From: Paenibacillus sp. FSL K6-1330
Lineage (GTDB): Bacteria > Bacillota > Bacilli > Paenibacillales > Paenibacillaceae
Length of the DNA: 64,000 nucleotides
Reading direction: 5' to 3'
Assembly (NCBI RefSeq): GCF_037976825.1
Contig: NZ_CP150269.1
Span: 6,089,501 to 6,153,500 of the forward strand
Below, piece by piece: positions 1-64,000 of this stretch (position 1 is the stretch's first letter; each line of letters begins with the position of its first letter). The notes beneath the pieces were generated by a model. That model was not told the DNA's origin and searched no databases. It was given only the letters and a program-made list of their open reading frames with translations. The position numbers and the translations under genes are program-made.

Positions 1-7
1 GAGTATA

Positions 8-880
8 TCAGCCTTTGACAGAACCAATAACCAGGCCTTTCACGAAGTACTTTTGCAAATACGGATAGAGTAAGACGATCGGCCCGATCGTCACGATCGC
101 TGTTGCCATCTTGACCGATTCTGAAGGAAGCGTGATGTCGCTTGTTCCGGCCAGCATCGTCATCTCGTTCAGCATGCTGATCTCCGATTGCATTTGCAGT
201 AGCATAAATTGCAGCGGGTACAAATCCTTGCTGTCAATCAACATGATTGCATTCCACCAATTGTTCCAGTAATCAAGTCCGTAGAATAGCGCAATCGTCG
301 CCAATACCGGTTTGCATAAAGGAAGATAGATCCGGAAGGCAATCGTAATATCGCTGGCCCCGTCTATGTTTGCCGACTCTCGCAGCGAGTCGGGAATCCC
401 GCTCATGAAATTCCGCACAAGGAAGAGGTTGAACGGGCTGAACAGCAGCGACGGAATGATCAAAGCGAAGATGTTATTGGTCAATCCAAGCGACCGATTC
501 ATCAGATACCAGGGAACAATTCCCGCGGAAAAAATCATGGTAATAAAGAAATAGAGCGCCATTGGATTGCGGTATTTCACATTTTTGTTCGCCAACGTAT
601 AGCCAGCCATGGACGTAATCAGAATCGCCAGCACCGTACCAACAATTGTGACGAAGATGGAAATACCGTAGCTCTGCATGACCTGGGAACCCCCTGTAAA
701 GATTAGCTTATAGGCATACAAAGAGAACTCCTCCGGGAAAAGGCTGTATCCGTTCTTCAATATGGCATCCTCATCCGTGACCGAGATCATTAAAACCAGA
801 AGCATTGGAAGCAAACAAAGCGCCGAATAAACCGTAATGAGAGCATACATAATCGTCTTGCTGAATGAAAACGTCTTCAC
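8..880 (-). CDS. Carbohydrate ABC transporter permease, LplC/YtcP-type
   Basis: Inner-membrane permease of a CUT1-family sugar importer, 290 aa, with about six hydrophobic segments. The EAA-type loop with DGAS (ESANIDGASDITIAFRIYLP) is the contact with the ATPase. I chose the GTG at 880 because AGGAGG lies 7 nt upstream; the longer reading frame from 901 has no ribosome site. It follows the LplB-like permease and probably forms one heteromeric channel with it. The binding protein expected in this family would lie beyond the left edge. The substrate cannot be read from the sequence; oligosaccharides are typical for Paenibacillus Lpl-type systems. Confidence 0.9.
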   Translation of the reverse strand: MKTFSFSKTIMYALITVYSALCLLPMLLVLMISVTDEDAILKNGYSLFPEEFSLYAYKLIFTGGSQVMQSYGISIFVTIVGTVLAILITSMAGYTLANKNVKYRNPMALYFFITMIFSAGIVPWYLMNRSLGLTNNIFALIIPSLLFSPFNLFLVRNFMSGIPDSLRESANIDGASDITIAFRIYLPLCKPVLATIALFYGLDYWNNWWNAIMLIDSKDLYPLQFMLLQMQSEISMLNEMTMLAGTSDITLPSESVKMATAIVTIGPIVLLYPYLQKYFVKGLVIGSVKG

Positions 881-931
881 TTCTATACCTCCTAAAACCA
901 TTCTTCGGGAATCTATCGCCGAAACCGGATT

Positions 932-1867
932 CTAATACAACGCGCCATCTTTAAAAAATTTGCGGGTAATGGAATTCGTGCCGAAGACTAAGATAAACCC
1001 GATGACGGACTGGAACAATCCGACAGCCATAGCTTCGGAAGGGTCGCCAATCTGACGCAAAGAGCGGAATACATACGTATCAATGATATCCGTGGTCGAA
1101 TACAAGGTGCCATTGTCGCCAATCAAGGCGTAGATCATCCCGAAATCGCCGTACATGATTTTGCCGACCGAGAGCAGCATCAGTATAACCACCGTAGGCA
1201 TCATCAACGGAATCGTAATGCGCATGCACATCTGCCACCGGTTAGCCCCGTCAATCTCGGCAGCTTCATACAAAGTCTCATCAATCCCAGTGATGGTAGC
1301 CAGATAAATAATGGCGCTCATCCCTGCTCCCTTCCACACATGCATGATGGTAAGAATAGCCGGCCATACCTGCGGCTCGGTGTACCAGTTGACCGAGACG
1401 AGGCCAAGCTGGTTCAGCAATTTGTTCACGATCCCCATATCCATAGAAAAAAACGCATACAGCACATAGCTGATGACGATCCAGGAAATGAAGTTCGGAA
1501 ACAACATCATGGATTGGCTGATTTTGACGAACAGCTTCTTGCGCAGCTCGTTCAGGATCAGTGAGATGGCCAGTGCCGTCAGCGTTCCAAAGACAATAAA
1601 GAGCAAATTTAGAAAGATTGTGTTAAAGGTGACCGTAAACGCCTTGCTCGACCCGAAAAAGAACTCGAAGTTCTTTAATCCTACCCACTCGCTATGAAAT
1701 ATGCCCTTTGTATAATTGAATCGTTGGAAAGCAATCAGTATATACGGATACGTCATATACCCGAAAATAAACGTGTAAACCATCGCCGGAAGGACCAGCA
1801 AGTAAGATGTTCCATTCCTACGGATATCAGAAAACATGCCGAATGCCGGTCGCTGTCTCTTTTCCAA
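932..1867 (-). CDS. Carbohydrate ABC transporter permease, LplB-type
   Basis: Partner permease of the LplC-like protein, 311 aa from the TTG at 1867. The conserved loop EAAEIDGANRWQMCMRITIP is present, with about six TM helices. A strong AAGGAGG lies 8 nt before this TTG, whereas the ATG at 1897 has no ribosome site; the upstream start cannot be fully excluded. It is first in its operon and divergent from the AraC-type regulator at 2166, a pairing that usually means the regulator controls the transporter. The substrate is unknown. Confidence 0.9.
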   Translation of the reverse strand: MEKRQRPAFGMFSDIRRNGTSYLLVLPAMVYTFIFGYMTYPYILIAFQRFNYTKGIFHSEWVGLKNFEFFFGSSKAFTVTFNTIFLNLLFIVFGTLTALAISLILNELRKKLFVKISQSMMLFPNFISWIVISYVLYAFFSMDMGIVNKLLNQLGLVSVNWYTEPQVWPAILTIMHVWKGAGMSAIIYLATITGIDETLYEAAEIDGANRWQMCMRITIPLMMPTVVILMLLSVGKIMYGDFGMIYALIGDNGTLYSTTDIIDTYVFRSLRQIGDPSEAMAVGLFQSVIGFILVFGTNSITRKFFKDGALY

Positions 1868-1897
1868 TTTCTTATCCTCCTTCTTTGCAGTGTACAT

Positions 1898-2165
1898 TTT
1901 GGGGCTGCGTTGACGCTTGCTCTAACTCTATAGCAGCGGGTCAGCGTTTCCAATTTCAAATACCGGACATCGCTTTCACGATTCGATTAAAGGGCTTTCA
2001 CATTTCGAATTGATTTTCATTGCACAAGAATGGAAATTATTGATATAAAGCACAAGCCTTTCAAATTATCGAAACGGCTTTCATTTTTGCGAGAAGGAGT
2101 ACCTTTTTAGCCAGATATGTCCTATAGTGAAGAGGTTATATTAACGGCATTGGGAGGAATTCTTC
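1898..2165. promoter_or_regulatory. Divergent intergenic region, sugar permeases / AraC regulator
   Basis: About 270 bp between two divergent start codons, so it must carry promoters for both operons. It is AT-rich in the middle, and GGGAGG stands 8 nt before the regulator's ATG. Repeated short TTTCA-type words (around 1990-2090) could be AraC half-sites, but I see no clean operator. Confidence 0.4.
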
Positions 2166-4490
2166 ATGCGGAACACCATGAATCGGCTTGTTCGATACAA
2201 GGCGTTTCAAAAACTTACAATTTCATATTTCCTGCTCGTTCTACTAACCGTCAGCCTGCTGTCCGGCGTCCTCTTCCTTCTCTTCTCCAAAAGCGCCGTC
2301 AAGGAGATCGACCGCAATTCCAAAGCCATGTTATCCCAAATCACTTACGCCTCGGAGGTCGTCTATAACCAAGTCATGACAATCGGCAATGCGCTGCTCA
2401 TCCAGCCGGAGATCACCTCATTCCTGAATGACAAGTTGGAGGACAAGACGAACAATTATCGGATATTCCAACAAATGAACCAGATTATAAGTGTTTATCC
2501 TTATATTTACAGTGCCGGGATCTACCGGCCTTCTACGGGAACAGCCGTCGATACTGCCGGGCTTCCATTCGACTCCTCGCTCATCACCCTTAGCGCGGAG
2601 CGGTACATGGAATTCTATCCACGTAGCTTGACCGTTGCCGACCGCAACAACGATGCGCCGCTTCAGCTCCTGACCTTTCTGCTGTACCCGGATTTTTCAT
2701 TTAAGACCTCCGACAACCCGCTTATCTATATCAATGTGGAAGAAAAGTCGATTCTGACGACGATCCGCAAAATCAGCAAAACGGATTCCGCCAACAACGT
2801 TTTTGTCATCAACAAAGAGGGCAAAGTGCTCTCCCATACCGATTCAAGTTTATTTCTGAAAGATTGGTCCGAGGAACAGTATGTGCAGCAAATTCTAAAT
2901 CAGGACAAGGAAGAGAACAGCTTCACAACAAATATTCTAAATAAAAAGCATCTGATCACCTATGTGAAGTCGGAAAAAATGGACTGGTATTTTGTAAGCG
3001 TTTCCCCCTACTCCGGACTCATCTCCAACATTGACCGTCTCCGCAACGTTACGCTGCTTGTGACAGCCGGAATTGTACTGACAGGTCTGCTGATCTCTAT
3101 TTTTCTGACCAAGAGCATTTATAGACCGTTATCGACGCTGTTTGAAAGGATCATGCCGGACACGGATTCTCCAGTCTCCGATTCGCCGTTCATAGATGAA
3201 TATAAGATGATGACCGAGGTTTTCCATTCGTTGGAGGAACGTGAAAAATCGATGCAATTCGTGATCAACCGCTCTTCCCGAACGATTCGTGAGCATTACT
3301 TACTTTCGTTACTCTGGGGTCATCCGCTGGAACATTCTGTTCCGAGCGAATTAATTCGGGATATCGACAAGAAAGTATCGGGGCCTTATTTTTGCGTGCT
3401 TGTATTCAAAATCAATGCGCTGGAACCGACAAGAGGGAGGATGGAGACGGAACAGCAGCCGCTGCTGCTCTTCGCTCTAGGCAATATTGCAAAAGAGATG
3501 CTGGAGCCTATCGGAGCATGTGATTACCTGTTTATGGGGGGAAATGAAGCCGTCGCAATCCTTCAGTGTACGAACAACCAACAGCCTGAGGAGCTCGAGG
3601 CTGCCTTGGGCAATATTCAGAGTTTTCTGAACCGTTACTTCAAGGTGACGGTATCCATTGGCATAGGGGATATAAGTTACGGCAGGAAAAATATTTCTTT
3701 CTCCTATACTTCGGCGCAGCAGTATGTTAAATACCGGCTAATCTACGGGAAGGAATCGATCCTGGATGCCGTAACAACACGGCCTCATATGATGACGGCC
3801 TTAAGTTATCCCAGCGCCTTCGAGAAGAAGCTAATCGATGCTGTGCAGTCCGGGAAGCCGGAAGCAATCCGGGATGCAATCGGACAATTCGTGGAACAGA
3901 TCTCTAACGGTTCAATCAATCAGGTCATTACATACAGCACCCAGCTCATGCTATCCTTACTTAAACACTTTGACTATTTGCAACATGTGCCAGATTCCAA
4001 TTTCAACGAGTATCTGGATGCGGTGACCGAAATTGAATCCGCCGAACATCTGACGGAAATCAAGGAAACTTTCAATCGCTATTGTTTTAATATCTGCACA
4101 TTAATCGAAGAGAAGAATCTCTGGATGAATGCCCAGAAGCACAATGTTATCATTGAAAAAGTGCAGAATTACATCCAGGAACATTATGCCGAGCCAAACT
4201 TATCTCTGGAGCTGGTGTCCAACATTGCCGGCCTGTCGCCAAGCTATTTGGGTAAGCTCTTCAAAAAAGCAACCCGTCAATCGTTCAGTGAATACCTGAA
4301 TCACACCAGGCTGGAGAAAGCTAGGGATTTGCTTGCTTCCACCCATGAGACTGCAGCCAAAATCAGTGAATCGGTCGGAATGTACAATATCACTTACTTC
4401 TCCACTCTATTCAAGAAAAAATACGGCCTAACTCCTTCCGTCTTCCGCGAGCAGGAGGCGATAAGAGGCAATGAAAGGGCTGGAGAATAA
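2166..4490 (+). CDS. AraC-family regulator with two TM helices and an extracytoplasmic sensor region
   Basis: 774 aa membrane-anchored transcription factor. TM1 is near residues 17-39, followed by an extracytoplasmic Cache-like region to about 290, TM2 near 292-316, a HAMP-like linker, a cytoplasmic middle domain, and an AraC double helix-turn-helix in the last ~100 residues (NIAGLSPSYLGKLFKKATRQ then ISESVGMYNITYFSTLFKKK). This architecture is common in Paenibacillus beside Lpl-type sugar permeases. GGGAGG before the ATG fixes the start. It is divergent from the permeases and probably senses their substrate outside the cell; the ligand is unknown. Confidence 0.9.
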   Translation: MRNTMNRLVRYKAFQKLTISYFLLVLLTVSLLSGVLFLLFSKSAVKEIDRNSKAMLSQITYASEVVYNQVMTIGNALLIQPEITSFLNDKLEDKTNNYRIFQQMNQIISVYPYIYSAGIYRPSTGTAVDTAGLPFDSSLITLSAERYMEFYPRSLTVADRNNDAPLQLLTFLLYPDFSFKTSDNPLIYINVEEKSILTTIRKISKTDSANNVFVINKEGKVLSHTDSSLFLKDWSEEQYVQQILNQDKEENSFTTNILNKKHLITYVKSEKMDWYFVSVSPYSGLISNIDRLRNVTLLVTAGIVLTGLLISIFLTKSIYRPLSTLFERIMPDTDSPVSDSPFIDEYKMMTEVFHSLEEREKSMQFVINRSSRTIREHYLLSLLWGHPLEHSVPSELIRDIDKKVSGPYFCVLVFKINALEPTRGRMETEQQPLLLFALGNIAKEMLEPIGACDYLFMGGNEAVAILQCTNNQQPEELEAALGNIQSFLNRYFKVTVSIGIGDISYGRKNISFSYTSAQQYVKYRLIYGKESILDAVTTRPHMMTALSYPSAFEKKLIDAVQSGKPEAIRDAIGQFVEQISNGSINQVITYSTQLMLSLLKHFDYLQHVPDSNFNEYLDAVTEIESAEHLTEIKETFNRYCFNICTLIEEKNLWMNAQKHNVIIEKVQNYIQEHYAEPNLSLELVSNIAGLSPSYLGKLFKKATRQSFSEYLNHTRLEKARDLLASTHETAAKISESVGMYNITYFSTLFKKKYGLTPSVFREQEAIRGNERAGE

Positions 4491-4751
4491 ACAAATTAGA
4501 GCTTTCGGTTTGCGAGAAAAACTGGTGTTGTGGCTAAATTTCCAGCTCCAGCTATGACAGTGACCTCAATGAGTAGAGTGCTGTTCTCAAGGTACAATAC
4601 AAAAAGAATTCATTTTTACCTATAGATGATTCTACACAAAAAAGCATCGACTACCCGCCATACCAGCATCGCTGGACGAGTTACTCTTGTTGAAGCTTAT
4701 AAAGTCCCTTCCGGGATTGTCCGTCTGGGCTTCTGGCAGGGGCTATTTACC
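4491..4751. other. Intergenic region without a recognised gene
   Basis: About 260 bp between the convergent AraC regulator and the small membrane protein gene. No convincing reading frame with a ribosome site was found on either strand, and no clean terminator hairpin. Confidence 0.4.
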
Positions 4752-4937
4752 TTAGCCAGTTAAATTAAATAGATACACCATTATCCCTACAAGCAAAGGT
4801 CCTATCACTAAAAACCCGAATATCAGGGCAATAACTTTTAGAGTTCCTGATATTCCTTTTGACGAGTTCAAGGTGTCTAGTTTATTATTGATTTCTTTTA
4901 GCTCTTTCAATATTTCTCTATTTAGATCTTCAGACAC
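4752..4937 (-). CDS. Small single-TM protein with N-terminal coiled coil (copy 1)
   Basis: 61 aa from a GTG placed 8 nt after AAGGAGG. Residues 1-30 are charged and heptad-like (NREILKELKEINNKLDTLNS); one TM helix follows (VIALIFGFLVIGPLLVGIMV). It is almost identical in protein and DNA to the copy at 16866-17051, and each copy lies just downstream of an FHA gene after a terminator, so it probably has its own promoter. No family recognised. The head-plus-anchor design suggests a membrane accessory factor, but this is inference. Confidence 0.7.
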   Translation of the reverse strand: MSEDLNREILKELKEINNKLDTLNSSKGISGTLKVIALIFGFLVIGPLLVGIMVYLFNLTG

Positions 4938-5084
4938 ATCAAAGTCCTCCTTATACACATGAATCAAAAAACACAAGATGTTTTTAATAAATCGTTAACA
5001 TATACAAAGCTAGTCATGTATAGTAATCGGTACATTTTACCATAATCATCATACCAGATGTTTTTTATGGATCTAGTAAAAATA

Positions 5085-5130
5085 AAAAACCAAAGGCCCC
5101 TTTAAAAATTAGGGTACGCCTTTGGTTTTC
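5085..5130 (-). terminator. Rho-independent terminator after FHA gene copy 1
   Basis: Inverted repeat AAAACCAAAGGC / GCCTTTGGTTTT followed on the minus strand by a T-rich run. It separates the FHA gene from the small membrane protein. The equivalent copy is at 17190-17236. Confidence 0.75.
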
Positions 5131-5206
5131 TGCAATAATTCGAATTCTCTCTAAACTCATAGAATAATAGCTTCGCAAATCTTACTTCTACTATAATAAT
5201 CCCGTA

Positions 5207-6976
5207 TTAATATAACCCCCGACGTAGGGTGAAACTCCATCCGGCAATAATAAAGGCATCCCCCTCCATCAGGGGGTATTCTTTATAAGGCACCATGGAT
5301 TCTCCCTTCAACATCGTACCGTTTCTGGAACCCAGATCCTTCAGGACGTATCCACCGCTTTCGCGCGAAAGCTCCACATGCGCCCGTGAAGTCCCCACAC
5401 CCTGAGCGACGAATTGGGCTACATCGGGAGACCTGCCGATGATGAAATGGGGCTGATGCAGTTCAATCCGCTGCGGGACGGCTGCATTCGGTTCATTTAA
5501 CTCAAGATAGTCCCTGGCTGAAAGTTGTCCGGCCGGACGAGCGGCAGTATCCGGACTTAACAGCACGGTAGCTCCCCCACCACCAGAGGACGAAAGCACC
5601 TCCGTCCGTTGGGACAGCTTGGCATAATAATCCCCTTCTTCCCCAAAAGAATCTCTTTCCCCGGCGTTAGGCGAACGCGAAAAAGCCTGGTCCCGCAAAG
5701 ACTGTACGGTAGATCCCGCTGAAGGGTGATCCCGCTCAAGGTTAAATGGTGATTTAGGAACCTGCCATCTCCAATGCTCCTTCCCCTCACCAAGCTCTGC
5801 TTCTGCTGCTTTCCCTGAATCTGCTGCCTGATTTCCTGTAAGAAGACCGGATAAGGGATCTGCCTCAAAACGCGGGACGGACTTCCACTTGGCATGCTCC
5901 TGCGGACTCAGCTCTGTGGATTCAAACACGGGCAGTGAACCGGACCAATCCTCCGCTCTCCGTGAGAGCAGCCGGAGTTTGCCCGTGTAGCCGAGCCAAG
6001 CGATCACGGCAAGCAGAATCGTAATCCCTACCGATAGCCCCAGCATCAGCGGACCCGGTTGATTCATGTACAACATTCTCCAAGCTCCCGCTGCGGCGAG
6101 CAAACATCCTAGCAAAATATAGGTCCGAACCGGCGAAGATTTGCCATGCTCCGCTTCATCAAGACTTGAATCATCTGTGCCAGATGACCACGCGGGAAGA
6201 CCTGATGGGATTCGACCGGCGTGAGAATTACCTTCTTCGTTTCGGCCGCTTTTCCCAAACATCTCGTTGGTACGTTCCGTCAGGCTTCGAATTAAACTCT
6301 GTTTATCCGTGTTGCCGTCATTCTCCGTCTGCAATGCCGCACTCCGGCTGTGAGCCGGCTCTGCAAATGAGAAGGCAGGCCTGGAGACGCTGCTGTTTGA
6401 GGGATTATCGGTATAGGGCAATCTTTCATTCACATGTGCAGCCACTGCCATCTTCGCTTGCGTTCCTGCTTGATCGCTTTCACCATCTTCTCCTGCAAGC
6501 AGTTCAATGACAAGCCGCTTAAGTCCCGGCAAACTGAAGCTCTGTTCACTGCAGAAGGTCATCAATGCTTGTATCCCCCCTCCTTTCAGCTCCGAGACCG
6601 ATAAGAGAAGCCTTGTCATAAGCTCCTTAAGCGTTACAGGGAGACGGTTACTGCTTGTCTCATTAACGGCAAGGGGAACATTAGTTAAATATAATGTGCC
6701 AAGATGCAGGGAGCCTTCAACAAACAGAAAATCCTCATGAAGTATGTAATTCTCGGGTTGAAGCATATACAGCCTGCTGTCCTCCAATGCGGAAGCGATC
6801 TGCAGCAGCAGCCCATAGTACTCGGTCAACGTCATGCGCTCGCTCTTCAATGCCTGAGACAGCATCTTTTTGCCGGTGATATCATATTCCAACGTTACTT
6901 TGTAATCGACTTCTTTCATATGCAGCTTCAAAAAGTGCGGGATTCTCGAAGAACGGATCATGCCCAATGATTCCAC
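5207..6976 (-). CDS. DUF6382 and FHA domain protein, duplicated copy lacking the N-terminal leader
   Basis: 589 aa. The N-terminal ~170 residues match the DUF6382 type; two TM helices lie near 286-335 (TYILLGCLLAAAGAWR...); the C-terminal FHA domain (about 500-585) keeps GRS, SRAH and LGSRNGT, the phosphothreonine-binding loops. It is a paralogue of the gene at 17315-19177 but lacks that protein's first ~30 residues: similarity starts at LGMIRSSRIPH, and no good ribosome site stands before the GTG at 6976. It may be a silent or weakly expressed duplicate. FHA proteins of this type sit at the end of Tad pilus operons; this copy is cut off from that operon by the island. Confidence 0.85.
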   Translation of the reverse strand: MESLGMIRSSRIPHFLKLHMKEVDYKVTLEYDITGKKMLSQALKSERMTLTEYYGLLLQIASALEDSRLYMLQPENYILHEDFLFVEGSLHLGTLYLTNVPLAVNETSSNRLPVTLKELMTRLLLSVSELKGGGIQALMTFCSEQSFSLPGLKRLVIELLAGEDGESDQAGTQAKMAVAAHVNERLPYTDNPSNSSVSRPAFSFAEPAHSRSAALQTENDGNTDKQSLIRSLTERTNEMFGKSGRNEEGNSHAGRIPSGLPAWSSGTDDSSLDEAEHGKSSPVRTYILLGCLLAAAGAWRMLYMNQPGPLMLGLSVGITILLAVIAWLGYTGKLRLLSRRAEDWSGSLPVFESTELSPQEHAKWKSVPRFEADPLSGLLTGNQAADSGKAAEAELGEGKEHWRWQVPKSPFNLERDHPSAGSTVQSLRDQAFSRSPNAGERDSFGEEGDYYAKLSQRTEVLSSSGGGGATVLLSPDTAARPAGQLSARDYLELNEPNAAVPQRIELHQPHFIIGRSPDVAQFVAQGVGTSRAHVELSRESGGYVLKDLGSRNGTMLKGESMVPYKEYPLMEGDAFIIAGWSFTLRRGLY

Positions 6977-7139
6977 CAGTCATCTTATTGTTCCTGGACT
7001 ATTCATCTAATGGCTTTAACATTGCTATCAAGACACTAAGTGTACTAACGATTATCACATGTGTTTTTGGATTGATCCGGCATAGAGAATTGAAATAAGC
7101 GGTTCATATTCATATTGACTCACACAGGGCCCTAGGATG

Positions 7140-7370
7140 CTGCCTAAGGGCTTTATTTGTTTTCAACCGCCAACTTTGGCGGGTCATGTTAAAGGTCTCG
7201 TCGATTGGATGACAGCCCTACGAATGGAGTGATTACTAATCACGTCATATCTGGGTGTCACTTGGTGACATTCCATTAGACCTTCTGAATCAAAAGGTCA
7301 GGAATCTACAATAGTTCAGACATGGTGAATCGCCATATCCGAAAACTCTCAAGGAGATGTATTGAACACA
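7140..7370. other. Structured element with nested hairpins, possible RNA or intron remnant
   Basis: Dense short perfect inverted repeats: CCGCCA/TGGCGG at 7167-7182, GTGATT/AATCAC at 7229-7243, TGTCAC/GTGACA at 7256-7270, ATGGTG/CGCCAT at 7322-7336. The second and third hairpins are enclosed by AATGGA (7223) with TCCATT (7272) and by GGTCT (7194) with AGACC (7278). The latter also pairs with AAGGTC at 7294, giving two exclusive folds. No reading frame survives here. It could be a group II intron domain I remnant, a regulatory RNA, or a replication or transposition structure; the strand is not certain. Confidence 0.4.
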
Positions 7371-7394
7371 CACCCTTTCAGTAGCCCTCAAGTT

Positions 7395-7640
7395 GACGGT
7401 AACTGAAATTCAGATTTGGTATAATCCCAAAACCGAAATCAGTTTAACCATATACAAATTACGGACAGATGTACATCTCATGAGTATAATTTTGCACGAC
7501 CATTGGTCGCCTTGAAAGATGTTGCAGAAGCAATCGGTGAATCCAAATTTGGATTTTCCAAAGTCACGATTCGTTACAATAGCGTTGGACACATCGTCCA
7601 ACAACAAAAAAAGAACCAGGACTTTAAGTGTTGATCCTCT
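7395..7640 (+). pseudogene. Degenerate coding remnant, unknown
   Basis: Two short protein-like stretches in different frames follow one another: one containing EIQIWYNPKTEISLTIYKL, then one containing RPLVALKDVAEAIGESKFGF up to a TGA near 7636. Neither has a start with a ribosome site. They look like a decayed gene with a frameshift; no family was recognised. Confidence 0.25.
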
Positions 7641-7668
7641 TCAATGTTACAACAGCAATGTAATACAT

Positions 7669-7818
7669 TTAAGGAATTAGAAATTGAGTCAAGCCTATTA
7701 AAAATTGTACAAGCCATATGACAACGATGGTAATAAGGACAATTTTGATTATCCTCCATTTTTTTTCTTGGGAAGCCACTCGTTTCTCTAAATTACTTAA
7801 TCGTTGTTCATGATCCAT
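7669..7818 (-). CDS. 49-residue single-TM protein
   Basis: Short frame with a textbook ribosome site: AAGGAGG, 9 nt, then ATG at 7818. The product begins MDHEQRLSNLEKRVASQEKK (a charged, heptad-like helix) and ends in one TM helix (IIKIVLITIVVIWLVQFLIG). The architecture matches the 61-residue proteins at 4752 and 16866, though the sequences differ. It may be a holin-like or accessory membrane peptide; function is unknown. Confidence 0.6.
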   Translation of the reverse strand: MDHEQRLSNLEKRVASQEKKWRIIKIVLITIVVIWLVQFLIGLTQFLIP

Positions 7819-7842
7819 AATAGCATTCCTCCTTTGTTATAC

Positions 7843-7888
7843 AATATTAAACTACCACCTAGATTATGCAAGGTGGCAGTTTAATATT
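7843..7888. terminator. Palindrome, probable terminator
   Basis: An 18-bp near-perfect inverted repeat (AATATTAAACTACCACCT and its complement) with a 10-nt loop and T-rich flank, between the secreted protein gene and the 49-residue protein gene. It probably ends the secreted protein's transcript. Confidence 0.5.
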
Positions 7889-7927
7889 TTTATAGAAAAT
7901 AGAATCTCATAGAAAGCGTGAATTATC

Positions 7928-8677
7928 TTATGTCGTCCATCTCATAGAAAATGATTGAGGTCTTGAAATAATTTCTTCGCCAATGCCGCCTCCACCAATT
8001 ATTGATAGAGTTCTAACTCCCTTGATAATTATTTGTGCTGTTCGTCCGTTAACATTGGCAGTTGCATTAGTCGCAGCCCGATCATGCTGCCAAGAGTTGC
8101 CAGGGTGGAAACCCAATAGTGAGCTTGAGCTGTCAGTAACACTGACTATGTTCCAGTTGCCAGCACTATCATGTCTGTTAAAACTCACAGTAGCTGAAAT
8201 CCAAGAAAGGTTTGCACCCGCAGCCAGTCCATCTCCCCAAACTGTCTGTGTAACGCTATCAGTTACAATAGCCATAGGACTAATCTGATTAGATGATCCT
8301 TCAAAAGTTTGATTAGATGCAATAGTTTGATTATTGTTATCAGAATAATATGTCAGTAAAGCTGCATATTCATCTAAATCATTTACAATTATTGCTCCGT
8401 TATCATATTGCATAGTGCTGGCTCTTCCGGTTTTCACTGGTGTAAATCCTGTATCTTTCAAAATATCTTCTTTTGATTGATACTTCCCTTTTGCAGCTTC
8501 AAAATACTCAGCTGGTATAACATCACGAACAGAGATTGTGTCTACCTCAGCAGGAACAATTACATCATTGATACTGGTAGATGAAACTTGGCTAGGACTA
8601 GCACTAGCACTAGCAACACCTAAAGAAGTGAACAACATTGCACTGGATAACAATAAAACTGCACTTTTCTTTAGCAT
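7928..8677 (-). CDS. Secreted protein of unknown function
   Basis: 249 aa with a clear Sec signal peptide (MLKKSAVLLLSSAMLFTSLG, then ASASAS for cleavage). AGGAGG lies 7 nt before the ATG. The mature part is rich in Ser, Thr and Asn, with two VIPAE repeats near 40-56 and a C-terminal half that looks like a beta-rich fold (WGDGLAAGANLSWISATVSF). The gene stands alone with its own promoter region and terminator in the AT-rich island. Family not recognised; an extracellular effector or antimicrobial protein is possible, but nothing proves it. Confidence 0.7.
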   Translation of the reverse strand: MLKKSAVLLLSSAMLFTSLGVASASASPSQVSSTSINDVIVPAEVDTISVRDVIPAEYFEAAKGKYQSKEDILKDTGFTPVKTGRASTMQYDNGAIIVNDLDEYAALLTYYSDNNNQTIASNQTFEGSSNQISPMAIVTDSVTQTVWGDGLAAGANLSWISATVSFNRHDSAGNWNIVSVTDSSSSLLGFHPGNSWQHDRAATNATANVNGRTAQIIIKGVRTLSIIGGGGIGEEIISRPQSFSMRWTT

Positions 8678-8833
8678 ACAAAATCCTCCTAATTTGTTAA
8701 TATAATGGATACAATTAAAACGTTACCATAAATAATGGAATATTGTCTATTATTCTAGCAATTTATGTAACAAAAACAAATAATAGCTGGTAAATATGTA
8801 ATAAAATTATAATTACAAAAATAAGTAATATGA

Positions 8834-9076
8834 CGATTACGGAAAGAGTTTAAAACAGATGGTTTAAATAATACTGTTAATGAACGGAAAATCACTCCTT
8901 ACAAATTATCTAAAGATACAGGAGAACGAATAGGCACCATATACAAACTTGTAAATAATCAAGACTTGAACAGTGTACGGATACCAGCGTCATTAATTGT
9001 CAACTTATGTAGTTATCTTGATGTCACTCCAAACGATTTGTTCGAAGTCAGAGTTAATAGCAGTGACGATGTATAA
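8834..9076 (+). pseudogene. Remnant of a small Cro/CI-type HTH regulator (YozG-like)
   Basis: An open frame of 81 codons without any usable start codon. It contains ERKITPYKLSKDTGERIGTI and then LCSYLDVTPNDLF, which is the pattern of short XRE repressors of the YozG type. The beginning of the protein is lost and a stop (TGA at 8831) lies just upstream. It is the only plus-strand gene-like stretch in the island, probably a decayed phage- or element-type repressor. Confidence 0.5.
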
Positions 9077-9106
9077 GGTAGTCTTACACTGGAACGACGA
9101 CTAAGT

Positions 9107-9140
9107 AAAAAAGACTCCCCAGTTGTGGAGAGTCTTTTTT
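9107..9140. terminator. Bidirectional terminator
   Basis: AAAAAAGACTCCCC and GGAGAGTCTTTTTT form a hairpin with A and T runs on both sides, between the HTH remnant (+) and the hypothetical gene (-). Confidence 0.8.
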
Positions 9141-9168
9141 ACTTTACAACTTATTTCATATACGAAAT

Positions 9169-9879
9169 CTACATTTCATCACTATTTAAAGCCTTGTTAA
9201 GCTTTATCTTTCTCCATGCATCCTCAACCGTGTTATTAATTAATCGAGAGTTAACATTAGACAAGTCAAAGTTACTTCCCGAGCGAAGCAAATCATAAAC
9301 AAACCCTCTTCGAGAAGGGGAGTTTGTACATTTTTTAAAGTCATTGTTATCGATTAAAAAATCATAAAGTTTATTTAGTTTAACTTCAGAATCCGATTTT
9401 TTTCTATTGTAATTTTCTTCTTTTGCTTCCTCAATTTCCTCGTTGTGTTCTACAAACAGCATTTCCAGAAAATCATCCTTGTCTTCAAAAAGTAACATTG
9501 AATTTCTATGATGGTAAGTATAAATAATACCCTCGTTTTGAAAGTACAAACTTATAACCTGTTCTTTACCGACATGTTTCTCAAGTTGCTTTAAAGCGTT
9601 ATTATAGTCTTTAATTTTTTCTTTGATTTGCTTATTGCTGTTAACGTACTCAAGATTATAGTTTAAATCCTCATCGGTGATTAAATTATTCTCGATTTCA
9701 CTCTCATCCAATATATTCAGATCGTATAAAACTACATTGACTCCTAAATCATTCAATAATGCGCAAAAGGTGCCATAATCATAAATAACAACATCTTCTC
9801 GCTCACAATATACTTTGTAACTATTTATGCTATGTGATTCAAAAAATCCGGTTATATCTTTGAAAGACAAATAGTCCAT
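9169..9879 (-). CDS. Hypothetical protein, island gene
   Basis: 236 aa from the ATG at 9879, chosen because AAGGGAG lies 6 nt upstream. Acidic and Asn/Lys-rich, no signal peptide or TM helix, so probably cytoplasmic. The central region (KQIKEKIKDYNNALKQLEKH) is coiled-coil-like. No family recognised. It is strongly AT-rich, unlike the genes outside the island, which points to acquisition. Last gene of the minus-strand series before the terminator at 9107. Confidence 0.6.
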   Translation of the reverse strand: MDYLSFKDITGFFESHSINSYKVYCEREDVVIYDYGTFCALLNDLGVNVVLYDLNILDESEIENNLITDEDLNYNLEYVNSNKQIKEKIKDYNNALKQLEKHVGKEQVISLYFQNEGIIYTYHHRNSMLLFEDKDDFLEMLFVEHNEEIEEAKEENYNRKKSDSEVKLNKLYDFLIDNNDFKKCTNSPSRRGFVYDLLRSGSNFDLSNVNSRLINNTVEDAWRKIKLNKALNSDEM

Positions 9880-9923
9880 TACAATCTCCCTTTTAATCAA
9901 CCTTGCATTTCATTATAAATACA

Positions 9924-10526
9924 CTACCAAAGTTCCATAACTTGTCCATACTCTTTAACTTCAGGATACATCTTGTCAATCGTAGATGCACCCAATACAG
10001 ATTTTATTAAATGCTCTTCTGGCTTAAACTTAGGTGCGTCAACCGTTATCTGAGTTACCCTATGGTCCCCACTCATAATGCCAATCGTTACAGTCTTTGC
10101 TCCTTTTATATCATCCTGTTGAAGAAAATCATATGCCTGAGTAAATACATGTTGTGTCGCTAAACCTGGTTTTACAGAGTCTTTCATATGTACCACTAGA
10201 TCAATATGCTCCGTTATATCTCTCGAATCGGTTACATCTACTTTCATAGCGTAAGCAAAAACAGAGGTATCTATTAAGGATTCATCTTCTTCACTATCTA
10301 TAATGGTGAGTGCTTCTTCCTCCGTGCTTTCTTCGTCGTTTCGTATGCCTTCTTCTTGCTCATTGGATTTTGTCTCACTCTGATCGTCTTGAGACTCGAC
10401 ATTCGCAACAACTGTTTCATTAGTAGTTTCGCTCGGTGCTGCTGAAGGAGACGCCTCATTAGAACAAGCCTGTAAAACCAAAGTAAAAGCAAAAAGAGAT
10501 GCAACTAAAGTAATCTTTGTTTTCAT
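9924..10526 (-). CDS. Putative lipoprotein, unknown function
   Basis: 200 aa with a lipoprotein signal (MKTKITLVASLFAFTLVLQA before Cys), so it should be anchored outside the membrane. Residues 22-85 are a low-complexity acidic, Ser/Thr-rich linker; the C-terminal ~110 residues form the folded part. GGGGGAAG lies 7 nt before the ATG. A copy of the 19-bp inter-gene motif (10557-10576) lies upstream, so this may be the last cassette of the array. Family not recognised. Confidence 0.7.
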   Translation of the reverse strand: MKTKITLVASLFAFTLVLQACSNEASPSAAPSETTNETVVANVESQDDQSETKSNEQEEGIRNDEESTEEEALTIIDSEEDESLIDTSVFAYAMKVDVTDSRDITEHIDLVVHMKDSVKPGLATQHVFTQAYDFLQQDDIKGAKTVTIGIMSGDHRVTQITVDAPKFKPEEHLIKSVLGASTIDKMYPEVKEYGQVMELW

Positions 10527-10574
10527 TATGGTACTTCCCCCATATGTTTCTTTCTAAGTAAAACATGCCTTTTA

Positions 10575-11081
10575 TCAAAAAATCTTTATTCCTTCTAAAA
10601 GCTTTGTTTTTATTTCCTCTGAAACGAACGAAAATACAGAGGTATGTAATTCAGATGCTTGCTTTTGTATGTGTGCTTTTTGGTCATCACTGAGGCAATA
10701 ATTATACTTTTTTATCAATCTTTCAATTTTAGATCTCCTTGCGATGAACTCCTCTTCCGATTGGCTTTTGATTTTAAGAAAGTCAACCCAATCTAGGCTT
10801 TGCCTTTGATTGTTACACTGCTTACATGATAATGCGATATTCCCCCAAGCATGCAATCCAGCATGGTCCTTGTTCATGGGAACCAAGTGATCTTTATCCC
10901 ACTGTTTGTTGTTAAGATTCTCATTACAATAACAACATTTATATTCAAAAAACAGTATAAGATCAAATTTGCTTTTGTTATCACTAAAAGGCTTGAATCC
11001 CCTTGTTAAATCATACTGCTTCCCTATTTCTCTTAGCAACTTTCGCACTGCTTGACTTGCAGCTTGTGACGGGGATGACAC
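10575..11081 (-). CDS. HNH endonuclease
   Basis: 168 aa. The HNH core is near residues 48-95: CCYC, then DKDHLVPMNKDHAG, then WGNIALSCKQCNNQR. The two CxxC pairs bind structural zinc, and the His in DHLVP is the catalytic base in this family. It resembles stand-alone HNH proteins of defence islands. The start is GTG at 11081 with AAGGGA 11 nt upstream. It is flanked on both sides by the 19-bp motif. Role (restriction, toxin effector or homing) not decided. Confidence 0.8.
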   Translation of the reverse strand: MSSPSQAASQAVRKLLREIGKQYDLTRGFKPFSDNKSKFDLILFFEYKCCYCNENLNNKQWDKDHLVPMNKDHAGLHAWGNIALSCKQCNNQRQSLDWVDFLKIKSQSEEEFIARRSKIERLIKKYNYCLSDDQKAHIQKQASELHTSVFSFVSEEIKTKLLEGIKIF

Positions 11082-11121
11082 TCTGTCTCACTTCCCTTTG
11101 AAGTAGCCATTTTAACTGAAT

Positions 11122-11361
11122 TTATTTTCTGGTAATCCTATTTGCTCTTTTCTTCTTAACTTCTGTGCTAGTGCTAAATAAATAACTATCGCCTTCATGG
11201 GACCACGGCTTATCATTATCAATACTAAAATTAACAGTGTCCCAGCAACGTTCAGGGATTAATTCGGAACATCTTTCTTGAACATAGGCAGCCGCTTCTT
11301 TAATACTGGTAAATTCCTTAAAGAGGATTTTGTTTTTGTATAGTCTCACGTTGTAACCCAT
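11122..11361 (-). CDS. Small hypothetical protein, island cassette
   Basis: 79 aa from the ATG at 11361, 8 nt after AGGAG; the GTG at 11370 overlaps that site and is unlikely. Starts MGYNVRLYKNKILFKEFTSI, followed by a helix with conserved-looking aromatic and charged residues, ending in a Lys/Arg-rich tail. No family recognised. Motif copies lie on both sides. Confidence 0.5.
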   Translation of the reverse strand: MGYNVRLYKNKILFKEFTSIKEAAAYVQERCSELIPERCWDTVNFSIDNDKPWSHEGDSYLFSTSTEVKKKRANRITRK

Positions 11362-11401
11362 TAATTTCACTCCTAGGTAAAACAGTCATTTGATTAAGTT
11401 A

Positions 11402-11674
11402 CTATCTTTTTGAAGTGAAAAGTCGTTTATGTTGCGTCGAATATAAGTGGTTTAGTCGAGAATTTTTTTTTATATATCTCGAAATAGTCTGTGTGACTTT
11501 AGAATGCAATTCCCCATCCGCTTCTAGGATAAAATAATCTTTATTTACTTCCAGCAATTTGATTTGAAATTTTTTATTGGTGTAACGTTTTATCGCCTCT
11601 TCAATTTCGTTCTTATCGTCTTCAGTAAAGCTCAGTGTAGGATTAAAAATATATAACTTATAACTCTGAATCAT
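11402..11674 (-). CDS. Small hypothetical protein, island cassette
   Basis: 90 aa, starting MIQSYKLYIFNPTLSFTEDD, basic C-terminus. AAGGTGGG lies 7 nt upstream of the ATG. The alternating pattern suggests a small alpha/beta domain. No family recognised and no catalytic motif visible. Bounded by motif copies at 11375 and 11689. Confidence 0.5.
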   Translation of the reverse strand: MIQSYKLYIFNPTLSFTEDDKNEIEEAIKRYTNKKFQIKLLEVNKDYFILEADGELHSKVTQTISRYIKKNSRLNHLYSTQHKRLFTSKR

Positions 11675-11707
11675 TCTCTATCCCACCTTATAAAAATAGT
11701 TATTTGA

Positions 11708-12319
11708 TCAACTGAGTACTGGATCTAAAACTACAATACCATCAATCTCCTCAAGAAGTTGCGAATTTGCATTTTTCATAAATCGTTTATATGATGTTCC
11801 TTTACTTAATAAGACAACAACATCAGAAAGTTTAAATGTCATATCTCCCTTCACTCTCCACTCTCTTTCATGTGTCCAATCTGTTATATTCTCTGCATTT
11901 CCAAGATGAAAATCAACAATACGCCACCATTCTTCTTCAGGAAGGAACTTCTTAGCTTTTATCGAAGATTCATATATGACAGGTCTGCCGCCCTTATGGA
12001 AAATTGTTTTCTTTTTAAATCCAATTCCGACAGGTTGGTAACGAATTTTCCCACCAAGATCTTCCCTATAGTTTTGCTCATAGAGAGTATTTTGACAGAG
12101 AGCATGCACAGGCACATCCTGAAAGCATACTGCTGGACTGTCACCAACAATAAATCCCGAATCGGTAGTACTTCCAATAAGCTTCTTGTCATTCAAAATT
12201 TTAAGTAGTACTTCACTTGCTGACATTGTTTTTGTTTTCTTCGTTAGATGAAAGACATAAGTGCTCATATCTGAACGATGTCGCATCCTATGTCTCCACT
12301 GATCTATTGAATAACCCAC
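11708..12319 (-). CDS. Hypothetical protein with a THEREWR motif, possible DUF2971/ART-like fold
   Basis: 203 aa. Features: YVFHLTKK near the N-terminus, GDSPAVCFQDVP, GGRPVIY and DWTHEREWRVKGD near residues 147-160. The HEREWR motif with an early His and a GRPVIY strand recalls DUF2971-like proteins and, more distantly, the H-Y-E type of ADP-ribosyltransferase folds. This is only a motif-level guess. GTG start with a weak ribosome site (GAG at 10 nt); the Met at residue 18 is another option. Confidence 0.5.
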   Translation of the reverse strand: MGYSIDQWRHRMRHRSDMSTYVFHLTKKTKTMSASEVLLKILNDKKLIGSTTDSGFIVGDSPAVCFQDVPVHALCQNTLYEQNYREDLGGKIRYQPVGIGFKKKTIFHKGGRPVIYESSIKAKKFLPEEEWWRIVDFHLGNAENITDWTHEREWRVKGDMTFKLSDVVVLLSKGTSYKRFMKNANSQLLEEIDGIVVLDPVLS

Positions 12320-12419
12320 TTTTTTATCACTCTTTTCTTATGAAATAAACCTTTCATAATGATGAGTACCTGTTACTGGTCATTTTCATCTCCTGATCAA
12401 ATGTACGTTTTATCATCTT

Positions 12420-12791
12420 TTATTCGAATAAAGCTTTCTTTGTGACTTCCACCAATAAAGCCTTTGCCATTTCAAAAGGTAAACTTAGAAAGTCCATTCC
12501 TTTCTTCTTAGCTATTTCTTTCGCCTTATTGACAACAACCTCATTTCTAGCTGCATCAAGGAAATCGTGGCCTTTCCAAGTCATATTTTTAACATAGATT
12601 ACATACGGATTGAGGGTTCCTTTAGCTTCAACGTAACCAGCATCTTTTAAAATTTTCACTTGGTATTGTACCATCTCTCGTTCTTCTTCTGTTTCGTACC
12701 CCTCAATTTCTACCACAATGTTGTTAGTTGCCGTATTATGTTCTTCAATATACTTTAAGACCTTGATAATTAAGTCCATATCGCGCTTCAT
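12420..12791 (-). CDS. DUF2513 domain protein
   Basis: 123 aa from the ATG at 12791, preceded by AAAGGGGTG. Hallmarks: MKRDMDLIIKVLKYIEEH at the start, YQVKILKDAGYVEA, then TWKGHDFLDAARN near the middle, and a helical C-terminus. This matches DUF2513, a winged-helix-like family common in prophages, plasmids and mobile islands. Its function is unknown; a DNA-binding regulator is plausible. Confidence 0.8.
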   Translation of the reverse strand: MKRDMDLIIKVLKYIEEHNTATNNIVVEIEGYETEEEREMVQYQVKILKDAGYVEAKGTLNPYVIYVKNMTWKGHDFLDAARNEVVVNKAKEIAKKKGMDFLSLPFEMAKALLVEVTKKALFE

Positions 12792-12822
12792 TTGAACACC
12801 CCTTTCTTTTAAAATATTTGTT

Positions 12823-13041
12823 TTATTTTCTTTTGAATAAAACAATTGATGAGTTTTTGTTCTCATTCTTTAAATACTCCCCATTGTATCGATAAGTGTA
12901 CACATACATCTTCCCATCTACAAATGTGCATTTATGAGGATTACCTCTATCAGTGATCTTAATCTGGTCTTCTCTTGGATAAACATTTACTTCATTAAGC
13001 ATCTTAAACAAAAAAGGCTTTATTTCAGTCAGTAGGTCCAT
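12823..13041 (-). CDS. Small hypothetical protein, island cassette
   Basis: 72 aa, MDLLTEIKPFLFKMLNEVNV..., with a central beta-rich stretch (CTFVDGKMYVYTYRYNGEYL). GGAAGG before the ATG. The stop codon TAA forms part of the 19-bp motif at 12808. No family recognised. Confidence 0.5.
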   Translation of the reverse strand: MDLLTEIKPFLFKMLNEVNVYPREDQIKITDRGNPHKCTFVDGKMYVYTYRYNGEYLKNENKNSSIVLFKRK

Positions 13042-13071
13042 GAATTTTTACCTTCCGTTAAAAGATTCGTT

Positions 13072-13335
13072 TTATCGCTTTCTAGGATTATCATTATTGA
13101 TTAGTTCCTCTACAGTCCATCTCTCATGCGGGTTGTAAGTTCGCCCTGGTTTAATACATACTTGCTCAATTAAGTCCGTTAATTGGAATCCATGTCTAAG
13201 CTTATGCAGCCCTAACTGCCTCCTACATTCAGCTATCCCGCCTCTTCTCATGCCTTTAATTACATGAATAAAGTCACCGTCAGCCAAAATGTAGTCCCCT
13301 GAATTGCGTTCTCCAGTGATTGTAGGTATATTCAT
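13072..13335 (-). CDS. Small hypothetical protein, island cassette
   Basis: 87 aa from the ATG at 13335 (AAGGATGG upstream); a longer form from 13347 would place the ATG directly on the ribosome site. Contains GDYILADGDFIHVIKGMRRG and a basic end. No family recognised. Its upstream junction is the one place in the array where the 19-bp motif is not recognisable, so it may have entered together with the nuclease-like gene upstream. Confidence 0.5.
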   Translation of the reverse strand: MNIPTITGERNSGDYILADGDFIHVIKGMRRGGIAECRRQLGLHKLRHGFQLTDLIEQVCIKPGRTYNPHERWTVEELINNDNPRKR

Positions 13336-13362
13336 AAAAAACACCATCCTTAATTAGGGCAA

Positions 13363-13836
13363 CTACATCAACCCAAATCCTTCTACAATTTTTGATAATT
13401 CTTTCGGACATTCAATTTGAATAATTTTCTCAGAATTGACCCATAATCGAATAACTCCTAATTTATCTAGAGATAGAGATACGTCGTTGATTATTTTTCG
13501 TATTCTAGAAATATCGGGATTAGCTAGTGCCAAAAAGGTCGTATCAGACTTAGAATCGAGCTGCTTCATAAGATAATATATCTGAGCACTCGCATGTACT
13601 TTTAACTGTCCACTATGGAACACATTCTCTGTTTGATTGTTTCTTCTAGATCCTTTTGACTCAATAATTAATGAGTAGCCATTCAATTCAGCATGTACAT
13701 CAAATCCCTGTTCTTTGTCTATGGCTATTCTTAATATGTTGGCTCCTCTTTTTTTAAGGTACTCAGCAACTGCTAGGTTTACTTCATTCTCGGTCATTGA
13801 GAAGGTGTCCGGACTTTTACTTATCGGGATAGGCAT
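13363..13836 (-). CDS. PD-(D/E)XK nuclease-like protein
   Basis: 157 aa from the ATG at 13836 (GGAG 9 nt upstream). The motif EVNLAVAEYLKKRG ... GFDVHAELNGYSLIIESKGS gives the Glu, Asp and ExK residues of the PD-(D/E)XK nuclease fold, and FHSGQLKVHASAQ supplies the usual Q/H helix. This suggests a restriction-type or effector nuclease, or a recombination endonuclease. No partner methylase is present nearby. Confidence 0.65.
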   Translation of the reverse strand: MPIPISKSPDTFSMTENEVNLAVAEYLKKRGANILRIAIDKEQGFDVHAELNGYSLIIESKGSRRNNQTENVFHSGQLKVHASAQIYYLMKQLDSKSDTTFLALANPDISRIRKIINDVSLSLDKLGVIRLWVNSEKIIQIECPKELSKIVEGFGLM

Positions 13837-13946
13837 ACAACTCAACTCCAAGGATTTATTTCTTATGAAAGGCTAATTTTATCTGTTGTTCGATTGTTCA
13901 TAATCATTAATTCTTGTAATAATATAATCAAAAAGCATGATACATC

Positions 13947-14669
13947 TTATTGAATTGACTTTATAGCCATATGTTTATCTGCTCCATGCAGAATTGCATG
14001 CCGACTCAGTGGATATTCTATATCTTTGCCATGTTCAAATGAACTAAGAACGTGGGACAAATAAAACAATAGAATATGTTCATCAAAACTAAGAATGCTG
14101 GTTTCGTTTAGTAGAGTTTTTGCAGTTTCTTTGATTTTATTTTGAGATATATAATCACTACCATCGCACCTCTCAGCAATTATTCCTTCAAGTTGAGGTA
14201 GTAATGTAGAAATAGCAGCATAATATCTTGAATCATTATGGGACAGTATAGCTTCTTCGAGAATTGGCATTCGATCAGAGAGCCAATTCATCTTCCTCCA
14301 GTCAGTTTTCATTTCTTGAATTACTTCACAAGTGAAAAAATCCTCAACAAATTCAGTAATTAGGGCAGATGTTTCTTGAAGAGTATGATTCTTCGCATGA
14401 AGTCCAATTTCTTTCATTTTTCTAGTGTCAATATAATCATGCGGTGGAAAGCCGCTATCATACATTGCCTTCTTAAAACTAGCAATACCCTTCTCAGTTT
14501 CTTCATTAAAAATGTAAGACTGAGGCTTAACCAAGGTAGCTTCTTCAATGGCCTTCTGTAGACGATGATATGTACCTGTGTAGTCTGTTGTGTTTTTGAT
14601 TGTGATTATTGCATCTTGTATGTAGTCAAACGGTTTAAAATTTTGGAAGGTTTCATTATTTTCTTTCAT
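13947..14669 (-). CDS. HEPN-like protein (RHAILH motif), 3' end frameshifted
   Basis: 240 aa as it stands. Near the C-terminus is RHAILHG, an Rx4H motif typical of HEPN ribonuclease domains. The frame stops after GADKHMAIKSIQ, but the other frame continues smoothly as TYGYKVNSIRCIMLFDYIIT and ends at 13879, exactly within the 19-bp motif. Adding one A to the AAA run near 13979 restores a ~262-aa protein. So the last helix is lost through a one-base deletion (or a sequence error). AGGAGG precedes the ATG. Probably an RNase-type toxin or abortive-infection factor. Confidence 0.65.
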   Translation of the reverse strand: MKENNETFQNFKPFDYIQDAIITIKNTTDYTGTYHRLQKAIEEATLVKPQSYIFNEETEKGIASFKKAMYDSGFPPHDYIDTRKMKEIGLHAKNHTLQETSALITEFVEDFFTCEVIQEMKTDWRKMNWLSDRMPILEEAILSHNDSRYYAAISTLLPQLEGIIAERCDGSDYISQNKIKETAKTLLNETSILSFDEHILLFYLSHVLSSFEHGKDIEYPLSRHAILHGADKHMAIKSIQ

Positions 14670-14701
14670 TTGTATTCCTCCTAATGTTCTTTATAAAAGA
14701 C

Positions 14702-15268
14702 TCATTTTAAAGCATTAAGCTTTTCAATTGCATATTGATCGGCTATCACTTCGAAGGGATGTTCGCGATATTTTTTATGAAACAGGGTTAAATTGTTAAA
14801 AAATTCATCCGACCCCTGCTCAGACATTTTAATTAGTTTCTCTAACTCACCCAATTCTAGTTTTGACATTTCAGCATTGTAGTCTGAATTAAATTCATTT
14901 CCACTTAAACCTCTCGATGCATATCTTGTCTGAAAATCAAACCAATGACCTAATTCATGTAAAATGGAAAAAACGGCATATAATTCAGGATCAATAGGTT
15001 CATTATTGGCGAGAAGATGGTTTCTCCGCAATAAATTTTCAACTCCAGAAAGTATGCATGGATCATCTGGTATAGCTTGATGCAAAACCGTAATTGAGTC
15101 TTCTACTGCAATTTCCGGAATAACGATGCCAGCTTTATAGTTTCCTTTTCCTTCAGGCCAGAAAGCAGGAGTTGGTTGCCTTTTTGCGTTTATTAAAGTG
15201 GAGACTGGGATTTCTTGATAGAAGATGCCATCGGGTATTATCAATCTTGCAATATCTATTAACATCAT
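14702..15268 (-). CDS. Zinc metallopeptidase, ImmA/IrrE-like
   Basis: 188 aa. HELGHW at residues ~107-112 is the HExxH zinc site, and HPFEVIADQYA near the end gives the third ligand (Glu) as in ImmA/IrrE-type peptidases. Cytoplasmic, no signal peptide. In known systems such peptidases cleave XRE-type repressors; a broken XRE gene lies two genes upstream (15959-16635), which fits but does not prove a pair. GGGAG about 10 nt before the ATG. The stop codon is inside the motif copy at 14691. Confidence 0.7.
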   Translation of the reverse strand: MMLIDIARLIIPDGIFYQEIPVSTLINAKRQPTPAFWPEGKGNYKAGIVIPEIAVEDSITVLHQAIPDDPCILSGVENLLRRNHLLANNEPIDPELYAVFSILHELGHWFDFQTRYASRGLSGNEFNSDYNAEMSKLELGELEKLIKMSEQGSDEFFNNLTLFHKKYREHPFEVIADQYAIEKLNALK

Positions 15269-15333
15269 ATGTTTAACGCTCCCATTCTTGATGAAAGAAT
15301 TGTTTTATTACCATCTATGTAATGTCGTTATTT

Positions 15334-15834
15334 TCACGACAACACTTCGTTGATACGCCGCTCGGAAAATATCCACTCCGGTGGAATCAAGTCATCAGGG
15401 TATTGTGCCTTAGTCCACACCTTGTTTTCCCTTAGCACGGTATCTCCAGTGCCATTGCGCGCTTTTTTCATTAAATCAGCTACTTCAGACGGTGTTGCTA
15501 TATAAACTCTGGGCATCTCATTAATTTGGACACCTTTGAATTGAACAAGGCTAAATATAGTTTTCTTAGAGTGCTTGAGTAGCCATGAATCAATTGCCTC
15601 ATGATAACTAACACTTTCACTCTTGTATCCTTGAGTTAGTCCCCAACCACCATCTCTACTTCCTTTTACCGATACTTTTATAATGCTTTCTCCTTTTGAT
15701 ACCATTAAGTCATACTCTGGTTGGTTTGCTCCATACTGAACAGAGACATCAAATCCAATTCTTGCAAATAAAAAAGCCGTAATGGACTCGGCTGCAACTG
15801 ATACATGCCATGAATTAACCAATATTGCTGTCAC
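15334..15834 (-). CDS. PD-(D/E)XK-like protein (variant motif)
   Basis: 166 aa. EYDLMVSKGESIIKVSVKGS near residues 50-70 resembles the D...(E/Q)xK core of the PD-(D/E)XK fold, with Ser in place of the usual Glu/Gln, so it may be inactive or a divergent member. GTG start at 15834; the ribosome site AAGGAG overlaps it, and a TTG 12 nt later is an alternative. First gene of the motif-separated array. Confidence 0.5.
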   Translation of the reverse strand: MTAILVNSWHVSVAAESITAFLFARIGFDVSVQYGANQPEYDLMVSKGESIIKVSVKGSRDGGWGLTQGYKSESVSYHEAIDSWLLKHSKKTIFSLVQFKGVQINEMPRVYIATPSEVADLMKKARNGTGDTVLRENKVWTKAQYPDDLIPPEWIFSERRINEVLS

Positions 15835-15958
15835 TCTCCTTTTGATAAAAGTATTATTTCACAGCACGTGTAGCTTCCCATATCTTTTTCACGGCTCCTT
15901 ATTTTTCTGGACAAGTTGACAATAGGTCAGAGATCCAAGCATAGGTCTCAGATCCATT

Positions 15959-16635
15959 TTATATCCTATTTATCCCTAATAGGTCATCTACAGACATATT
16001 GTGTAGTTTTGAAAGTGAAATTATTGCTTCAAAATTAGGCTCTCTTAATCCAGTCTCATAGTCATCCTGCTGACATTAAGGTATTCAGCAACCTGCTCAC
16101 CCGTTAAGCCTTTCTTCTTTCGATAGTAACGAAGTTTAACACCAATTTTTTGGGCATTGGTCATTTCTTTAGGTTGCTCACTTGCATCTATCTTCATTTC
16201 CATTGGTTCGATATCATCATTAGACGTATCAAGTGTAGCGCCTTTGGCTTTTTCTGCAATAATTCTGAATTTTTCTCTAAACCCATTAAAAATGATTTCT
16301 GTTTCTTCTTTGGATGCTCCCCAAAGATCCCAATATTGCAATGCAAATTCTTTAAATAAAACCGCTTCATTAATTGTCGCTACTCCAAGTATTTCTGCCA
16401 TAAGGGCAGGTGACTTTATTTGTTTCATTATATCCTTATAAATTTCACTAAGTCTTTCAACAGCAAATTCTCCTTTAAGCTCTTGGGAATAACTCATATC
16501 CGGTATAACTGCCATTATTTCAAATCTATTAGCTTCCTTATTATTAGATACAATCTTATTATCTTCTAAAAACATAATTTGAATCATTTCTATACCAGTA
16601 AGTATTTCCCCTTGAATATTGGCTTCGGTAGCCAA
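15959..16635 (-). pseudogene. XRE-family protein with an extra N-terminal domain, frameshifted in the HTH
   Basis: Reading starts at the TTG at 16635 (GGAG upstream) and gives ~155 residues of an unrecognised alpha/beta domain, then an XRE helix-turn-helix: IGVKLRYYRKKKGLTGEQVA and EYLNVSR. There the frame breaks (stop at 16045). The other frame continues as DYETGLREPNFEAIISLSKL and ends at 15959. About 10 nt are missing between the HTH helices. The gene starts directly after the FHA fragment, so it marks the right-hand edge of the island. Confidence 0.65.
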
Positions 16636-16664
16636 GTCTTCTCCTACTATTTAATCCCATATAA

Positions 16665-16857
16665 ATATAAACCCCTGCGCAGGATAAACGACCATCCGGC
16701 ATTAATAAAGATCTCCCCCATCGTAGGGTATTCTTTATAAGGGACCATGGACTCCCCTTTAACACCGTACCGTTTCTCGAACCCAGATCCTTCAGGACGT
16801 ACCACCGTTTACACTACGAAAGCTCGAGCCGGTAAAGTCCCTACGCCCTGAATATAG
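16665..16857 (-). pseudogene. 3' fragment of a third DUF6382-FHA gene copy
   Basis: About 190 bp clearly similar to the 3' ends of the two FHA genes (5207 and 17315), including the region for LGSRNGTMLKGE and MVPYKEYPL, but with deletions and frame changes. It lies directly downstream of the small membrane protein copy 2. It shows that the FHA/small-protein unit has been multiplied at least twice at this place. Confidence 0.8.
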
Positions 16858-16865
16858 AGGAGATC

Positions 16866-17051
16866 TTAGCCAGTTAAATTAAATAGATACACCATTATCC
16901 CTACAAGCAAAGGTCCTATCACTAAAAACCCGAATATCAGGGCAATAACTTTTAGAGTTCCTGATATTCCTTTTGACGAGTTCAAGGTGTCTAGTTTATT
17001 ATTGATTTCTTTTAGCTCTTTCAATATTTCTCTATTTAGATCTTCAGACAC
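16866..17051 (-). CDS. Small single-TM protein with N-terminal coiled coil (copy 2)
   Basis: 61 aa, identical in sequence from the GTG start to the copy at 4752-4937; the start is again 8 nt after AAGGAGG. It follows the complete FHA gene after a terminator, which fits the original gene order; the other copy is the displaced one. Single TM anchor with a charged helical head. Function unknown; position suggests a link to the Tad/FHA system. Confidence 0.7.
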   Translation of the reverse strand: MSEDLNREILKELKEINNKLDTLNSSKGISGTLKVIALIFGFLVIGPLLVGIMVYLFNLTG

Positions 17052-17189
17052 ATCAAAGTCCTCCTTATACATATGAACAAAAAACAAGATGTTTTTTCAA
17101 TTAATCGTTAACATATACAAAGTTATTAGTTAATCGGTACATTTTACCATAATCATCATACCAGATGTTTCTATATATCTAGTAAAAAT

Positions 17190-17236
17190 AAAAAAACCAA
17201 AAGCCCCTCAAAAAATTAGGGTACACCTTTGGTTCT
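17190..17236 (-). terminator. Terminator after FHA gene copy 2
   Basis: Inverted repeat around AACCAAAAG / CCTTTGGTT, equivalent to 5085-5130 but with a weaker stem. It ends the Tad operon transcript before the small membrane protein gene. Confidence 0.6.
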
Positions 17237-17314
17237 CTGCAATAATCCGAATTTTCTCTAAGCTTCATAGAATAATAGCTTCGCAAATCCTACTTCTACA
17301 ATAATAACCCCGTA

Positions 17315-19177
17315 TTAATATAAACCCCTGCGCAAGGTAAACTCCCATCCCGCAATAATAAAGACATCCCCCTCCATCAGAGGGTATTCTTTATAAGGCA
17401 CCATGGACTCCCCCTTCAACATCGTGCCATTTCTCGAACCCAGATCCTTCAGTACGTAACCTCCGCCTTCACGCGAAAGTTCGACATGTGCCCGTGAAGT
17501 CCCCACTCCCTGTGCGACGAATTGGGCTACGTCAGGGGACCGGCCGATAATGAAATGGGGCTGATGCAGTTCAATCCGCTGGGGGGTAACTGCATTCGGT
17601 TCGTTTAGCTCGAGGTAAGCACCTGCTGAATGTTGCACGCCTGGACGGGCTGCGGCATCCGGACTTAGCAGCACGGTAGCCCCCCCGCCTCCAGGGACCG
17701 AAAGCACCTCCGTCCGTTGGGCCAACTGGGCATAATAATCCCCCTCCTCCCCATATGGATCCGCAGTCGCAGCTGCTGCCTCAGATGAACGCGAATAAGC
17801 ATGGCCCTGCGGAGACTGTGCAGGATATCCCGCTGAATGGTGATCTCTCTCGGAGTTAACTGGAGATTTAGGGACCCGCCATCTCCAATTCTCTTTTCCC
17901 TCCTCAAGCTCTGCTTCTGCTTTTCCGGCGTCTGTTTCCGAGTTATCCCCAAGAAGCCCCGATAAAGGATCCGCCTGAAAACGTGGGACGGACTTCCACT
18001 TGGAATGCTCCTGCGGGCTAAGCTCTGTTGACTCGAACATGGGCAGGGAACCGGACCAATCGCCGGATCTCCGTGATAGCAGCTGAAGTTTACCTGTCCA
18101 GCCAAGCCAGGTTACTGCAGCAAGCAGAATCGTAATCCCAACCGACAACCCCAACATCAGTGAAGTAGGCTGATTCATGTAAAGTAATCTCCAAGCTCCC
18201 GCTGCGGCGAGCAAACATCCTAATAAAATATAGGTGCGAAGAGGCGAAGTCTTGTCATTGTCCGAAGCTTCTGAATTTGTATCATCCGTATCAGGCAGCC
18301 ACGAGGGAGTGGAACCCAAAGGGCTTCGACCCACATGAGAATTCGTTTCCTCGCTCTTGCCCCTCTTCCCAAACATCTCATTGGTACGCTCAGTCAGACC
18401 TCGGATTAAACTCTGTTTATCCGTGTTGATGTCACTCTCCGTCTGCGGCACTGCAGTCCGCCCGCGAGCCGGTTCTGTAAATGCGAATGCAGGCTTGGAG
18501 CCCATGTTGCTTGATTGACTACCGGTATAGAGCGATCCTTGATTCAAACCTGAAGACACTGCTGCATTTGCTTGAGTTACAGCACGATGGTCTTCACCCT
18601 CTCCTGCTAACAGGTCGACCACAAGCTTCTTAAGTCCCGGCAGATTGAAGCTCTGTTCACTGCAAAACGACATCAGTGCCTGTATCCCTCCCCCTTTTAG
18701 CTCCGTCACCGATGCGAGCAACCTTGTCATTAGCTCTTTGAGCATAACTGGAAGACGTGTGCCGCCTGCTTCGGTAGCTGCAACGGGAACATACGTTAAA
18801 TATAAAGTGCCAAGATCCAGGGAACCTTCAATAAACAGATAATCCTCATGAAGTATGTAATTCTCCGGCTGAAGCATATACAGCTTGCTGTCCTCCAGAG
18901 CGGTGACGATTTGCAGCAGCAATCCAAAATATTCGGTCAGCGTCATTCGCTCGCTCTTTAACGCTTGAGACAGCATTTTTTTGCCGGTGATATCATACTC
19001 CAGCGTTACCTTATAATCGACTTCTTTCATATGCAGCTTCAAGAAATGAGGGATTCTCGAAGAACGGATCATTCCCAGCTGTACATGATTAAGTTCTGAT
19101 GATTGGATTCCTTCAGCCCGGTCCAGCACCATAATGGTTCCACCATTCTGCATAAAATCCGCCTTTAATCCGAGCAT
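17315..19177 (-). CDS. DUF6382 and FHA domain protein, Tad-operon copy
   Basis: 620 aa from the ATG at 19177, behind AGGAGG. Domains: short leader, DUF6382-like region (~30-190), Ser/Thr/Asn-rich linker, two TM helices near 310-360, linker, and a C-terminal FHA domain with GRSPD, SRAHVEL and LGSRNGT. FHA domains read phosphothreonine, so it may link a Ser/Thr kinase to pilus assembly. It follows the prepilin peptidase gene by 13 nt and closes the Tad operon. It is the complete version of the gene duplicated at 5207. Confidence 0.9.
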   Translation of the reverse strand: MLGLKADFMQNGGTIMVLDRAEGIQSSELNHVQLGMIRSSRIPHFLKLHMKEVDYKVTLEYDITGKKMLSQALKSERMTLTEYFGLLLQIVTALEDSKLYMLQPENYILHEDYLFIEGSLDLGTLYLTYVPVAATEAGGTRLPVMLKELMTRLLASVTELKGGGIQALMSFCSEQSFNLPGLKKLVVDLLAGEGEDHRAVTQANAAVSSGLNQGSLYTGSQSSNMGSKPAFAFTEPARGRTAVPQTESDINTDKQSLIRGLTERTNEMFGKRGKSEETNSHVGRSPLGSTPSWLPDTDDTNSEASDNDKTSPLRTYILLGCLLAAAGAWRLLYMNQPTSLMLGLSVGITILLAAVTWLGWTGKLQLLSRRSGDWSGSLPMFESTELSPQEHSKWKSVPRFQADPLSGLLGDNSETDAGKAEAELEEGKENWRWRVPKSPVNSERDHHSAGYPAQSPQGHAYSRSSEAAAATADPYGEEGDYYAQLAQRTEVLSVPGGGGATVLLSPDAAARPGVQHSAGAYLELNEPNAVTPQRIELHQPHFIIGRSPDVAQFVAQGVGTSRAHVELSREGGGYVLKDLGSRNGTMLKGESMVPYKEYPLMEGDVFIIAGWEFTLRRGLY

Positions 19178-19190
19178 AAGCTCCCCCCTC

Positions 19191-19703
19191 CTACAAGTGC
19201 AGTACCACATACGTGCTGATTACACCAGGAAGGACAGCAATCATAAAGGGGAATCGCAAGTGTTCCTCCTGGCTATTGCGCCATGGTAACCAGCTCTTCA
19301 TAACAAAAACGCCGGCGATACTGCCAACGACATTGCGTATTCGCTTCATCGTTTCCCGCCGCCAGAGCAGGATGAGCAAACCGATGACACCGGCAAAAAT
19401 TACAGAATACATGATGCCCTGCAAGGTAAACCATAAACCGGTCCAGGCACCAATCCCCCCAAACAGCTTAACGTCACCCGCTCCCACAGCCCCTATAAAA
19501 TACATGATCAACAAGATAAGAAACCCTGCTCCAAGACCCTGCAAAGAAAAGAACAGCCCCTCCCACCCGTCCAGAACGCCATAATAGACAGGACCGGACA
19601 GCATAGCAGAAACGGTTAAAACATTCGGTATTTTCATGGAACGAAGATCTGTAATGAATGCCGCGATCAGATAAACGGCACAAACAACAAAAGCAACGGC
19701 CAT
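19191..19703 (-). CDS. Prepilin peptidase, TadV/CpaA type
   Basis: 170 aa integral membrane aspartic protease of the A24 family. Catalytic Asp residues are in FITDLRSMKIPN (near 19) and GAGDVKLFGG (near 77). It would process the Flp-like pilin and the TadE-type pseudopilins encoded upstream. The short form without the N-methylation domain is typical of Tad systems. About 185 bp separate it from the TadE-like gene. Confidence 0.9.
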   Translation of the reverse strand: MAVAFVVCAVYLIAAFITDLRSMKIPNVLTVSAMLSGPVYYGVLDGWEGLFFSLQGLGAGFLILLIMYFIGAVGAGDVKLFGGIGAWTGLWFTLQGIMYSVIFAGVIGLLILLWRRETMKRIRNVVGSIAGVFVMKSWLPWRNSQEEHLRFPFMIAVLPGVISTYVVLHL

Positions 19704-19888
19704 ACTACATCAAAACTCCCTGCTTAAACTATTCACTGGAATAGCCTTGATAAGATTTTAACTATGGATGAACAACGAATGCTTCTTTAGAATGACTCTC
19801 TTAAAAACTTATTTGAAAAACTTATTTGAAACACTTCTCTGAAACGCTTCTTAGGGAACACTTCATTTCGGACTCTTGCTATCAAGCC

Positions 19889-20875
19889 TCAAGAACCTGA
19901 CCGCGCCACCACCGTAAACGGAACCTCAATTCGCTGTCCGTCTGCTGTCTCAACGACAAACAGCCACGTTCCAGGCGTTGTATTAAAGCCTACGTTCCAT
20001 TCCCACTCGATATAGCCGTTACCGTCGGCGGTCTCCCAGCCCAAATATTTAGCCGTGCTCTGACCACTCTTATAATAGACTGACAGTTGGGCACTGCTTC
20101 CCGGCTCCACTTTCACTTTTACCTTAGCCTGCTTGCTAGCAACGGCCGGATTCGGCTTCTCCAACAGCTCAATAGCCCCGTTAGTCCCCGAGCCATTCCC
20201 TGAACCCGTCCCTCCTTCGCCGGTGTCACCGATCCATAATCTCTCCTGAGCTTTTGCCTGCAGCACGATGCGTTTGTTCAAGAAAGGAACCCGGATCGGA
20301 AGCGCGTAATTCACCTCAATGCCGAAATAGGGACTCGCCCCGCTCTTCAAATTCGGAATGTGAACATTGGACACATGGATTCGATCATAGTCCAGAAGAT
20401 TATCAGGCATAAATGGCTTCAGCATCGGCTTGACCACGGGATCGAGTACGGCTTCCACGGTTTGGTTCTTAAGCTGCTGCAGCGGCTCCTCGCCTGACGC
20501 TACGGCTTGCGTTATCCATTCATTAACAGGAGAAGGAAGAGAGTCGCTGTAATTCGAAACCCAATCAGAAAGTGACAATTTGGGAATCTCCCAATGGGAT
20601 GTGCTTGGTGAACCTTCTCCTGTTCCACTACCATCGGCATTGGCCTGCACGGCTAGCGAGACGGGATACATATGAGCCGCTACGGTTTTGACCGTATCCG
20701 AAACGGTACTCTGGAGCGCTGTCGATATCAACGTCATTTGCACGATATAAATGAGAAAAATGACAAAAAACATAAACATCGGCAGCACAAGTGCAGCTTC
20801 CACCACCATGCTTCCTTGTTCCGATGACGCTTTACCTTTATGGAGAGGTTTCTGTATTACCGATAATCGTTTCAT
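19889..20875 (-). CDS. TadE-like pseudopilin with long extracellular region
   Basis: 328 aa. The N-terminal segment EQGSMVVEAALVLPMFMFFV is the TadE-type pilin-like anchor, with Gly-Ser-Met before the hydrophobic helix as the probable prepilin peptidase site. The rest lies outside the membrane; the last ~90 residues look like a beta-sandwich domain. AGGGG stands before the ATG. Minor pilin or assembly component of the Tad apparatus. Confidence 0.8.
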   Translation of the reverse strand: MKRLSVIQKPLHKGKASSEQGSMVVEAALVLPMFMFFVIFLIYIVQMTLISTALQSTVSDTVKTVAAHMYPVSLAVQANADGSGTGEGSPSTSHWEIPKLSLSDWVSNYSDSLPSPVNEWITQAVASGEEPLQQLKNQTVEAVLDPVVKPMLKPFMPDNLLDYDRIHVSNVHIPNLKSGASPYFGIEVNYALPIRVPFLNKRIVLQAKAQERLWIGDTGEGGTGSGNGSGTNGAIELLEKPNPAVASKQAKVKVKVEPGSSAQLSVYYKSGQSTAKYLGWETADGNGYIEWEWNVGFNTTPGTWLFVVETADGQRIEVPFTVVARSGS

Positions 20876-20892
20876 TCAAAGTACCCCTAATC

Positions 20893-23124
20893 CTAATAGG
20901 AAAAATCCGCCTTGCGCTTTACCATGTAACGATTTCCCTGAACTTCGTCCCCATCGCTTCCAAATACAACGCCGATTGCTTTCGTCACCCCTGGAAGAAA
21001 CCATAAACGCATGGCCGTCTTGACCTCTCCTGAAGCGTAGGTAAATCGCTCCGCAGGATTGATGCCGGTGTTCAATCGAATCAACGCCAACATACGCGAC
21101 AGCTTCTTCTCGTTATTGCTGTGAATAAACAGAAATATTCGCAAATGATCCCTGTAAGTCAGCTCAACGGGGACATACTTGGATAGCCGAACGCTCCCCT
21201 TCTGACACAACTGGATCATATCCTCAATGGCCTTCTCAATCCCATACAGAATCGCTGCCGCCAAAATCGCCAACGGATTTCCCAATTTACTATTCACAAT
21301 GAATCCTTCCATCGTCCGGATCGCGAGTCTGGAACCAAAGATCTCTGCATAGGCCGCCGAGATATTCCCGGCGGGGTTATGAAATCCGTATAGAATGTAC
21401 TCCACTTCCTGGTTCCCAATGGCGAATTCCTGGATGACATCCCCGCCCGTGTTGGAACCATCAACCATTCCGGTTAATTTCCCAATATCAAAATGCTGAT
21501 AATAATGAACGGCGTACTCATTTTGAAACAGTTCATCCCTGACACCGCCCAGCACGTTCCCCATAAATCCAAACATACCGTCCATATTATCCATTGCTTG
21601 TTTACCGGCATCATACGGATCATCGTCCATAGGCTTTCCCTTATTCATGTTGTCCGCTTCAGCATTAAATTGAAGGCTTTCGTCATAGTACTGCTGGAGT
21701 TCACGGAACTCATCCATAATCGCCTGATGTTGTCCATTCAACCCGTTAATCGCCTCAATGACTTTGGATGCCTGCTTCAGCTTCTGACTAGCCTGCTTCT
21801 CCATCGCCTTCCGTTCCTTATCGGATGTGCGGAACTGTTCCAATGACGCCTGCTGCCGATCTATAATATTTCCACTGCCTGATACTCCATAATTAGACAC
21901 AAAACTTTGTAATGTGCGACTGGCTTCAAGCACCGTCCCCTTCATTCCCTCTCCCCCCAGCGAAGACTGAAGAGTGGTGACCGCTCGGGCAACCTGTTGG
22001 TATCGACTCTCCTGGCTATCAATCTCTTGCCGGAAGCCGTTCAAGAACTCATCGCTGTGAATTAATTTGTCAGCTTGCTTCCGTATGGATTGAATCATCT
22101 CCGCTTCTGCCCCGGATGAATCGCTAGACCCTGGTGTTACATCATTCGTGACCTGATCATATCCCCTATTAGATGAACGGTTCTCGGAATCCTTGATGAC
22201 CTGCTTCATCTCTTCATTCAGATTCCTTGCTTCCTCCCATAATTGATGCGCATCCGAGAGCAGCTTGTCATTCTCCTTCTGAACTCGGCTGGCCTCCCTC
22301 GAAATCTGTGAGCCAATGGAAGAAATTCCGCTCCGGTAAGCCATGAGCAGCAGCGTATACTGTTGTTCCTTAGGAGGCCTGTCCACATCTTCCTGTTGTT
22401 TAGCCTTATAATCCTCGTATTGCGATGCCACATCAGCGGCGGTATACATACTGCCCCCCAGCGAAGTGTCGGAGATCGATTGTCCCGGCGGATCCATAAC
22501 AAGCTTCGAAAGCCGGATTGCATGCTCCCCTGCTTTTCGCTGCTTTGCCAGCATTTCATCCAGCGCCGCTTCCCGCTTGTCATACAATTTGCGAAGCTTC
22601 TTAAGGACATCTACCGTATTGGAAGCTTCCTTCATGGACTGCGATAACGGTTTGAACTTGCCCACTAATTCCAAAGTGAAATCAATCGGCGCTTTATACT
22701 TCATATCCTCGATAATCTGCCGGTTGAATATGTCATAAGTCCCCAGCGGACGCTGCAGCTCAAGACCCGAACTATCGAGCTCCATTGCCATTAACCGGAA
22801 TGCATCGCTACGTTCTCCCGGATTCATGCTGTCATTCAGCACATTGCCCATAATGAGATCGCCGCTGGTGTCCCCAAGGGCATATAATCCATATTCCTTC
22901 TGCAGCTGCGGATCATAGGAGGACATCACGGAGCGTACGGCTGCTCTTGTCAGCCTCTCACTTTGCACCTTCATGGCCGCGATACGCGAGAAATCAATGA
23001 ATATGGCTACAAACATAAATACGGCTGCCAGGGCGATAATCAAAAAAACAGATACAGATCCATCGGACGATCGGCCCACCTCTCTCCTTTTCCGACTAGA
23101 CCGCGCTTTCCCATGCTTCGTCAT
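20893..23124 (-). CDS. Large TadG-like membrane protein (DUF5702-like)
   Basis: 743 aa. An N-terminal TM helix after a basic tail (SDGSVSVFLIIALAAVFMFV) resembles TadE/TadG pseudopilins; the extracellular part is long and mostly helical or coiled coil (about 150-520), with an EYGLYALG segment characteristic of the DUF5702 group. It lies between two TadE-like genes with short gaps (17 and 2 nt), so it is part of the same operon. Probably a structural or tip component. Confidence 0.75.
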   Translation of the reverse strand: MTKHGKARSSRKRREVGRSSDGSVSVFLIIALAAVFMFVAIFIDFSRIAAMKVQSERLTRAAVRSVMSSYDPQLQKEYGLYALGDTSGDLIMGNVLNDSMNPGERSDAFRLMAMELDSSGLELQRPLGTYDIFNRQIIEDMKYKAPIDFTLELVGKFKPLSQSMKEASNTVDVLKKLRKLYDKREAALDEMLAKQRKAGEHAIRLSKLVMDPPGQSISDTSLGGSMYTAADVASQYEDYKAKQQEDVDRPPKEQQYTLLLMAYRSGISSIGSQISREASRVQKENDKLLSDAHQLWEEARNLNEEMKQVIKDSENRSSNRGYDQVTNDVTPGSSDSSGAEAEMIQSIRKQADKLIHSDEFLNGFRQEIDSQESRYQQVARAVTTLQSSLGGEGMKGTVLEASRTLQSFVSNYGVSGSGNIIDRQQASLEQFRTSDKERKAMEKQASQKLKQASKVIEAINGLNGQHQAIMDEFRELQQYYDESLQFNAEADNMNKGKPMDDDPYDAGKQAMDNMDGMFGFMGNVLGGVRDELFQNEYAVHYYQHFDIGKLTGMVDGSNTGGDVIQEFAIGNQEVEYILYGFHNPAGNISAAYAEIFGSRLAIRTMEGFIVNSKLGNPLAILAAAILYGIEKAIEDMIQLCQKGSVRLSKYVPVELTYRDHLRIFLFIHSNNEKKLSRMLALIRLNTGINPAERFTYASGEVKTAMRLWFLPGVTKAIGVVFGSDGDEVQGNRYMVKRKADFSY

Positions 23125-23126
23125 GA

Positions 23127-23801
23127 CTATCGCGAACCTCCGAACTTTTGTAGAACTTCTCCTGCGGCAGCCTTATCCGTTCCATTTCTCCCGCCTTGAA
23201 ACTTCGATCCGTAATATCGCATTAGATCCACCGTGCGAATAAATTCAACAGGATCCACCACGATCGATTGTGCGCTGACCTTGATCTGACCTCCATCGTC
23301 CAATATTCGACTCAATGGCGTCAGAGATACCTGCTCATTTAACGAAGTCGTCACCTTTCGAATGAGCAGCTGATTCGAATAACGCATCTCTCCCGCCATG
23401 CTAGCGGGCACAGCCGTACCGCCCTTGGACATTTTGAGTTCCGGCAGCTTCCCACTGCCTTCTTCGCCGTGCGGCAATTGTATCGACTTCGTGCCGTCTC
23501 CACCGGCCAAACCAAATAGACTTCCTAGAACATGATCATCCGTTAACCGCCAATATAACGAATCATATTGTCCCTGCCCTACGGATCCCGTAGCTGCGAA
23601 CTTGTGGCTGTTGTCCCAGCTATACGCGGTCCTTTCGGAAGCCGCGGCCGATGCCTGAACCAGCATCGACTTCTGGTAGATATACAAGCATAGGAACAGA
23701 AGCAATACCGTCACCATCAGTACGATGGGAAGAACCAGGGAAGCTTCCACCGTGAAGCTCCCTGTCTCGTCCTTCCATCTTCTCGGCAGCCGTTTATTCA
23801 A
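23127..23801 (-). CDS. TadE-like pseudopilin
   Basis: 224 aa. DETGSFTVEASLVLPIVLMV is the TadE signature with the hydrophobic helix behind it. The TTG start overlaps the end of the Flp-like gene by 8 nt, so translation is probably coupled. The extracellular part of ~180 residues has no other recognised domain. Tad pilus minor subunit or assembly factor. Confidence 0.8.
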   Translation of the reverse strand: MNKRLPRRWKDETGSFTVEASLVLPIVLMVTVLLLFLCLYIYQKSMLVQASAAASERTAYSWDNSHKFAATGSVGQGQYDSLYWRLTDDHVLGSLFGLAGGDGTKSIQLPHGEEGSGKLPELKMSKGGTAVPASMAGEMRYSNQLLIRKVTTSLNEQVSLTPLSRILDDGGQIKVSAQSIVVDPVEFIRTVDLMRYYGSKFQGGRNGTDKAAAGEVLQKFGGSR

Positions 23802-23985
23802 GGAACTCTTTACTCTTGTTATTCACGTTTTTAAACAAGTTGTTCACCAAGGCCGTAATCTGATCTTTAAATATAAGCGCGATAATCAAAATAACGACTA
23901 GGATCAGGATCATCTCCAGCGTTCCTATCCCTTTCTCATCCTTCCAAAAAGCTTTCATCCCGTTCTTTGCCATGCTTAACATCAT
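23794..23985 (-). CDS. Flp-type major pilin candidate
   Basis: 63 aa. The stretch DEKGIGTLEMILILVVILII has the Gly before T-L-E at +1 to +3 and a hydrophobic helix, the pattern of Flp1-family type IVb pilins. Small size and position after tadC fit the major subunit. The ribosome site is weak, so the exact start (23985 or the later ATG) is uncertain. Confidence 0.8.
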   Translation of the reverse strand: MMLSMAKNGMKAFWKDEKGIGTLEMILILVVILIIALIFKDQITALVNNLFKNVNNKSKEFLE

Positions 23986-24005
23986 ATTTCATACACCGGT
24001 CCCTT

Positions 24006-24878
24006 CTACATGTTCATCATCATAAATGCAGGCGCTCCGAGCAAAACAATCACGATCATGAAAATGACCACCATTGGCAGCACCAGCTTTGAGGAGGCCT
24101 GCTCGCCCCTTGTTCTTGCAATGGCCTTGCGCTTCTCCCACAGCACGCGGGACAAATCCCGCAGTGCCAGGACAAAGTCATTCCCGCCACGCCTAAAATT
24201 AAGCAGGACGGTTGTTGTAAATATCGATACCTCCTGAACGCCGCACCGTTTATTGAACTGCTCGAAGGCTTGCTGGAACGGATGGCCTCCCTCCCATTCA
24301 AGCACCATTCTCTTCAGCTCAGCATACAGGGGATGGTTCGCGTCCTTGTTCCGTTCCACGCAATGAATGATCGCCCGCTGCACCGTCTCGCCGGCGCCAA
24401 CAAGCAGCACAATCTTGTTCAGAAGCTCCGGCAGCTCCATCACGATATCCTGCTCACGCAGCGTGACCTTTTTATGGAGGTCCTTTACCAAAGCGACGGG
24501 CAGCAATGCACCCAATCCCAATCCGGCCAGAAGTCCGATGACATCCCCCAACAGCAATGTCCACAGGCAGCCACCGATCAAAATAAGCCATGTATACGCA
24601 AGTGCCTCGGCCATAAACAATAATGTCATTTCTGTGCTGTGCCGCAAGCCATGGATCTTCTGAACGGAGCCCTGCATTCGATAAAATATAATCGGCAGGC
24701 GCATTGGAACCTTCCCTCGCTCGAGCAGAAACAACAGAGGCGGTGCTAACCGCTGCAGCCTAAGACCTTCCATTGGCACTTTGCCAAGACGATGGTACCG
24801 TTCGCCGCACGTTTGATTCAGCACCACCCAACCACCCACAAGCAGAACCATCAGCGCGCCGGATATCCATGTCAGCAT
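24006..24878 (-). CDS. tadC: Tad inner-membrane platform protein TadC
   Basis: 290 aa type II secretion F-domain protein. Hydrophobic helices near the N-terminus, the middle and the C-terminus, and the cytoplasmic segment ELPELLNKIVLLVGAGETVQ typical of TadC. AAGGAGG precedes the ATG. It forms the membrane platform together with TadB, on which the CpaF ATPase acts. Confidence 0.85.
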   Translation of the reverse strand: MLTWISGALMVLLVGGWVVLNQTCGERYHRLGKVPMEGLRLQRLAPPLLFLLERGKVPMRLPIIFYRMQGSVQKIHGLRHSTEMTLLFMAEALAYTWLILIGGCLWTLLLGDVIGLLAGLGLGALLPVALVKDLHKKVTLREQDIVMELPELLNKIVLLVGAGETVQRAIIHCVERNKDANHPLYAELKRMVLEWEGGHPFQQAFEQFNKRCGVQEVSIFTTTVLLNFRRGGNDFVLALRDLSRVLWEKRKAIARTRGEQASSKLVLPMVVIFMIVIVLLGAPAFMMMNM

Positions 24879-24893
24879 GCCCGCCTCACCTCC

Positions 24894-25751
24894 TTACACC
24901 TTGATATTCATCATTTTGGTGATCCATAAGAAACAGCCTCCTAGAGCCGCCAGTGCAAAAGTAGAGATTATGATCCCCGATCCGCTATACATGGACTCCA
25001 TATAATCGGGAGATGTCATATTCATGAACAGCAGCAGGAGGAAAGGAGCCGCAAGAAGCGCCTTGGATTCAAACCGCTTCTGGGCGATCATGACGGATAT
25101 CTCCTGCTGAATATCCAGCTTTTCTCCGATGACAGAAGAGGTTCTGCGCACGACTTCAACCAGATCACCGCCTGTTCGTTTGCAAGTCGAGAAGACATCG
25201 GCAAAGTTCGTTAGATCCTCCATCCCCGCCCTACGTGCAAAATCCTGCAAAGCTGTTTCAATAGGCTCGCCGTACTCCAAACGGGACACAATGACTTTGA
25301 GTTCAAAGATCAGATCGCTGTTGCCCCCGGGATCCAGCAGCAGCAAGTCCTGAACGGCGTCCCTGAACCCATTCTCTACGGAGCGGCCAGCCGACAGAGA
25401 TGAGGACAAGGAATACAGAGCTTGCTTGAAGTGAAGATTCAGCGTCTTGCGCCTGATTTCCAACATAAACCGTCGCCAAAATTTAGGGACCGTCAGACCT
25501 CCCGTTCCAAGCAGCAGCGACAAAATCAGATTGTGATAAAACAGATAACCGATGAAGAAAAACAAAAGGCCGCCAAGGATGACACATCCTGTTCTCTGTC
25601 TAAGCGAGAGATGATAGACGCCGTAATCCGGGAGAGTGTTGGTTCGAGTAGGCGCAGCATGCTCACGCTTTCCAGCCCCCTTACTCCTCTTGATCACCCT
25701 CTCACCTTGACCCTCTTCCGGAGTCAATACCGAACCGCCAGATTGCTTCAT
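24894..25751 (-). CDS. tadB: Tad inner-membrane platform protein TadB
   Basis: 285 aa from the ATG at 25751, which overlaps the cpaF stop codon (ATGA) and has GGAGGTGA upstream. F-domain features: FKQALYSLSSSLSAGRSVEN and FADVFSTCKRTGGDLVEVVR, with TM helices on either side. Partner of TadC in the pilus platform. Confidence 0.85.
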   Translation of the reverse strand: MKQSGGSVLTPEEGQGERVIKRSKGAGKREHAAPTRTNTLPDYGVYHLSLRQRTGCVILGGLLFFFIGYLFYHNLILSLLLGTGGLTVPKFWRRFMLEIRRKTLNLHFKQALYSLSSSLSAGRSVENGFRDAVQDLLLLDPGGNSDLIFELKVIVSRLEYGEPIETALQDFARRAGMEDLTNFADVFSTCKRTGGDLVEVVRRTSSVIGEKLDIQQEISVMIAQKRFESKALLAAPFLLLLFMNMTSPDYMESMYSGSGIIISTFALAALGGCFLWITKMMNIKV

Positions 25752-27001
25752 GACGTCACCTCCATCATCTTCTGCAGCGGCCAAGCCGTAATCCCGGCCA
25801 TATGAAGCTTGTCCGCCGATTGAAGCGGGTTACCGCAAGGTTCAAGACACCCAATCACCCGGCCGCCTGATTCGCCCGTCTCGCGGAACCGGTACAGTGG
25901 ATTCAGCAGCACCTCGCCGCCGCTCATTCCGATCACTTCGCTAATCTCCGTTACGCGCCGCGATCGATCTCTAAGCCGGGATAAATGAACGAAAATATCA
26001 ATCGCCGAGCTAATCTGCTGACGGACTACGCTGATCGGAAGATCCGCACCGCTCAGCACCATCGTTTCCAAACGGCTGATCATGTCCTGCGTGCTGTTGG
26101 CGTGCCCCGTCGACAGACTTCCGTCATGCCCAGTATTCATCGCCTGCAGCATATCCAGCGCCTCGCTTCCCCGTACCTCGCCCACCACGATCCGATCGGG
26201 GCGCATCCGTAGCGAGGAACGAATCAGATCGCGTATCGCGATTTCCCCCCGGCCTTCCGTGTTGGCATTCCGGGTCTCCAGCGACACGAGATTCGGAACC
26301 GTCACGATCTTCAATTCCGCCGAATCCTCGATCGTGATGACACGCTCATCAGGCGGAATATACTGCGATAATGCATTCAGGAAAGTCGTCTTCCCCGAAC
26401 CTGTCCCTCCGCCTATAAAAATATTGTATTTACCCTTGACCAATATCCGAAGCTGCTCCGCTGCCTCCTCTGTTAGCGCGCCCCTTCCAACCAGGTCATC
26501 CATCGTCATCGGCGATTCCGGAAACTTACGGATCGTCATGGTCGGCCCTTTCAGCGCTATTGGAGGCAGTACGATATTTACCCGCGAGCCATCCTTCAAT
26601 CTGGCGTCAACGATGGGCGTTGATTCATTCACTACCCGGTTTACCGTACCGACAATGCTCTGAATGATATCCTCCAGGCGGCTCTGCGATTCGAATTGGA
26701 GCGGCAGCTTCTTCACCTCGCCATCCTGCTCTATGAATATGTCCTGGTGACTGTTAATCATAATTTCCGTAATTCGAGGATTATCCACTAATGGTTGAAG
26801 CACATCCAACCCGCGAAAAGAATCAAATACTCTCCGCACCAGCCTCCGCTTCTCGGCGGCTGTCAGCTCCATAAGCTCGCGTCTTCTCCATACCAGTTCC
26901 TCGATGCGGGCCATCAATTCCGAATTGTTAATGCTCGCACTCATATCAAGCTCGGAACGAACCTGGTCACGAACCGACTTGAACGGATCCTCCATCATCA
27001 C
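25748..27001 (-). CDS. cpaF: Tad pilus assembly ATPase CpaF/TadA
   Basis: 417 aa secretion ATPase. Walker A GGGTGSGKTT near residue 200, Asp box/Walker B around RMRPDRIVVGEVRGSEALDM, and the His-box GHDGSLSTGHANS. It hydrolyses ATP to drive pilin polymerisation. Start overlaps the end of cpaE by 4 nt (coupled translation). Confidence 0.95.
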   Translation of the reverse strand: MMMEDPFKSVRDQVRSELDMSASINNSELMARIEELVWRRRELMELTAAEKRRLVRRVFDSFRGLDVLQPLVDNPRITEIMINSHQDIFIEQDGEVKKLPLQFESQSRLEDIIQSIVGTVNRVVNESTPIVDARLKDGSRVNIVLPPIALKGPTMTIRKFPESPMTMDDLVGRGALTEEAAEQLRILVKGKYNIFIGGGTGSGKTTFLNALSQYIPPDERVITIEDSAELKIVTVPNLVSLETRNANTEGRGEIAIRDLIRSSLRMRPDRIVVGEVRGSEALDMLQAMNTGHDGSLSTGHANSTQDMISRLETMVLSGADLPISVVRQQISSAIDIFVHLSRLRDRSRRVTEISEVIGMSGGEVLLNPLYRFRETGESGGRVIGCLEPCGNPLQSADKLHMAGITAWPLQKMMEVTS

Positions 27002-28152
27002 TGCTCACCACCCGCTTGCACTGGTGTGATACTTGAGCCCTCCAGCAGCTGCTGGCAGAGCTTCAATACCTCTCTCTGATAGATGGGTGAGGACAACAGC
27101 AGTTCTTCCCGATGGAGCTGTTTCCATGAAGGAATATAAGGCAGTACGCTGTCTATGCTGATATCCTTGCGGGGGAATCCGTTAACAAGTTGTCCTGTGT
27201 ATCGATTGACAATGAATCGGCTCCGCTTCTTCAAGTTTCCGAAAAGCACGGAATCCTTGAGCTCCAGTTGATCCATCCATACACCGCTCTTATACATACT
27301 CATTAAATCATCCAGTAAAACCCAGAATAGTACTCCGGCCTGTTCAAGAACCGCCTGCATTCGTTCCTCCATGTATCCCTCGGTATCCACGACAATGGCA
27401 TCATATTGATTACACGATACGAGGGAAGCCAGCAGCAAAGCAGTGTCCTCCATGGTCATCTCCGTGATTTCCTTTACATTGAAGCTGGGCTCAAAAGAAT
27501 CGCACTTCAGGCCATGATGTCGGATGATATAAGGGGTTATCGACAACTCGGTCCCCGAAGCCGATTCTTGTGAGGCCTTAATGTCATACAACAATCTTGA
27601 AAAGCTGCCCTCCATGCCCACCGAACCGGAAGGAAATAATGCACTGCTGTTCACCGTCTCCAAATTGAGATAGAACACCTTCAATCCCAGCACGCCCAAC
27701 TGCTTCGCCATGTTCATGGCTATCGTTGACTTTCCGCTCCCGCTCAAGGGAGATACGATGCCAATCACCGAGGTTGTTCCGACATTCAGTTTCTCCAGCG
27801 CCCCACCGCTTCCCTTACAGTGGGTGATGATGACTTCCATCAACTGAGGCAGCGGTTGATACTTGAATGTACTGTTGCCCCCCTCTACGAGAGAAGATGA
27901 TGAATGGCCTTCACTTAGAAGCAGCCAAGGAACCGAAGTCTCCCCCCGGCTGAGCCAACTCTCCAGCATTTCCGTATCCCCCGCGACCAGATTCGGCACT
28001 TCCCCCACTTCCATATAATGTAGAAATGAATCGGTGCGGGTAAATGCGATCACCTGAAGAACCGATCCGTAAGAACTTCCATGCAAATAACTCAGCAGCG
28101 GTTCAACATACCGGGAATCCTGCACTGCCAGCACAAGTCGGGCCGGTATCAT
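26998..28152 (-). CDS. CpaE/TadZ-like MinD-family protein
   Basis: 384 aa from the ATG at 28152 (AGAGGG 9 nt upstream). The N-terminal ~130 residues resemble a receiver-like domain; the C-terminal half is a MinD-type P-loop domain. The P-loop reads SPLSGSGKST: the deviant Lys of the usual KGGxGKT is absent. A Walker-B-like IVVDTEGY is present. In Tad systems TadZ localises the apparatus. First gene of the operon, with a terminator-like hairpin in its leader. Confidence 0.8.
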   Translation of the reverse strand: MIPARLVLAVQDSRYVEPLLSYLHGSSYGSVLQVIAFTRTDSFLHYMEVGEVPNLVAGDTEMLESWLSRGETSVPWLLLSEGHSSSSLVEGGNSTFKYQPLPQLMEVIITHCKGSGGALEKLNVGTTSVIGIVSPLSGSGKSTIAMNMAKQLGVLGLKVFYLNLETVNSSALFPSGSVGMEGSFSRLLYDIKASQESASGTELSITPYIIRHHGLKCDSFEPSFNVKEITEMTMEDTALLLASLVSCNQYDAIVVDTEGYMEERMQAVLEQAGVLFWVLLDDLMSMYKSGVWMDQLELKDSVLFGNLKKRSRFIVNRYTGQLVNGFPRKDISIDSVLPYIPSWKQLHREELLLSSPIYQREVLKLCQQLLEGSSITPVQAGGEQ

Positions 28153-28185
28153 AAAGCCAATCCCTCTTTTCTGTAACAACGCCAA

Positions 28186-28236
28186 AAAAGCACCGTCAAA
28201 GGCCGCAATATGCGGTCAATGAACGGTGCTTCCGTT
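28186..28236 (-). terminator. Terminator-like hairpin in the leader of the Tad operon
   Basis: On the minus strand GCACCGTTCA ... TTTGACGGTGC encloses a second hairpin (CCGCA/TGCGG) and ends with TTTTTT, 34 nt before the cpaE-like start codon. No gene lies upstream on this strand, so it would sit in the 5' leader. CAACG before it and CGTTG after the T run could pair instead, as in attenuation. Confidence 0.6.
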
Positions 28237-28462
28237 GTCTGTTATAATTTGACATTAGAATATCACAGTTGCAGCAGAACGGCAAGATTTTATTTTTGAT
28301 ATACAGATAGCCCTTAATCACTATTGTCAAAACAAGGATAAATGTCCTACTATATAGGCTTAGAACGAGTGTTCTCTATATAGAAACTTCTTATATAGAA
28401 TTAACATATATAAACTCCTAAACCATCTAAACCAATACTTCCAAGTCTGGAGAGTGACACCC

Positions 28463-29329
28463 ATGAACAAACGTATATTAGCCGCGTTTCTAACCGCCCT
28501 GCTGTTATTATCCGGCTGCAGCCAGCCGCTGATGTCCCCTGCGACATCAAACAATGAAACCGCAACAACCGTTAAATCCGAAGCCAAGTCAAACACCAGC
28601 ACGACGAATTCCAAACAAACGACCTATCCAACCGATGATCTGAATCTTCCACGGGTAGCCGTGGAACTGGTTAAAGCCGTTGACGGAGACACCATCAGCG
28701 TAATGTTCGAAGGCAAAAAGGAGAACGTTCGGATGCTCCTGGTCGACACGCCTGAGACGAGTCATCCGAAGCTGGGCGTACAACCATTCGGGCCCGAGGC
28801 CAAGGCTTTTACGAAGGATCTGGTGGAACAAGCCGATCAACTTGAATTGGAATTTGATATCGGTCCGAACCGCGATAAATACTCCAGGCTTCTTGCGTAT
28901 GTATATGCCGACGGAAAGATGGTCCAGGAATCGCTGCTTGAAGAAGGACTCGCCCGCGTGGCCTATATCTACCCGCCCAACACCCGCTATGTAGACAAAT
29001 TTGATGACTTGCAGCGGATCAGCCGGGACAAGGCGCTTGGCATATGGAGCGTAGAGAACTATGCCCAGGAAGACGGCTTCCATCCGGAGGAGCAGGACGA
29101 CGCCAACAACAAGAACAACAGCAGCGTAAATGGCACAGCAGCAACCCAAGCCCCGAAAGAGAACAGCCAAAAGTCAAAGCAAGGCTGCGACATCAAAGGC
29201 AACATCAACTCGAAGGGTGAAAAAATCTACCACACACCGGAATCTCCATACTATGAGCGCACGAAGCAGGAGCAGTGGTTCTGCAGCGAGGCAGAAGCCG
29301 TCCAGGCCGGTTTCCGGGCCCCGAAGTAA
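28463..29329 (+). CDS. Thermonuclease-family lipoprotein (SNase-like)
   Basis: 288 aa from the ATG at 28463 (GGAG 10 nt upstream). Lipobox LLLSGC. The SNase domain (~70-210) shows VKAVDGDTISV, VRMLLVDTPET and RDKYSRLLAYV, carrying the expected calcium-binding Asp residues and catalytic Arg/Glu. The C-terminal ~50 residues (CDIKGNINSKGEKIYHTP) form a small Cys-containing domain often attached to such nucleases. Surface-anchored nuclease for extracellular nucleic acid. Confidence 0.9.
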   Translation: MNKRILAAFLTALLLLSGCSQPLMSPATSNNETATTVKSEAKSNTSTTNSKQTTYPTDDLNLPRVAVELVKAVDGDTISVMFEGKKENVRMLLVDTPETSHPKLGVQPFGPEAKAFTKDLVEQADQLELEFDIGPNRDKYSRLLAYVYADGKMVQESLLEEGLARVAYIYPPNTRYVDKFDDLQRISRDKALGIWSVENYAQEDGFHPEEQDDANNKNNSSVNGTAATQAPKENSQKSKQGCDIKGNINSKGEKIYHTPESPYYERTKQEQWFCSEAEAVQAGFRAPK

Positions 29330-29407
29330 AATCATCTGATATATGAAATGAACGCTCATGTTCATCTTATATAAATTTTAGCCGTAAATGAAAAGGAGCC
29401 ACCAGCC

Positions 29408-30826
29408 ATGGGGAAAAAGAAACCTCCAGCAAGCAAACCAAATGAAAGTCAACCGCCAAATCCAAGCTCTGCCGCATGGTACAAAATCGTATGGAGATGG
29501 CACTTCTATGCCGGCATCATCTTCGCTCCCTTTCTGATCATCCTGGCTATCACCGGCTCCGTTTACTTATTTAAGCCTCAGATTGAACAAGCGCTATATC
29601 GGGACTACTACACGGTAACCCCTCAGGTTGAACGGGTAACGCCCAGCAAGCTGGTCGGACAAGTTAAAGAGCTCTACCCTGACGCTACGATCACGAAATA
29701 CCGCCCAGGCGAGTCGGACTCCCGCTCTACAGAGATTAGTTTGACCTCAGGGGGCGAATCCATGACCGTCTTCATGGACCCCTATACGGGAGAAAAGATT
29801 GGCGAGCTGAAAGACAAAGACCGCATCATGGACAAAATCGAGGAGTTCCACGGCGAGCTGATGGTCGGGACCGTGGGGGACCGGATCGTGGAGCTTGCCG
29901 CCTGCTGGGCGATCGTGCTGATCATGACCGGGGTGTATTTGTGGTTTCCGAAAAATAAAAATAAAAACAAAGGCAAAAAGAAAAGAAGCCTCGCGGGCAT
30001 CCTGTACCCGCGTCTGGGCAAGGGCAAGCAGATTCTTCGTAGAGACCTGCACGCCGTTCCTGCATTCTGGATTGCCGCAGGCATGTTGTTTCTTATTATG
30101 ACCGGGTTGCCCTGGTCAGGCCTGTGGGGCAGCAATTTTCAAACCATGGCGACTAATACCGGTGCCGGTTATCCGCCGTCCATCTGGTCGGGCAGTGCGC
30201 CATCCTCTCATGTCATGCAGACCAAGGAAGTGGCCGAAGTACCTTGGGCCGCCGAGAATCTGGAAGTTCCCAATTCGACCATCTCCGACTTTACCCCGCT
30301 TCCCATCGAAGATGTGATGTATGTGGCCCGAAGTGAGGGGATCCATCCAAGCTACACCATCAGCATCCCGCAGCAAGCGGACGGGGTGTACACATTGTCT
30401 GCCTATCCGCCCAAAGCACAAGACGAGGCTACCATGCATATCGACCAGTACAGCGGCGCGGTCTTGGCGGATTATCGCTATGATCATTACGGAATCGTCG
30501 GCAAAGCCGTTGCCCTTGGCATTACGCTGCATAAAGGAACGCAGCTGGGCATCGTCAACCAAATCTTCAGTTTGCTTATATGCATAGGAATCATTTTTAT
30601 TGCGGTAAGCGGTTTGTACTTGTGGTGGAAGCGAAAACCGGAGCATGGACTGGGGGCACCAAAAGCGCCCGAGGTAGATGCCAAAAAAATGAGGCTGTTT
30701 CTTCTGCTGCTCATCGCTTTGGGGATCCTATTCCCGCTTGTGGGCTTGTCGCTCATCATCGTGTGGATCATCGATTATGTCATCGTTCGGAGGGTACCGG
30801 CGATCAAGACATTTCTGAATGCCTGA
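29408..30826 (+). CDS. PepSY-associated TM domain protein
   Basis: 472 aa with four main TM helices: near 35 (WHFYAGIIFAPFLIILAITG), ~165, ~215 and ~385, plus one at the C-terminus, with two PepSY-type extracytoplasmic regions between. The HxxxG in the first helix is typical of the family, linked to iron/heme reduction or to copper handling. AAAAGGAG precedes the ATG. It stands before the YtkA-like lipoprotein, a common pair. Confidence 0.9.
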   Translation: MGKKKPPASKPNESQPPNPSSAAWYKIVWRWHFYAGIIFAPFLIILAITGSVYLFKPQIEQALYRDYYTVTPQVERVTPSKLVGQVKELYPDATITKYRPGESDSRSTEISLTSGGESMTVFMDPYTGEKIGELKDKDRIMDKIEEFHGELMVGTVGDRIVELAACWAIVLIMTGVYLWFPKNKNKNKGKKKRSLAGILYPRLGKGKQILRRDLHAVPAFWIAAGMLFLIMTGLPWSGLWGSNFQTMATNTGAGYPPSIWSGSAPSSHVMQTKEVAEVPWAAENLEVPNSTISDFTPLPIEDVMYVARSEGIHPSYTISIPQQADGVYTLSAYPPKAQDEATMHIDQYSGAVLADYRYDHYGIVGKAVALGITLHKGTQLGIVNQIFSLLICIGIIFIAVSGLYLWWKRKPEHGLGAPKAPEVDAKKMRLFLLLLIALGILFPLVGLSLIIVWIIDYVIVRRVPAIKTFLNA

Positions 30827-30867
30827 TTCGGTTATATACTCAAACTACAATAAGGGGTGGCGGTTTC

Positions 30868-31344
30868 ATGATCATGAAAAGCCGTTTTATATTATCCGTT
30901 CTGCTATCGGTCCTGCTGCTGAGCGCTTGCTCGGCCAGTCCCGATGCAGCCAACCGGTATGAAAAAGAAATCCCGCTGATCGCCGAGGTGAACATTCCGG
31001 ATGCATTATCCGTACATCAACCGGAGACCATCGAGATTATCCTTACCCAGGATGGCAAAAGAGTACCCGGTGCGGATTTTGTCCACTATGAGCTGTGGAG
31101 CCATGACGGCTCCCTGCGGGATCCCATGACGGATGCGGTAGAGGTCGGTGACGGCATATATACGGTAACCAAAACCTTCGATAAAGAGGGGCTGTATTTT
31201 TTCAAGCTGCACAGCGGCAACAACGGTTCCATCATCATTCCCCAGAAACCGTTCGCCGTCGGCAAACTGTCCGAGGAAGAGCTTGCCTATCTGCAAGCGG
31301 GTACCCCCACATTTCAAGAAGGTACGACAGAACATCATCATTAA
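30868..31344 (+). CDS. YtkA/FixH-like lipoprotein
   Basis: 158 aa from the ATG at 30868 with AAGGGG upstream. Lipobox VLLLSAC. The rest is an Ig-like YtkA domain (IPLIAEVNIPDALSV ... YTVTKTFDKEGLYFFKLH), ending in His residues (TEHHH) that could bind metal. It follows the PepSY gene by 42 nt, probably one transcript; a role in metal or respiratory-complex handling is inferred. Confidence 0.8.
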   Translation: MIMKSRFILSVLLSVLLLSACSASPDAANRYEKEIPLIAEVNIPDALSVHQPETIEIILTQDGKRVPGADFVHYELWSHDGSLRDPMTDAVEVGDGIYTVTKTFDKEGLYFFKLHSGNNGSIIIPQKPFAVGKLSEEELAYLQAGTPTFQEGTTEHHH

Positions 31345-31356
31345 TACAAGATCGCA

Positions 31357-31782
31357 TTAGGACAAAAACCGGCGCCGAATCTCCGGCGTCGGAACCATGC
31401 ATTCAGTGGATTGTCCGAACCACCGGTAACGGTTCTTCGCCACCCAGCGGTACACCAGGTTCCGTAAAAAAGGGGGAATCAGAATCAGAATGTACGACAG
31501 CGGCCAAGGAAAACGAAGACGTCGTGCAATCCGAAGAGCGGCCGTCGACCTTGTGTAATACTTCCCCTGTTCAATCAGAACCATCGTTTCCGTAGTATCT
31601 CCACTAAGCCCTCCCTGCCTCAACAGCTCCTGCCCAATCTCGGATTGTAGCGAAGCAAAGCGAAAGGCACCCCCAGGATCTCTCTTGATAATGAACTGCG
31701 TCAGACCCTGGCACAAATGGCACACACCATCAATCAGCACAATGGCATATTCCTCATGATTTTCCGTTGCACGATCCTTCAT
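31357..31782 (-). CDS. DCC-family thiol-disulfide oxidoreductase (DUF393)
   Basis: 141 aa. DGVCHLCQG near residue 18 is the CxxC motif that names the DCC family; FRFASLQSEIG and the basic C-terminal end are also characteristic. Substrate unknown. Convergent with the YtkA-like gene. Confidence 0.85.
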   Translation of the reverse strand: MKDRATENHEEYAIVLIDGVCHLCQGLTQFIIKRDPGGAFRFASLQSEIGQELLRQGGLSGDTTETMVLIEQGKYYTRSTAALRIARRLRFPWPLSYILILIPPFLRNLVYRWVAKNRYRWFGQSTECMVPTPEIRRRFLS

Positions 31783-31813
31783 ATACTCCTTCGCTCCCTT
31801 CCCATACCCATAA

Positions 31814-31838
31814 ACAAGAAAAAACGCAGGAGCCCTCT
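31814..31838 (-). terminator. Terminator
   Basis: CGTAGGAGAGGGCTCCTGCG followed by TTTTTTCTTG on the minus strand, after the 91-aa gene and before the DCC gene. Confidence 0.75.
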
Positions 31839-31870
31839 CCTACGCTTGATCAAGTACGCTTATTGGTTTA

Positions 31871-32146
31871 TTACTCAGCAGCTTTGTTCAGCCACTCGCC
31901 GTCTTTCATCTGCTGGTCGAATTCGTTTGAGAATTTCTCCATGCATTTGCATATGAAATCCTTACGACAAACCGGGCAAGGTACTTTCCCAAGTCGGCTA
32001 AGCGCAGTCAGTTTCCATTCCGGGAAGCGGTTATAGAATACGCGAATATCCGTTCCGTCAGCCGTGTGGATAATGAATTCGTAAAGCCCTTCTTTTTCAT
32101 TGCTTCCAGCTGTGGTCACATTTGCAATCTGCGGTCTGTATGGCAT
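31871..32146 (-). CDS. Small hypothetical protein with CPVC/CKC cysteines
   Basis: 91 aa from the ATG at 32146 (GGGTG 6 nt upstream). Beta-rich N-terminal half (YEFIIHTADGTDIRVFYNRF), then CPVC and CKC near residues 60-70, which could hold a zinc ion. No named family. Cytoplasmic. Confidence 0.65.
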   Translation of the reverse strand: MPYRPQIANVTTAGSNEKEGLYEFIIHTADGTDIRVFYNRFPEWKLTALSRLGKVPCPVCRKDFICKCMEKFSNEFDQQMKDGEWLNKAAE

Positions 32147-32235
32147 GTTCATCACCCGTTTATTTTATTTAAATTCCCTATGACTGGTTTGTACTTTCTG
32201 GTACTTAGTCATATTAAAGAATTTTAGGGGTGATG

Positions 32236-32478
32236 TCAACCGAAGAACACATCCAGGATCGAGCCAAGCTGCCCCCTCTTTTTACCTTCTAATATATCCG
32301 GGTTGAACACTTCCACATATCCGCAGTTCGTGCAGGAAACAAATAGGAAATGATTGTGCTGAATATCAAACATCTTACTCAGCCCGGCCCCTGACATCGA
32401 GACCTCTTTCGTCTGGCAGTGATTTCCTCCACATTTGCTGCATACAAACCGTTCCTCTATCATTTGTTCAATACGCAT
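32236..32478 (-). CDS. Zinc-ribbon nucleic-acid-binding-type protein
   Basis: 80 aa from the ATG at 32478 (AAAGGGGCG upstream). FVCSKCGG and VSCTNCGY form a zinc ribbon separated by ~35 residues with EVSMSGAGLSKMFDIQHNHF. This matches a small conserved zinc-ribbon family of Bacillales (zinc_ribbon_13 type). Function unknown. Confidence 0.75.
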   Translation of the reverse strand: MRIEQMIEERFVCSKCGGNHCQTKEVSMSGAGLSKMFDIQHNHFLFVSCTNCGYVEVFNPDILEGKKRGQLGSILDVFFG

Positions 32479-32617
32479 CTTAAGCGCCCCTTTCCATTTC
32501 ATAGCTTTAACTGAAATACGGCGTATCATGTAAAAAGTTTCATATTCAGCATCATAAGTCGACAAAAAAAGATGACCCTCCATTGTCAGAGAGCCACCCG
32601 AATTCCTTCCTTTATGG

Positions 32618-33037
32618 TCAGCTTACGCTTAACTCCACGTCGATGTTGCCTCGGGTTGCTTTGGAATACGGACAAAACGCGTGCGCTTTCTTCGCGAGAT
32701 CCTCCGCCTGGCTTCGTTCGATACCCGGCATTTCGATCTTTAGCTTCACTGCAAGCTTAAAGCCGTCAGCGCCTTCGTCCTTTCCGATCATAACCTGGGA
32801 GTGTATCACAACGTCTTTGAGCTCGACGCCCTCTTTACGGGCGATATTAGCCAGAGCGCTTTCGTAACAGGCGCCATAGCCGGCCGCAAACAGCTGCTCG
32901 GGATTGGTTCCGTTACCGCCCGGTCCTCCAAGCTCCTTCGGCATGCTTAATTTGTGATTAAGAACCCCATCCGTAGATTCAACAGAGCCTTCACGCCCTC
33001 CAATGACTTTTACATCTGCTGTGTATAATGGTTTCAT
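32618..33037 (-). CDS. ohr: Organic hydroperoxide resistance protein, Ohr/OsmC family
   Basis: 139 aa thiol peroxidase. The two catalytic Cys are in GYGACYESAL (~57) and FCPYSKATRG (~121). N-terminal YTADVKVIGGREG is typical of Ohr. It reduces organic hydroperoxides. AAGGAG before the ATG. No OhrR repressor gene is adjacent. Confidence 0.93.
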   Translation of the reverse strand: MKPLYTADVKVIGGREGSVESTDGVLNHKLSMPKELGGPGGNGTNPEQLFAAGYGACYESALANIARKEGVELKDVVIHSQVMIGKDEGADGFKLAVKLKIEMPGIERSQAEDLAKKAHAFCPYSKATRGNIDVELSVS

Positions 33038-33169
33038 GCTCGTTCATCTCCTTCATGCCCTATTATGGTCTCTACATGTATTCTTTAAACTTGCAGCACA
33101 AATTGAAACGATAAATAGGGCAACTCGCAAAAGAAACAGCATATTCCCAGCTCGGGAAAGGCAAACAAA

Positions 33170-33213
33170 AAAGCTGTTTATCAAAGGAAGAGTTCCTCTT
33201 GATAAACAGCTTC
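33170..33213 (-). terminator. Terminator after tRNA-Leu
   Basis: AAGCTGTTTATCAA pairs with TTGATAAACAGCTT, followed by a T run on the minus strand, just after the tRNA-Leu gene. Confidence 0.8.
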
Positions 33214-33224
33214 TTCATAAAGTA

Positions 33225-33307
33225 TGCGGTAGAGAGGACTCGAACCTCCACGGGTATACACCCACTACCCCCTCAAGATAGCGTGTCTGCCATTCCACCA
33301 CTACCGC
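33225..33307 (-). tRNA. tRNA-Leu (GAG)
   Basis: 83 nt; acceptor GCGGTAG/CTACCGC, long variable arm, anticodon loop TTGAGGG giving GAG, T-arm GGTTCGAGTCC. CCA is not encoded. The same sequence recurs at 42266-42348. Confidence 0.95.
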
Positions 33308-33416
33308 ATGTTATAAGGGATGTTCTGTAGCGAACATTCCCTATTATACTGTTCCATCATACAAAAGTAAAGAGCCAAATTATGGGTCGTTGGCTTAGGC
33401 GCAAGAGCAGCTAGTT

Positions 33417-33773
33417 CTAGTCGTTTCGCTTTTCCTTCCGGTAGGCTGAAAACTCAATATATTCACGGATAAACTCCTTCTCATTCTCTGCCAATCCGGA
33501 CATTAAGGGAAGATCGGAAGATTCCGAGTCCACTCCATACTCCCCACGCGCTTCCCTGACTCGGGTAGGGTTGCCCTTGCCAATAATCAACCAATCCAAG
33601 CTTACGGAAAAGAATGCTGCTATCTCAATTAATTTATTCGTGCTCGGCGTTGTTTTCCCCCTCTTCCAATCACCAAAATTCCCTGTGCTGATCCCGAGGG
33701 TTTCACAAAACGCCTTCTTGGTCATGCCTCGGCTTTCTATGAGATGTTCGATTCGTTGGTAAATAGACTGCAT
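33417..33773 (-). CDS. XRE-family transcriptional regulator
   Basis: 118 aa from the ATG at 33773. HTH in residues ~5-60: MTKKAFCETLGISTGNFGDW then FFSVSLDWLI, the Cro/CI pattern. The C-terminal helix may dimerise. Divergent from the PAS-domain gene at 33950, so it may regulate that gene or itself; no operator visible. Confidence 0.85.
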   Translation of the reverse strand: MQSIYQRIEHLIESRGMTKKAFCETLGISTGNFGDWKRGKTTPSTNKLIEIAAFFSVSLDWLIIGKGNPTRVREARGEYGVDSESSDLPLMSGLAENEKEFIREYIEFSAYRKEKRND

Positions 33774-33949
33774 CAAACAACCGCCTTCCTAATTCTCTTT
33801 GAAAGAAAATTACTTATGTACGTATTTTTCTCTTGCAAAACAACTTAATTAAGTGTATAATCAACATATATTGCCTAAATTATACCATAGTACTCATGGA
33901 ACGTTGTATCTTTTAGTCATGAGTCTATTTAGTATGAGGAGCGAGTCAT

Positions 33950-34594
33950 TTGCCCTACGATACCATGATCACATCCTGGAATAATGCGGTTCATTCCTTG
34001 AATAAAGGACTGATGATCCTTACCCCGGATGGCATCATAGACAAAATAAACGATCCACTTATTACCATGGCCGAAAGATATGGTGTTTCCGCTGAGTTTG
34101 GGTGGGAGGGGGCATCTTTTTTTAATATCGCTTCCCAGCCCTTGAGTTTGGCTTCATTTGATCATTTTTTCCATGAGTTGGATGTGCCCTCCGTAAGAGA
34201 TGTTATGCTGGGTAAGCTGTCTGATTACTCCTTTGAATATGCGGTGCAATGGAACGGCCAAGAGATTTGGGTTTTATGTGAGGTACTGCCGCTGCTTATC
34301 AACAAGAACAGCCGTATTCACGGAGCTATGATATTATTTACGGATATTACGAAGTTCAAACGCAAGGAACTGCTGCTGGAACAAGCGCTGGCTCACAGCT
34401 TTCCCCTTCCCGGGCATATTCCGATCTGCGCCGTATGCAAATACGTTCACCACGGGCAAGAGTGGGAACCTGTGGAGAGCTATTTGGAGAGCCGCCTCCC
34501 TATTGAATTCACCCACGATATCTGTCCGGGTTGCATTCGCAGATTATACCCGAAGTACTCTTCCATCCTTGATGATCCGGAATTACTGGATTAA
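33950..34594 (+). CDS. PAS-domain protein with C-terminal zinc-binding tail
   Basis: 214 aa from a TTG, 8 nt after GAGGAG. PAS fold at ~10-145 (LNKGLMILTPDGIIDKINDP ... HGAMILFTDITKFK). The tail PICAVCKYVH ... DICPGCIRRLYPK carries two CxxC-type pairs seen in PAS proteins of this kind, which likely bind zinc. No kinase or output domain follows, so it may act as a stand-alone sensor subunit. Confidence 0.75.
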   Translation: MPYDTMITSWNNAVHSLNKGLMILTPDGIIDKINDPLITMAERYGVSAEFGWEGASFFNIASQPLSLASFDHFFHELDVPSVRDVMLGKLSDYSFEYAVQWNGQEIWVLCEVLPLLINKNSRIHGAMILFTDITKFKRKELLLEQALAHSFPLPGHIPICAVCKYVHHGQEWEPVESYLESRLPIEFTHDICPGCIRRLYPKYSSILDDPELLD

Positions 34595-34619
34595 CTCTCT
34601 GCCTACATGCAACAACACT

Positions 34620-34668
34620 GAATAAGCAGCTTCATTATCCGGCTTTAGGATATGAAGCTGCTTATTTA
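34620..34668. terminator. Bidirectional terminator
   Basis: AATAAGCAGCTTCAT and ATGAAGCTGCTTATT form a hairpin with A/T-rich flanks between the convergent PAS and esterase genes. Confidence 0.8.
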
Positions 34669-34690
34669 TGCTTAAGGCATCATTCTCATA

Positions 34691-36334
34691 TTACGCGTTT
34701 ACAAAACGAAGCAGAGGGCTTATCAGAGCTGGCAGCACCGAGACGTGGCCTTCTCCCTCAATTTCATGAAACGTAGTCTCCAGCACCTCATTATGCCCTT
34801 TGAGGAATGCATAGAGTTCCCTGGCGTCTTGCACCATGGACGGCTTCTCCTCGGCTCCCACGTACAGACGCAACTCTTTGCGCTGTCCACTCTGCTGTAA
34901 ACGGATTTTCCCCTCTTCCCATCGCTTGTACAATACGTAGTTCTTCCACCACACCGAGGGACAGGCCGCAATATACCGCGAAAAGGCTTCCGGTCTGGTG
35001 AATAAGGTATACAAGGTGAAAAAACCACCGAGCGAGTGCCCGAACAACGCCTGCTTCGAACGGTTCACCGCGTATTGCCGCTCTACGGCCGGCTTCAGCT
35101 GAAACTCGATAAACGTAAGGAATGCTTCAACGCCGCCTGTTTTCGGCCAATCCAATCCGTTAGGACGGACCGGCAGTTCATGGTCTTCAGCATATTCAGT
35201 AAAGTTATAAAAACGCTCGCTGCTCACAATGGGACTGTCGCTGTCAAAGCCGATCCCAACAATAAGCGCCGAGGGAATGCCACGGGGCGTCCGGGATTGC
35301 ACTCGGATTGCCTCCGCAAGCGATCCAAAGGTCGCATTGGCATCCAGCGAATATAACACAGGATAACCTCCTTCGGGTGGCGGTCCCATCGGTTCGGCAA
35401 TAAAAATACGGTATTCACGGCCTGTGACGTCGGATTGCATGGACCATGTCACCGTTCCCGGTATGCAAAACAAAGAATCCTTTTCGGGGTTATTGTTATG
35501 GTCATCGCGGTTATCGCGCTCTTCATCCTTTTCGTGTTTTTCGTGATGATCCTTACCTTCATGCTGAGAACGCGCCATCTCGGATTCTTGGTCATCTTCT
35601 TCCTTGACGAACAACCACCGCAGCGCATCCGGAAATCTTCTAGCCATAAAAATGGGATCATGGGTTCCATCAGGATCTACCGCCAGTTGGATCCGCTCGG
35701 GGTTCACCCCTTGTTCGATCCAGAACCGATGGGCCTCGACGTTATTCGAAAACATATGTTTCTGCGCATTTTCCTTGTGCGCACCTTCCAACTGTCCAAC
35801 AGACATATACACCCTCAGTCCGGCAGGCAATTCTCCCTGCTGTCTGATGTAATCCATAACCCCCCCATACCATAACGAAGCCGACAGCATCCCGATCCGT
35901 CCAAAGGTCTCGGCACGCCAATATCCCGCGAACATCGAGATCAAACCGCCAAATGAACCGCCAATGATTGCGGTATGCTCGGGTGCTGCGAGCGTACGAT
36001 ACTGTCTGTCTATGTATGCCTTGATGACATCCGCAACCTCATCGACATAAGCTCTGCCCTCCCCGCCGAAAGGCGGATTGCCCTCCAGCAGCGGCTCAGC
36101 CGGCCAAGGCGTATACTCACGATTCCGGTTCGTAGACGATATGCCGACCAGGATGACCTCGACCAGTTGGCCTGCTGCAAACAGATGATTCAGATAGTTG
36201 AGGCAGTCCGTAAACATATCTCCTTGATCCTGTACATAGGCAACAGGATAGGAACGGTCCGACTCATGATAAGAAGGAGGTAAATACAGTGTGAGTTCCC
36301 TGTCCTCAACCACCAGCTGTTGATAACGATTCAT
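34691..36334 (-). CDS. Two-domain esterase (tandem putative-esterase domains), siderophore type
   Basis: 547 aa, about twice the usual length. N-terminal alpha/beta-hydrolase domain (~1-240) with GGSFGG as nucleophile elbow and a second (~285-547) with GHSLGGF. They are joined by a highly charged linker rich in Asp, Glu, His and Lys (~243-290). Each matches the enterochelin-esterase/YbbA group. GGGAGG before the ATG; 22 nt downstream of the permease gene, so in one operon with iron-siderophore uptake. Likely hydrolyses the imported siderophore to release iron in the cytoplasm (no signal peptide). Confidence 0.85.
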   Translation of the reverse strand: MNRYQQLVVEDRELTLYLPPSYHESDRSYPVAYVQDQGDMFTDCLNYLNHLFAAGQLVEVILVGISSTNRNREYTPWPAEPLLEGNPPFGGEGRAYVDEVADVIKAYIDRQYRTLAAPEHTAIIGGSFGGLISMFAGYWRAETFGRIGMLSASLWYGGVMDYIRQQGELPAGLRVYMSVGQLEGAHKENAQKHMFSNNVEAHRFWIEQGVNPERIQLAVDPDGTHDPIFMARRFPDALRWLFVKEEDDQESEMARSQHEGKDHHEKHEKDEERDNRDDHNNNPEKDSLFCIPGTVTWSMQSDVTGREYRIFIAEPMGPPPEGGYPVLYSLDANATFGSLAEAIRVQSRTPRGIPSALIVGIGFDSDSPIVSSERFYNFTEYAEDHELPVRPNGLDWPKTGGVEAFLTFIEFQLKPAVERQYAVNRSKQALFGHSLGGFFTLYTLFTRPEAFSRYIAACPSVWWKNYVLYKRWEEGKIRLQQSGQRKELRLYVGAEEKPSMVQDARELYAFLKGHNEVLETTFHEIEGEGHVSVLPALISPLLRFVNA

Positions 36335-36356
36335 GTGATCCTCCCAAAAGCTGCTT

Positions 36357-37376
36357 TTATTTTCTCATGCGAATTAATAGATAGACAAAATACGGAACCC
36401 CGATGACGGACACCACAATGCCTGCAGCCAGCTCGGCCGGAGCGAATATCGTTCTGCCGATGAAATCGCCTATGACCACAATCGCCATACCTGCTATACC
36501 GCTGATCGGGATGATATGCCTGTGCCGCAGCCCAACCAGCTGCCTCGCCAGATGCGGAGCGATTAGACCGACAAACCCAATGCTGCCGGATACGGCAACG
36601 CTCGCACTGACCAAACCGATGCTGCATAGAAGCAATACCTTTTTCTCACGCTCGACGGATACCCCGACACTCTTCACGCTTTCCTCGCTCAGCTGGAATA
36701 AGTCGAGCACTTGAGAGCGGAGCCAAATGATAGGCGGCAGCATAATGAGCCAAGGAAGCATCGTGACCACGAACTTCCAGTTGGCGCTGTGAAGGCTGCC
36801 GGCCAGCCAAGCTACGGCCATCTCATAGTCCGATGGATTCATTTTCAGCGAGAGGAACATCGTAATAGCACCGAAGCCCGAGGCAATCGCAATCCCCACA
36901 AGAATGAGCCGCTGCGGATCCAGCTTTCCGTTTTCTCTCGCGAACATAAATATGGCCGTAGTCGCCGCCAAACCGCCAGCGATACCGAACATCGGCATCA
37001 TCATAACCCCGAGCCAGCCGGTCATCGTGATCTGCCCTTGCAGCAGGAACATAAACAACACAACCGCCATGCCTGCACCTGCATTGATGCCGAGTATGCC
37101 CGGATCCGCGAGTCCGTTGCGGGTAACCCCCTGGATAACGGCACCGGCCATACCCAGCGCAAACCCGACGAGAGCGCCAAGCACAATACGCGGCAACCTG
37201 AATTCAAACACGACGAGATCAAAATCGGAATTGGGACTCATCCGAAGCAGTGTCTGAAATACTTCCTTGATGGACATATCAAACGTCCCGTTGGTCAGAC
37301 TGAAATATACGGCAGTCAATACAACCAAGATTCCTCCAGTCAGAACAATCGGGAATCGATAGTAGGTGTTACGCAC
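36357..37376 (-). CDS. Iron-siderophore ABC permease, FeuC-like
   Basis: 339 aa FecCD-family permease with ~9-10 TM helices; GALVGFALGMAGAVIQGVTRN and GSIGFVGLIAPHLARQLVG are conserved family stretches, the second being the ATPase contact. GTG start after GGGGAGGGG, overlapping the preceding permease gene by 8 nt. Forms a heterodimer with the upstream permease. No ATPase is encoded; a shared one elsewhere (YusV/FhuC-like) is expected as in the B. subtilis feu system. Confidence 0.9.
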   Translation of the reverse strand: MRNTYYRFPIVLTGGILVVLTAVYFSLTNGTFDMSIKEVFQTLLRMSPNSDFDLVVFEFRLPRIVLGALVGFALGMAGAVIQGVTRNGLADPGILGINAGAGMAVVLFMFLLQGQITMTGWLGVMMMPMFGIAGGLAATTAIFMFARENGKLDPQRLILVGIAIASGFGAITMFLSLKMNPSDYEMAVAWLAGSLHSANWKFVVTMLPWLIMLPPIIWLRSQVLDLFQLSEESVKSVGVSVEREKKVLLLCSIGLVSASVAVSGSIGFVGLIAPHLARQLVGLRHRHIIPISGIAGMAIVVIGDFIGRTIFAPAELAAGIVVSVIGVPYFVYLLIRMRK

Positions 37377-38376
37377 GCTGAGCCCCTCCCCTCGTCTTGA
37401 TCAAATAGAGGAAGAAAGGAACGCCGATCAACGAAGTAATAACACCCACCGGCGTCTCAAACGGATCATTCACAAACCGTGCGAGAATATCGCATAATGC
37501 CAGAAACATGCCGCCAAGCACGCCCGACACCGGTACGATCCATCGATAATCCGAGCCGGACAGGAAACGGGCAATATGAGGAATAATCAAGCCTACAAAG
37601 GCAACCTTACCCGCCAGCGCCACAGATACGCCGGTCAGAATGACAACAGCCAGCATCGCAAGTGCTTTGATCAGCCATGTATTCACACCGAGTCCCTTGG
37701 CCGTCTCGTCCCCGAGCGACAGCAGCGTGATCGATTTGGACAAAACGACGGCAAGGCATAAACCAACGATAGCAAACGGAATGCTCAGTTTGATCAGTTC
37801 CGGGTCCATTGCGTGCAATCGGGCATTGTACCAGAAGCTGATATTTTGCGATATTTGAAAATAGGCCGCCAATGCCTCTGCGGTACCGCTAAGAAACGTC
37901 CCGATTACGGTTCCGAGTATAGCCAGTCGAACCGGACTGAGTCCGCCAGGAATAAGCCATGCCAAGCCGAACACGACGGCTGCTCCGATGGCGGAGCCAA
38001 TCAACGAACTGACAATGTACATATTGGAGCTGGCGTTCGGGATAAATACCATGAACAGTGTCACCGCGAACACCGAACCGTCGGATACCCCCATGATGGA
38101 TGGGGACGCCAAATAGTTCCTTGTCATTCCTTGCATTAACGCACCTGATACCGCGAGAAAAGCGCCGATGAGCATTGCGCCGACGACTCTCGGCAATCGA
38201 GAACTCACAATGATCTGATGATCGATGTTCTCCGAATCAAAAGCAAAGATGGAATCCCAAACGGTATCCATCGTAATATTCTTGGCTCCATACAGGATGG
38301 AGGCCGCTATGAGCAATAAACAGACTGCCGGGGCCATCACAAGGATGACAGCCGGCAGTGATTTTTTGAACCTCAT
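37369..38376 (-). CDS. Iron-siderophore ABC permease, FeuB-like
   Basis: 335 aa from the ATG at 38376 (AAGGCG upstream). FecCD family: GAFLAVSGALMQGMTRNYLA and GKVAFVGLIIPHIARFLSG. Pairs with the downstream permease. Member of the Fur-regulated operon that starts with the binding protein. Confidence 0.9.
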   Translation of the reverse strand: MRFKKSLPAVILVMAPAVCLLLIAASILYGAKNITMDTVWDSIFAFDSENIDHQIIVSSRLPRVVGAMLIGAFLAVSGALMQGMTRNYLASPSIMGVSDGSVFAVTLFMVFIPNASSNMYIVSSLIGSAIGAAVVFGLAWLIPGGLSPVRLAILGTVIGTFLSGTAEALAAYFQISQNISFWYNARLHAMDPELIKLSIPFAIVGLCLAVVLSKSITLLSLGDETAKGLGVNTWLIKALAMLAVVILTGVSVALAGKVAFVGLIIPHIARFLSGSDYRWIVPVSGVLGGMFLALCDILARFVNDPFETPVGVITSLIGVPFFLYLIKTRGGAQRA

Positions 38377-38416
38377 GAACAACACGCCTTATAGGTTTAT
38401 ACTGAAATGTTTGATG

Positions 38417-39439
38417 TTACTTTGTCAGGCTTTCGACCGCAGCTTTCAGAAACTCGATTTTGCTGTACGCAGTTCCGCCTTGAGCGAGTGGATCCACCAC
38501 GTTGACAAAAGCGGTGCCGTTCTTGAATGCATTCAAGTTCTTCATGATTGGATCATTCTGCAGTTCTTCCAAAGCATTCGGCGTATCTTTATTCTCATCT
38601 GGGGAGAATTGGACAAATACGTAATCCGGATTCATCTCTGCAATCTTCTCTTTCGAGATCAGTTCCTGTGCTTTGGCTGCGGCTACTTCAGCCGGTACTT
38701 CAATCCCCAAATCCTCGTACAATACCGGGTTAAAGAACACCCCTGCCGGATAGATGTACATCTCACCTGCACGAATCCGAAGCGCCAGAACTTTCTTGTC
38801 CTTCAGGCTATCTCCAATCGTCGCTTTGACTTTTTCCAAGTCCTCTTTATATTTCGCGATTTCCTGTTCCGCTTGTTCCTGTTTACCGCTTAACTCGCCG
38901 AGCAATTTCAGGTTGCTTTCCCAGTTGGTCGAGATATGGGAGTACGGAATCGTGGGAGCAATTTTGTTCAACTGTTCAATGACTTCAGGCTTGGCTTTGG
39001 ACGATGCCAAAATCACATCCGGCTTCAAAGACAGGATCGTTTCGAAATTCGGCTCCATTTTCTCACCAACCGACTGGGCGTCCTTCGTGATCGACTCAAA
39101 CATCGGCGGGAATTTACCCGAGAAGGTGATCGCTCCAACCGGGTTCACTTCCAACACAATGGCATCCTCCATTGCTTCAACGGCACCCGTAATGACGATG
39201 CGCTCCGTTTTGGCCGGAAGCGTATATTCCTGATCGAGGTATTTTACAACTTTAGTATCGGACGATGTGGGGGTCGCTTCTTCCTTTGCTGCGTTATCCT
39301 CCCCGGCTGTATTCGTGCTTTCTGCTGCATTATTCGTACTTGCTCCGTCTGTATCTTTAGCCTCGTTACCTCCACCGCAAGCGGACAGTACCAACGCAAA
39401 TGCCAGCAATAACCCCAAAACCCATTTCATTCGTTTCAT
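38417..39439 (-). CDS. Iron-siderophore binding lipoprotein, FeuA-like
   Basis: 340 aa from the ATG at 39439. Lipobox VLSAC, then a Ser/Thr/Asn/Glu linker, then a class III binding protein with one central helix. ITGAVEAMEDAIVLEVNPVG and NFETILSLKPDVILASS, and PYSHISTNWESNLKLLGELS match the FeuA type, which binds catecholate siderophores such as bacillibactin or enterobactin. A Fur box lies ~50 bp upstream. Confidence 0.9.
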   Translation of the reverse strand: MKRMKWVLGLLLAFALVLSACGGGNEAKDTDGASTNNAAESTNTAGEDNAAKEEATPTSSDTKVVKYLDQEYTLPAKTERIVITGAVEAMEDAIVLEVNPVGAITFSGKFPPMFESITKDAQSVGEKMEPNFETILSLKPDVILASSKAKPEVIEQLNKIAPTIPYSHISTNWESNLKLLGELSGKQEQAEQEIAKYKEDLEKVKATIGDSLKDKKVLALRIRAGEMYIYPAGVFFNPVLYEDLGIEVPAEVAAAKAQELISKEKIAEMNPDYVFVQFSPDENKDTPNALEELQNDPIMKNLNAFKNGTAFVNVVDPLAQGGTAYSKIEFLKAAVESLTK

Positions 39440-39484
39440 CTCTCTTCTAATACCCCTTCCATGATCTATGATCACTCGAATAAT

Positions 39485-39504
39485 TGATAATGATTATCAT
39501 TATT
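39485..39504. promoter_or_regulatory. Fur box
   Basis: TGATAATGATTATCA (39485-39499), a perfect 7-1-7 inverted repeat matching the Fur consensus, in the promoter region of the siderophore binding-protein operon. Confidence 0.9.
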
Positions 39505-39557
39505 GATCATAGTATAGGATTTGCTCTCTTAGTTCCATGGACAAATAACCGGATTCC

Positions 39558-41225
39558 TCATGGACAATTTCCGGAAAACAACCGGAAGGCCTCTTCCGCC
39601 ATCTGCTCCATCGCAATGGGAGAGTATTCGCGCCAAGGGTAAGAGGATAATGGATGGAACGTTCCTTCTCGCACCGCGGGAATGGTCATCCACTCCGGCG
39701 TTGCCTGCAATTTCCTCCAATTCGCCAGCGTTTCCGAATCCTGACGGATCAAGAGCAGGATATGGTCTGCGCGGCTCTCCTTGATCTGCTCAATCGTTAA
39801 ACATCCTTCATCCTCCCAATCCATAGGCATAGCCGGCTGAAAATTGAAATAATCAAATAATAGTTCCTTCATGCCCGGATGGTTGTAAGCTATCAGTTCA
39901 TCCTGATGCAGGCGTGCGGTCAAAAGCGTGCGTGCATCCATCATTTCAGTGGGGAGCTTCTCACGGTAAGTCGATATTTTATGATGAAACGTTTCAATCC
40001 ATCGCTCTGCTTCAGGCAGCTTGTTCAGCAATTTAGCGAGACCTAGCAGATTAAACTGCCACCCTTCCTGCTCTGCCGGCATTTCGTAGAGGGGGGCAAT
40101 CAGCCGAAGCTGTTCCTTCTCCCAATCCTCCACCCCCTGTGCGCAGACGATGAGCTCCGGACGTGCCGAGGCCAGCTTCTCCAGATTGGCATATTTGTTA
40201 TGATTCTGGCGGTATGCATCCAGATGGACCGGGATATCCGGCCCAAGAATGTTATAGTAATGCTGTGACCACTTCGGATGAAGCGGAGCCGCATACGGCG
40301 TGAAATCCAGCGGCATGGCGTAACCCAGGAGGGCTGTGGAGCCGTACATCGCCAGTTTATTTTTCCTTGTCTTCATATACACCGAGGGAGAGATCCCGAA
40401 TGCCTTCTTGAACTTGCGGCTAAAATAAAATTCATCCTTATACCCCACCATATGCGCCACTTCACGCAGCAAAGAATCGGAGCCCAGCATCAGCTGCTTC
40501 GCCTTGTTCATACGGACATGGGCCAAATAATCCATTGCGCTGCACCCATACGTCTTCTTATATACTTCTACAAAATATTTAGGACTTAACTCGGAGAGGT
40601 TCGCCAATTGTTCAATCGTTAAATCTTCATCATAATGTTCCTCGATATATTCCTTCACCCGCTCCAGCGCTTGCCGCTTATCATTCTTGGAGTATGGGCT
40701 GCATTCGGCAATCATCGTATATAACAGCTCTTGAAAATCCAACTGAACCCTCCACTGCTTCATGGGCTCCTTGCTATGAAAATCCTTATACATCGACCGA
40801 CAGACGAGATTCAAGCGGTCCGGAGAGCTAATGACAAAGATGCCATCATAGGGCATGAGAGTGGCGCCGTCCACCTCATGCAATCGACCGCTGCCTGAGA
40901 CACCTTCCATGAAACTAAAATGAAGTATTGCAACCGAAACTTGCTCGTGTTCCTCGGAACTCTTGAGATCGGCACTCGTAATTCCGAAAGTAGACCCTGC
41001 TGCACAAAAATAAACACATCCCTTATTCATACGGGTGATTTGCTCTGCCTGTTGTAAACAGGTTTCTCCGCTCAGCGGGATGATCAGGGCTGGCTGCACT
41101 GCCAACTGCTGCTCCAAGGAGAGCTCAGGCCCATGAACAATATCCATATTCCATAAACCGGCCATAAGCCCGCTGTATTCACGTGAATCTTTTTTGCTAC
41201 TGCTATTCGTCGATAGGTTTACCAT
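39558..41225 (-). CDS. AraC regulator fused to a siderophore-binding domain, Btr-like
   Basis: 555 aa from the ATG at 41225. N-terminal cupin-like part, AraC HTH at ~180-280 (LANLSELSPKYFVEVYKKTY, VGYKDEFYFSRKFKKAFGIS), then a C-terminal periplasmic-binding-protein-like domain (~290-555; LEKLASARPELIVCAQGVED). This is the design of B. subtilis Btr, which binds the siderophore inside the cell and activates feuABC. It lies upstream of the FeuA-like gene with a Fur box between them and another before it. Confidence 0.9.
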   Translation of the reverse strand: MVNLSTNSSSKKDSREYSGLMAGLWNMDIVHGPELSLEQQLAVQPALIIPLSGETCLQQAEQITRMNKGCVYFCAAGSTFGITSADLKSSEEHEQVSVAILHFSFMEGVSGSGRLHEVDGATLMPYDGIFVISSPDRLNLVCRSMYKDFHSKEPMKQWRVQLDFQELLYTMIAECSPYSKNDKRQALERVKEYIEEHYDEDLTIEQLANLSELSPKYFVEVYKKTYGCSAMDYLAHVRMNKAKQLMLGSDSLLREVAHMVGYKDEFYFSRKFKKAFGISPSVYMKTRKNKLAMYGSTALLGYAMPLDFTPYAAPLHPKWSQHYYNILGPDIPVHLDAYRQNHNKYANLEKLASARPELIVCAQGVEDWEKEQLRLIAPLYEMPAEQEGWQFNLLGLAKLLNKLPEAERWIETFHHKISTYREKLPTEMMDARTLLTARLHQDELIAYNHPGMKELLFDYFNFQPAMPMDWEDEGCLTIEQIKESRADHILLLIRQDSETLANWRKLQATPEWMTIPAVREGTFHPLSSYPWREYSPIAMEQMAEEAFRLFSGNCP

Positions 41226-41247
41226 ATGTACAGACCCCAACCTTAAA

Positions 41248-41266
41248 TGAGAATGGTTATCATTAT
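41248..41266. promoter_or_regulatory. Fur box
   Basis: TGAGAATGGTTATCA (41248-41262) followed by TTATCA, a near-perfect Fur site 23 bp before the start codon of the Btr-like regulator, so iron controls the activator as well as the transporter. Confidence 0.85.
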
Positions 41267-41342
41267 CATATAATTATCACACACCGTCCCAAAAGTCCAG
41301 CACGATCTTCTCTTCTCCACCTTATCGCATGACGATGTAAGG

Positions 41343-41398
41343 CAAAAAGAAAGCAGCCACGCGCTCCCTGTCAGGGAGTCGTAGCTGCTGCTTTTCAA
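41343..41398 (-). terminator. Terminator after the KGG-repeat gene
   Basis: AGCAGC ... CTCCCTGACAGGGAG ... GCTGCT followed by TTCTTTTTGCC on the minus strand. Confidence 0.7.
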
Positions 41399-41487
41399 AT
41401 GGTGTGGATGAGGCGGATCTTTCTCATGTGAGCAATTCAGTCCCCTTCAAGGGAGGGAAACTTTATCTCAAATCCACCGGATTGTCA

Positions 41488-41952
41488 TTAGTTCCCCCGC
41501 TGGCGCTGCCTAGCTCTCGCCTCGCCGCCTTTGCGGCCCGCTTCTTCGCGGCTCATCTTGCCATCCCCGTTGCTGTCGCTGCCGCTTCTGGCTTCGCCGC
41601 CCTGCTGCCCAATCTCTTGATAGAACTCACGTCCGTGGGAATCCGAGGTAGCCTCGCCGCCTTTACGTCCGATGTCCTCATAGAATTCTCTGCCATGAGA
41701 GTCGGAAGTCGCTTCCCCGCCCTTCTGGCCGATTTCCTGATAAAATTCCTTATCATGGGAGTTTGACGTGGATTCTCCGCCTTTTTTACCGATATCCTGA
41801 TAAAAGTCTTTGTCATGGGAACGGGAAGTTGCTTCGCCGCCCTTCCGTCCGATTTCTTGGTAGAATTCTTTGTCATGTTTGTTCGCAGTTGCTTCTCCAC
41901 CTAAACGTCCTGCTTCTTCACGGCTCATCTTTCCATTGTTGTTATTAGCCAT
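41488..41952 (-). CDS. KGG-repeat general stress protein, GsiB-like
   Basis: 154 aa, very hydrophilic. Seven repeats of about 20 residues with the core (E)FYQEIGRKGGEATS, bracketed by GKMSREEAGR at both ends. This is the GsiB/Con-10 type of LEA-like desiccation and stress protein. Cytoplasmic, probably unfolded. Single gene with its own terminator. Confidence 0.9.
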   Translation of the reverse strand: MANNNNGKMSREEAGRLGGEATANKHDKEFYQEIGRKGGEATSRSHDKDFYQDIGKKGGESTSNSHDKEFYQEIGQKGGEATSDSHGREFYEDIGRKGGEATSDSHGREFYQEIGQQGGEARSGSDSNGDGKMSREEAGRKGGEARARQRQRGN

Positions 41953-42218
41953 TCTGAATCACTCCTTATAGGTAATTTGAAGTTGTTGCTCGTCCACGTT
42001 ATGATATTAAACTTCTGACCAGAGATGAAACACCCGTTTTGCATAAACGCGCACTGAAAATCGATGAAAACCGTGATGAATCCTATGTAAACCTTGATAT
42101 AAGAAAAACGTCTATCGACGTACATTCTAGAGAAGACAGACCGCGTTTAGATGTTGTTTTTCTTTCGATATCAGGTAGGCCATGCTTCGAAGTTTATACT
42201 TTCTGATATCTTAAACGC
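41953..42218. other. Intergenic region with promoter of the stress protein
   Basis: Upstream region of the KGG gene, about 265 bp, AT-rich. No reading frame with a ribosome site was seen, and no repeat. Confidence 0.4.
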
Positions 42219-42253
42219 AAAAAAAAGCCCCGCACAAAGTGCGGAGCCTTTTC
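42219..42253 (-). terminator. Terminator after tRNA cluster
   Basis: GGCTCCGCAC TTT GTGCGGGGC followed by TTTTTTTT on the minus strand, directly after tRNA-Leu. Confidence 0.85.
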
Positions 42254-42265
42254 TTAATGTTCGTA

Positions 42266-42348
42266 TGCGGTAGAGAGGACTCGAACCTCCACGGGTATAC
42301 ACCCACTACCCCCTCAAGATAGCGTGTCTGCCATTCCACCACTACCGC
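42266..42348 (-). tRNA. tRNA-Leu (GAG), second copy
   Basis: Identical to the tRNA at 33225-33307 over 83 nt; anticodon GAG, CCA not encoded. Two identical copies 9 kb apart suggest a duplication. Confidence 0.95.
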
Positions 42349-42388
42349 ATAATATAAGGGATACATCATTTCGTTACTTCATAAAAAA

Positions 42389-42464
42389 TGGTGAGCCATG
42401 AAGGGCTCGAACCTTCGACACCCTGATTAAAAGTCAGGTGCTCTACCAACTGAGCTAATGGCTC
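42389..42464 (-). tRNA. tRNA-Lys (TTT)
   Basis: 76 nt with encoded CCA. Starts GAGCCATTAGCTC; anticodon loop CTTTTAA; T-arm GGTTCGAGCCC. Confidence 0.95.
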
Positions 42465-42494
42465 TCGATGACAATCGTGCGGCTGCCATATAAG

Positions 42495-42604
42495 AAAGTG
42501 GTGACCCGTAGGGGATACTCTCTCTTCGTTCGAGACTGCGAAGCTTATCCTAACGAAGATTATGCTCCGACGAACCGACGGGGTTCTCATCCCGAGGCTA
42601 TATA
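42495..42604. repeat. tRNA-linked repeat element, copy A
   Basis: A 22-bp direct repeat from the 3' end of tRNA-Glu (42495-42516 and 42605-42626, covering GGTGACCCGTAGGGGAT) flanks an ~84-bp element, GGGATACTCTCTCTTCG to GGGTTCTCATCCC. The element has GGGAT/ATCCC ends and recurs at 43535-43618. It therefore sits beside a partial copy of the tRNA 3' end, as after site-specific insertion or unequal recombination. Confidence 0.7.
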
Positions 42605-42609
42605 GAAAG

Positions 42610-42684
42610 TGGTGACCCGTAGGGGATTCGAACCCCTGTTACCTCCGTGAAAGGGAGGTGTCTTAACCCCTTGACCAACGGGCC
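42610..42684 (-). tRNA. tRNA-Glu (TTC)
   Basis: 75 nt with encoded CCA. Starts GGCCCGTTGGTC; anticodon loop CTTTCAC; T-arm GGGGTTCGAATCCCC. A partial copy of its 3' end lies 110 bp away (see copy A repeat). Confidence 0.95.
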
Positions 42685-42800
42685 ACTTTAACCACGTCGC
42701 CGTGACGACAAGATTGAGTATAGCATAATTTCAAAAATGCTGGCAAGCTTTTTTTTCGTAAATTTTAATATTTATTTTCGGAGCTTTTTCGGCTTATAAA

Positions 42801-43497
42801 TCAGCCTAAAAAATCCGGTGTTAACTTCTCTTCTTGAACGCGATTTCCTTCGAGTCCCACATGATATGCATGTGCATTTTTCCTTGAGCTTACGATCCTA
42901 TGCAGCCGTCCGTCCATAAAATGCAAAGCAACCCCATCATCAGCTGCATATCCTGCTTGTGCTTCACCTTGAAGCACAAGTTTATGATAGGCAGGTCTTC
43001 TTTTGCTCTCACCATCAAAATGCGGGCAATGACTGCCTTGTAATATACCCAAACCCTCAAGCTTGTACAAAGGCGCGTTCAACGGGTCCGTCACCCCTTG
43101 CTCAAACCAGCAAATGGAACCAGCGCTTAGCCCAGTTAAGATGACACCCTGTTCATACGCCTCCTGGAGTATCTGACCCAGGCCCCATTCCTTCCACAAG
43201 ACCAGCATATTGCGGGTATTGCCCCCGCCAACATAGATGATATCCTTCTCGAGTACAAAAGACCGAAGATCGGCAAAGTTCGGCTGGAACAGCGACAGAT
43301 GAATGGGAGTACACGGCAGTGTCCGGAAAGCATGATAGAAACGTTCAATATAACCATCCGCATCCCCGCTTGCTGTCGGAACAAAACACACCTTAGGCAT
43401 TTCTTTCGGTACTTGTGCCAAAATATAGCGATCAAGTAGCAGATTATCCGGTTCCATCGAGAAACCAACCGCCACCCATGGCAATTATCTGTTTCAT
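42801..43497 (-). pseudogene. Peptidase E-like (S51) gene with an N-terminal frameshift
   Basis: The intact part (42801-43484) encodes 227 aa of a type 1 glutamine amidotransferase-like S51 protein: GGGNTRNM, and the nucleophile in GLSAGSICW. The natural start is probably ATG at 43497 (MKQIIAMGGG), but one extra T after GGTGGCGGT throws it out of frame with FSMEPDNLLLDRYILAQ. Removing it gives the normal MKQIIAMGGGGFSMEP start. The remaining TTG start (43484) lacks a ribosome site. Either a real mutation or a sequence error. Confidence 0.75.
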
Positions 43498-43534
43498 TGT
43501 TCTCTGCCCCCATTTACGCTAGGCCAAAGAGAGA

Positions 43535-43618
43535 GGGATACTCTCTCTTTGGTCGAGACTGCGAAGTATTCCTAATGCCGCTTATGCTCCGACGAACCCT
43601 ATCCAGGGTTCTCATCCC
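43535..43618. repeat. tRNA-linked repeat element, copy B
   Basis: About 84 bp matching copy A at most positions: GGGATACTCTCTCTT, CGAGACTGCGAAG, TATGCTCCGACGAACC and GGGTTCTCATCCC are shared. It starts with GAGAGAGGGAT, the same bases as the 3' end of the neighbouring tRNA-Ser. Again at the edge of a tRNA cluster. Confidence 0.7.
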
Positions 43619-43623
43619 TATGC

Positions 43624-43660
43624 AAAAAAAGCCCCCGATCACTTGGTGATGGGAGCTTTC
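43624..43660 (-). terminator. Terminator after tRNA-Asn/Ser pair
   Basis: GCTCCCATCACC AAGT GATCGGGGGC followed by TTTTTTTGC on the minus strand. Confidence 0.8.
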
Positions 43661-43677
43661 TTTGATGTAACGCTCAA

Positions 43678-43766
43678 CGGAGAGAGAGGGATTCGAACCC
43701 TCGCACCGCTTACGCAGTCTAACCCCTTAGCAGAGGGTCCCCTTATAGCCACTTGGGTATCTCTCC
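43678..43766 (-). tRNA. tRNA-Ser (GCT)
   Basis: 89 nt, acceptor GGAGAGA/TCTCTCC, long variable arm, anticodon loop CTGCTAA. CCA not encoded. Confidence 0.95.
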
Positions 43767-43769
43767 ATA

Positions 43770-43845
43770 TGGCTCCCCGAACAGGACTCGAACCTGTGAC
43801 AACTCGATTAACAGTCGAGTGCTCTACCAACTGAGCTATCAGGGA
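43770..43845 (-). tRNA. tRNA-Asn (GTT)
   Basis: 76 nt with encoded CCA. Starts TCCCTGATAGCTC; anticodon loop CTGTTAA; 3 nt from tRNA-Ser, so one transcript. Confidence 0.95.
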
Positions 43846-43871
43846 ACATTAAGTTGGATATTAATAATTTA

Positions 43872-44378
43872 TCATGACTTCATAGGGGAGTCAAGTTTCA
43901 GAAGCGTAAGGCGTCCGGCGCACTTTCCGCACCGATAACGAGCCGGATTCATCTTCCGTTTACGGAGGTATTCCGTTCCGCAGGCACTGCAGCGAAGTTT
44001 ATATCGATAAGGTTCCGGCTCCCGACGGCCCGCAGCCTTGCCCTTCGGCAAGGACTTGCAGAAACGGCTCCCTCCAACGGCTTGCAGCAGGTTTTTAAAA
44101 TCAGCGTCCCGATGCCGATATCCCCTGCCCGCAATATGCAGATGATAATGGCACAGCTCATGCTTGATGATCTTCTCCACCTCTTCCCTGCCGTGCGTAG
44201 CCAGTTGATGCGGATTGATCTCGATATGATGGCTTTTCATGAAATAGCGGCCGCCTGTTGAGGACAATCGCCGGTTAAACGTCGCCTTGTGCCTGAACGG
44301 AACCCGAAAGCTCTCCAGCGAGACTTTCTCAACCCATGCCTGCAGTTCTTCATTGCTCATCTCGTTCATCGTCACCAT
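43872..44378 (-). CDS. SprT-family zinc protein
   Basis: 168 aa. HELCHYHLH near residue 74 is the zinc motif of the SprT/Spartan-like peptidase family; C-terminal zinc ribbon with CSACG and CGKC. AAGGAAGG before the ATG. B. subtilis has a homologue (YdcK) in the same place beside tRNA genes. Activity is not established for the short bacterial form. Confidence 0.9.
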   Translation of the reverse strand: MVTMNEMSNEELQAWVEKVSLESFRVPFRHKATFNRRLSSTGGRYFMKSHHIEINPHQLATHGREEVEKIIKHELCHYHLHIAGRGYRHRDADFKNLLQAVGGSRFCKSLPKGKAAGRREPEPYRYKLRCSACGTEYLRKRKMNPARYRCGKCAGRLTLLKLDSPMKS

Positions 44379-44475
44379 GTCTTTCCTTCCTTTTGCCTTA
44401 TAAATGCTACTTGAATTTTAACTTCTCTCTGGGCTACACTGTCAAGTAGAAAGTATGGAGGGAGAACCTGCAATC

Positions 44476-44826
44476 ATGCCAAACATGCGCTACGTTATTT
44501 TAAAAGGACAGGACGAGCTGTTATTTGTCGAAATGCCCAGTGACTATGCTTACCAGCTCAGTGCTTTAAATTTACGCCTCAATAAGGAAATCGATAAACT
44601 CACCGCCGCAGGCAAACCTCAGCTGCCACTTGCTGTAGCCGAATGCGACAATCTGGATTTGCTGCAGGAATCGCTGAGCATTCAAGGTGGTCTGGAATAC
44701 ATAAATGAGCTTGAGCAAGCCTTTGCTTCCCTTAAGGAAACGGAATATCCACTCATCTCGCTGCTTACCGAAATTCGGGCTCTCCAAGCGCAGCTTGAGC
44801 AATGGTACGAGGAAGAAGCGTTATAA
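44476..44826 (+). CDS. Conserved hypothetical protein
   Basis: 116 aa from the ATG at 44476 (GGGAG 11 nt upstream; an earlier ATG at 44455 overlaps that site). MPNMRYVILKGQDELLFVEM at the start, then helical segments with heptad-like spacing. No domain recognised, cytoplasmic, acidic. Confidence 0.65.
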   Translation: MPNMRYVILKGQDELLFVEMPSDYAYQLSALNLRLNKEIDKLTAAGKPQLPLAVAECDNLDLLQESLSIQGGLEYINELEQAFASLKETEYPLISLLTEIRALQAQLEQWYEEEAL

Positions 44827-44906
44827 TCGAGGTAGACCTGCACGCTTTGGGCTTTTTCCCCATATGCTATCCATACAGATGGAATTAGCAAGAGGAGGAG
44901 ATACCC

Positions 44907-45038
44907 TTGCCGCAATGGCTCTGCAATCAATTGACACGCGCTTTTCGCAAAAAGGACAGACGTCAGATCAAGCTGCTGAACGAATGCTGGTACTTTTACC
45001 GAAATTCCCCGGGCGAAGAAAATTCGAATGCCCGTTAG
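44907..45038 (+). CDS. cmpA: Sporulation cortex morphogenetic protein CmpA
   Basis: 43 aa from a TTG 7 nt after GAGGAG. Contains QLTRAFRKKDRRQIKLLNEC then WYFYR, the signature of CmpA, the small protein that controls proteolysis of SpoIVA via ClpXP during coat and cortex formation. Position beside sprT and tex is as in Bacillus. It indicates a spore-former. Confidence 0.9.
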   Translation: MPQWLCNQLTRAFRKKDRRQIKLLNECWYFYRNSPGEENSNAR

Positions 45039-45068
45039 GGCAATGCAACCGATCCATAGGTATGACAA

Positions 45069-45098
45069 TAAGCCGGACATCCTGTCCGGCTTATTTTT
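45069..45098 (+). terminator. Terminator after cmpA
   Basis: AAGCCGGACA TCC TGTCCGGCTT followed by ATTTTTG. Confidence 0.85.
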
Positions 45099-45136
45099 GC
45101 ATTGTATTATGATGGCTGAATGGTGGGATTTTGCAC

Positions 45137-45607
45137 TTATAGATCGCTGCGTTTAGCTGGCCAGGACCCCTGCAGCTTCCGGAGAAAAACAATTTGCCCC
45201 GTATGATATGCATCATGCATGATTAAGCTAAGTATTCGCTGCGGCGATTCGATGACCTCCGCCTCCGGCATCTCCTCAATCTTCTGTCTTAACGCAGCAT
45301 GAACTTCCTGAAGCTGCTCCCGAGCCGTATTCCATGCGTCCTCACTTGTTTCGTGAATGAGAAACGTCTCGTCGTTACCAATCCCTTCATTATGGAGCGG
45401 TGTCCCTTCCAATCTTCCGAGCAGACGCTGTTTGTAATACCGCAAATGCTGCACGTTCTCCCATATGGAATTCGCCGCCTGCCCTTCCGGTTTCCACAAA
45501 GCCTGCTCAACCGTAACATCCTTCAAGGCAGGAAGAATCGGCGGATACCAATCCTCTTGCCCCATCGCATAATCCCAGTTTTGGAGCAGCAATTCCTTCA
45601 TGTTCAT
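45137..45607 (-). CDS. DinB-like four-helix protein
   Basis: 156 aa from the ATG at 45607 (GGAGG 8 nt upstream). Helical; metal-type His residues in ENVQHLRYYKQ and MHDAYHTGQIVFLRK as in DinB/YfiT-like proteins. Function likely thiol- or metal-dependent transferase; not known exactly. Confidence 0.85.
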   Translation of the reverse strand: MNMKELLLQNWDYAMGQEDWYPPILPALKDVTVEQALWKPEGQAANSIWENVQHLRYYKQRLLGRLEGTPLHNEGIGNDETFLIHETSEDAWNTAREQLQEVHAALRQKIEEMPEAEVIESPQRILSLIMHDAYHTGQIVFLRKLQGSWPAKRSDL

Positions 45608-45753
45608 AACCATCGCCTCCGTCTCATAATTGTAACCACCATAAATAAAATAGAACGTTACATAAAAATTAACACACTTCAGACCCCATTACAAGTAACT
45701 AGCAACATGAATATTAACTTGTTACAATAATGAGACGAGAAAGGATGAGCTTC

Positions 45754-46317
45754 ATGTTATGGGATGATTTTATAAACAGCGAATGGCATGACTGGAGAGG
45801 CAGCGGCCGATCCGAGGATCGGCTTGCCCGTGAGGATTGGCTCACCGATTTTATAGACGAGTACAATCTCCCAATCTCCGTTCCGCTGACTCCGGATGAA
45901 CTGGGGCTGCTGAGGCAGCTTCGTTCCTTCCTATTGACGTGTATTCAACACATCGTCGCGGGAGAGTCTCCTTCCCCCATGGAGATAGAGGAATTAAACC
46001 GCTGGATGGCTGCCGGACCTGTTATTCGCCAGCTCAAGATAGATGAGGATCAAAAATTTGTACTGGCTTATATCCTGCAAAACCCTGGCCTGCAAGAAGC
46101 GGCTGCCGAGATTGCCGGCTCCTTTGCGCAAGCCATCGAGCAAGGCGAGTTATCCCGGTTTCGCATCTGTACGAATCCCGATTGTCTCTGGGTATATTAC
46201 GACGACACGCGAAACCGTTCCAAACGATATTGCGATGATAAAATGTGCGGCAATCTGATGAAGGTCAGACGGTTTCGGGCGAAGAAAAAGCAGCCATCTT
46301 CGGGCAGCGAGAGTTAA
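45754..46317 (+). CDS. CGNR zinc-finger protein
   Basis: 187 aa from the ATG at 45754 (AAAGGATG upstream). C-terminal CGNR zinc finger: ICTNPDCLWVYYDDTRNRSK then RYCDDKMCGN, with four Cys. The N-terminal ~130 residues are helical, ABATE-type. Probably a transcriptional regulator of stress response. Confidence 0.85.
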   Translation: MLWDDFINSEWHDWRGSGRSEDRLAREDWLTDFIDEYNLPISVPLTPDELGLLRQLRSFLLTCIQHIVAGESPSPMEIEELNRWMAAGPVIRQLKIDEDQKFVLAYILQNPGLQEAAAEIAGSFAQAIEQGELSRFRICTNPDCLWVYYDDTRNRSKRYCDDKMCGNLMKVRRFRAKKKQPSSGSES

Positions 46318-46383
46318 GCTGGGTGTTTATGCTGGGCGCAGTCTAACACAATATACATTTCGAACTAACTGAGGTGAGTAGTC

Positions 46384-47008
46384 ATGAGCATCAAAAGGGT
46401 AACTCAAGCAGAATTGACTTGGGTCAATCAACAATACGAACACATCGGCTTTCAGCCAAGTTCACTGGACAATGAAATTATTGCCATCGTCATGTCGCAA
46501 GACGACTACGCAGGGATCGGCCGATTGGTTAAACTTAATGACCACGAGGCGGAGCTCGGCGGTATTTATATTCTGGACAAGTTTAGAGGACAGTCCCTGG
46601 CACACGAAATCGTCACGTTTCTTGTAGAGGAATCAAAAAGATTGGGCCTAGATACGGTATACTGCATTCCGTTTGAAGAGCTGCAGCATTTCTATAAGAA
46701 GTTGTTCAAAAAGTCCGCTTTTGATCACGAAGTAAATCAAGAAGTAACTCGGCATCGAATCTTGAATTCACCCGGGACTTCCGGTGCTCACGTACCTAAA
46801 ACGTACGCTCCGCTCCTCAGTCCCTAGCTTCATCCAACCTTCTCGGTGCTGAAAACCGACCTTTTTGAACACGCACTATAAGAAGTTTGGTTTTCATGAA
46901 TTCGATGTATCTGCTCCCACAGTCGAACCCAAAATTCTAACAAAATATCACTGGTGTCTCGAAAGTTACGATAAAAACGTCCTGCTGCTAAAGCTGAACC
47001 ATCGCTAA
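46384..47008 (+). pseudogene. GNAT acetyltransferase gene interrupted by a MITE
   Basis: The frame from the ATG at 46384 gives ~106 residues of a GNAT protein (GIYILDKFRGQSLAHEIVTF, CIPFEELQHFYKK) and then runs through inserted DNA to a stop at 46827. The rest of the gene follows at 46877: YKKFGFHEFDVSAPTVEPKI and on to KLNHR and a TAA at 47006. Removing 184 bp between the direct repeats CTATAAGAAGTT joins both halves in frame (HFYKKFGFHEFD), giving ~146 residues. The acetyl-CoA fold is broken, so the present product should be inactive. Confidence 0.85.
46704..46875. mobile_element. MITE with GTTCAAAAAG terminal repeats
   Basis: About 172 bp. Left end GTTCAAAAAGTCCGCTTTT; right end ACCGACCTTTTTGAAC: inverted repeats of ~17 bp with few mismatches. 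Direct repeats CTATAAGAAGTT flank it (46692-46703 and 46876-46887). No transposase inside. It looks like a non-autonomous element of the kind widespread in Paenibacillus (family recalled, not searched). Confidence 0.85.
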
Positions 47009-47059
47009 ACCCATCGCCAGGACATATCCCCATTAGCTATTAGTACAGGGCAGTTATGC

Positions 47060-47100
47060 AAAAAAGAGCCGTTTCTCCCCAAAGGAGATACGGCTCTTTT
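47060..47100 (-). terminator. Terminator after tex
   Basis: AAAAGAGCCGT ... ACGGCTCTTTT with flanking A and T runs, just downstream of tex. Confidence 0.8.
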
Positions 47101-47119
47101 ATTACGCCTGCAGTACCTA

Positions 47120-49333
47120 TCACTGATCTTTCGGCTTGCGCATCGTCAATCCGACGCGGCCTTTTTTCAAATCTACATTCAGCACCCACACGGTAACGTT
47201 ATCCCCCACAGAGACAACATCCATCGGGTGTTTGACAAATCCATCGCTCAGCTGGGAAATATGCACCAGGCCATCGCTCTTGATGCCGATATCCACAAAG
47301 GCGCCAAAATCGATGACATTGCGTACCGTTCCCTGCAGCTCCATTCCCGGCATAAGATCCTCGATCTTCAGCACGTCCTGGCGGAAAATCGGCAGCGGCA
47401 GCTCCTCCCGCGGATCGCGTCCCGGACGCTGCAAGCTGTCCAGAATATCGCGCAGGGTCGGTACACCAACCTCCAGCTTCACGGCAAGGTTCTCCGGCTG
47501 CTGGGCATCCAGCAGTTCAGCGAGCTCCTTGCTGCCGAGCTTGTCCAGACTTACCTGAAGCTCCTGGAACAAACGGTCAACCACCGCATAGGATTCCGGG
47601 TGAATCGGGGTGCGATCCAGTATGTTCTCGCCTTCCGATATCCGCATAAAGCCCACGCACTGTTCATAGGTCTTGGCACCGAGACGCGGAACCTTCTGCA
47701 GCTGCTTCCGGCTGACAAACTTCCCGTTCTCTTCCCGGTATTTCACGATATTTTTGGCAATGGTGGCATTGATGCCAGCCACATAGGAGAGTAGTGACGG
47801 CGATGCCGTATTCACATCCACCCCGACATGGTTAACCGCAGACTCTACGACGGCTTTCAGGCTCTCCTCCAGATGCTTCTGGGTGACGTCATGCTGATAT
47901 TGGCCCACACCGATCGATTTCGGATCGATCTTCACCAGCTCGGCCAGCGGATCCTGCACACGGCGTGCGATCGAGGCTGCGCTGCGCTCGGCAACATCCA
48001 GATCAGGGAACTCTTCCTGAGCCAGCTTCGAGGCCGAGTACACGCTTGCTCCCGCTTCATTGACGATGAGGTAAGCCAGCTCAGGGTCAGCAAGTTCCGC
48101 AATGACTTCTTCGGCTACGAATTGCTCCGTTTCACGGGATGCCGTACCGTTTCCAATGACAATAAGCTTGATGCCGTATTTTGCAATCAGCTCTTTAATC
48201 TTCGCGGCCGCCTCCTGCTTCTTGTTGGCCGGCGGCGTCGGATAGGTTACAGCTACCTCAAGCAGCTTGCCTGTATCATCGACCACCGCAAGCTTACAAC
48301 CGGTACGGTAAGCCGGGTCAACGCCCAGCACACAGCGACCTTTCACCGGCGGCTGCAGCAGCAGGCTGCGCAGGTTCCCCGCAAAGATGGAGATTGCCTG
48401 GTTCTCCCCTTTTTCCGTCAGCTCACCCCGCACTTCCCGTTCAATCGATGGGGCAATAAGACGCTTGTATGAATCCTCGATCACCGCCGTAAGAATATCC
48501 GTGACGGCAGATGGACCTTTAAGCACCTGCTTGCCGATATACGCGTGAATGGAATCGGAAGGAACATCAAGCCCCACCTTCAGAATATTCTCGCGCTCTC
48601 CCCGGTTAATGGCCAAAATCCGGTGCGGCGGCATTTTCTTCGCCAATTCCCGATAATTGTAATAGTTCTCGTATACGGATTCCACTTCGGTATCCTTCGC
48701 CTCTGAGGTCAATATGCCGTGGTCCAGGCTGTATCTGCGTACCCAGGAACGAACGGTTGCGTCATCGGCAATGTTTTCGGCCAATATATCCATCGCGCCT
48801 TGCACAGCCTCTTCTGCCGAAGCCACACCCTTCTCCTCATCAACATACTTGGCTGCCTCAACCATCACATCAGCCTGCTTCGGCTGCGACCATATCCACT
48901 CCGACAGCGGCTCAAGTCCTTTTTCCTTGGCGACGCTGGCCCGGGTTTTACGTTTCTGCTTATACGGACGGTATAGATCCTCTACCTCCTGCAGCTTAAC
49001 GGCGGCCGTAATCGACGCCTTCAGATCTTCTGTTAGCTTGCCTTGCTCCTCTATGATGCGAATGACTTCCCGCTTACGGACCTCCAAATTGCGCAAATAA
49101 CCTGTCCGCTCTTCAATATCACGTAATTGGTTCTCATCCAGTTCGCCTGTCATTTCCTTACGGTAACGCGCAATAAACGGTATGGTATTGCCCTCATCCA
49201 GAAGTTCAACGGTCGTACGCACCTGTTTTTCGGACAATTGAAGCTCCTTTGCGATCTGCTTCACGATCCGTTTCGATTCTTCCTTGCGAATCTGTTCCTC
49301 ATTTACTTCCACAACAGCTTCTAATTCAGACAA
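47120..49333 (-). CDS. tex: Tex-family S1 RNA-binding protein
   Basis: 737 aa. Order: N-terminal helical Tex domain (~1-190), YqgF-like RNase H fold (~330-430; VLGVDPAYRTGCKLAVVDDT), two helix-hairpin-helix units (VGVDVNTASPSLLSYVAGIN), and a C-terminal S1 domain (~655-730; LQGTVRNVIDFGAFVDIGIK). Tex binds RNA and affects transcription in many bacteria. Full length. Lies in the Bacillales tex/ndoA neighbourhood. Confidence 0.97.
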   Translation of the reverse strand: MSELEAVVEVNEEQIRKEESKRIVKQIAKELQLSEKQVRTTVELLDEGNTIPFIARYRKEMTGELDENQLRDIEERTGYLRNLEVRKREVIRIIEEQGKLTEDLKASITAAVKLQEVEDLYRPYKQKRKTRASVAKEKGLEPLSEWIWSQPKQADVMVEAAKYVDEEKGVASAEEAVQGAMDILAENIADDATVRSWVRRYSLDHGILTSEAKDTEVESVYENYYNYRELAKKMPPHRILAINRGERENILKVGLDVPSDSIHAYIGKQVLKGPSAVTDILTAVIEDSYKRLIAPSIEREVRGELTEKGENQAISIFAGNLRSLLLQPPVKGRCVLGVDPAYRTGCKLAVVDDTGKLLEVAVTYPTPPANKKQEAAAKIKELIAKYGIKLIVIGNGTASRETEQFVAEEVIAELADPELAYLIVNEAGASVYSASKLAQEEFPDLDVAERSAASIARRVQDPLAELVKIDPKSIGVGQYQHDVTQKHLEESLKAVVESAVNHVGVDVNTASPSLLSYVAGINATIAKNIVKYREENGKFVSRKQLQKVPRLGAKTYEQCVGFMRISEGENILDRTPIHPESYAVVDRLFQELQVSLDKLGSKELAELLDAQQPENLAVKLEVGVPTLRDILDSLQRPGRDPREELPLPIFRQDVLKIEDLMPGMELQGTVRNVIDFGAFVDIGIKSDGLVHISQLSDGFVKHPMDVVSVGDNVTVWVLNVDLKKGRVGLTMRKPKDQ

Positions 49334-49539
49334 TGATATCCCTCTTTCTTCAATGAAACTATATTTGCTATTATCCCAAACTTAAGCGCTCATTTCCACT
49401 ACATCGCTCACTTCGTAAGGCTTTAAGCTGCTTTTAATGTCAATTTCATCTAATTTTAAGATTTAATTTATATTCTTATTGTACGAACATGCCGCTGCCG
49501 GATATCCACACCTCATTAAAATCAGGGGGGTCACCTTAA
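49334..49539. other. Intergenic region upstream of tex
   Basis: About 205 bp, AT-rich, between tex (-) and the 32-residue frame (+). It should hold both promoters; no clear operator visible. Confidence 0.35.
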
Positions 49540-49638
49540 ATGAATGACAAACATGCGATTGCCTGGTCCGTTGTCTGCCTGTTGTTTATCGCAGCGGCGG
49601 TCACTACGGCCTACATCCTCATACCTACAAACATGTAA
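49540..49638 (+). CDS. 32-residue single-TM peptide
   Basis: ATG at 49540 with GGGGGG nine nt upstream. Sequence begins MNDKHAIAWSVVCLLFIAAA and continues as one hydrophobic helix to TNM. A terminator follows (49697), so it may be transcribed alone. No family recognised; could be a regulatory membrane peptide. Confidence 0.5.
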   Translation: MNDKHAIAWSVVCLLFIAAAVTTAYILIPTNM

Positions 49639-49696
49639 TCCACCAATCTCCAGTCCCATGCAGCAATTGCCGAGCCTTCAAACATACCATCCATAT

Positions 49697-49732
49697 AAAA
49701 ACCCTCAAGGAATTACTCCTTGAGGGTTTTTA
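49697..49732. terminator. Bidirectional terminator
   Basis: AAAACCCTCAAGGA and TCCTTGAGGGTTTT with flanking A/T, between the small peptide gene and ndoA. Confidence 0.85.
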
Positions 49733-49774
49733 GTCATAACATTCTATGTGGAAAACGTTAGTGCTTGAATGGAA

Positions 49775-50125
49775 TCAAAAATCAATCAAGCCCAGACTTA
49801 TTTGCAGGGAATCATCCACCTTACTCATCATTTCATCATCAAGATGGGTGATTTTGTCCGTTAGCCGCTGCTTATCAATCGTCCGGATCTGCTCTAGCAA
49901 AATGACGGAATCCCGGTCAAATCCATGCGACGCCGCGTCGATTTCGACGTGAGTCGGCAGCTTGGCTTTTTGAATCTGTGCCGTAATGGCTGCAACAATC
50001 ACAGTCGGACTAAACCGGTTGCCGATATCATTCTGAATGACAAGGACCGGCCTTACGCCGCCCTGCTCAGAACCGACAACAGGTGATAAATCCGCAAAAA
50101 ATACGTCGCCCCGTTTAACGATCAC
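49775..50125 (-). CDS. ndoA: Type II toxin endoribonuclease MazF/EndoA
   Basis: 116 aa. [20 protein letters not shown] and [12 protein letters not shown], and [20 protein letters not shown] are the MazF/EndoA hallmarks; the Arg in the first loop and Thr/Ser in the second are catalytic in the B. subtilis enzyme, which cleaves at UACAU. Begins 3 nt after the antitoxin gene. Confidence 0.97.
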
Positions 50126-50128
50126 TGT

Positions 50129-50410
50129 CTACACCCCGCTTACTAAGCGGTCTAGAGTGTTGTCTGCATCTTCCTCCGCGTGAAACGCCTCAGAAGCCAT
50201 GGTCAGGTTAATTTTGGCCATTTCCATATAACCCCGCTGCATGGATTCACGAATGTAACGTTTCTTCCGTTCATTCAGGTACAACTTCATGGCTTGCCTA
50301 ATAAGCTCACTGCGGTTGGAATTTTCCAGCTGAGCGATCCCGTCCACTTCCTGCAAAAGATGATCCGGTAAACTGATCATGATTCGTTTGGTGTTCTGCA
50401 TATTGGCCAC
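50129..50410 (-). CDS. ndoAI: Antitoxin EndoAI (ribbon-helix-helix)
   Basis: 93 aa. RHH DNA-binding N-terminus (TKRIMISLPDHLLQEVDGIA, NRSELIRQAMKLYL) and a C-terminal toxin-binding tail. It neutralises EndoA and represses its own operon. Located between alr and ndoA as in Bacillus. Confidence 0.95.
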   Translation of the reverse strand: MANMQNTKRIMISLPDHLLQEVDGIAQLENSNRSELIRQAMKLYLNERKKRYIRESMQRGYMEMAKINLTMASEAFHAEEDADNTLDRLVSGV

Positions 50411-50635
50411 CCTCTATTACACCCCCACAACCTTCTCGCCTGTGCACCAGTATTACATTATTCAAGGAAAATTATACAAAAGAATATATATGCCGAAGGT
50501 ATATCAAGTATGCTGCATATCATTATAAACTACAATCGACACTTTCGTACAGACTTAAACGACATATTCCTAATTCGGGAAGGTCTGTACTTATTCCTTC
50601 TTTCCTGAATAAATTACTTAGGGTGACATGACTTG
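50411..50635. promoter_or_regulatory. Promoter region of the ndoAI-ndoA operon
   Basis: About 225 bp AT-rich region; contains short inverted repeats around GGTCTGTAC/GTACAGACC (50552 and 50581) that could form a terminator for alr or an RHH operator. Confidence 0.4.
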
Positions 50636-51823
50636 TTAAAGGTTGCTCCAGAGTGCGTTTACGGTCTTCACGGGTATATCATCACGTATATACTGACGTG
50701 GTACCCGGTGGGCAATCATGCAGACGACCTCGTAGTGGATCGTCCCCAGCTTGGACGCCAGCTCATCTGCCGTAATGCATTCGCCAGACTGCTGACCGAT
50801 GAGTACAACCTCTTCACCAGCTTTAATTTGTTCCGCCTCATCGGCGAAAGGTTTGAGCGATACCATACATTGGTCCATACAGATAGTTCCGACTACAGGG
50901 ACGCGGCGGCCGCGTATCAGTACTTCCACTTTACCGCTCAGCATACGAGAGAAGCCATCGGCGTAACCGATGGGAAGGGTTCCAATTTGCTCTTCCTCCC
51001 CCGTTACATACTTCGTCCCGTAGCTGATACCGGAATGCGGAGGTAAATTTTTGACGTAGACAAGCTTTGTCTTTAACGTCATGACAGGGCGAAGGCTCAC
51101 TGTCTTTCGATTCACCTCATCCGAAGGATACAGTCCGTACAAGCCGATGCCGACACGAACCATATCATAGGATAATTCAGGTGTATCAATCGCAGCAGCA
51201 CTGTTGCCCGTATGTATGATGGGGATATGGTAGTCCTTATCCCGAAGAGCGTCCGCTACGCCCTGAAAACGGCGGTACTGTCCCAACGTATAGTCTTTGT
51301 TCTCTTCATCCGCTCTTGCAAAATGGGTAAACATTCCTTCGACAACAACCTGCGGCAGCGAAAATACTTCTTCTATAAAAGAAATTGCATCTTCGCCTGG
51401 AAGCAGGCCCAAACGACCCATTCCGCTGTCAATCTTGATGTGTACCTTGAGTGGCTTCTCCGGCTGGACCGGCAGTGCCTTTATCGCTTGGAGCACTTCC
51501 GAACTGAACAGGGTTACGGTCACATCATGCTCATAAGCGATCTCTACAGCCTCCGGTGGTGTATAACCGAGCACCAGGATTGGGCAAGAGATGCCTCCTT
51601 GCCGAAGCTCGAGCGCTTCATCCAGGAAAGCTACGCTTAAGTAAGGCGCCCCCAGTTGCTGAAGTTCGCGAGCCACTTCTACAGCTCCGTGACCATAGGC
51701 GTTAGCCTTCACACAAGCAAGCAATTTCATGTGGCTTGGCAGCGCCTCACGAAAAGCGTTATAGTTGGCGCGCAGATGGTCTAGGTTGATCTCCGCCAGG
51801 GTAGGTCGATATATCGCTTGCAA
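50636..51823 (-). CDS. alr: Alanine racemase
   Basis: 395 aa PLP enzyme making D-alanine for peptidoglycan. PLP lysine in LACVKANAYGHGAVEVA (~39); catalytic Tyr in the C-terminal domain (near SYGTKYV, ~265). Full length. Part of the conserved alr-ndoAI-ndoA order. Confidence 0.97.
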   Translation of the reverse strand: MQAIYRPTLAEINLDHLRANYNAFREALPSHMKLLACVKANAYGHGAVEVARELQQLGAPYLSVAFLDEALELRQGGISCPILVLGYTPPEAVEIAYEHDVTVTLFSSEVLQAIKALPVQPEKPLKVHIKIDSGMGRLGLLPGEDAISFIEEVFSLPQVVVEGMFTHFARADEENKDYTLGQYRRFQGVADALRDKDYHIPIIHTGNSAAAIDTPELSYDMVRVGIGLYGLYPSDEVNRKTVSLRPVMTLKTKLVYVKNLPPHSGISYGTKYVTGEEEQIGTLPIGYADGFSRMLSGKVEVLIRGRRVPVVGTICMDQCMVSLKPFADEAEQIKAGEEVVLIGQQSGECITADELASKLGTIHYEVVCMIAHRVPRQYIRDDIPVKTVNALWSNL

Positions 51824-51879
51824 TTCCAGTCACCTTCTTACCATTTTGAAAAAAGCATTATGCTTTGCAATAGATTAAT

Positions 51880-51955
51880 GGTAATGTTCCGGGGGGCAAC
51901 TGTCAATTGAGACAAACTGCTTATTTATGAGGCTCGTGGTCCCCCCGGGGTGGCG
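51880..51955. other. Hairpin region between the ydcC-like gene and alr
   Basis: CCGGGGGGC at ~51890 and GTCCCCCCGG at ~51940 are complementary, which would give a strong GC stem around a ~45-nt loop. No T run follows on either strand. Possible mRNA structure; role unclear. Confidence 0.35.
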
Positions 51956-52094
51956 AAACTTGGTGAAACATCGGAATATCTGCAAGAAATAGCGATAGGC
52001 CTACGGACGGGGTTCCTTTATTTGGAAAAGAGGCGAATGGCCTCATTGTCGGAATGTTGCCCTCCTTCAATGCTCGGTATCCGCCTACTTCGTA

Positions 52095-53207
52095 TTATTT
52101 ACCCGATTCTCCCTGCATGGAAGCAGCGACTTTCTTCATTTCTTCGACAGGCAGATTGGCGCTCGTAATTCGGTATTCCACGCCTTCCGAATTCCAGGTC
52201 AGCGTTCTTTGCTGATCGCCGGTGAGCAGACCTACCGTTGTAAAATCAATATATACCGCCTCGCCCGGTACGAGGGAGACCGCACGATCCACCGGTCTGG
52301 ATTCCATAATCGTATATTGGTACACACCGTCATACTTCAGAATAACCGCATGATCCTTGTTCTCCGGAACTTCCATCGTGTCTTTGTTCGTGACCCCTGC
52401 AGGCACATATTCCGGATAGATAATGCCGAAGGATCCCATATCGCGACCGGAAGCTGTTTCTGTCAAACCTTCGGTTCCCTGAGTGCCGTTACCTTCCGTA
52501 CCGGAAGCCACCGGTACCCCGTTCTCGTCCACTTCCGCCATGGTCCCCTTAGCATCGTTCATCGCACTTAGATTCTTGTTGGTATCAAACGAATCCTTCG
52601 ACAGGTTCGTATCGAAGGTAAAGGTGTTGAATTTCACTTCAACAACCACATTCGCTTCGGAGTCCGACACTTGTACCTGTTTCGGTGTGTAGTTGTCCTT
52701 GGCGAGCCAAATCTTTTGACGAATCAACGAATGGCTGTGGTAATTAGCAGCCACATCAAACACGTAACTATCCTTATCCTCAGCAAACTGACGGGTGTTG
52801 TCGCTCAGAATGCTGCTGAGTAGCGTTTGGTACAGATATACCTGTCCCTGATTATCCGGCCAGTCGCTTTTGAAGCGGAAGCTCTTGTTCAAGCTAGGCG
52901 TCAGAACGAACACGCCGTCATCGTTGCGAAGCACGATTTGCGTAATATCCTTTTGCCCATTGGTTAAACTGATCCGGTAGTAAGATGGAGACTGGTACCA
53001 TACCTCAACCTGATACTCCTGCGGCGCCGAACCGGTATGTATGGTCATAACGCCCGCTCCCTGGTAAGCCCCCTTGGCACTTTCCAGCTTATCAGCCACC
53101 TTGCCCAGATCCTTCACAACGCTGTCTGCATTTTTCTTCCCGCATCCCGCCAGTATTGTTGTTAAGCATAATACTACCGCGAGCAGCACCCATGAAATCC
53201 GGCGCAT
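52095..53207 (-). CDS. YdcC-like lipoprotein, LolA fold
   Basis: 370 aa. Lipobox TILAGC. The rest matches the outer-membrane lipoprotein carrier-like family that includes B. subtilis YdcC, a sporulation membrane protein; VWYQSPSYYRISLTNGQKDI and YVFDVAANYHSHSLIRQKIW belong to the LolA-like beta sheet. Directly upstream of alr, as in Bacillus. Probably made in the mother cell; this is from family knowledge. Confidence 0.9.
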   Translation of the reverse strand: MRRISWVLLAVVLCLTTILAGCGKKNADSVVKDLGKVADKLESAKGAYQGAGVMTIHTGSAPQEYQVEVWYQSPSYYRISLTNGQKDITQIVLRNDDGVFVLTPSLNKSFRFKSDWPDNQGQVYLYQTLLSSILSDNTRQFAEDKDSYVFDVAANYHSHSLIRQKIWLAKDNYTPKQVQVSDSEANVVVEVKFNTFTFDTNLSKDSFDTNKNLSAMNDAKGTMAEVDENGVPVASGTEGNGTQGTEGLTETASGRDMGSFGIIYPEYVPAGVTNKDTMEVPENKDHAVILKYDGVYQYTIMESRPVDRAVSLVPGEAVYIDFTTVGLLTGDQQRTLTWNSEGVEYRITSANLPVEEMKKVAASMQGESGK

Positions 53208-53337
53208 GTCATCATCCCCTTCAACACTTGTTTTGACTTGATTGATACATGTCTATGAGGGACTTGGTCACATTATGCAGACTAGCCTGACAAGCACCGC
53301 TGCGGTGGGACGCGGCAGGCGTTTACACTTCGTCTAA

Positions 53338-53396
53338 GTGAAAAAAAGAACCGTGATGAATCCGTCGATCGCTGATTCATCCTCGGCTCGGTTATT
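53338..53396 (-). terminator. Terminator after the MFS gene
   Basis: AACCGAGCCGAGGATGAATC ... GATTCATCACGGTT then CTTTTTTTC on the minus strand. Confidence 0.75.
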
Positions 53397-53470
53397 TGAG
53401 AAATTTCCAGTACGGGCGATCTTCTTCAGCCCTCTGTATAAGCATGGAAGCTAATCGACGTTAGCCATCT

Positions 53471-54799
53471 CTAAGGGGCTGTATTCATAGAAATGGATTT
53501 CTCAGGTGTTGCATTCGTATAAGGCGCAAACCATTTCTCATCCACATTGTCAGGTGATGGAAGACTGCGGGTGGTCGAGTCAAAAATCCAGAAGATTCCT
53601 ACGCAGAATACGGCGATTCCGCATCCTGCGATAACGGACGAGCTTGCTGCAACAACGCCAAGAGCACCTCCAATTAGGCTGCCAAGCGGCATGGCAATTC
53701 CGCTGAGTCCGCTAGCTGCCGCGAACACCGTGCCCAATCTTTTCTCGGGTATCGCTTTCTGAATGACCGAATTGATGATAACGTTCGTAATGCCTCCGGG
53801 AAACCATGCCAAGCCGTATACCAGGACGACAAGCCATGTCCATGGGGTAAATACGCTGAGACACCAGGCAGCGCCAGATAAACAAAATGCTCCGGCAAAA
53901 AGATATCCAAGCGGCAGGCGCTCCAACTTCAAATACGGAGCCAGGATCGCGCCCAACAAACTTCCGCAAGCCTGGGCCATCAGCAATATACCGTAGACAC
54001 CGGCTCCGCCGAGGCTGTCGGCAAACGCAGGCATAACCGTAAAGGTAGCGCCGCCCGCTGCATTAATGACGATAATCCCCATCTGTACCCGTGCAAGCGG
54101 GGTTGCCAGGATGTAGCGAAGCCCCTCTTTCATGTCCGCCCAATAATTTTTAAGGGCATTTCGCATAGATTTTGAATTTGCGGTGTTATTCGTTGATGTT
54201 TTAATTACGTTGTTATCAGAAGTTTTGGTAGACTTTTTGATTTTCAATTGCGAGAATAACAGCGCTCCGATGAAAAATCCGATCGAATTCCATAAGTAAA
54301 GGGATACTGCGCCCAGCACAATAATCAATACGCCGGATATTGCGTTGCAAGCGACATCGATGCCTTGATAGGCTAAGGAGAACAGCGAGTTTCCTTGCGT
54401 CAGCTGCTTCTTATCGAGAATTTTAGGAAGGGCCGACATTTGGGCCGGATATACCCACATATTCAGCGTGGATAGAACTGGTGTAATCGCCAGCACAACG
54501 CCTACTGTCAGAAAGTCGAAATAAAATGCAAGCGGAACGATCAACAGTAGAACCGCCTGAAATAACTGGGTGTATACCAGAAGCCCCCGTAAAGGAACGC
54601 GGTCAATCATCGGACCGGATAACAGTTGAATGATTCGGGGGAGAATCGAGAGGAATCCGGCAAGTCCCGTATACAGCGTCGAGCCTCCCAGATCGTACAC
54701 CAGCCACATGGCAGCTACCGCGTACAAGCTATCGCCGATATTCGTAAGGATTCGGCCAACGAACAACAGCAGGAAATTGCGATTCTTTAATATTTCCAC
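53471..54799 (-). CDS. MFS transporter
   Basis: 442 aa from the GTG at 54799, 10 nt after AAGGAG; the longer frame to 54955 has no ribosome site. Twelve TM helices, a charged loop after helix 6 (KIKKSTKTSDNNVIKTS...), and GRILTNIGDSLYAVAAMWLV at the start. Drug-efflux (DHA3/MefA-like) group. Directly downstream of an ArsR-type regulator, so probably induced by its substrate. Confidence 0.88.
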   Translation of the reverse strand: MEILKNRNFLLLFVGRILTNIGDSLYAVAAMWLVYDLGGSTLYTGLAGFLSILPRIIQLLSGPMIDRVPLRGLLVYTQLFQAVLLLIVPLAFYFDFLTVGVVLAITPVLSTLNMWVYPAQMSALPKILDKKQLTQGNSLFSLAYQGIDVACNAISGVLIIVLGAVSLYLWNSIGFFIGALLFSQLKIKKSTKTSDNNVIKTSTNNTANSKSMRNALKNYWADMKEGLRYILATPLARVQMGIIVINAAGGATFTVMPAFADSLGGAGVYGILLMAQACGSLLGAILAPYLKLERLPLGYLFAGAFCLSGAAWCLSVFTPWTWLVVLVYGLAWFPGGITNVIINSVIQKAIPEKRLGTVFAAASGLSGIAMPLGSLIGGALGVVAASSSVIAGCGIAVFCVGIFWIFDSTTRSLPSPDNVDEKWFAPYTNATPEKSISMNTAP

Positions 54800-54864
54800 G
54801 AAAGAAACACTCCTTGATTTAAAGTTTAGTAGTTTTGGAGAGAAGGGGCTAAAGAAGCCCCTTC

Positions 54865-55362
54865 CTATTCGGACGTTTCCGTCGAAACCACGTTGATCCC
54901 TACCGCATATTCCTTGCTGTCGTCCCCTTTTGTCGCAAGGGTCTTGGTCACCCATTTTTCGAGCAGTTCTCTGAATTCCTTCGTCATTTCTTCGTATTGC
55001 TCGGCGTTCAGCTGCATTCTCAGGCTTATCCTTGTGCGGCTGGCCGCTGCATAATCTTCGGCAAGAACCGGGTCTACCATTTGCGTTCCCTTGGTGTTAA
55101 ACCACTTCGCTTTGGATTTATAATATTTCTCTACGATGCCGCCGACGGTCCGGGTCTCCACCAAATCTATTAATCCACCATCATATAACTTCTGAATATG
55201 ATAGTGAATGCTTCCCGGCGAATCTCCCAATTCATCTGCTACTTGTTTGGCAGTTTTGGCCATATCCAGCATGGTTCCGAGAATCTTCACCCGCTGAGCG
55301 CTGCCGAGCAGCTTCGCTTGTTCCACCGATATTTCGATACTCTGATTATGATCTTGATCCAT
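54865..55362 (-). CDS. ArsR-family transcriptional regulator
   Basis: 165 aa. Winged helix at ~15-85 (TAKQVADELGDSPGSIHYHI, GGLIDLVETR). No Cys metal site, so not a metal sensor of the classic kind. First gene of a pair with the MFS exporter, 65 bp apart. Confidence 0.85.
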   Translation of the reverse strand: MDQDHNQSIEISVEQAKLLGSAQRVKILGTMLDMAKTAKQVADELGDSPGSIHYHIQKLYDGGLIDLVETRTVGGIVEKYYKSKAKWFNTKGTQMVDPVLAEDYAAASRTRISLRMQLNAEQYEEMTKEFRELLEKWVTKTLATKGDDSKEYAVGINVVSTETSE

Positions 55363-55483
55363 GACGCAAACACTCCATTCTAAATTAAAATAGACATTCT
55401 AATTGTGTAATTCATACGGTTATTTTCGTTCATTCCAATTTAATTTATCATTCTAATTTTCTAGATCGGTATGACACAATAAT

Positions 55484-55522
55484 AAACCACCTATTACCAT
55501 TTGTAAATAGGCGGCTTATAAA
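55484..55522 (-). terminator. Terminator after GNAT gene
   Basis: GCCGCCTATTTAC / GTAATAGGTGG stem with a T-rich tail on the minus strand. Confidence 0.6.
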
Positions 55523-55536
55523 TTGTTTATTTTTTT

Positions 55537-56097
55537 CTAAACCGGTTTGACCATATGATAATAAACATGCCCGTTAATCAAGATGTCCTTATCTGTTTGA
55601 TAACCTCTTCTTTCGTACAAAGAATGAGCGCGATGATTGTCCGTCACCACGGCAAGAGCAATTTTACGATACATCAGCTCCTTTGCCCGATTCTCCGCGT
55701 GATGTATAAGGGCCGAACCAATCCCCTTACCTCCAAACTGCGGAGAAACCGATAACGTATCGATATAGTACTCATCCTCGTCCGCTTCTTTATCCAGCGC
55801 TACGGAAGGGTCATTCTTGAGCTTACGCAAACGATCCAGAATCGGACGATCCAATTCGGCCGCTTGATCACCGCCGTAAGCAACGATAATACCAGCCACC
55901 TCGCCGTCGATCTCTTTCACGGCAGCCTGTCGGTAACTGAGCCTGCCCTCGTCCGCCCGGAAATATTGCTCCAGCACTTCAAGCACTTTCTCTTCACTGT
56001 TTTCCCCTGTTAATTGATGCGCTACGTCGTGCAGTGCATCGTACAACAGTCTTATCGCTGCAGCTGCATCTTGTGGTTTTGCTGATCTGATGGTCAT
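55537..56097 (-). CDS. GNAT N-acetyltransferase
   Basis: 186 aa. Acetyl-CoA loop QFGGKGIGSALIHHAENRA (~115-130) and YERRGYQTD near the end. GGAGG 10 nt before the ATG. Substrate unknown. Confidence 0.9.
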   Translation of the reverse strand: MTIRSAKPQDAAAAIRLLYDALHDVAHQLTGENSEEKVLEVLEQYFRADEGRLSYRQAAVKEIDGEVAGIIVAYGGDQAAELDRPILDRLRKLKNDPSVALDKEADEDEYYIDTLSVSPQFGGKGIGSALIHHAENRAKELMYRKIALAVVTDNHRAHSLYERRGYQTDKDILINGHVYYHMVKPV

Positions 56098-56138
56098 GCC
56101 TATTCATCCTCCATTACAATTCAATGCAATTTAGTAAT

Positions 56139-57467
56139 TCAAGTATCCCAGTCCTCAACCTCATACAACAGCTCCATCTCGGACGATGCTGTAAAAGAAC
56201 GCCGTTTAACTTTAGGATCCCCGATCTTTTCGTGCAGTCCAAACCCTCTTGATACCTTGAACGTAAAAGACAAACCATGAGGTACCATCGCACTTCCCCT
56301 ATATAGGCCATCTCCGCAGTATGGAATCTCAAATCCGGCATAGATTGTGGGGGAAACCGGTGTGGAAGGCGGTACCTTCACTTGAATCGCGATTTTCACA
56401 AGCTCAGGCAGCTCTTCCACGATCGTAATCTCTTTATCTGCACTCAAGCCTCCCATTTGCAGCGTAACCCGGGTGCTGCCAGGAATTCTAGGCTTCAGCG
56501 TTCCGTTCGGCAGCAGCGTTAGCCATTCCGGCTCCTCAACATGATAAGTTCCGTTCATCAACGTTTGTACAAATCCGCTGTCGTATGTAATGACCGGATT
56601 CAATTGTTTGACAGGCCCTTTCACCCCTACGACTCCATCACCATGCAGCTTAATCGAGGTTGGTTCTCCAATGTCGCCGAAAAAATACAGCAGCGGCGCT
56701 TGCGCTCTGCCTGCCCAGTCGCTTTGACTGTGAGCCGCTCCCGGATCAAGAAACAGCATGAGATCTTCTCCCGGCACAAAGCCGTCTTGGATCAAGCGTG
56801 CTGCTTCCTCCCGTGCGTATTTTTCCATGAAGACCCCTTCCGCGCCGCCCATATCAAGCCATACCTTAAGATTCGGATGCGTACCGTATCTTTCATAAAA
56901 AGGATATTCCTTTAGCTCTCCTTGAGCATCAAAATAGGCTTTGACGAAATAAGGCGACATGACCGCAATGCTTCCGAACACATCCGGCCTTCTAAAGCCG
57001 ATATTGTAGGTGACAATCCCGCCCGCAGACGAACCCATCATGGCCGTGTGCTCCGGACCCTTCAACGTGCGAAAGTTCTCATTGATATATGGTAAAACCT
57101 CTTCGATAATAAATAACTCATACCGTTCGCCGGCAAACGGGGGATCGAACACCTGATGCATCCTTGGATTGTCATGGAAATATTCATTCAGTCTTTGATG
57201 AGGAACCGTTGCGATGCCAACGATGATAATCTCCTGCATCCGTCCTTCGGACACCAGCCGATCTGCGGTGACATGCATATCCCACGAGCCGCCTCGCTCA
57301 TCCGCTGAAAATACATGCTGCCCGTCATGCATATAGAGTACGGCATAATGCTTCTCCGTATTCTCATGATAACTGGGTGGAAGGTATACATACAAACTTC
57401 GGGTATTGCTTAAGTTAACCGATGGAAAATCTGCAATTTCTACCATTCTTGAGGACATATTGACCAT
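56139..57467 (-). CDS. Putative esterase, enterochelin-esterase type, with C-terminal extension
   Basis: 442 aa. Alpha/beta-hydrolase domain (~15-270) with MMGSSAGGIVTYN as nucleophile elbow and HSQSDW supplying the His. The C-terminal ~170 residues contain a short Ig-like segment and a starch-binding/CBM20-like beta domain. AGGAGG before the ATG. Distant relative of the two-domain esterase at 34691. Target ester unknown. Confidence 0.85.
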   Translation of the reverse strand: MVNMSSRMVEIADFPSVNLSNTRSLYVYLPPSYHENTEKHYAVLYMHDGQHVFSADERGGSWDMHVTADRLVSEGRMQEIIIVGIATVPHQRLNEYFHDNPRMHQVFDPPFAGERYELFIIEEVLPYINENFRTLKGPEHTAMMGSSAGGIVTYNIGFRRPDVFGSIAVMSPYFVKAYFDAQGELKEYPFYERYGTHPNLKVWLDMGGAEGVFMEKYAREEAARLIQDGFVPGEDLMLFLDPGAAHSQSDWAGRAQAPLLYFFGDIGEPTSIKLHGDGVVGVKGPVKQLNPVITYDSGFVQTLMNGTYHVEEPEWLTLLPNGTLKPRIPGSTRVTLQMGGLSADKEITIVEELPELVKIAIQVKVPPSTPVSPTIYAGFEIPYCGDGLYRGSAMVPHGLSFTFKVSRGFGLHEKIGDPKVKRRSFTASSEMELLYEVEDWDT

Positions 57468-57541
57468 TCTAACCCCTCCTGACTATTTTTGCACCCTATG
57501 CACTTGCATTCGATGATTCACCCTTAGGCGATGCCAGATAA

Positions 57542-57580
57542 CAAAAAAAGGCACAACCCGATAAAATCAGGTTGTACCTC
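57542..57580 (-). terminator. Terminator after gbsR
   Basis: GTACAACCTGA ... TCGGGTTGTGC followed by CTTTTTTTG on the minus strand. Confidence 0.75.
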
Positions 57581-57636
57581 TTAGGTAAGCATTGCCTTAC
57601 TCCACATTATACTGGGGAATTCCCCCATTTTCAATA

Positions 57637-58206
57637 TCAGGATTTGTCCTCTGGCGGCTCTTTTGGCACATAATTAAAGATATCGCCATCCACAAAAGTA
57701 TCAATCAATCGTTCCAGCCATTTATAGTAAGCAACGGCCTCGCGCATCTTCGCCTGATCCTCTTGCAGCACCGCTGCCAGCTCTTCGTCATCTTCATGCG
57801 CTTTACGGAGCTTCTCCGTTTCGTCGAGCGCTTTGCGCAGGACCAAAATGTTGCTCTCCACCGATTTACGCCATTTAATATCGAAGAAATCCAAGAAGGT
57901 CTGGTACCAGTCATACTCCACTTCATACAAATCCTTGCGGGAACCCTTCTCCCACACCTTGTTTACCATTTTATAATCGAGCAGCGTCCGCACGCCTGTA
58001 CTCATGCTGGTCTTGCTCATCTTCATTTCCTGTCCCATTTCATCGAGGTTCATCGGTTTATCCGCAAAATAAAGCAATCCGTATAAATGTCCCGTTGAGA
58101 GTGGAATGCCGTACAAATCCATATTCCGTCCAATATTTTCAATGACACGCTTACGAATCTTATGCACGGCTGCCTGCCGTTCATCATCTAAATGGTACAA
58201 GCCCAT
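57637..58206 (-). CDS. GbsR-family regulator of choline/glycine betaine genes
   Basis: 189 aa MarR-like winged helix: GHLYGLLYFADKPMNLDEMG and KMSKTSMSTGVRTLLDYKMV, with a long C-terminal coiled coil. GbsR-type repressors in B. subtilis act on choline and osmoprotectant genes. Divergent from the opuA operon, with palindromic sites between them. Confidence 0.9.
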   Translation of the reverse strand: MGLYHLDDERQAAVHKIRKRVIENIGRNMDLYGIPLSTGHLYGLLYFADKPMNLDEMGQEMKMSKTSMSTGVRTLLDYKMVNKVWEKGSRKDLYEVEYDWYQTFLDFFDIKWRKSVESNILVLRKALDETEKLRKAHEDDEELAAVLQEDQAKMREAVAYYKWLERLIDTFVDGDIFNYVPKEPPEDKS

Positions 58207-58423
58207 GCTTGCAGCCTCCTCTATCTGTAACCATCCAAGAAGTCATGTCAATATAACAAAACTAGGTGGACTCGAAGTGTAGTGTGAACGATCTCCATGA
58301 AATTTAAACAAGCCCTGATCCACACACATTCTCTGATCTATTGTAGGGAAAGCTATTTTAAAAGTAAAGAAGATCACTCTAGAGGATATCGGAGCATATG
58401 GGAGCATTTCAAAGGATAACTTT
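58207..58423. other. Upstream part of the gbsR/opuA intergenic region
   Basis: About 215 bp, AT-rich, with no reading frame. Should carry the gbsR promoter; nothing decisive seen. Confidence 0.35.
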
Positions 58424-58482
58424 GTACAGTTTTTACTGTACGTACTTTACGTACGGATATAACGTTTGATACTTTACGTATC
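58424..58482. promoter_or_regulatory. Three tandem palindromes, probable GbsR operators
   Basis: GTACAGTTTTTACTGTAC at 58424-58441, CGTACTTTACGTACG at 58441-58455 and GATACTTTACGTATC at 58468-58482. The second and third share the centre TTTAC. The third overlaps the -35 and spacer of the opuA promoter, which fits repression. Confidence 0.7.
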
Positions 58483-58494
58483 GGTTGTTACAAT
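58466..58494 (+). promoter_or_regulatory. SigmaA-type promoter of the opuA operon
   Basis: TTGATA (58466-58471), 17-bp spacer, TACAAT (58489-58494). It leaves a ~80-nt leader before the opuAA start. Confidence 0.75.
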
Positions 58495-58579
58495 GGGTGA
58501 CATGGGTTTACGAGACGACAGGAATAAGAAGACTCGGTCAAATGGACGCGTCTCTATACAATAAAAAGGAGGAGTACTT

Positions 58580-59782
58580 TTGGCTATTCTGCAAGTTAAC
58601 AAAGTCAGCAAATTGTTCGGCGCGAATCCGGAACAAGGGATTCAATTGCTGGAGCAAGGCTGGAGTAAAGCGCGAATTGCGAAAGAAAAAAATATAACGG
58701 TTGGCGTTAACCGTGTCAGCTTCGATATCCACGAGGGCGAGATTTTTGTCATCATGGGGTTGTCAGGCAGCGGTAAATCTACGTTGGTCCGTTTGCTAAA
58801 TCGGTTGATTGAACCAACATCGGGCGAAATATTGATTCACGGCAAGGATCTCCGAAAAATGAACAAGGAACAGCTGCGTGATGTACGTCGCAAAAAAATC
58901 AGCATGGTGTTCCAGAAATTCGCCTTATTCCCTCATCGCTCGGTTGTAGAGAATGTGGAATACGGATTGGAAATTCAAAAGATAGACAAAAGCAAGCGGC
59001 ACGAAGCGGCCATGAAGTCGCTCGAGCTTGTAGGTTTGAAAGGCTGGGAGGAAAAAATGCCCGATCAGCTTAGCGGCGGCATGCAGCAGCGTGTCGGGCT
59101 TGCCCGTGCACTCGCCAATGATCCGGAGATTCTGCTGATGGATGAGGCTTTCAGCGCATTGGATCCGCTCATCCGCAGAGACATGCAGGACGAATTGATC
59201 GAACTTCAGGACAAAATGAAAAAAACCATCGTGTTCATTACTCATGACCTGGACGAAGCTCTTCGGATCGGCGACCGCATTGCCTTGATGAAGGACGGTT
59301 CGATTGTACAGATCGGAACGCCGGAAGAAATCTTGACCCAGCCTGCCAACGATTATGTTGAGCGGTTCGTGGAAGATGTGGATCTGTCCAAGGTGCTTAC
59401 CGCATCACGGGTTATGCGCCGTCCGGAGACCATTACGATGGATCGTGGACCTCGCGTGGCGCTTGAGCTGATGCGTGAACGGGGGATTTCGAACCTGTTC
59501 GTCATTGACCGTTCCAAGAAGCTGCTTGGCGTCATTACGGCCGAAGATGCATCCGATGCCATGAAGAATAACCGCAAGCTTGAGGATATTCTCATCACAG
59601 ACGGTCCGAGTGTTGGACCCGATACATTGCTGAATGAATTGTTTGAAATTACGAGTATGGCTAAAGTGCCATTGGCCGTTGTGGATGAGACCGGCAGGTT
59701 GATGGGCGTTATCGTCCGCGGTGCTGTTCTTGGTGCCCTGGCCGGAGAAAGCAAGAGCGAGGAGGTGACGCAAGATGCCTAA
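58580..59782 (+). CDS. opuAA: Glycine betaine ABC transporter, ATP-binding subunit
   Basis: 400 aa. TTG start 7 nt after AAGGAGG. Walker A GLSGSGKST, signature LSGGMQQRVGLARALA, Walker B ILLMDEAFSALDP, and two C-terminal CBS domains (~285-390) that sense ionic strength in OpuA. Energises osmoprotectant uptake. Confidence 0.95.
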   Translation: MAILQVNKVSKLFGANPEQGIQLLEQGWSKARIAKEKNITVGVNRVSFDIHEGEIFVIMGLSGSGKSTLVRLLNRLIEPTSGEILIHGKDLRKMNKEQLRDVRRKKISMVFQKFALFPHRSVVENVEYGLEIQKIDKSKRHEAAMKSLELVGLKGWEEKMPDQLSGGMQQRVGLARALANDPEILLMDEAFSALDPLIRRDMQDELIELQDKMKKTIVFITHDLDEALRIGDRIALMKDGSIVQIGTPEEILTQPANDYVERFVEDVDLSKVLTASRVMRRPETITMDRGPRVALELMRERGISNLFVIDRSKKLLGVITAEDASDAMKNNRKLEDILITDGPSVGPDTLLNELFEITSMAKVPLAVVDETGRLMGVIVRGAVLGALAGESKSEEVTQDA

Positions 59783-60608
59783 GATCCCTCTCGCAAGCTG
59801 GGTTGATTCCTTGGTCGAATGGATGGGAGACGTCTTCTCCGGTTTCTTTGACGCCATCTCCTTCATTATCAAAAACGTTGTGCAGCTGTTTACGGATTTG
59901 TTCATGCTCCCTCATCCGTACCTGTTCATTGTCATCCTGGCTGTCATTGCCTATCTATTAGGCCGTCTGCCGTTGACATTGTTTACAGCCATCGGTTTTC
60001 TGCTCATCGATAACTTGGGCTATTGGTCACAGACCATGAGCACGCTCAGTCTGGTTATCACGGCAGCCTTGATCTCCGTTATACTGGGTGTTCCTCTGGG
60101 TATATGGGCGGCCTACAGCAAGTCGGCATCCCGCGTGATCATACCGGTTCTCGACTTTATGCAAACCATGCCGGCGTTTGTATACTTGCTCCCTGCCGTC
60201 ACATTCTTCAGCTTGGGCGTAGTTCCAGGGGTTATCGCTTCGGTTATCTTCGCCATTCCGCCAACGATTCGCCTGACCCGCCTTGGCATTATGCAAGTAT
60301 CAGGTGAACTGACGGAGGCTGCAGATGCATTCGGTTCGACTTCCGGGCAGAAATTGTTCAAGGTTCAGCTTCCGCTGGCCATGCCGACCTTGATGGCCGG
60401 CATTAACCAGACCATCATGCTGTCCTTGTCAATGGTCGTTATTGCTTCGATGATCGGTGCCCAAGGTATCGGTGCTGAGGTCTACCGGGCCGTAACTCAG
60501 CTGCAAATTGGTAAAGGGTTTGAAGCTGGCTTGGCTGTCGTCATTTTGGCGATTGTCCTCGACCGCTTTACACAAAATATATTTAAAACGAAAAAAAGGG
60601 GTGCTTAA
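59775..60608 (+). CDS. opuAB: Glycine betaine ABC transporter, permease subunit
   Basis: 277 aa with ~7 TM helices; EAADAFGSTSGQKLFKVQLP is the coupling loop. Overlaps opuAA by 8 nt (coupled translation). Confidence 0.95.
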   Translation: MPKIPLASWVDSLVEWMGDVFSGFFDAISFIIKNVVQLFTDLFMLPHPYLFIVILAVIAYLLGRLPLTLFTAIGFLLIDNLGYWSQTMSTLSLVITAALISVILGVPLGIWAAYSKSASRVIIPVLDFMQTMPAFVYLLPAVTFFSLGVVPGVIASVIFAIPPTIRLTRLGIMQVSGELTEAADAFGSTSGQKLFKVQLPLAMPTLMAGINQTIMLSLSMVVIASMIGAQGIGAEVYRAVTQLQIGKGFEAGLAVVILAIVLDRFTQNIFKTKKRGA

Positions 60609-60610
60609 TT

Positions 60611-61531
60611 TTGAAGAAACAAAAGTTTTGGTTGCTGCTAAGCTTGGCTGCTATTTTGGTTCTGTCTGCTTGCGGACAGGGCGGAAACGGCGGCACGGAT
60701 GGAACAACGGACAAAGGGACTGACGGCGGTGCTACTGCTTCCCTCGGCGACCAAGTGAAACATGAAATCATCGGTATTGATCCAGGTGCAGGTATTATGA
60801 AAGCTGCGGCTGCAGCGATTGATGAATATGGATTGACCGACTGGAAACTGATCGAAGGCTCCGGTGCTGCCATGACCGCAACCCTTAACAAAGCCATCAA
60901 GAACGAAGATCCCATCATTATTACCGGTTGGACACCGCACTGGATGTTTGCCAAATATGACCTGAAGTATTTGGAAGATCCGAAGAAAGTATTCGGTGAA
61001 GCGGAAGAGATCCACACCGTTGTCCGTCTTGGACTGAAAGAAGATCATCCGGAAGCTTACAAGTTCCTGAGCAATTTCAAGTGGACATCCGACGATATGG
61101 GTCAGATTATGACGGCAATCCAAGAAGGCCAAGACCCTGAGGCTGCCGCTAAAGAATGGGCAGACAGCAACGCAGAGAAAGTGGATGCCTGGCTTGAAGG
61201 CGTTCAGCCGGTTGACGGCAAAAGCTTCAAGTTCAGTTATGTAGCCTGGGATTCGGAGATTGCCAGCACCAACCTGCTGAAAGTGATCATGGAAGAGAAG
61301 CTCGGATACAAAGTTGACGCGCTTCAAGTAGAAGCTGGCCCAATGTGGACCGGCGTTGCCAATGGCGACGTGGATGCAACCGTAGCAGCATGGCTTCCAT
61401 TGACGCATGCCGACTATTGGGATAAGTTCAAGGACCAAGTCGAAGACCTTGGCGCTAACATGGAAGGCGTAAAAACCGGCCTGGTGGTTCCGTCTTACGT
61501 GGAGGCAAATTCGATTGAGGATCTGAAGTAA
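60611..61531 (+). CDS. opuAC: Glycine betaine-binding lipoprotein
   Basis: 306 aa from a TTG (GGGGTG upstream). Lipobox VLSAC, then a betaine-binding fold. ITGWTPHWMFAKYDLKYLED carries Trp residues of the cation-pi cage in this family. It follows opuAB by 2 nt. Together with the CBS-type ATPase it forms the OpuA osmoprotectant importer. Confidence 0.95.
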   Translation: MKKQKFWLLLSLAAILVLSACGQGGNGGTDGTTDKGTDGGATASLGDQVKHEIIGIDPGAGIMKAAAAAIDEYGLTDWKLIEGSGAAMTATLNKAIKNEDPIIITGWTPHWMFAKYDLKYLEDPKKVFGEAEEIHTVVRLGLKEDHPEAYKFLSNFKWTSDDMGQIMTAIQEGQDPEAAAKEWADSNAEKVDAWLEGVQPVDGKSFKFSYVAWDSEIASTNLLKVIMEEKLGYKVDALQVEAGPMWTGVANGDVDATVAAWLPLTHADYWDKFKDQVEDLGANMEGVKTGLVVPSYVEANSIEDLK

Positions 61532-61535
61532 AAAT

Positions 61536-61573
61536 AGGCCATCCCATGGTATATGGGGTGGCTTTTTTCTTTT
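61536..61573 (+). terminator. Terminator after opuAC
   Basis: AGGCCATCCC ATGGTATAT GGGGTGGCTTTTTT. Confidence 0.85.
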
Positions 61574-61598
61574 CGTGCTCAAGATTGTCGGCCTGGTC

Positions 61599-61716
61599 AG
61601 AGGAGGATGTATCCGTTCCGGTCGCTGTTGAAACCAGGAAAACAGGATGATATTCTTGCGGTATTTTCCCGGTTTCAAAGGCGAACGCCAGGTCTCCTCC
61701 ACGGATACATCCTCTA
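61599..61716. mobile_element. Imperfect stem-loop element, MITE-like
   Basis: About 118 bp. AGAGGAGGATGTATCCG at the left is complementary to CGGATACATCCTCT at the right, and inner arms (TTGAAACCAGGAAAA / TTTTCCCGGTTTCAA) also pair. It should form one long hairpin. No coding sequence. The right end continues into a block that recurs in the tandem repeat downstream. Confidence 0.55.
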
Positions 61717-61845
61717 TTTCTTGCTGGCCTCCAATCTTTCCACCCACCAAAAGATAGCCATCCCTTTCATTAGGGATGGCCTTTTGGGGGCTGGGCGGGG
61801 GAGGGGCTAAGCTGACCCGTTCAACACGGTCAGCTAGCCTGATTT

Positions 61846-62404
61846 ATTGCCGGTCCTGCTGTGAATCCCCTTGGGGACTCACAGGCTTGCCGGCGCAGCT
61901 TGTAGGGGTTACTGGTGCCCAGTGCAGTCCCTCTTAATCAAGCAAGCCTGTCGGCTTGCTTTCCTCACCGATACATCCTCTACTCTTGGCTGGCTCCAAT
62001 CTTTCTACACCCGGATTGCCGGTCCTGCTGTGAATCCCCTTGGGGACTCACAGGCTTGCCGGCACAGCTTGTAGGGGTTGCTGGTGCCCAGTGCAGTCCC
62101 TCTTAATCAAGCAAGCCTGTCGGCTTGCTTTCCTCACCGATACATCCTCTACTCTTGGCTGGCTCCAATCTTTCCACACCCGGATTGCCGGGCATGCTGT
62201 GAATTCTTGGGACTCACAGGCTTGTCGGCCTAGCTTGTAGGGGCTGCTGGTGCCCAATTGCTGTCCCTCTTAATCAAGCAAGCCTATCGGCTTGCTTTCC
62301 TCCAACGATACATCTTCTACTCTTGGCTGGCTCCGATCTTTTCACACCCGGATTGCCGGGCATGCTGTGAATTCTTGGGACTCACAGGCTTGTCGGCCTA
62401 GCTT
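61846..62404. repeat. Tandem repeat, ~169-bp unit, 3.3 copies
   Basis: Unit starts at 61846, 62015, 62184 and 62352 with ATTGCCGGTCCTGCTGTG (or GGGCATGCTGTG in later copies). Each complete unit contains the hairpin GCAAGCCTGTCGGCTTGC and ends in a block (GATACATCCTCTACTCTTGG) also found once before the array at ~61704. Copies differ by several substitutions. No supported gene: open frames here are repeated artefacts without ribosome sites. Confidence 0.85.
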
Positions 62405-62489
62405 CCTTGGCCTTTTGGGGGCTTGCAGCCTTCCCTGATACGGCCTCGTAACATTGCACGAGCACTACTGCAGCTCGTCCTTCTCTCAC

Positions 62490-62530
62490 AAAAAAAGATC
62501 ATGCCTACAAAAATGAGCATGATCTTTTTA
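62490..62530 (-). terminator. Terminator after the DUF6081-like gene
   Basis: AAAGATCATGC ... GCATGATCTTT with A/T runs on both sides. Confidence 0.8.
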
Positions 62531-62544
62531 CTACTATATAAGTG

Positions 62545-63276
62545 CTACTCTTTTATCGTAACCGTTACGGGAGAGTATTCGGCAATGACGGTTTGTCCAT
62601 GCACGGATACGCTGCCCTGCGGCGTAAGGTCTTTTTCGGTCATGATGCCAAGCGCGATAGTGAATTTGTTGAACTTGATCGGGATGTTCTTCTCCCGGCG
62701 GATCTCTTCGCCGTTCACGTAGAAGATTGCTTCGTCCTCGGCACGGTTATACGTGATTTTATATGTGTTGAATTCCCGCGGCGTGAAGTGTGTATCCTCC
62801 TCTTTGAAAATGCAGAAGTAACGGGTCTTGTCCGATTCCGGCACCTGCACACCCGGGAACGGCAGAACGGCATACACGCTGGCATACTTGTCATTCGAAG
62901 CAAAAAAGTCCAGTGCTGCGCCCGTGCTGAAATCAAGCAGATTCAAAGATACATAGCCGTCATACAAGTCGCCGGGAACCGTACCTTGGGTGCGTGCCCG
63001 AATTTGCAGCTCGAACGTGACCTCGCCGGATTCCGGCACTTCCACCTCTTCGTTGGAATAATACATATGCTTGGCATTATCGAGAATTTGGATCTGATCA
63101 TTCTGGCGGCTCAGCGGCGCGCGCACGTACAGGATGCCGTTGCGGACGATCACGACCGCATTCGGCTCGCGATATTCCCAGAATGAACCGTCCGGCAGCG
63201 GGAAACCGCCGATCTTCCAAGTCCCGGTCTCGGACAGGATAGAGTGAAAATCACCAAAAACGCGTTGTTGTTCCAT
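62545..63276 (-). CDS. DUF6081-like protein
   Basis: 243 aa, no signal peptide. Beta-rich with a concanavalin-like feel: EPNAVVIVRNGILYVRAPLS, FELQIRARTQGTVPGDLYDG, YKITYNRAEDEAIFYVNGEE. I recognise it as the DUF6081 type, seen beside biosynthetic genes in Gram-positive bacteria. It lies 17 nt after the prenyltransferase gene, so one operon. Function unknown. Confidence 0.7.
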   Translation of the reverse strand: MEQQRVFGDFHSILSETGTWKIGGFPLPDGSFWEYREPNAVVIVRNGILYVRAPLSRQNDQIQILDNAKHMYYSNEEVEVPESGEVTFELQIRARTQGTVPGDLYDGYVSLNLLDFSTGAALDFFASNDKYASVYAVLPFPGVQVPESDKTRYFCIFKEEDTHFTPREFNTYKITYNRAEDEAIFYVNGEEIRREKNIPIKFNKFTIALGIMTEKDLTPQGSVSVHGQTVIAEYSPVTVTIKE

Positions 63277-63293
63277 CTAATTCCCCTTCTTCC

Positions 63294-64000
63294 TTACAAA
63301 GTCTGAATGATTCCCTGGATGAGCAATGACAGGATCAGCATGCCGCCGCAGCGCATAGTCGTCATCGTTGAGGCGCCCATCAGCGGTAAATACGCTTCGG
63401 AGCGGTTGCTGTCCTTCAGTCTTCCATAGACAAGATACAACGGAATCATCGTAAGCAGTGCAATTAATGCGTAAGGCGGAAGCGCCCCGGCCAATACGCA
63501 GGCGATCAAAGACAAGCATGCCAGCAGCAGCAGAACTCGAGAGAAGTTCAGGGCTCTCTTTTCACCCCATACCACAACCAGGGTCTTCTTCCCGGCCTGA
63601 CGGTCCGCCTGCCAATGCAAAAAGTGATGATTAAACAAAATCAGCGTGGTCAGCAGCCCGATGGGCAGTGACAGCAGCAGCGCCCGGACATCCATATGTG
63701 AGGTTTGAACGTAGTATGCGCCCATCACCGGCAAAATACCAAAGGATAGCAGAATCGCAATCTCGCTGAAACCCTTGCCGCGATATCCGAATTGAATTGG
63801 CGGTGCGACATAGAAATAAGCGATCAACCCGCCAAGTCCGCCGAAGACGAAAGCCCACCAGCCACTGATCAAACTGAGGATAATCCCGCTCAGCGCAGCA
63901 ATCCCGAACAGCGTCCAGGTAACGATCTCGAATTTACGGAGCGACCAGACGCCCTTCGTCAGAAAACCGGAGTTCGTGGAGATCGCATCCACATGCTCCT
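63294..64000 (-). CDS. UbiA-family prenyltransferase, 5' end beyond the window
   Basis: At least 235 aa; the frame is open to the right edge (EHVDAISTNSG...), so the start lies outside. Several TM helices; HWQADRQAGKKTLVVVWGEK is the second Asp-rich motif region of UbiA/MenA enzymes, which join prenyl chains to aromatic acceptors. The first DxxxD motif should lie just beyond the edge. With the DUF6081-like gene it may belong to a biosynthetic cluster. Confidence 0.85.
   Translation of the reverse strand, partial: EHVDAISTNSGFLTKGVWSLRKFEIVTWTLFGIAALSGIILSLISGWWAFVFGGLGGLIAYFYVAPPIQFGYRGKGFSEIAILLSFGILPVMGAYYVQTSHMDVRALLLSLPIGLLTTLILFNHHFLHWQADRQAGKKTLVVVWGEKRALNFSRVLLLLACLSLIACVLAGALPPYALIALLTMIPLYLVYGRLKDSNRSEAYLPLMGASTMTTMRCGGMLILSLLIQGIIQTL

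What the first reader, a model, noticed from the sequence alone, without database searches (positions are those of the whole stretch)
10557..15861. Cassette-like gene array separated by a conserved 19-bp motif, without an integrase
Twelve gapless copies of TAAAAyGAnTnTTTTATnn lie in one orientation at nearly all junctions of a run of small, unrelated genes. Several copies differ at only two of 19 bases (TAAAATGAGTCTTTTATAA and TAAAATTAGCCTTTCATAA). The motif is tied to the gene ends: it often contains the stop codon and leads into the next ribosome site. The genes it separates are typical defence or toxin types (HNH, PD-(D/E)XK, HEPN-like, ImmA/IrrE-like, DUF2513). Same strand, one gene per unit, a shared short boundary and decaying members recall integron cassettes, but no integrase or attC is present. 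The motif may be a recombination site for an unknown enzyme, or a shared operator or RNA-processing site.
Basis: partly seen in the sequence, partly recalled or inferred. Interest (0 to 1): 0.82.

Follow-up and report, generated by a model that had tools for sequence, protein, structure and literature searches.

The report
Phage gene slots with unique addresses
A row of small genes is divided by short DNA signs that share their ends but each carry their own six-letter address, and the same addresses recur in the same order in SPbeta-type bacterial viruses while the genes between them differ, which looks like a natural plug-in socket system for swapping viral genes.

Summary
Twelve of 13 gene junctions in 9169-16045 carry a site; there are 13 sites. 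The site is not one fixed 19-bp motif but two inverted arms, [A/g]T[A/g]AAA and TTT[T/c]A[T/c], around a free 6-bp core. Twelve of the 13 window cores recur in a ~150-kb SPbeta-like prophage of P. dendrobii, in two runs of the same order (shuffled mean 1.6).

Ten SPbeta-like records carry 39-102 such sites (reversed control 5-15). Shared cores are mostly colinear: 37 of 37 between two phages whose DNA beside those sites is unrelated. In seven phages (581 sites) no core is repeated (14 expected) or palindromic (13 expected). Among eight Bacillus SPbeta phages, 216 of 1316 homology breakpoints fall on sites (15 expected). Arm differences lie mostly on the replaced side, which places the exchange between the arms.

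I read this as address-coded, slot-specific gene exchange of SPbeta-like phages, probably run by a phage tyrosine recombinase (candidate YomM, Xer-like). The window array is a phage-derived relic at an FHA locus. The enzyme is inferred. Integrons and plain operators are rejected; short-homology recombination is the main rival.

The parts
15846..15861 (-). site, core TAATAC (block B, rank 48 of 82 in the P. dendrobii prophage)
15334..15834 (-). gene in slot TAATAC-CAATTC, PD-(D/E)XK-like (weak Pfam hit, E 0.017, below cut-off)
   Evidence: a G137 homologue aligns to window 15341-15861, gene plus site, and sits behind the same core TAATAC
15292..15307 (-). site, core CAATTC (rank 49)
14702..15268 (-). 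gene in slot CAATTC-TGAGTC, HELGH motif (ImmA/IrrE-like by motif, no Pfam family)
14694..14709 (-). site, core TGAGTC (rank 50); overlaps the TGA stop of the upstream gene
13947..14669 (-). gene in slot TGAGTC-TTAGCC (240 aa, no Pfam family); a 40% identical protein lies in the G014 array
13866..13881 (-). site, core TTAGCC (rank 51)
13363..13851 (-). gene in slot TTAGCC-CGAATC (162 aa); no site before the next gene
13072..13347 (-). second gene in slot TTAGCC-CGAATC (91 aa)
13059..13074 (-). site, core CGAATC (rank 52)
12823..13041 (-). gene in slot CGAATC-CAAATA (72 aa)
12810..12825 (-). site, core CAAATA (rank 55)
12420..12791 (-). DUF2513 gene in slot CAAATA-CGTACA; same slot and gene at the FHA locus of G014
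12397..12412 (-). site, core CGTACA (not found in the P. dendrobii prophage, present in the G014 FHA array)
12341..12356 (-). site, core GGTTTA (block A, rank 23); no gene between it and CGTACA, fusion point of the two blocks
11708..12319 (-). gene in slot GGTTTA-TAACTA, AbiGi-like (PF10899, 25.3 bits, cut-off 22.4)
11692..11707 (-). site, core TAACTA (rank 24), one variant arm base
11402..11674 (-). gene in slot TAACTA-TGACTG (90 aa)
11378..11393 (-). site, core TGACTG (rank 25)
11122..11370 (-). gene in slot TGACTG-TGGCTA (82 aa)
11099..11114 (-). site, core TGGCTA (rank 26), one variant arm base
10575..11081 (-). HNH gene in slot TGGCTA-GGCATG (PtuB-like in PADLOC, 4e-10)
10559..10574 (-). 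site, core GGCATG (rank 27)
9924..10526 (-). lipoprotein-like gene (by my reading of its start) in slot GGCATG-TGCAAG (200 aa)
9897..9912 (-).
9169..9900 (-). gene after the last site (243 aa from the listed TTG start)

Best explanation
The sites are exchange points of an address-coded, slot-specific gene swapping system of SPbeta-like phages. Two inverted arms are bound by a common protein. The 6-bp core between them is the crossover (overlap) region and must match between partner sites. Because the cores inside one phage differ from each other and are asymmetric, recombination within a phage (deletion, inversion) is prevented. The same address in two co-resident phages can recombine, so a gene between two addresses is replaced in place and in the right orientation. 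Shown here by comparison: site anatomy, distinct cores, conserved order with unrelated genes between, breakpoints on sites, arms that go with their flank. Inferred: that the enzyme is a phage-coded tyrosine recombinase of Xer-like type with a 6-bp overlap (first candidate YomM, second YopP), and that it acts during co-infection or in poly-lysogens. The window array is a relic or transplant of two blocks of such a phage at an FHA locus; no recombinase gene lies in the window.
For: Symmetric arms around a core of little information in 579 sites. 64-102 sites per record against 8-16 in the reversed control for seven of eight IMG/VR records, which had been picked for holding known cores; in SPbeta and phi3T, not picked for sites, 39 and 40 against 6 and 5. 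Order: G015-G141 37 of 37 shared cores, G141-G146 71 of 71; largest permuted value in any pair 18. All 37 G015-G141 shared sites have neither 80-bp flank alignable; 24 of 25 testable intervals are unrelated. Slot TAATAC-CAATT[C/A] holds seven genes without mutual blastp hit in seven elements. Direct-repeat cores 0 against 14.2 expected, inverted pairs 1 against 12.8, palindromic cores 0 against 13.3 (581 sites, 7 phages; reached in 0 of 1000 shuffles each); control 6-mers show no such lack. Breakpoints: 216 of 1316 within 15 bp of a site centre, 15.4 expected, reversed-motif control 1, peak at the far site edge; junctions with a site have a breakpoint in 107 of 150 cases, without in 190 of 572. 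Of 170 one-side-homologous pairs in which both phages have a site, the core is identical in 143, has 1-2 changes in 19, differs in 8; arm differences 57 on the replaced side, 17 on the shared side. YomM: R-K-H-(K/R)-H-Y set kept in 8 aligned sequences, nearest solved chains XerC-like and XerA, found in 6 of 7 phages; the four genomes of 100 with strong YomM are all among the eight with the largest site excess.
Against: No enzyme was tested. G141 has no YomM hit, and three of the eight genomes with site excess (G035, G054, G068) have no clear YomM. YomM may only mark SPbeta-like phages. Laboratory phi3T-SPbeta hybrids cross over inside long shared blocks, where ordinary homologous recombination suffices. 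In the Bacillus phages the lack of repeats is weak (direct 1 against 3.9, P 0.10; inverted 2 against 4.3, P 0.21; palindromic 1 against 8.5, P 0.003). The phages of a set are related (G141 and G146 share 71 cores), so counts are not independent; over 361 distinct cores the palindrome lack is 0 against 7.7. Sites shifted by 100 to 500 bp still catch 9-27 breakpoints. In 113 further one-side-homologous pairs the other phage has no site by the rule (79 with a different sequence there, 23 with the same core, 11 with 1-2 changes). Two true single-slot swaps were found in Bacillus and three between G141 and G146. By a crude ORF caller 221 of 581 sites lie between a gene end and a gene start and 127 lie well inside an ORF. 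Some distant pairs are not ordered beyond chance.
Confidence: 0.63

Rival explanations
1. Short-homology anchors: the 16-18 bp sites are only islands of identity used by a phage annealing recombinase (for example the Sak4-like YorG) or by RecA; the shared arms have another job.
For: Identity runs through the whole site and stops at its edge. YorG-like proteins occur in some of these phages. Lab hybrids cross over in long homologous blocks. Avoidance of direct repeats also follows.
Against: Palindromic cores and inverted pairs are avoided too, which homology use does not demand. YorG was found in 3 of 7 phages. The arm differences place the exchange point between the arms. Sixteen bp is very short for such enzymes (general knowledge).
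Confidence: 0.23
2. Operators or stoperator-like sites of a phage regulator, with gene replacement happening around them by unrelated means.
For: Many sites, symmetric arms, shared cores read on the gene strand, upstream of ribosome sites.
Against: A spacer of an operator would drift; here many positions keep their own core although the DNA beside them is no longer alignable. The known SPbeta repressor site (SPBRE) is a different sequence: the 9-mer most shared by the ten MrpR-bound promoter regions is ATATGTATA, in nine of ten. Breakpoints fall on junctions with a site more than on junctions without.
Confidence: 0.07
3. Position-specific RNA or translation elements (processing sites, attC-like folded single strands).
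For: In 133 cases the upstream stop codon is the first three bases of the site; 342 of 581 sites have a ribosome-site-like motif within 36 nt, random positions 188 of 720. Weak complementarity of positions 2 and 15 (270 of 527 against 237).
Against: Only a short AT stem is possible (not folded with a tool); core positions 6/11 are less complementary than chance (148 against 176); breakpoints are a DNA phenomenon.
Confidence: 0.04
4. Integron-like cassette array captured by an unseen integron integrase.
For: Mostly one gene per unit, one orientation.
Against: No integrase in the window; cores do not repeat, whereas capture at one attI does not give ordered unique addresses.
Confidence: 0.02
5. 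Chance motif in AT-rich intergenic DNA.
For: The region is AT-rich (GC 0.36).
Against: 10 exact sites against 0.57 in shuffles; 12 of 13 cores shared with a prophage in two ordered runs.
Confidence: 0.01

Closest known systems
dif modules of Acinetobacter plasmids (XerC/XerD, pdif sites)
   Same: Gene modules bounded by short sites with two arms and a 6-bp spacer; [quoted passage not shown] Nearest solved relatives of YomM are XerC-like and XerA.
   Different: pdif has two different 11-bp arms, both orientations, repeated spacers, and uses XerC and XerD. Here the arms are mirror images of about 6 bp, shared cores are read on the gene strand, 39-102 sites per phage have (with one exception in Goe11) unique cores in a conserved order, and the enzyme is probably phage-coded.
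Integron gene cassettes
   Same: Mostly one gene per unit, one orientation, boundary tied to gene ends.
   Different: No integrase in the window, no common recombining core.
Engineered recombinase-mediated cassette exchange with heterospecific lox/FRT/att sites
   Same: Same arms, different non-crossing cores, exchange of the segment between two addresses (recalled; search listing only).
   Different: Natural, tens of addresses in one genome, conserved between phages.
SPBRE, operator of MrpR in SPbeta
   Same: Repeated intergenic element of the same phage; its reader has a tyrosine-recombinase fold (passages of PMC10516654).
   Different: Different sequence (ATATGTATA 9-mer), ten ChAP-seq peaks, MrpR has lost recombinase function.
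Phage boundary sequences (lambdoid linkers, PeSL of T4-like phages) and mycobacteriophage stoperators
   Same: Short intergenic elements at gene borders, proposed mosaicism points or one-way sites (recalled; the papers listed do not hold the PeSL term).
   Different: As recalled, no shared arms with a unique ordered core at each place.

Membership tests
Integron | integron integrase next to an attI site | tested here: not met
   No PF00589 match of the window's genome lies in the window; attI itself was not searched
Integron | attC sites sharing a common recombining core | tested here: not met
   Cores differ from site to site; only the arms are shared
XerCD dif module | 11-bp XerC and 11-bp XerD arms of different sequence around a 6-bp spacer | tested here: not met
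   Arms are mirror images, about 6 bp each, hardly any conservation further out except towards the ribosome site
XerCD dif module | exchange between sites with identical spacers | tested here: met
   Core identical in 143 of 170 one-side-homologous pairs where both phages have a site; comparative, not experimental
Tyrosine-recombinase cassette exchange | inverted arms around a 6-8 bp overlap | tested here: met
   Logo of 579 sites
Tyrosine-recombinase cassette exchange | crossover inside the overlap | tested here: met
   Arm differences 57 on the replaced side against 17 on the shared side in 143 identical-core pairs; indirect, places the exchange between the arms
Tyrosine-recombinase cassette exchange | cognate enzyme that binds and cuts the site | not testable with these tools
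   YomM is a candidate by conservation and residues only
SPbeta-like phage | SPbeta core genes together with the sites | tested here: met
   P. dendrobii prophage: yorL 59%, yorG 64%, yomM 61%, yopP/Q/R, yonF, yomI and others
SPbeta-like phage | the window array itself as a phage: SPbeta core genes in the window | tested here: not met
   Of 64 SPbeta proteins only a YopB-like HTH stretch matches, at 8864-9067 (34%, 5e-7)
SPBRE / MrpR operator | the SPBRE sequence | tested here: not met
   SPBRE target regions share ATATGTATA, not this site

The most novel reading that the evidence does not exclude
SPbeta-like phages build about half of their genome as an ordered rack of dozens of heterospecific recombination sites. 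Each carries a unique asymmetric 6-bp address that is conserved across phages, so a dedicated phage recombinase can swap any single gene between phages in place, without deleting or inverting anything. It would be a natural forerunner of multi-site cassette exchange and would explain the mosaic early regions of a classic model phage.
Probability: 0.6. Interest if true: 0.97.

Novelty: categorically new. Interest (0 to 1): 0.93.

Why it matters
Phage mosaicism is usually put down to rare illegitimate or homologous recombination sorted by selection (general knowledge). An ordered set of unique addresses kept while the genes between them turn over would mean that some phages evolve by directed, slot-specific gene exchange. 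It would give a job to an orphan tyrosine recombinase of SPbeta, make gene-by-gene exchange testable in B. subtilis 168, and offer a large set of natural non-crossing recombination sites. It also explains how blocks of defence-like genes can sit as an ordered array at a chromosomal locus.

Tried and rejected
Chance and AT-richness: rejected. Motif as a genome-wide operator of the host: own genome shows no excess. Motif as SPBRE: rejected, different sequence. Integron: rejected. FHA 3' end as the attachment site of the intact phage: no FHA match in the fetched P. dendrobii stretches, 154500-334400. Named phages holding the arrays by DNA: no match for two queries, one from the P. dendrobii array and one from the window. 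Lab hybrids as a test of crossover at sites: not decisive. RNA hairpin: not folded with a tool, put low on the anatomy only. The first listing of clean swaps gave five entries, three of which are a 22-bp interval that is nearly or fully identical in both phages; they are not counted. YomM as the sole enzyme: not settled. One search asked for 200 genomes and got 100, so genus-wide statements rest on 100.

Limits of the data: SPbeta 1-10000, SPR 40001-60000, BUCT082 20001-40000, Hyb3 after 120000 and G145 after 180000 were not fetched. Phages were analysed in 20-50 kb pieces, so sites and genes across piece borders are lost. G143 is the same prophage as G015 (82 of 82 cores shared) and was left out of the seven-phage counts. 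G144 (18 sites against 7) was not fetched. The reversed-control counts suggest that about one regex site in ten is a chance match in the large set (one in seven or eight in SPbeta and phi3T). The eight site-excess genomes are those with a difference of 25 or more from the control, a cut chosen after seeing the table.

Literature: searches listed no paper that, by title and abstract, describes this site system, and none on a function of YomM; only the top rows of each search were seen, and most subscription journals are not held. Papers seen: PMC10516654 (abstract and passages), PMC8270828 (passages), PMC13141974 (abstract and passages); the rest only as search listings.
Full report
WHAT IS IN THE WINDOW. 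The array lies on the minus strand. Between the genes 16045-16635 and 9169-9900 there are 13 same-strand junctions; 12 carry a site, 13 sites in all. With a fixed arm rule 10 are exact, against a mean of 0.57 and a maximum of 4 in 200 dinucleotide shuffles; with one arm mismatch allowed the contrast is only 16 against 7.9, so the three variant sites rest on their cores. The sites often hold the stop codon of the upstream gene and lead into the next ribosome site. The genes are a mixed set: HNH (PtuB-like in PADLOC), AbiGi-like and DUF2513, a weak PD-(D/E)XK hit, a HELGH-motif protein, a 240-aa protein without a Pfam family, small unknown proteins.

THE SITE IS ARMS PLUS A FREE CORE. One lay in a region of genome G015 with many more sites at gene junctions, beside a gene like SPbeta LigB. 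Fetched in pieces, it shows a ~150-kb SPbeta-like prophage with yorL, yorG, yosS, yopP, yopQ, yopR, yonF, yomI, yomG and yomM relatives. Of its 82 sites 75 lie in the early part up to 256.5 kb and 7 beyond. From 579 sites of seven such phages the logo is [A/g]T[A/g]AAA-N6-TTT[T/c]A[T/c]; further out there is little but a ribosome-site signal downstream. By a crude ORF caller 221 of 581 sites lie between a gene end and a gene start, 127 well inside an ORF; some of the latter must be chance matches.

ENRICHMENT. The pattern TVAAAN6TTTBA against its reversed control in eight IMG/VR records: 72/8, 69/12, 93/8, 64/8, 82/9, 18/7, 99/16, 102/13. These records had been picked because they held known cores. 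SPbeta and phi3T, not picked for sites, have 39/6 and 40/5. In ten further Bacillus SPbeta-group records, three of them lab hybrids, a stricter pattern gives 14-20 against 0-2. Of 108 viral stretches with the exact site TAAAAYGARTCTTTTAT, the weight matrix finds 170 sites in all against 13.5 in shuffles; in 53 stretches fetched with the reversed pattern 6 against 7 (the 170 include the 108 used as bait).

UNIQUE CORES IN A CONSERVED ORDER. None of the eight P. dendrobii/IMG-VR records repeats a core; in the Bacillus set one repeat occurs, in Goe11. Shared cores come in the same order: G015-G141 37 of 37, G141-G146 71 of 71, G015-G146 38 of 39, G015-G142 19 of 20; the largest permuted value in any pair was 18. 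Some more distant pairs are not clearly ordered (G145-G015 5 of 10, G142-G140 3 of 5). Cores shared in the opposite orientation number 0-5 per pair. SPbeta and phi3T share 26 in order, but these two phages are also alike in much of their DNA. The 13 window cores: 12 occur in the P. dendrobii prophage against 1.57 expected (largest of 5000 shuffles 7), 0 in reverse complement. Their ranks run 48, 49, 50, 51, 52, 55 and then 23, 24, 25, 26, 27, 28. So the window array is two colinear blocks in swapped order, fused at 12341-12412 where two sites stand with no gene between them. Taken as one list the window gives only 6 of 9 in order, no better than the permuted maximum, because of that swap.

THE GENES BETWEEN ARE NOT CONSERVED. 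For G015-G141 all 37 shared sites have neither 80-bp flank alignable, and 24 of 25 testable intervals are unrelated. For G141-G146, 33 of 49 intervals are homologous and 16 unrelated. The slot TAATAC-CAATT[C/A] holds seven genes without mutual blastp hits in seven elements; one end is CAATTA in G039 and has a variant arm in G140. Now and then one gene family sits in different slots (68% identical 60-aa proteins in G139 and G140; DUF2513 in G140; a 57% pair in G015 and G141). The sites are the fixed skeleton; the genes are the variable part.

EXCHANGE HAPPENS AT THE SITES. In eight Bacillus SPbeta-group phages, all ordered pairs, 216 of 1316 unique homology breakpoints lie within 15 bp of a site centre; site density predicts 15.4; the reversed motif catches 1, shifted sites 9, 10, 17 and 27. 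The peak is at the far edge of the site. Breakpoints are unique per phage, so one event can count in several phages. Compared with other same-strand junctions, those with a site have a breakpoint in 107 of 150 cases, those without in 190 of 572 (Fisher odds ratio 5.0, P 4e-17). Sites well inside reading frames have one in 13 of 102, the others in 166 of 271. In the window, the DNA match of DUF2513 to G014 runs from 12383 to 12826, that is from 14 bp beyond one site to the edge of the next, and that of the PD-(D/E)XK gene to G137 from 15341 to 15861, where its site ends; the G137 gene sits behind the same core TAATAC with one variant arm base. Three other matches to array genes (G039, G013, G135) end inside the genes. 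Clean single-slot swaps with both flanks kept: two in Bacillus (492 for 239 bp; 329 for 274 bp; 368 intervals tested) and three between G141 and G146.

THE EXCHANGE POINT IS BETWEEN THE ARMS. I took site pairs in which one flank is homologous and the other is not, without asking for the same core. Of 283 such pairs in both groups, both phages have a site in 170: the core is identical in 143, has 1-2 changes in 19 and differs in 8. In the other 113 the second phage has no site by the rule (79 different there, 23 same core, 11 with 1-2 changes). In the 143 pairs the four variable arm positions differ 57 times on the replaced side and 17 times on the shared side. So arm differences go with the neighbour gene and the core is common. 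A first, less strict count of 284 pairs was bimodal: 172 with no core mismatch, 17 with one, 11 with two, 84 with three to six.

RULES OF THE CORES. Against column-shuffled cores in seven phages (581 sites): direct repeats 0 against 14.2, inverted pairs 1 against 12.8, palindromic cores 0 against 13.3, reached in 0 of 1000 shuffles each. Random 6-mers and 6-mers at four fixed offsets show no such lack. The phages are partly related; among 361 distinct cores none is palindromic, 7.7 expected. In the Bacillus phages the same holds more weakly (1/3.9, 2/4.3, 1/8.5; only the last is significant). Direct repeats would allow deletion, inverted ones inversion, palindromic cores both; all are avoided. 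This is what a set of non-crossing, oriented recombination sites needs.

THE ENZYME (INFERRED). SPbeta integrates with a serine recombinase, SprA (passage of PMC8270828). It also codes for three proteins of tyrosine-recombinase type: MrpR/YopR, which has lost recombinase function and binds SPBRE, YopP, and YomM. YomM is found in 6 of 7 phages, at 58-62% identity in four and 31-33% in two; YopP in 7 of 7 at 27-30%. YomM keeps Arg, Lys, His, Lys or Arg, His and Tyr at the usual places (placement by my reading of the alignment). Pfam's catalytic family PF00589 reaches its cut-off for the P. dendrobii YomM but is not listed for SPbeta YomM. The nearest solved relatives of the G139 YomM by sequence are a XerC-like protein and XerA; Xer sites have a 6-bp spacer (passages). 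In 100 genomes the four strong YomM genomes are all among the eight with the largest excess of sites; a fifth, G025, has a weaker YomM relative. Against: G141 has none, and G035, G054 and G068 have sites in excess without a clear YomM. The window genome and G014 have no YomM by the SPbeta query and only weak general matches by the other, so their arrays would be frozen unless a phage supplies the enzyme.

ORIGIN OF THE WINDOW ARRAY. The array lies among copies of an FHA/DUF6382 gene and its 3' tail (5207-6976, 16665-16850, 17315-19210). A second species, G014, has an array with mostly different genes but the same order of shared cores at its FHA locus, also beside an FHA tail fragment. Of 64 SPbeta proteins only a YopB-like HTH stretch matches the window (8864-9067), so no phage is left there. 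How the blocks came to the FHA locus is open. The intact P. dendrobii prophage shows no FHA gene in the fetched stretches around it.

VERDICT. Observation confirmed and extended. Best reading: address-coded, slot-specific gene exchange in SPbeta-like phages, with a relic array in the window. The site system and its use as an exchange boundary I hold at about 0.9; the tyrosine-recombinase mechanism at about 0.6.

Noticed in passing
window 16665-16850, 17315-19210, 5207-6976; L053 3191-3445 and 14517-16271: Repeated 3' ends of an FHA/DUF6382 gene beside both chromosomal arrays; the locus looks like an insertion hotspot, but no PF00589 recombinase lies in the window.
   Followed up: partly
window 16866-17087: 73-aa ORF with a weak Fst toxin (type I toxin-antitoxin) hit between two FHA tails.
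   Followed up: no
L008, L010, L016 (G039, G069) and L007 (G038): A nearly palindromic copy TAAAACGATTGTTTTATAA recurs in three genomes; in G039 it follows what I read as a lysis-type gene pair. Whether it belongs to the ordered set was not tested.
   Followed up: no
L017 (G054:C1:4415000-4427000): Site-like sequences between what I read as phage tail genes, in a genome with 78 strict sites against 25 control but no clear YomM; perhaps another phage group with the same site type.
   Followed up: no
L056 (G039:C1:5094000-5113900): Array with an RNA-ligase-like gene and genes that I read as Thg1-like and kinase-like (labels recalled) in slots TAATAC-TTAGCC, with a 116-aa tyrosine recombinase fragment at the locus end.
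   Followed up: partly
G139/G145 against G015/G140/G142/G146: Two YomM subtypes (31-33% and 58-62% to SPbeta YomM), one with HxxR and one with HxxK in box II, on phages that still share addresses.
   Followed up: partly
SPBc2 76171, 99498, 129297: Sites lie in the upstream regions of aimR, yorE and yosX, which MrpR also binds at SPBRE; a link between exchange sites and lysogeny control was not examined.
   Followed up: no
Hyb2 (MT366947) 104632, 106012, 119045: In lab phi3T-SPbeta hybrid Hyb2 the shared blocks in which crossovers lie have sites at their edges.
   Followed up: partly
window 8864-9067: A YopB-like helix-turn-helix stretch (34% to SPbeta YopB, 5e-7) just beyond the end of the array.
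   Followed up: no
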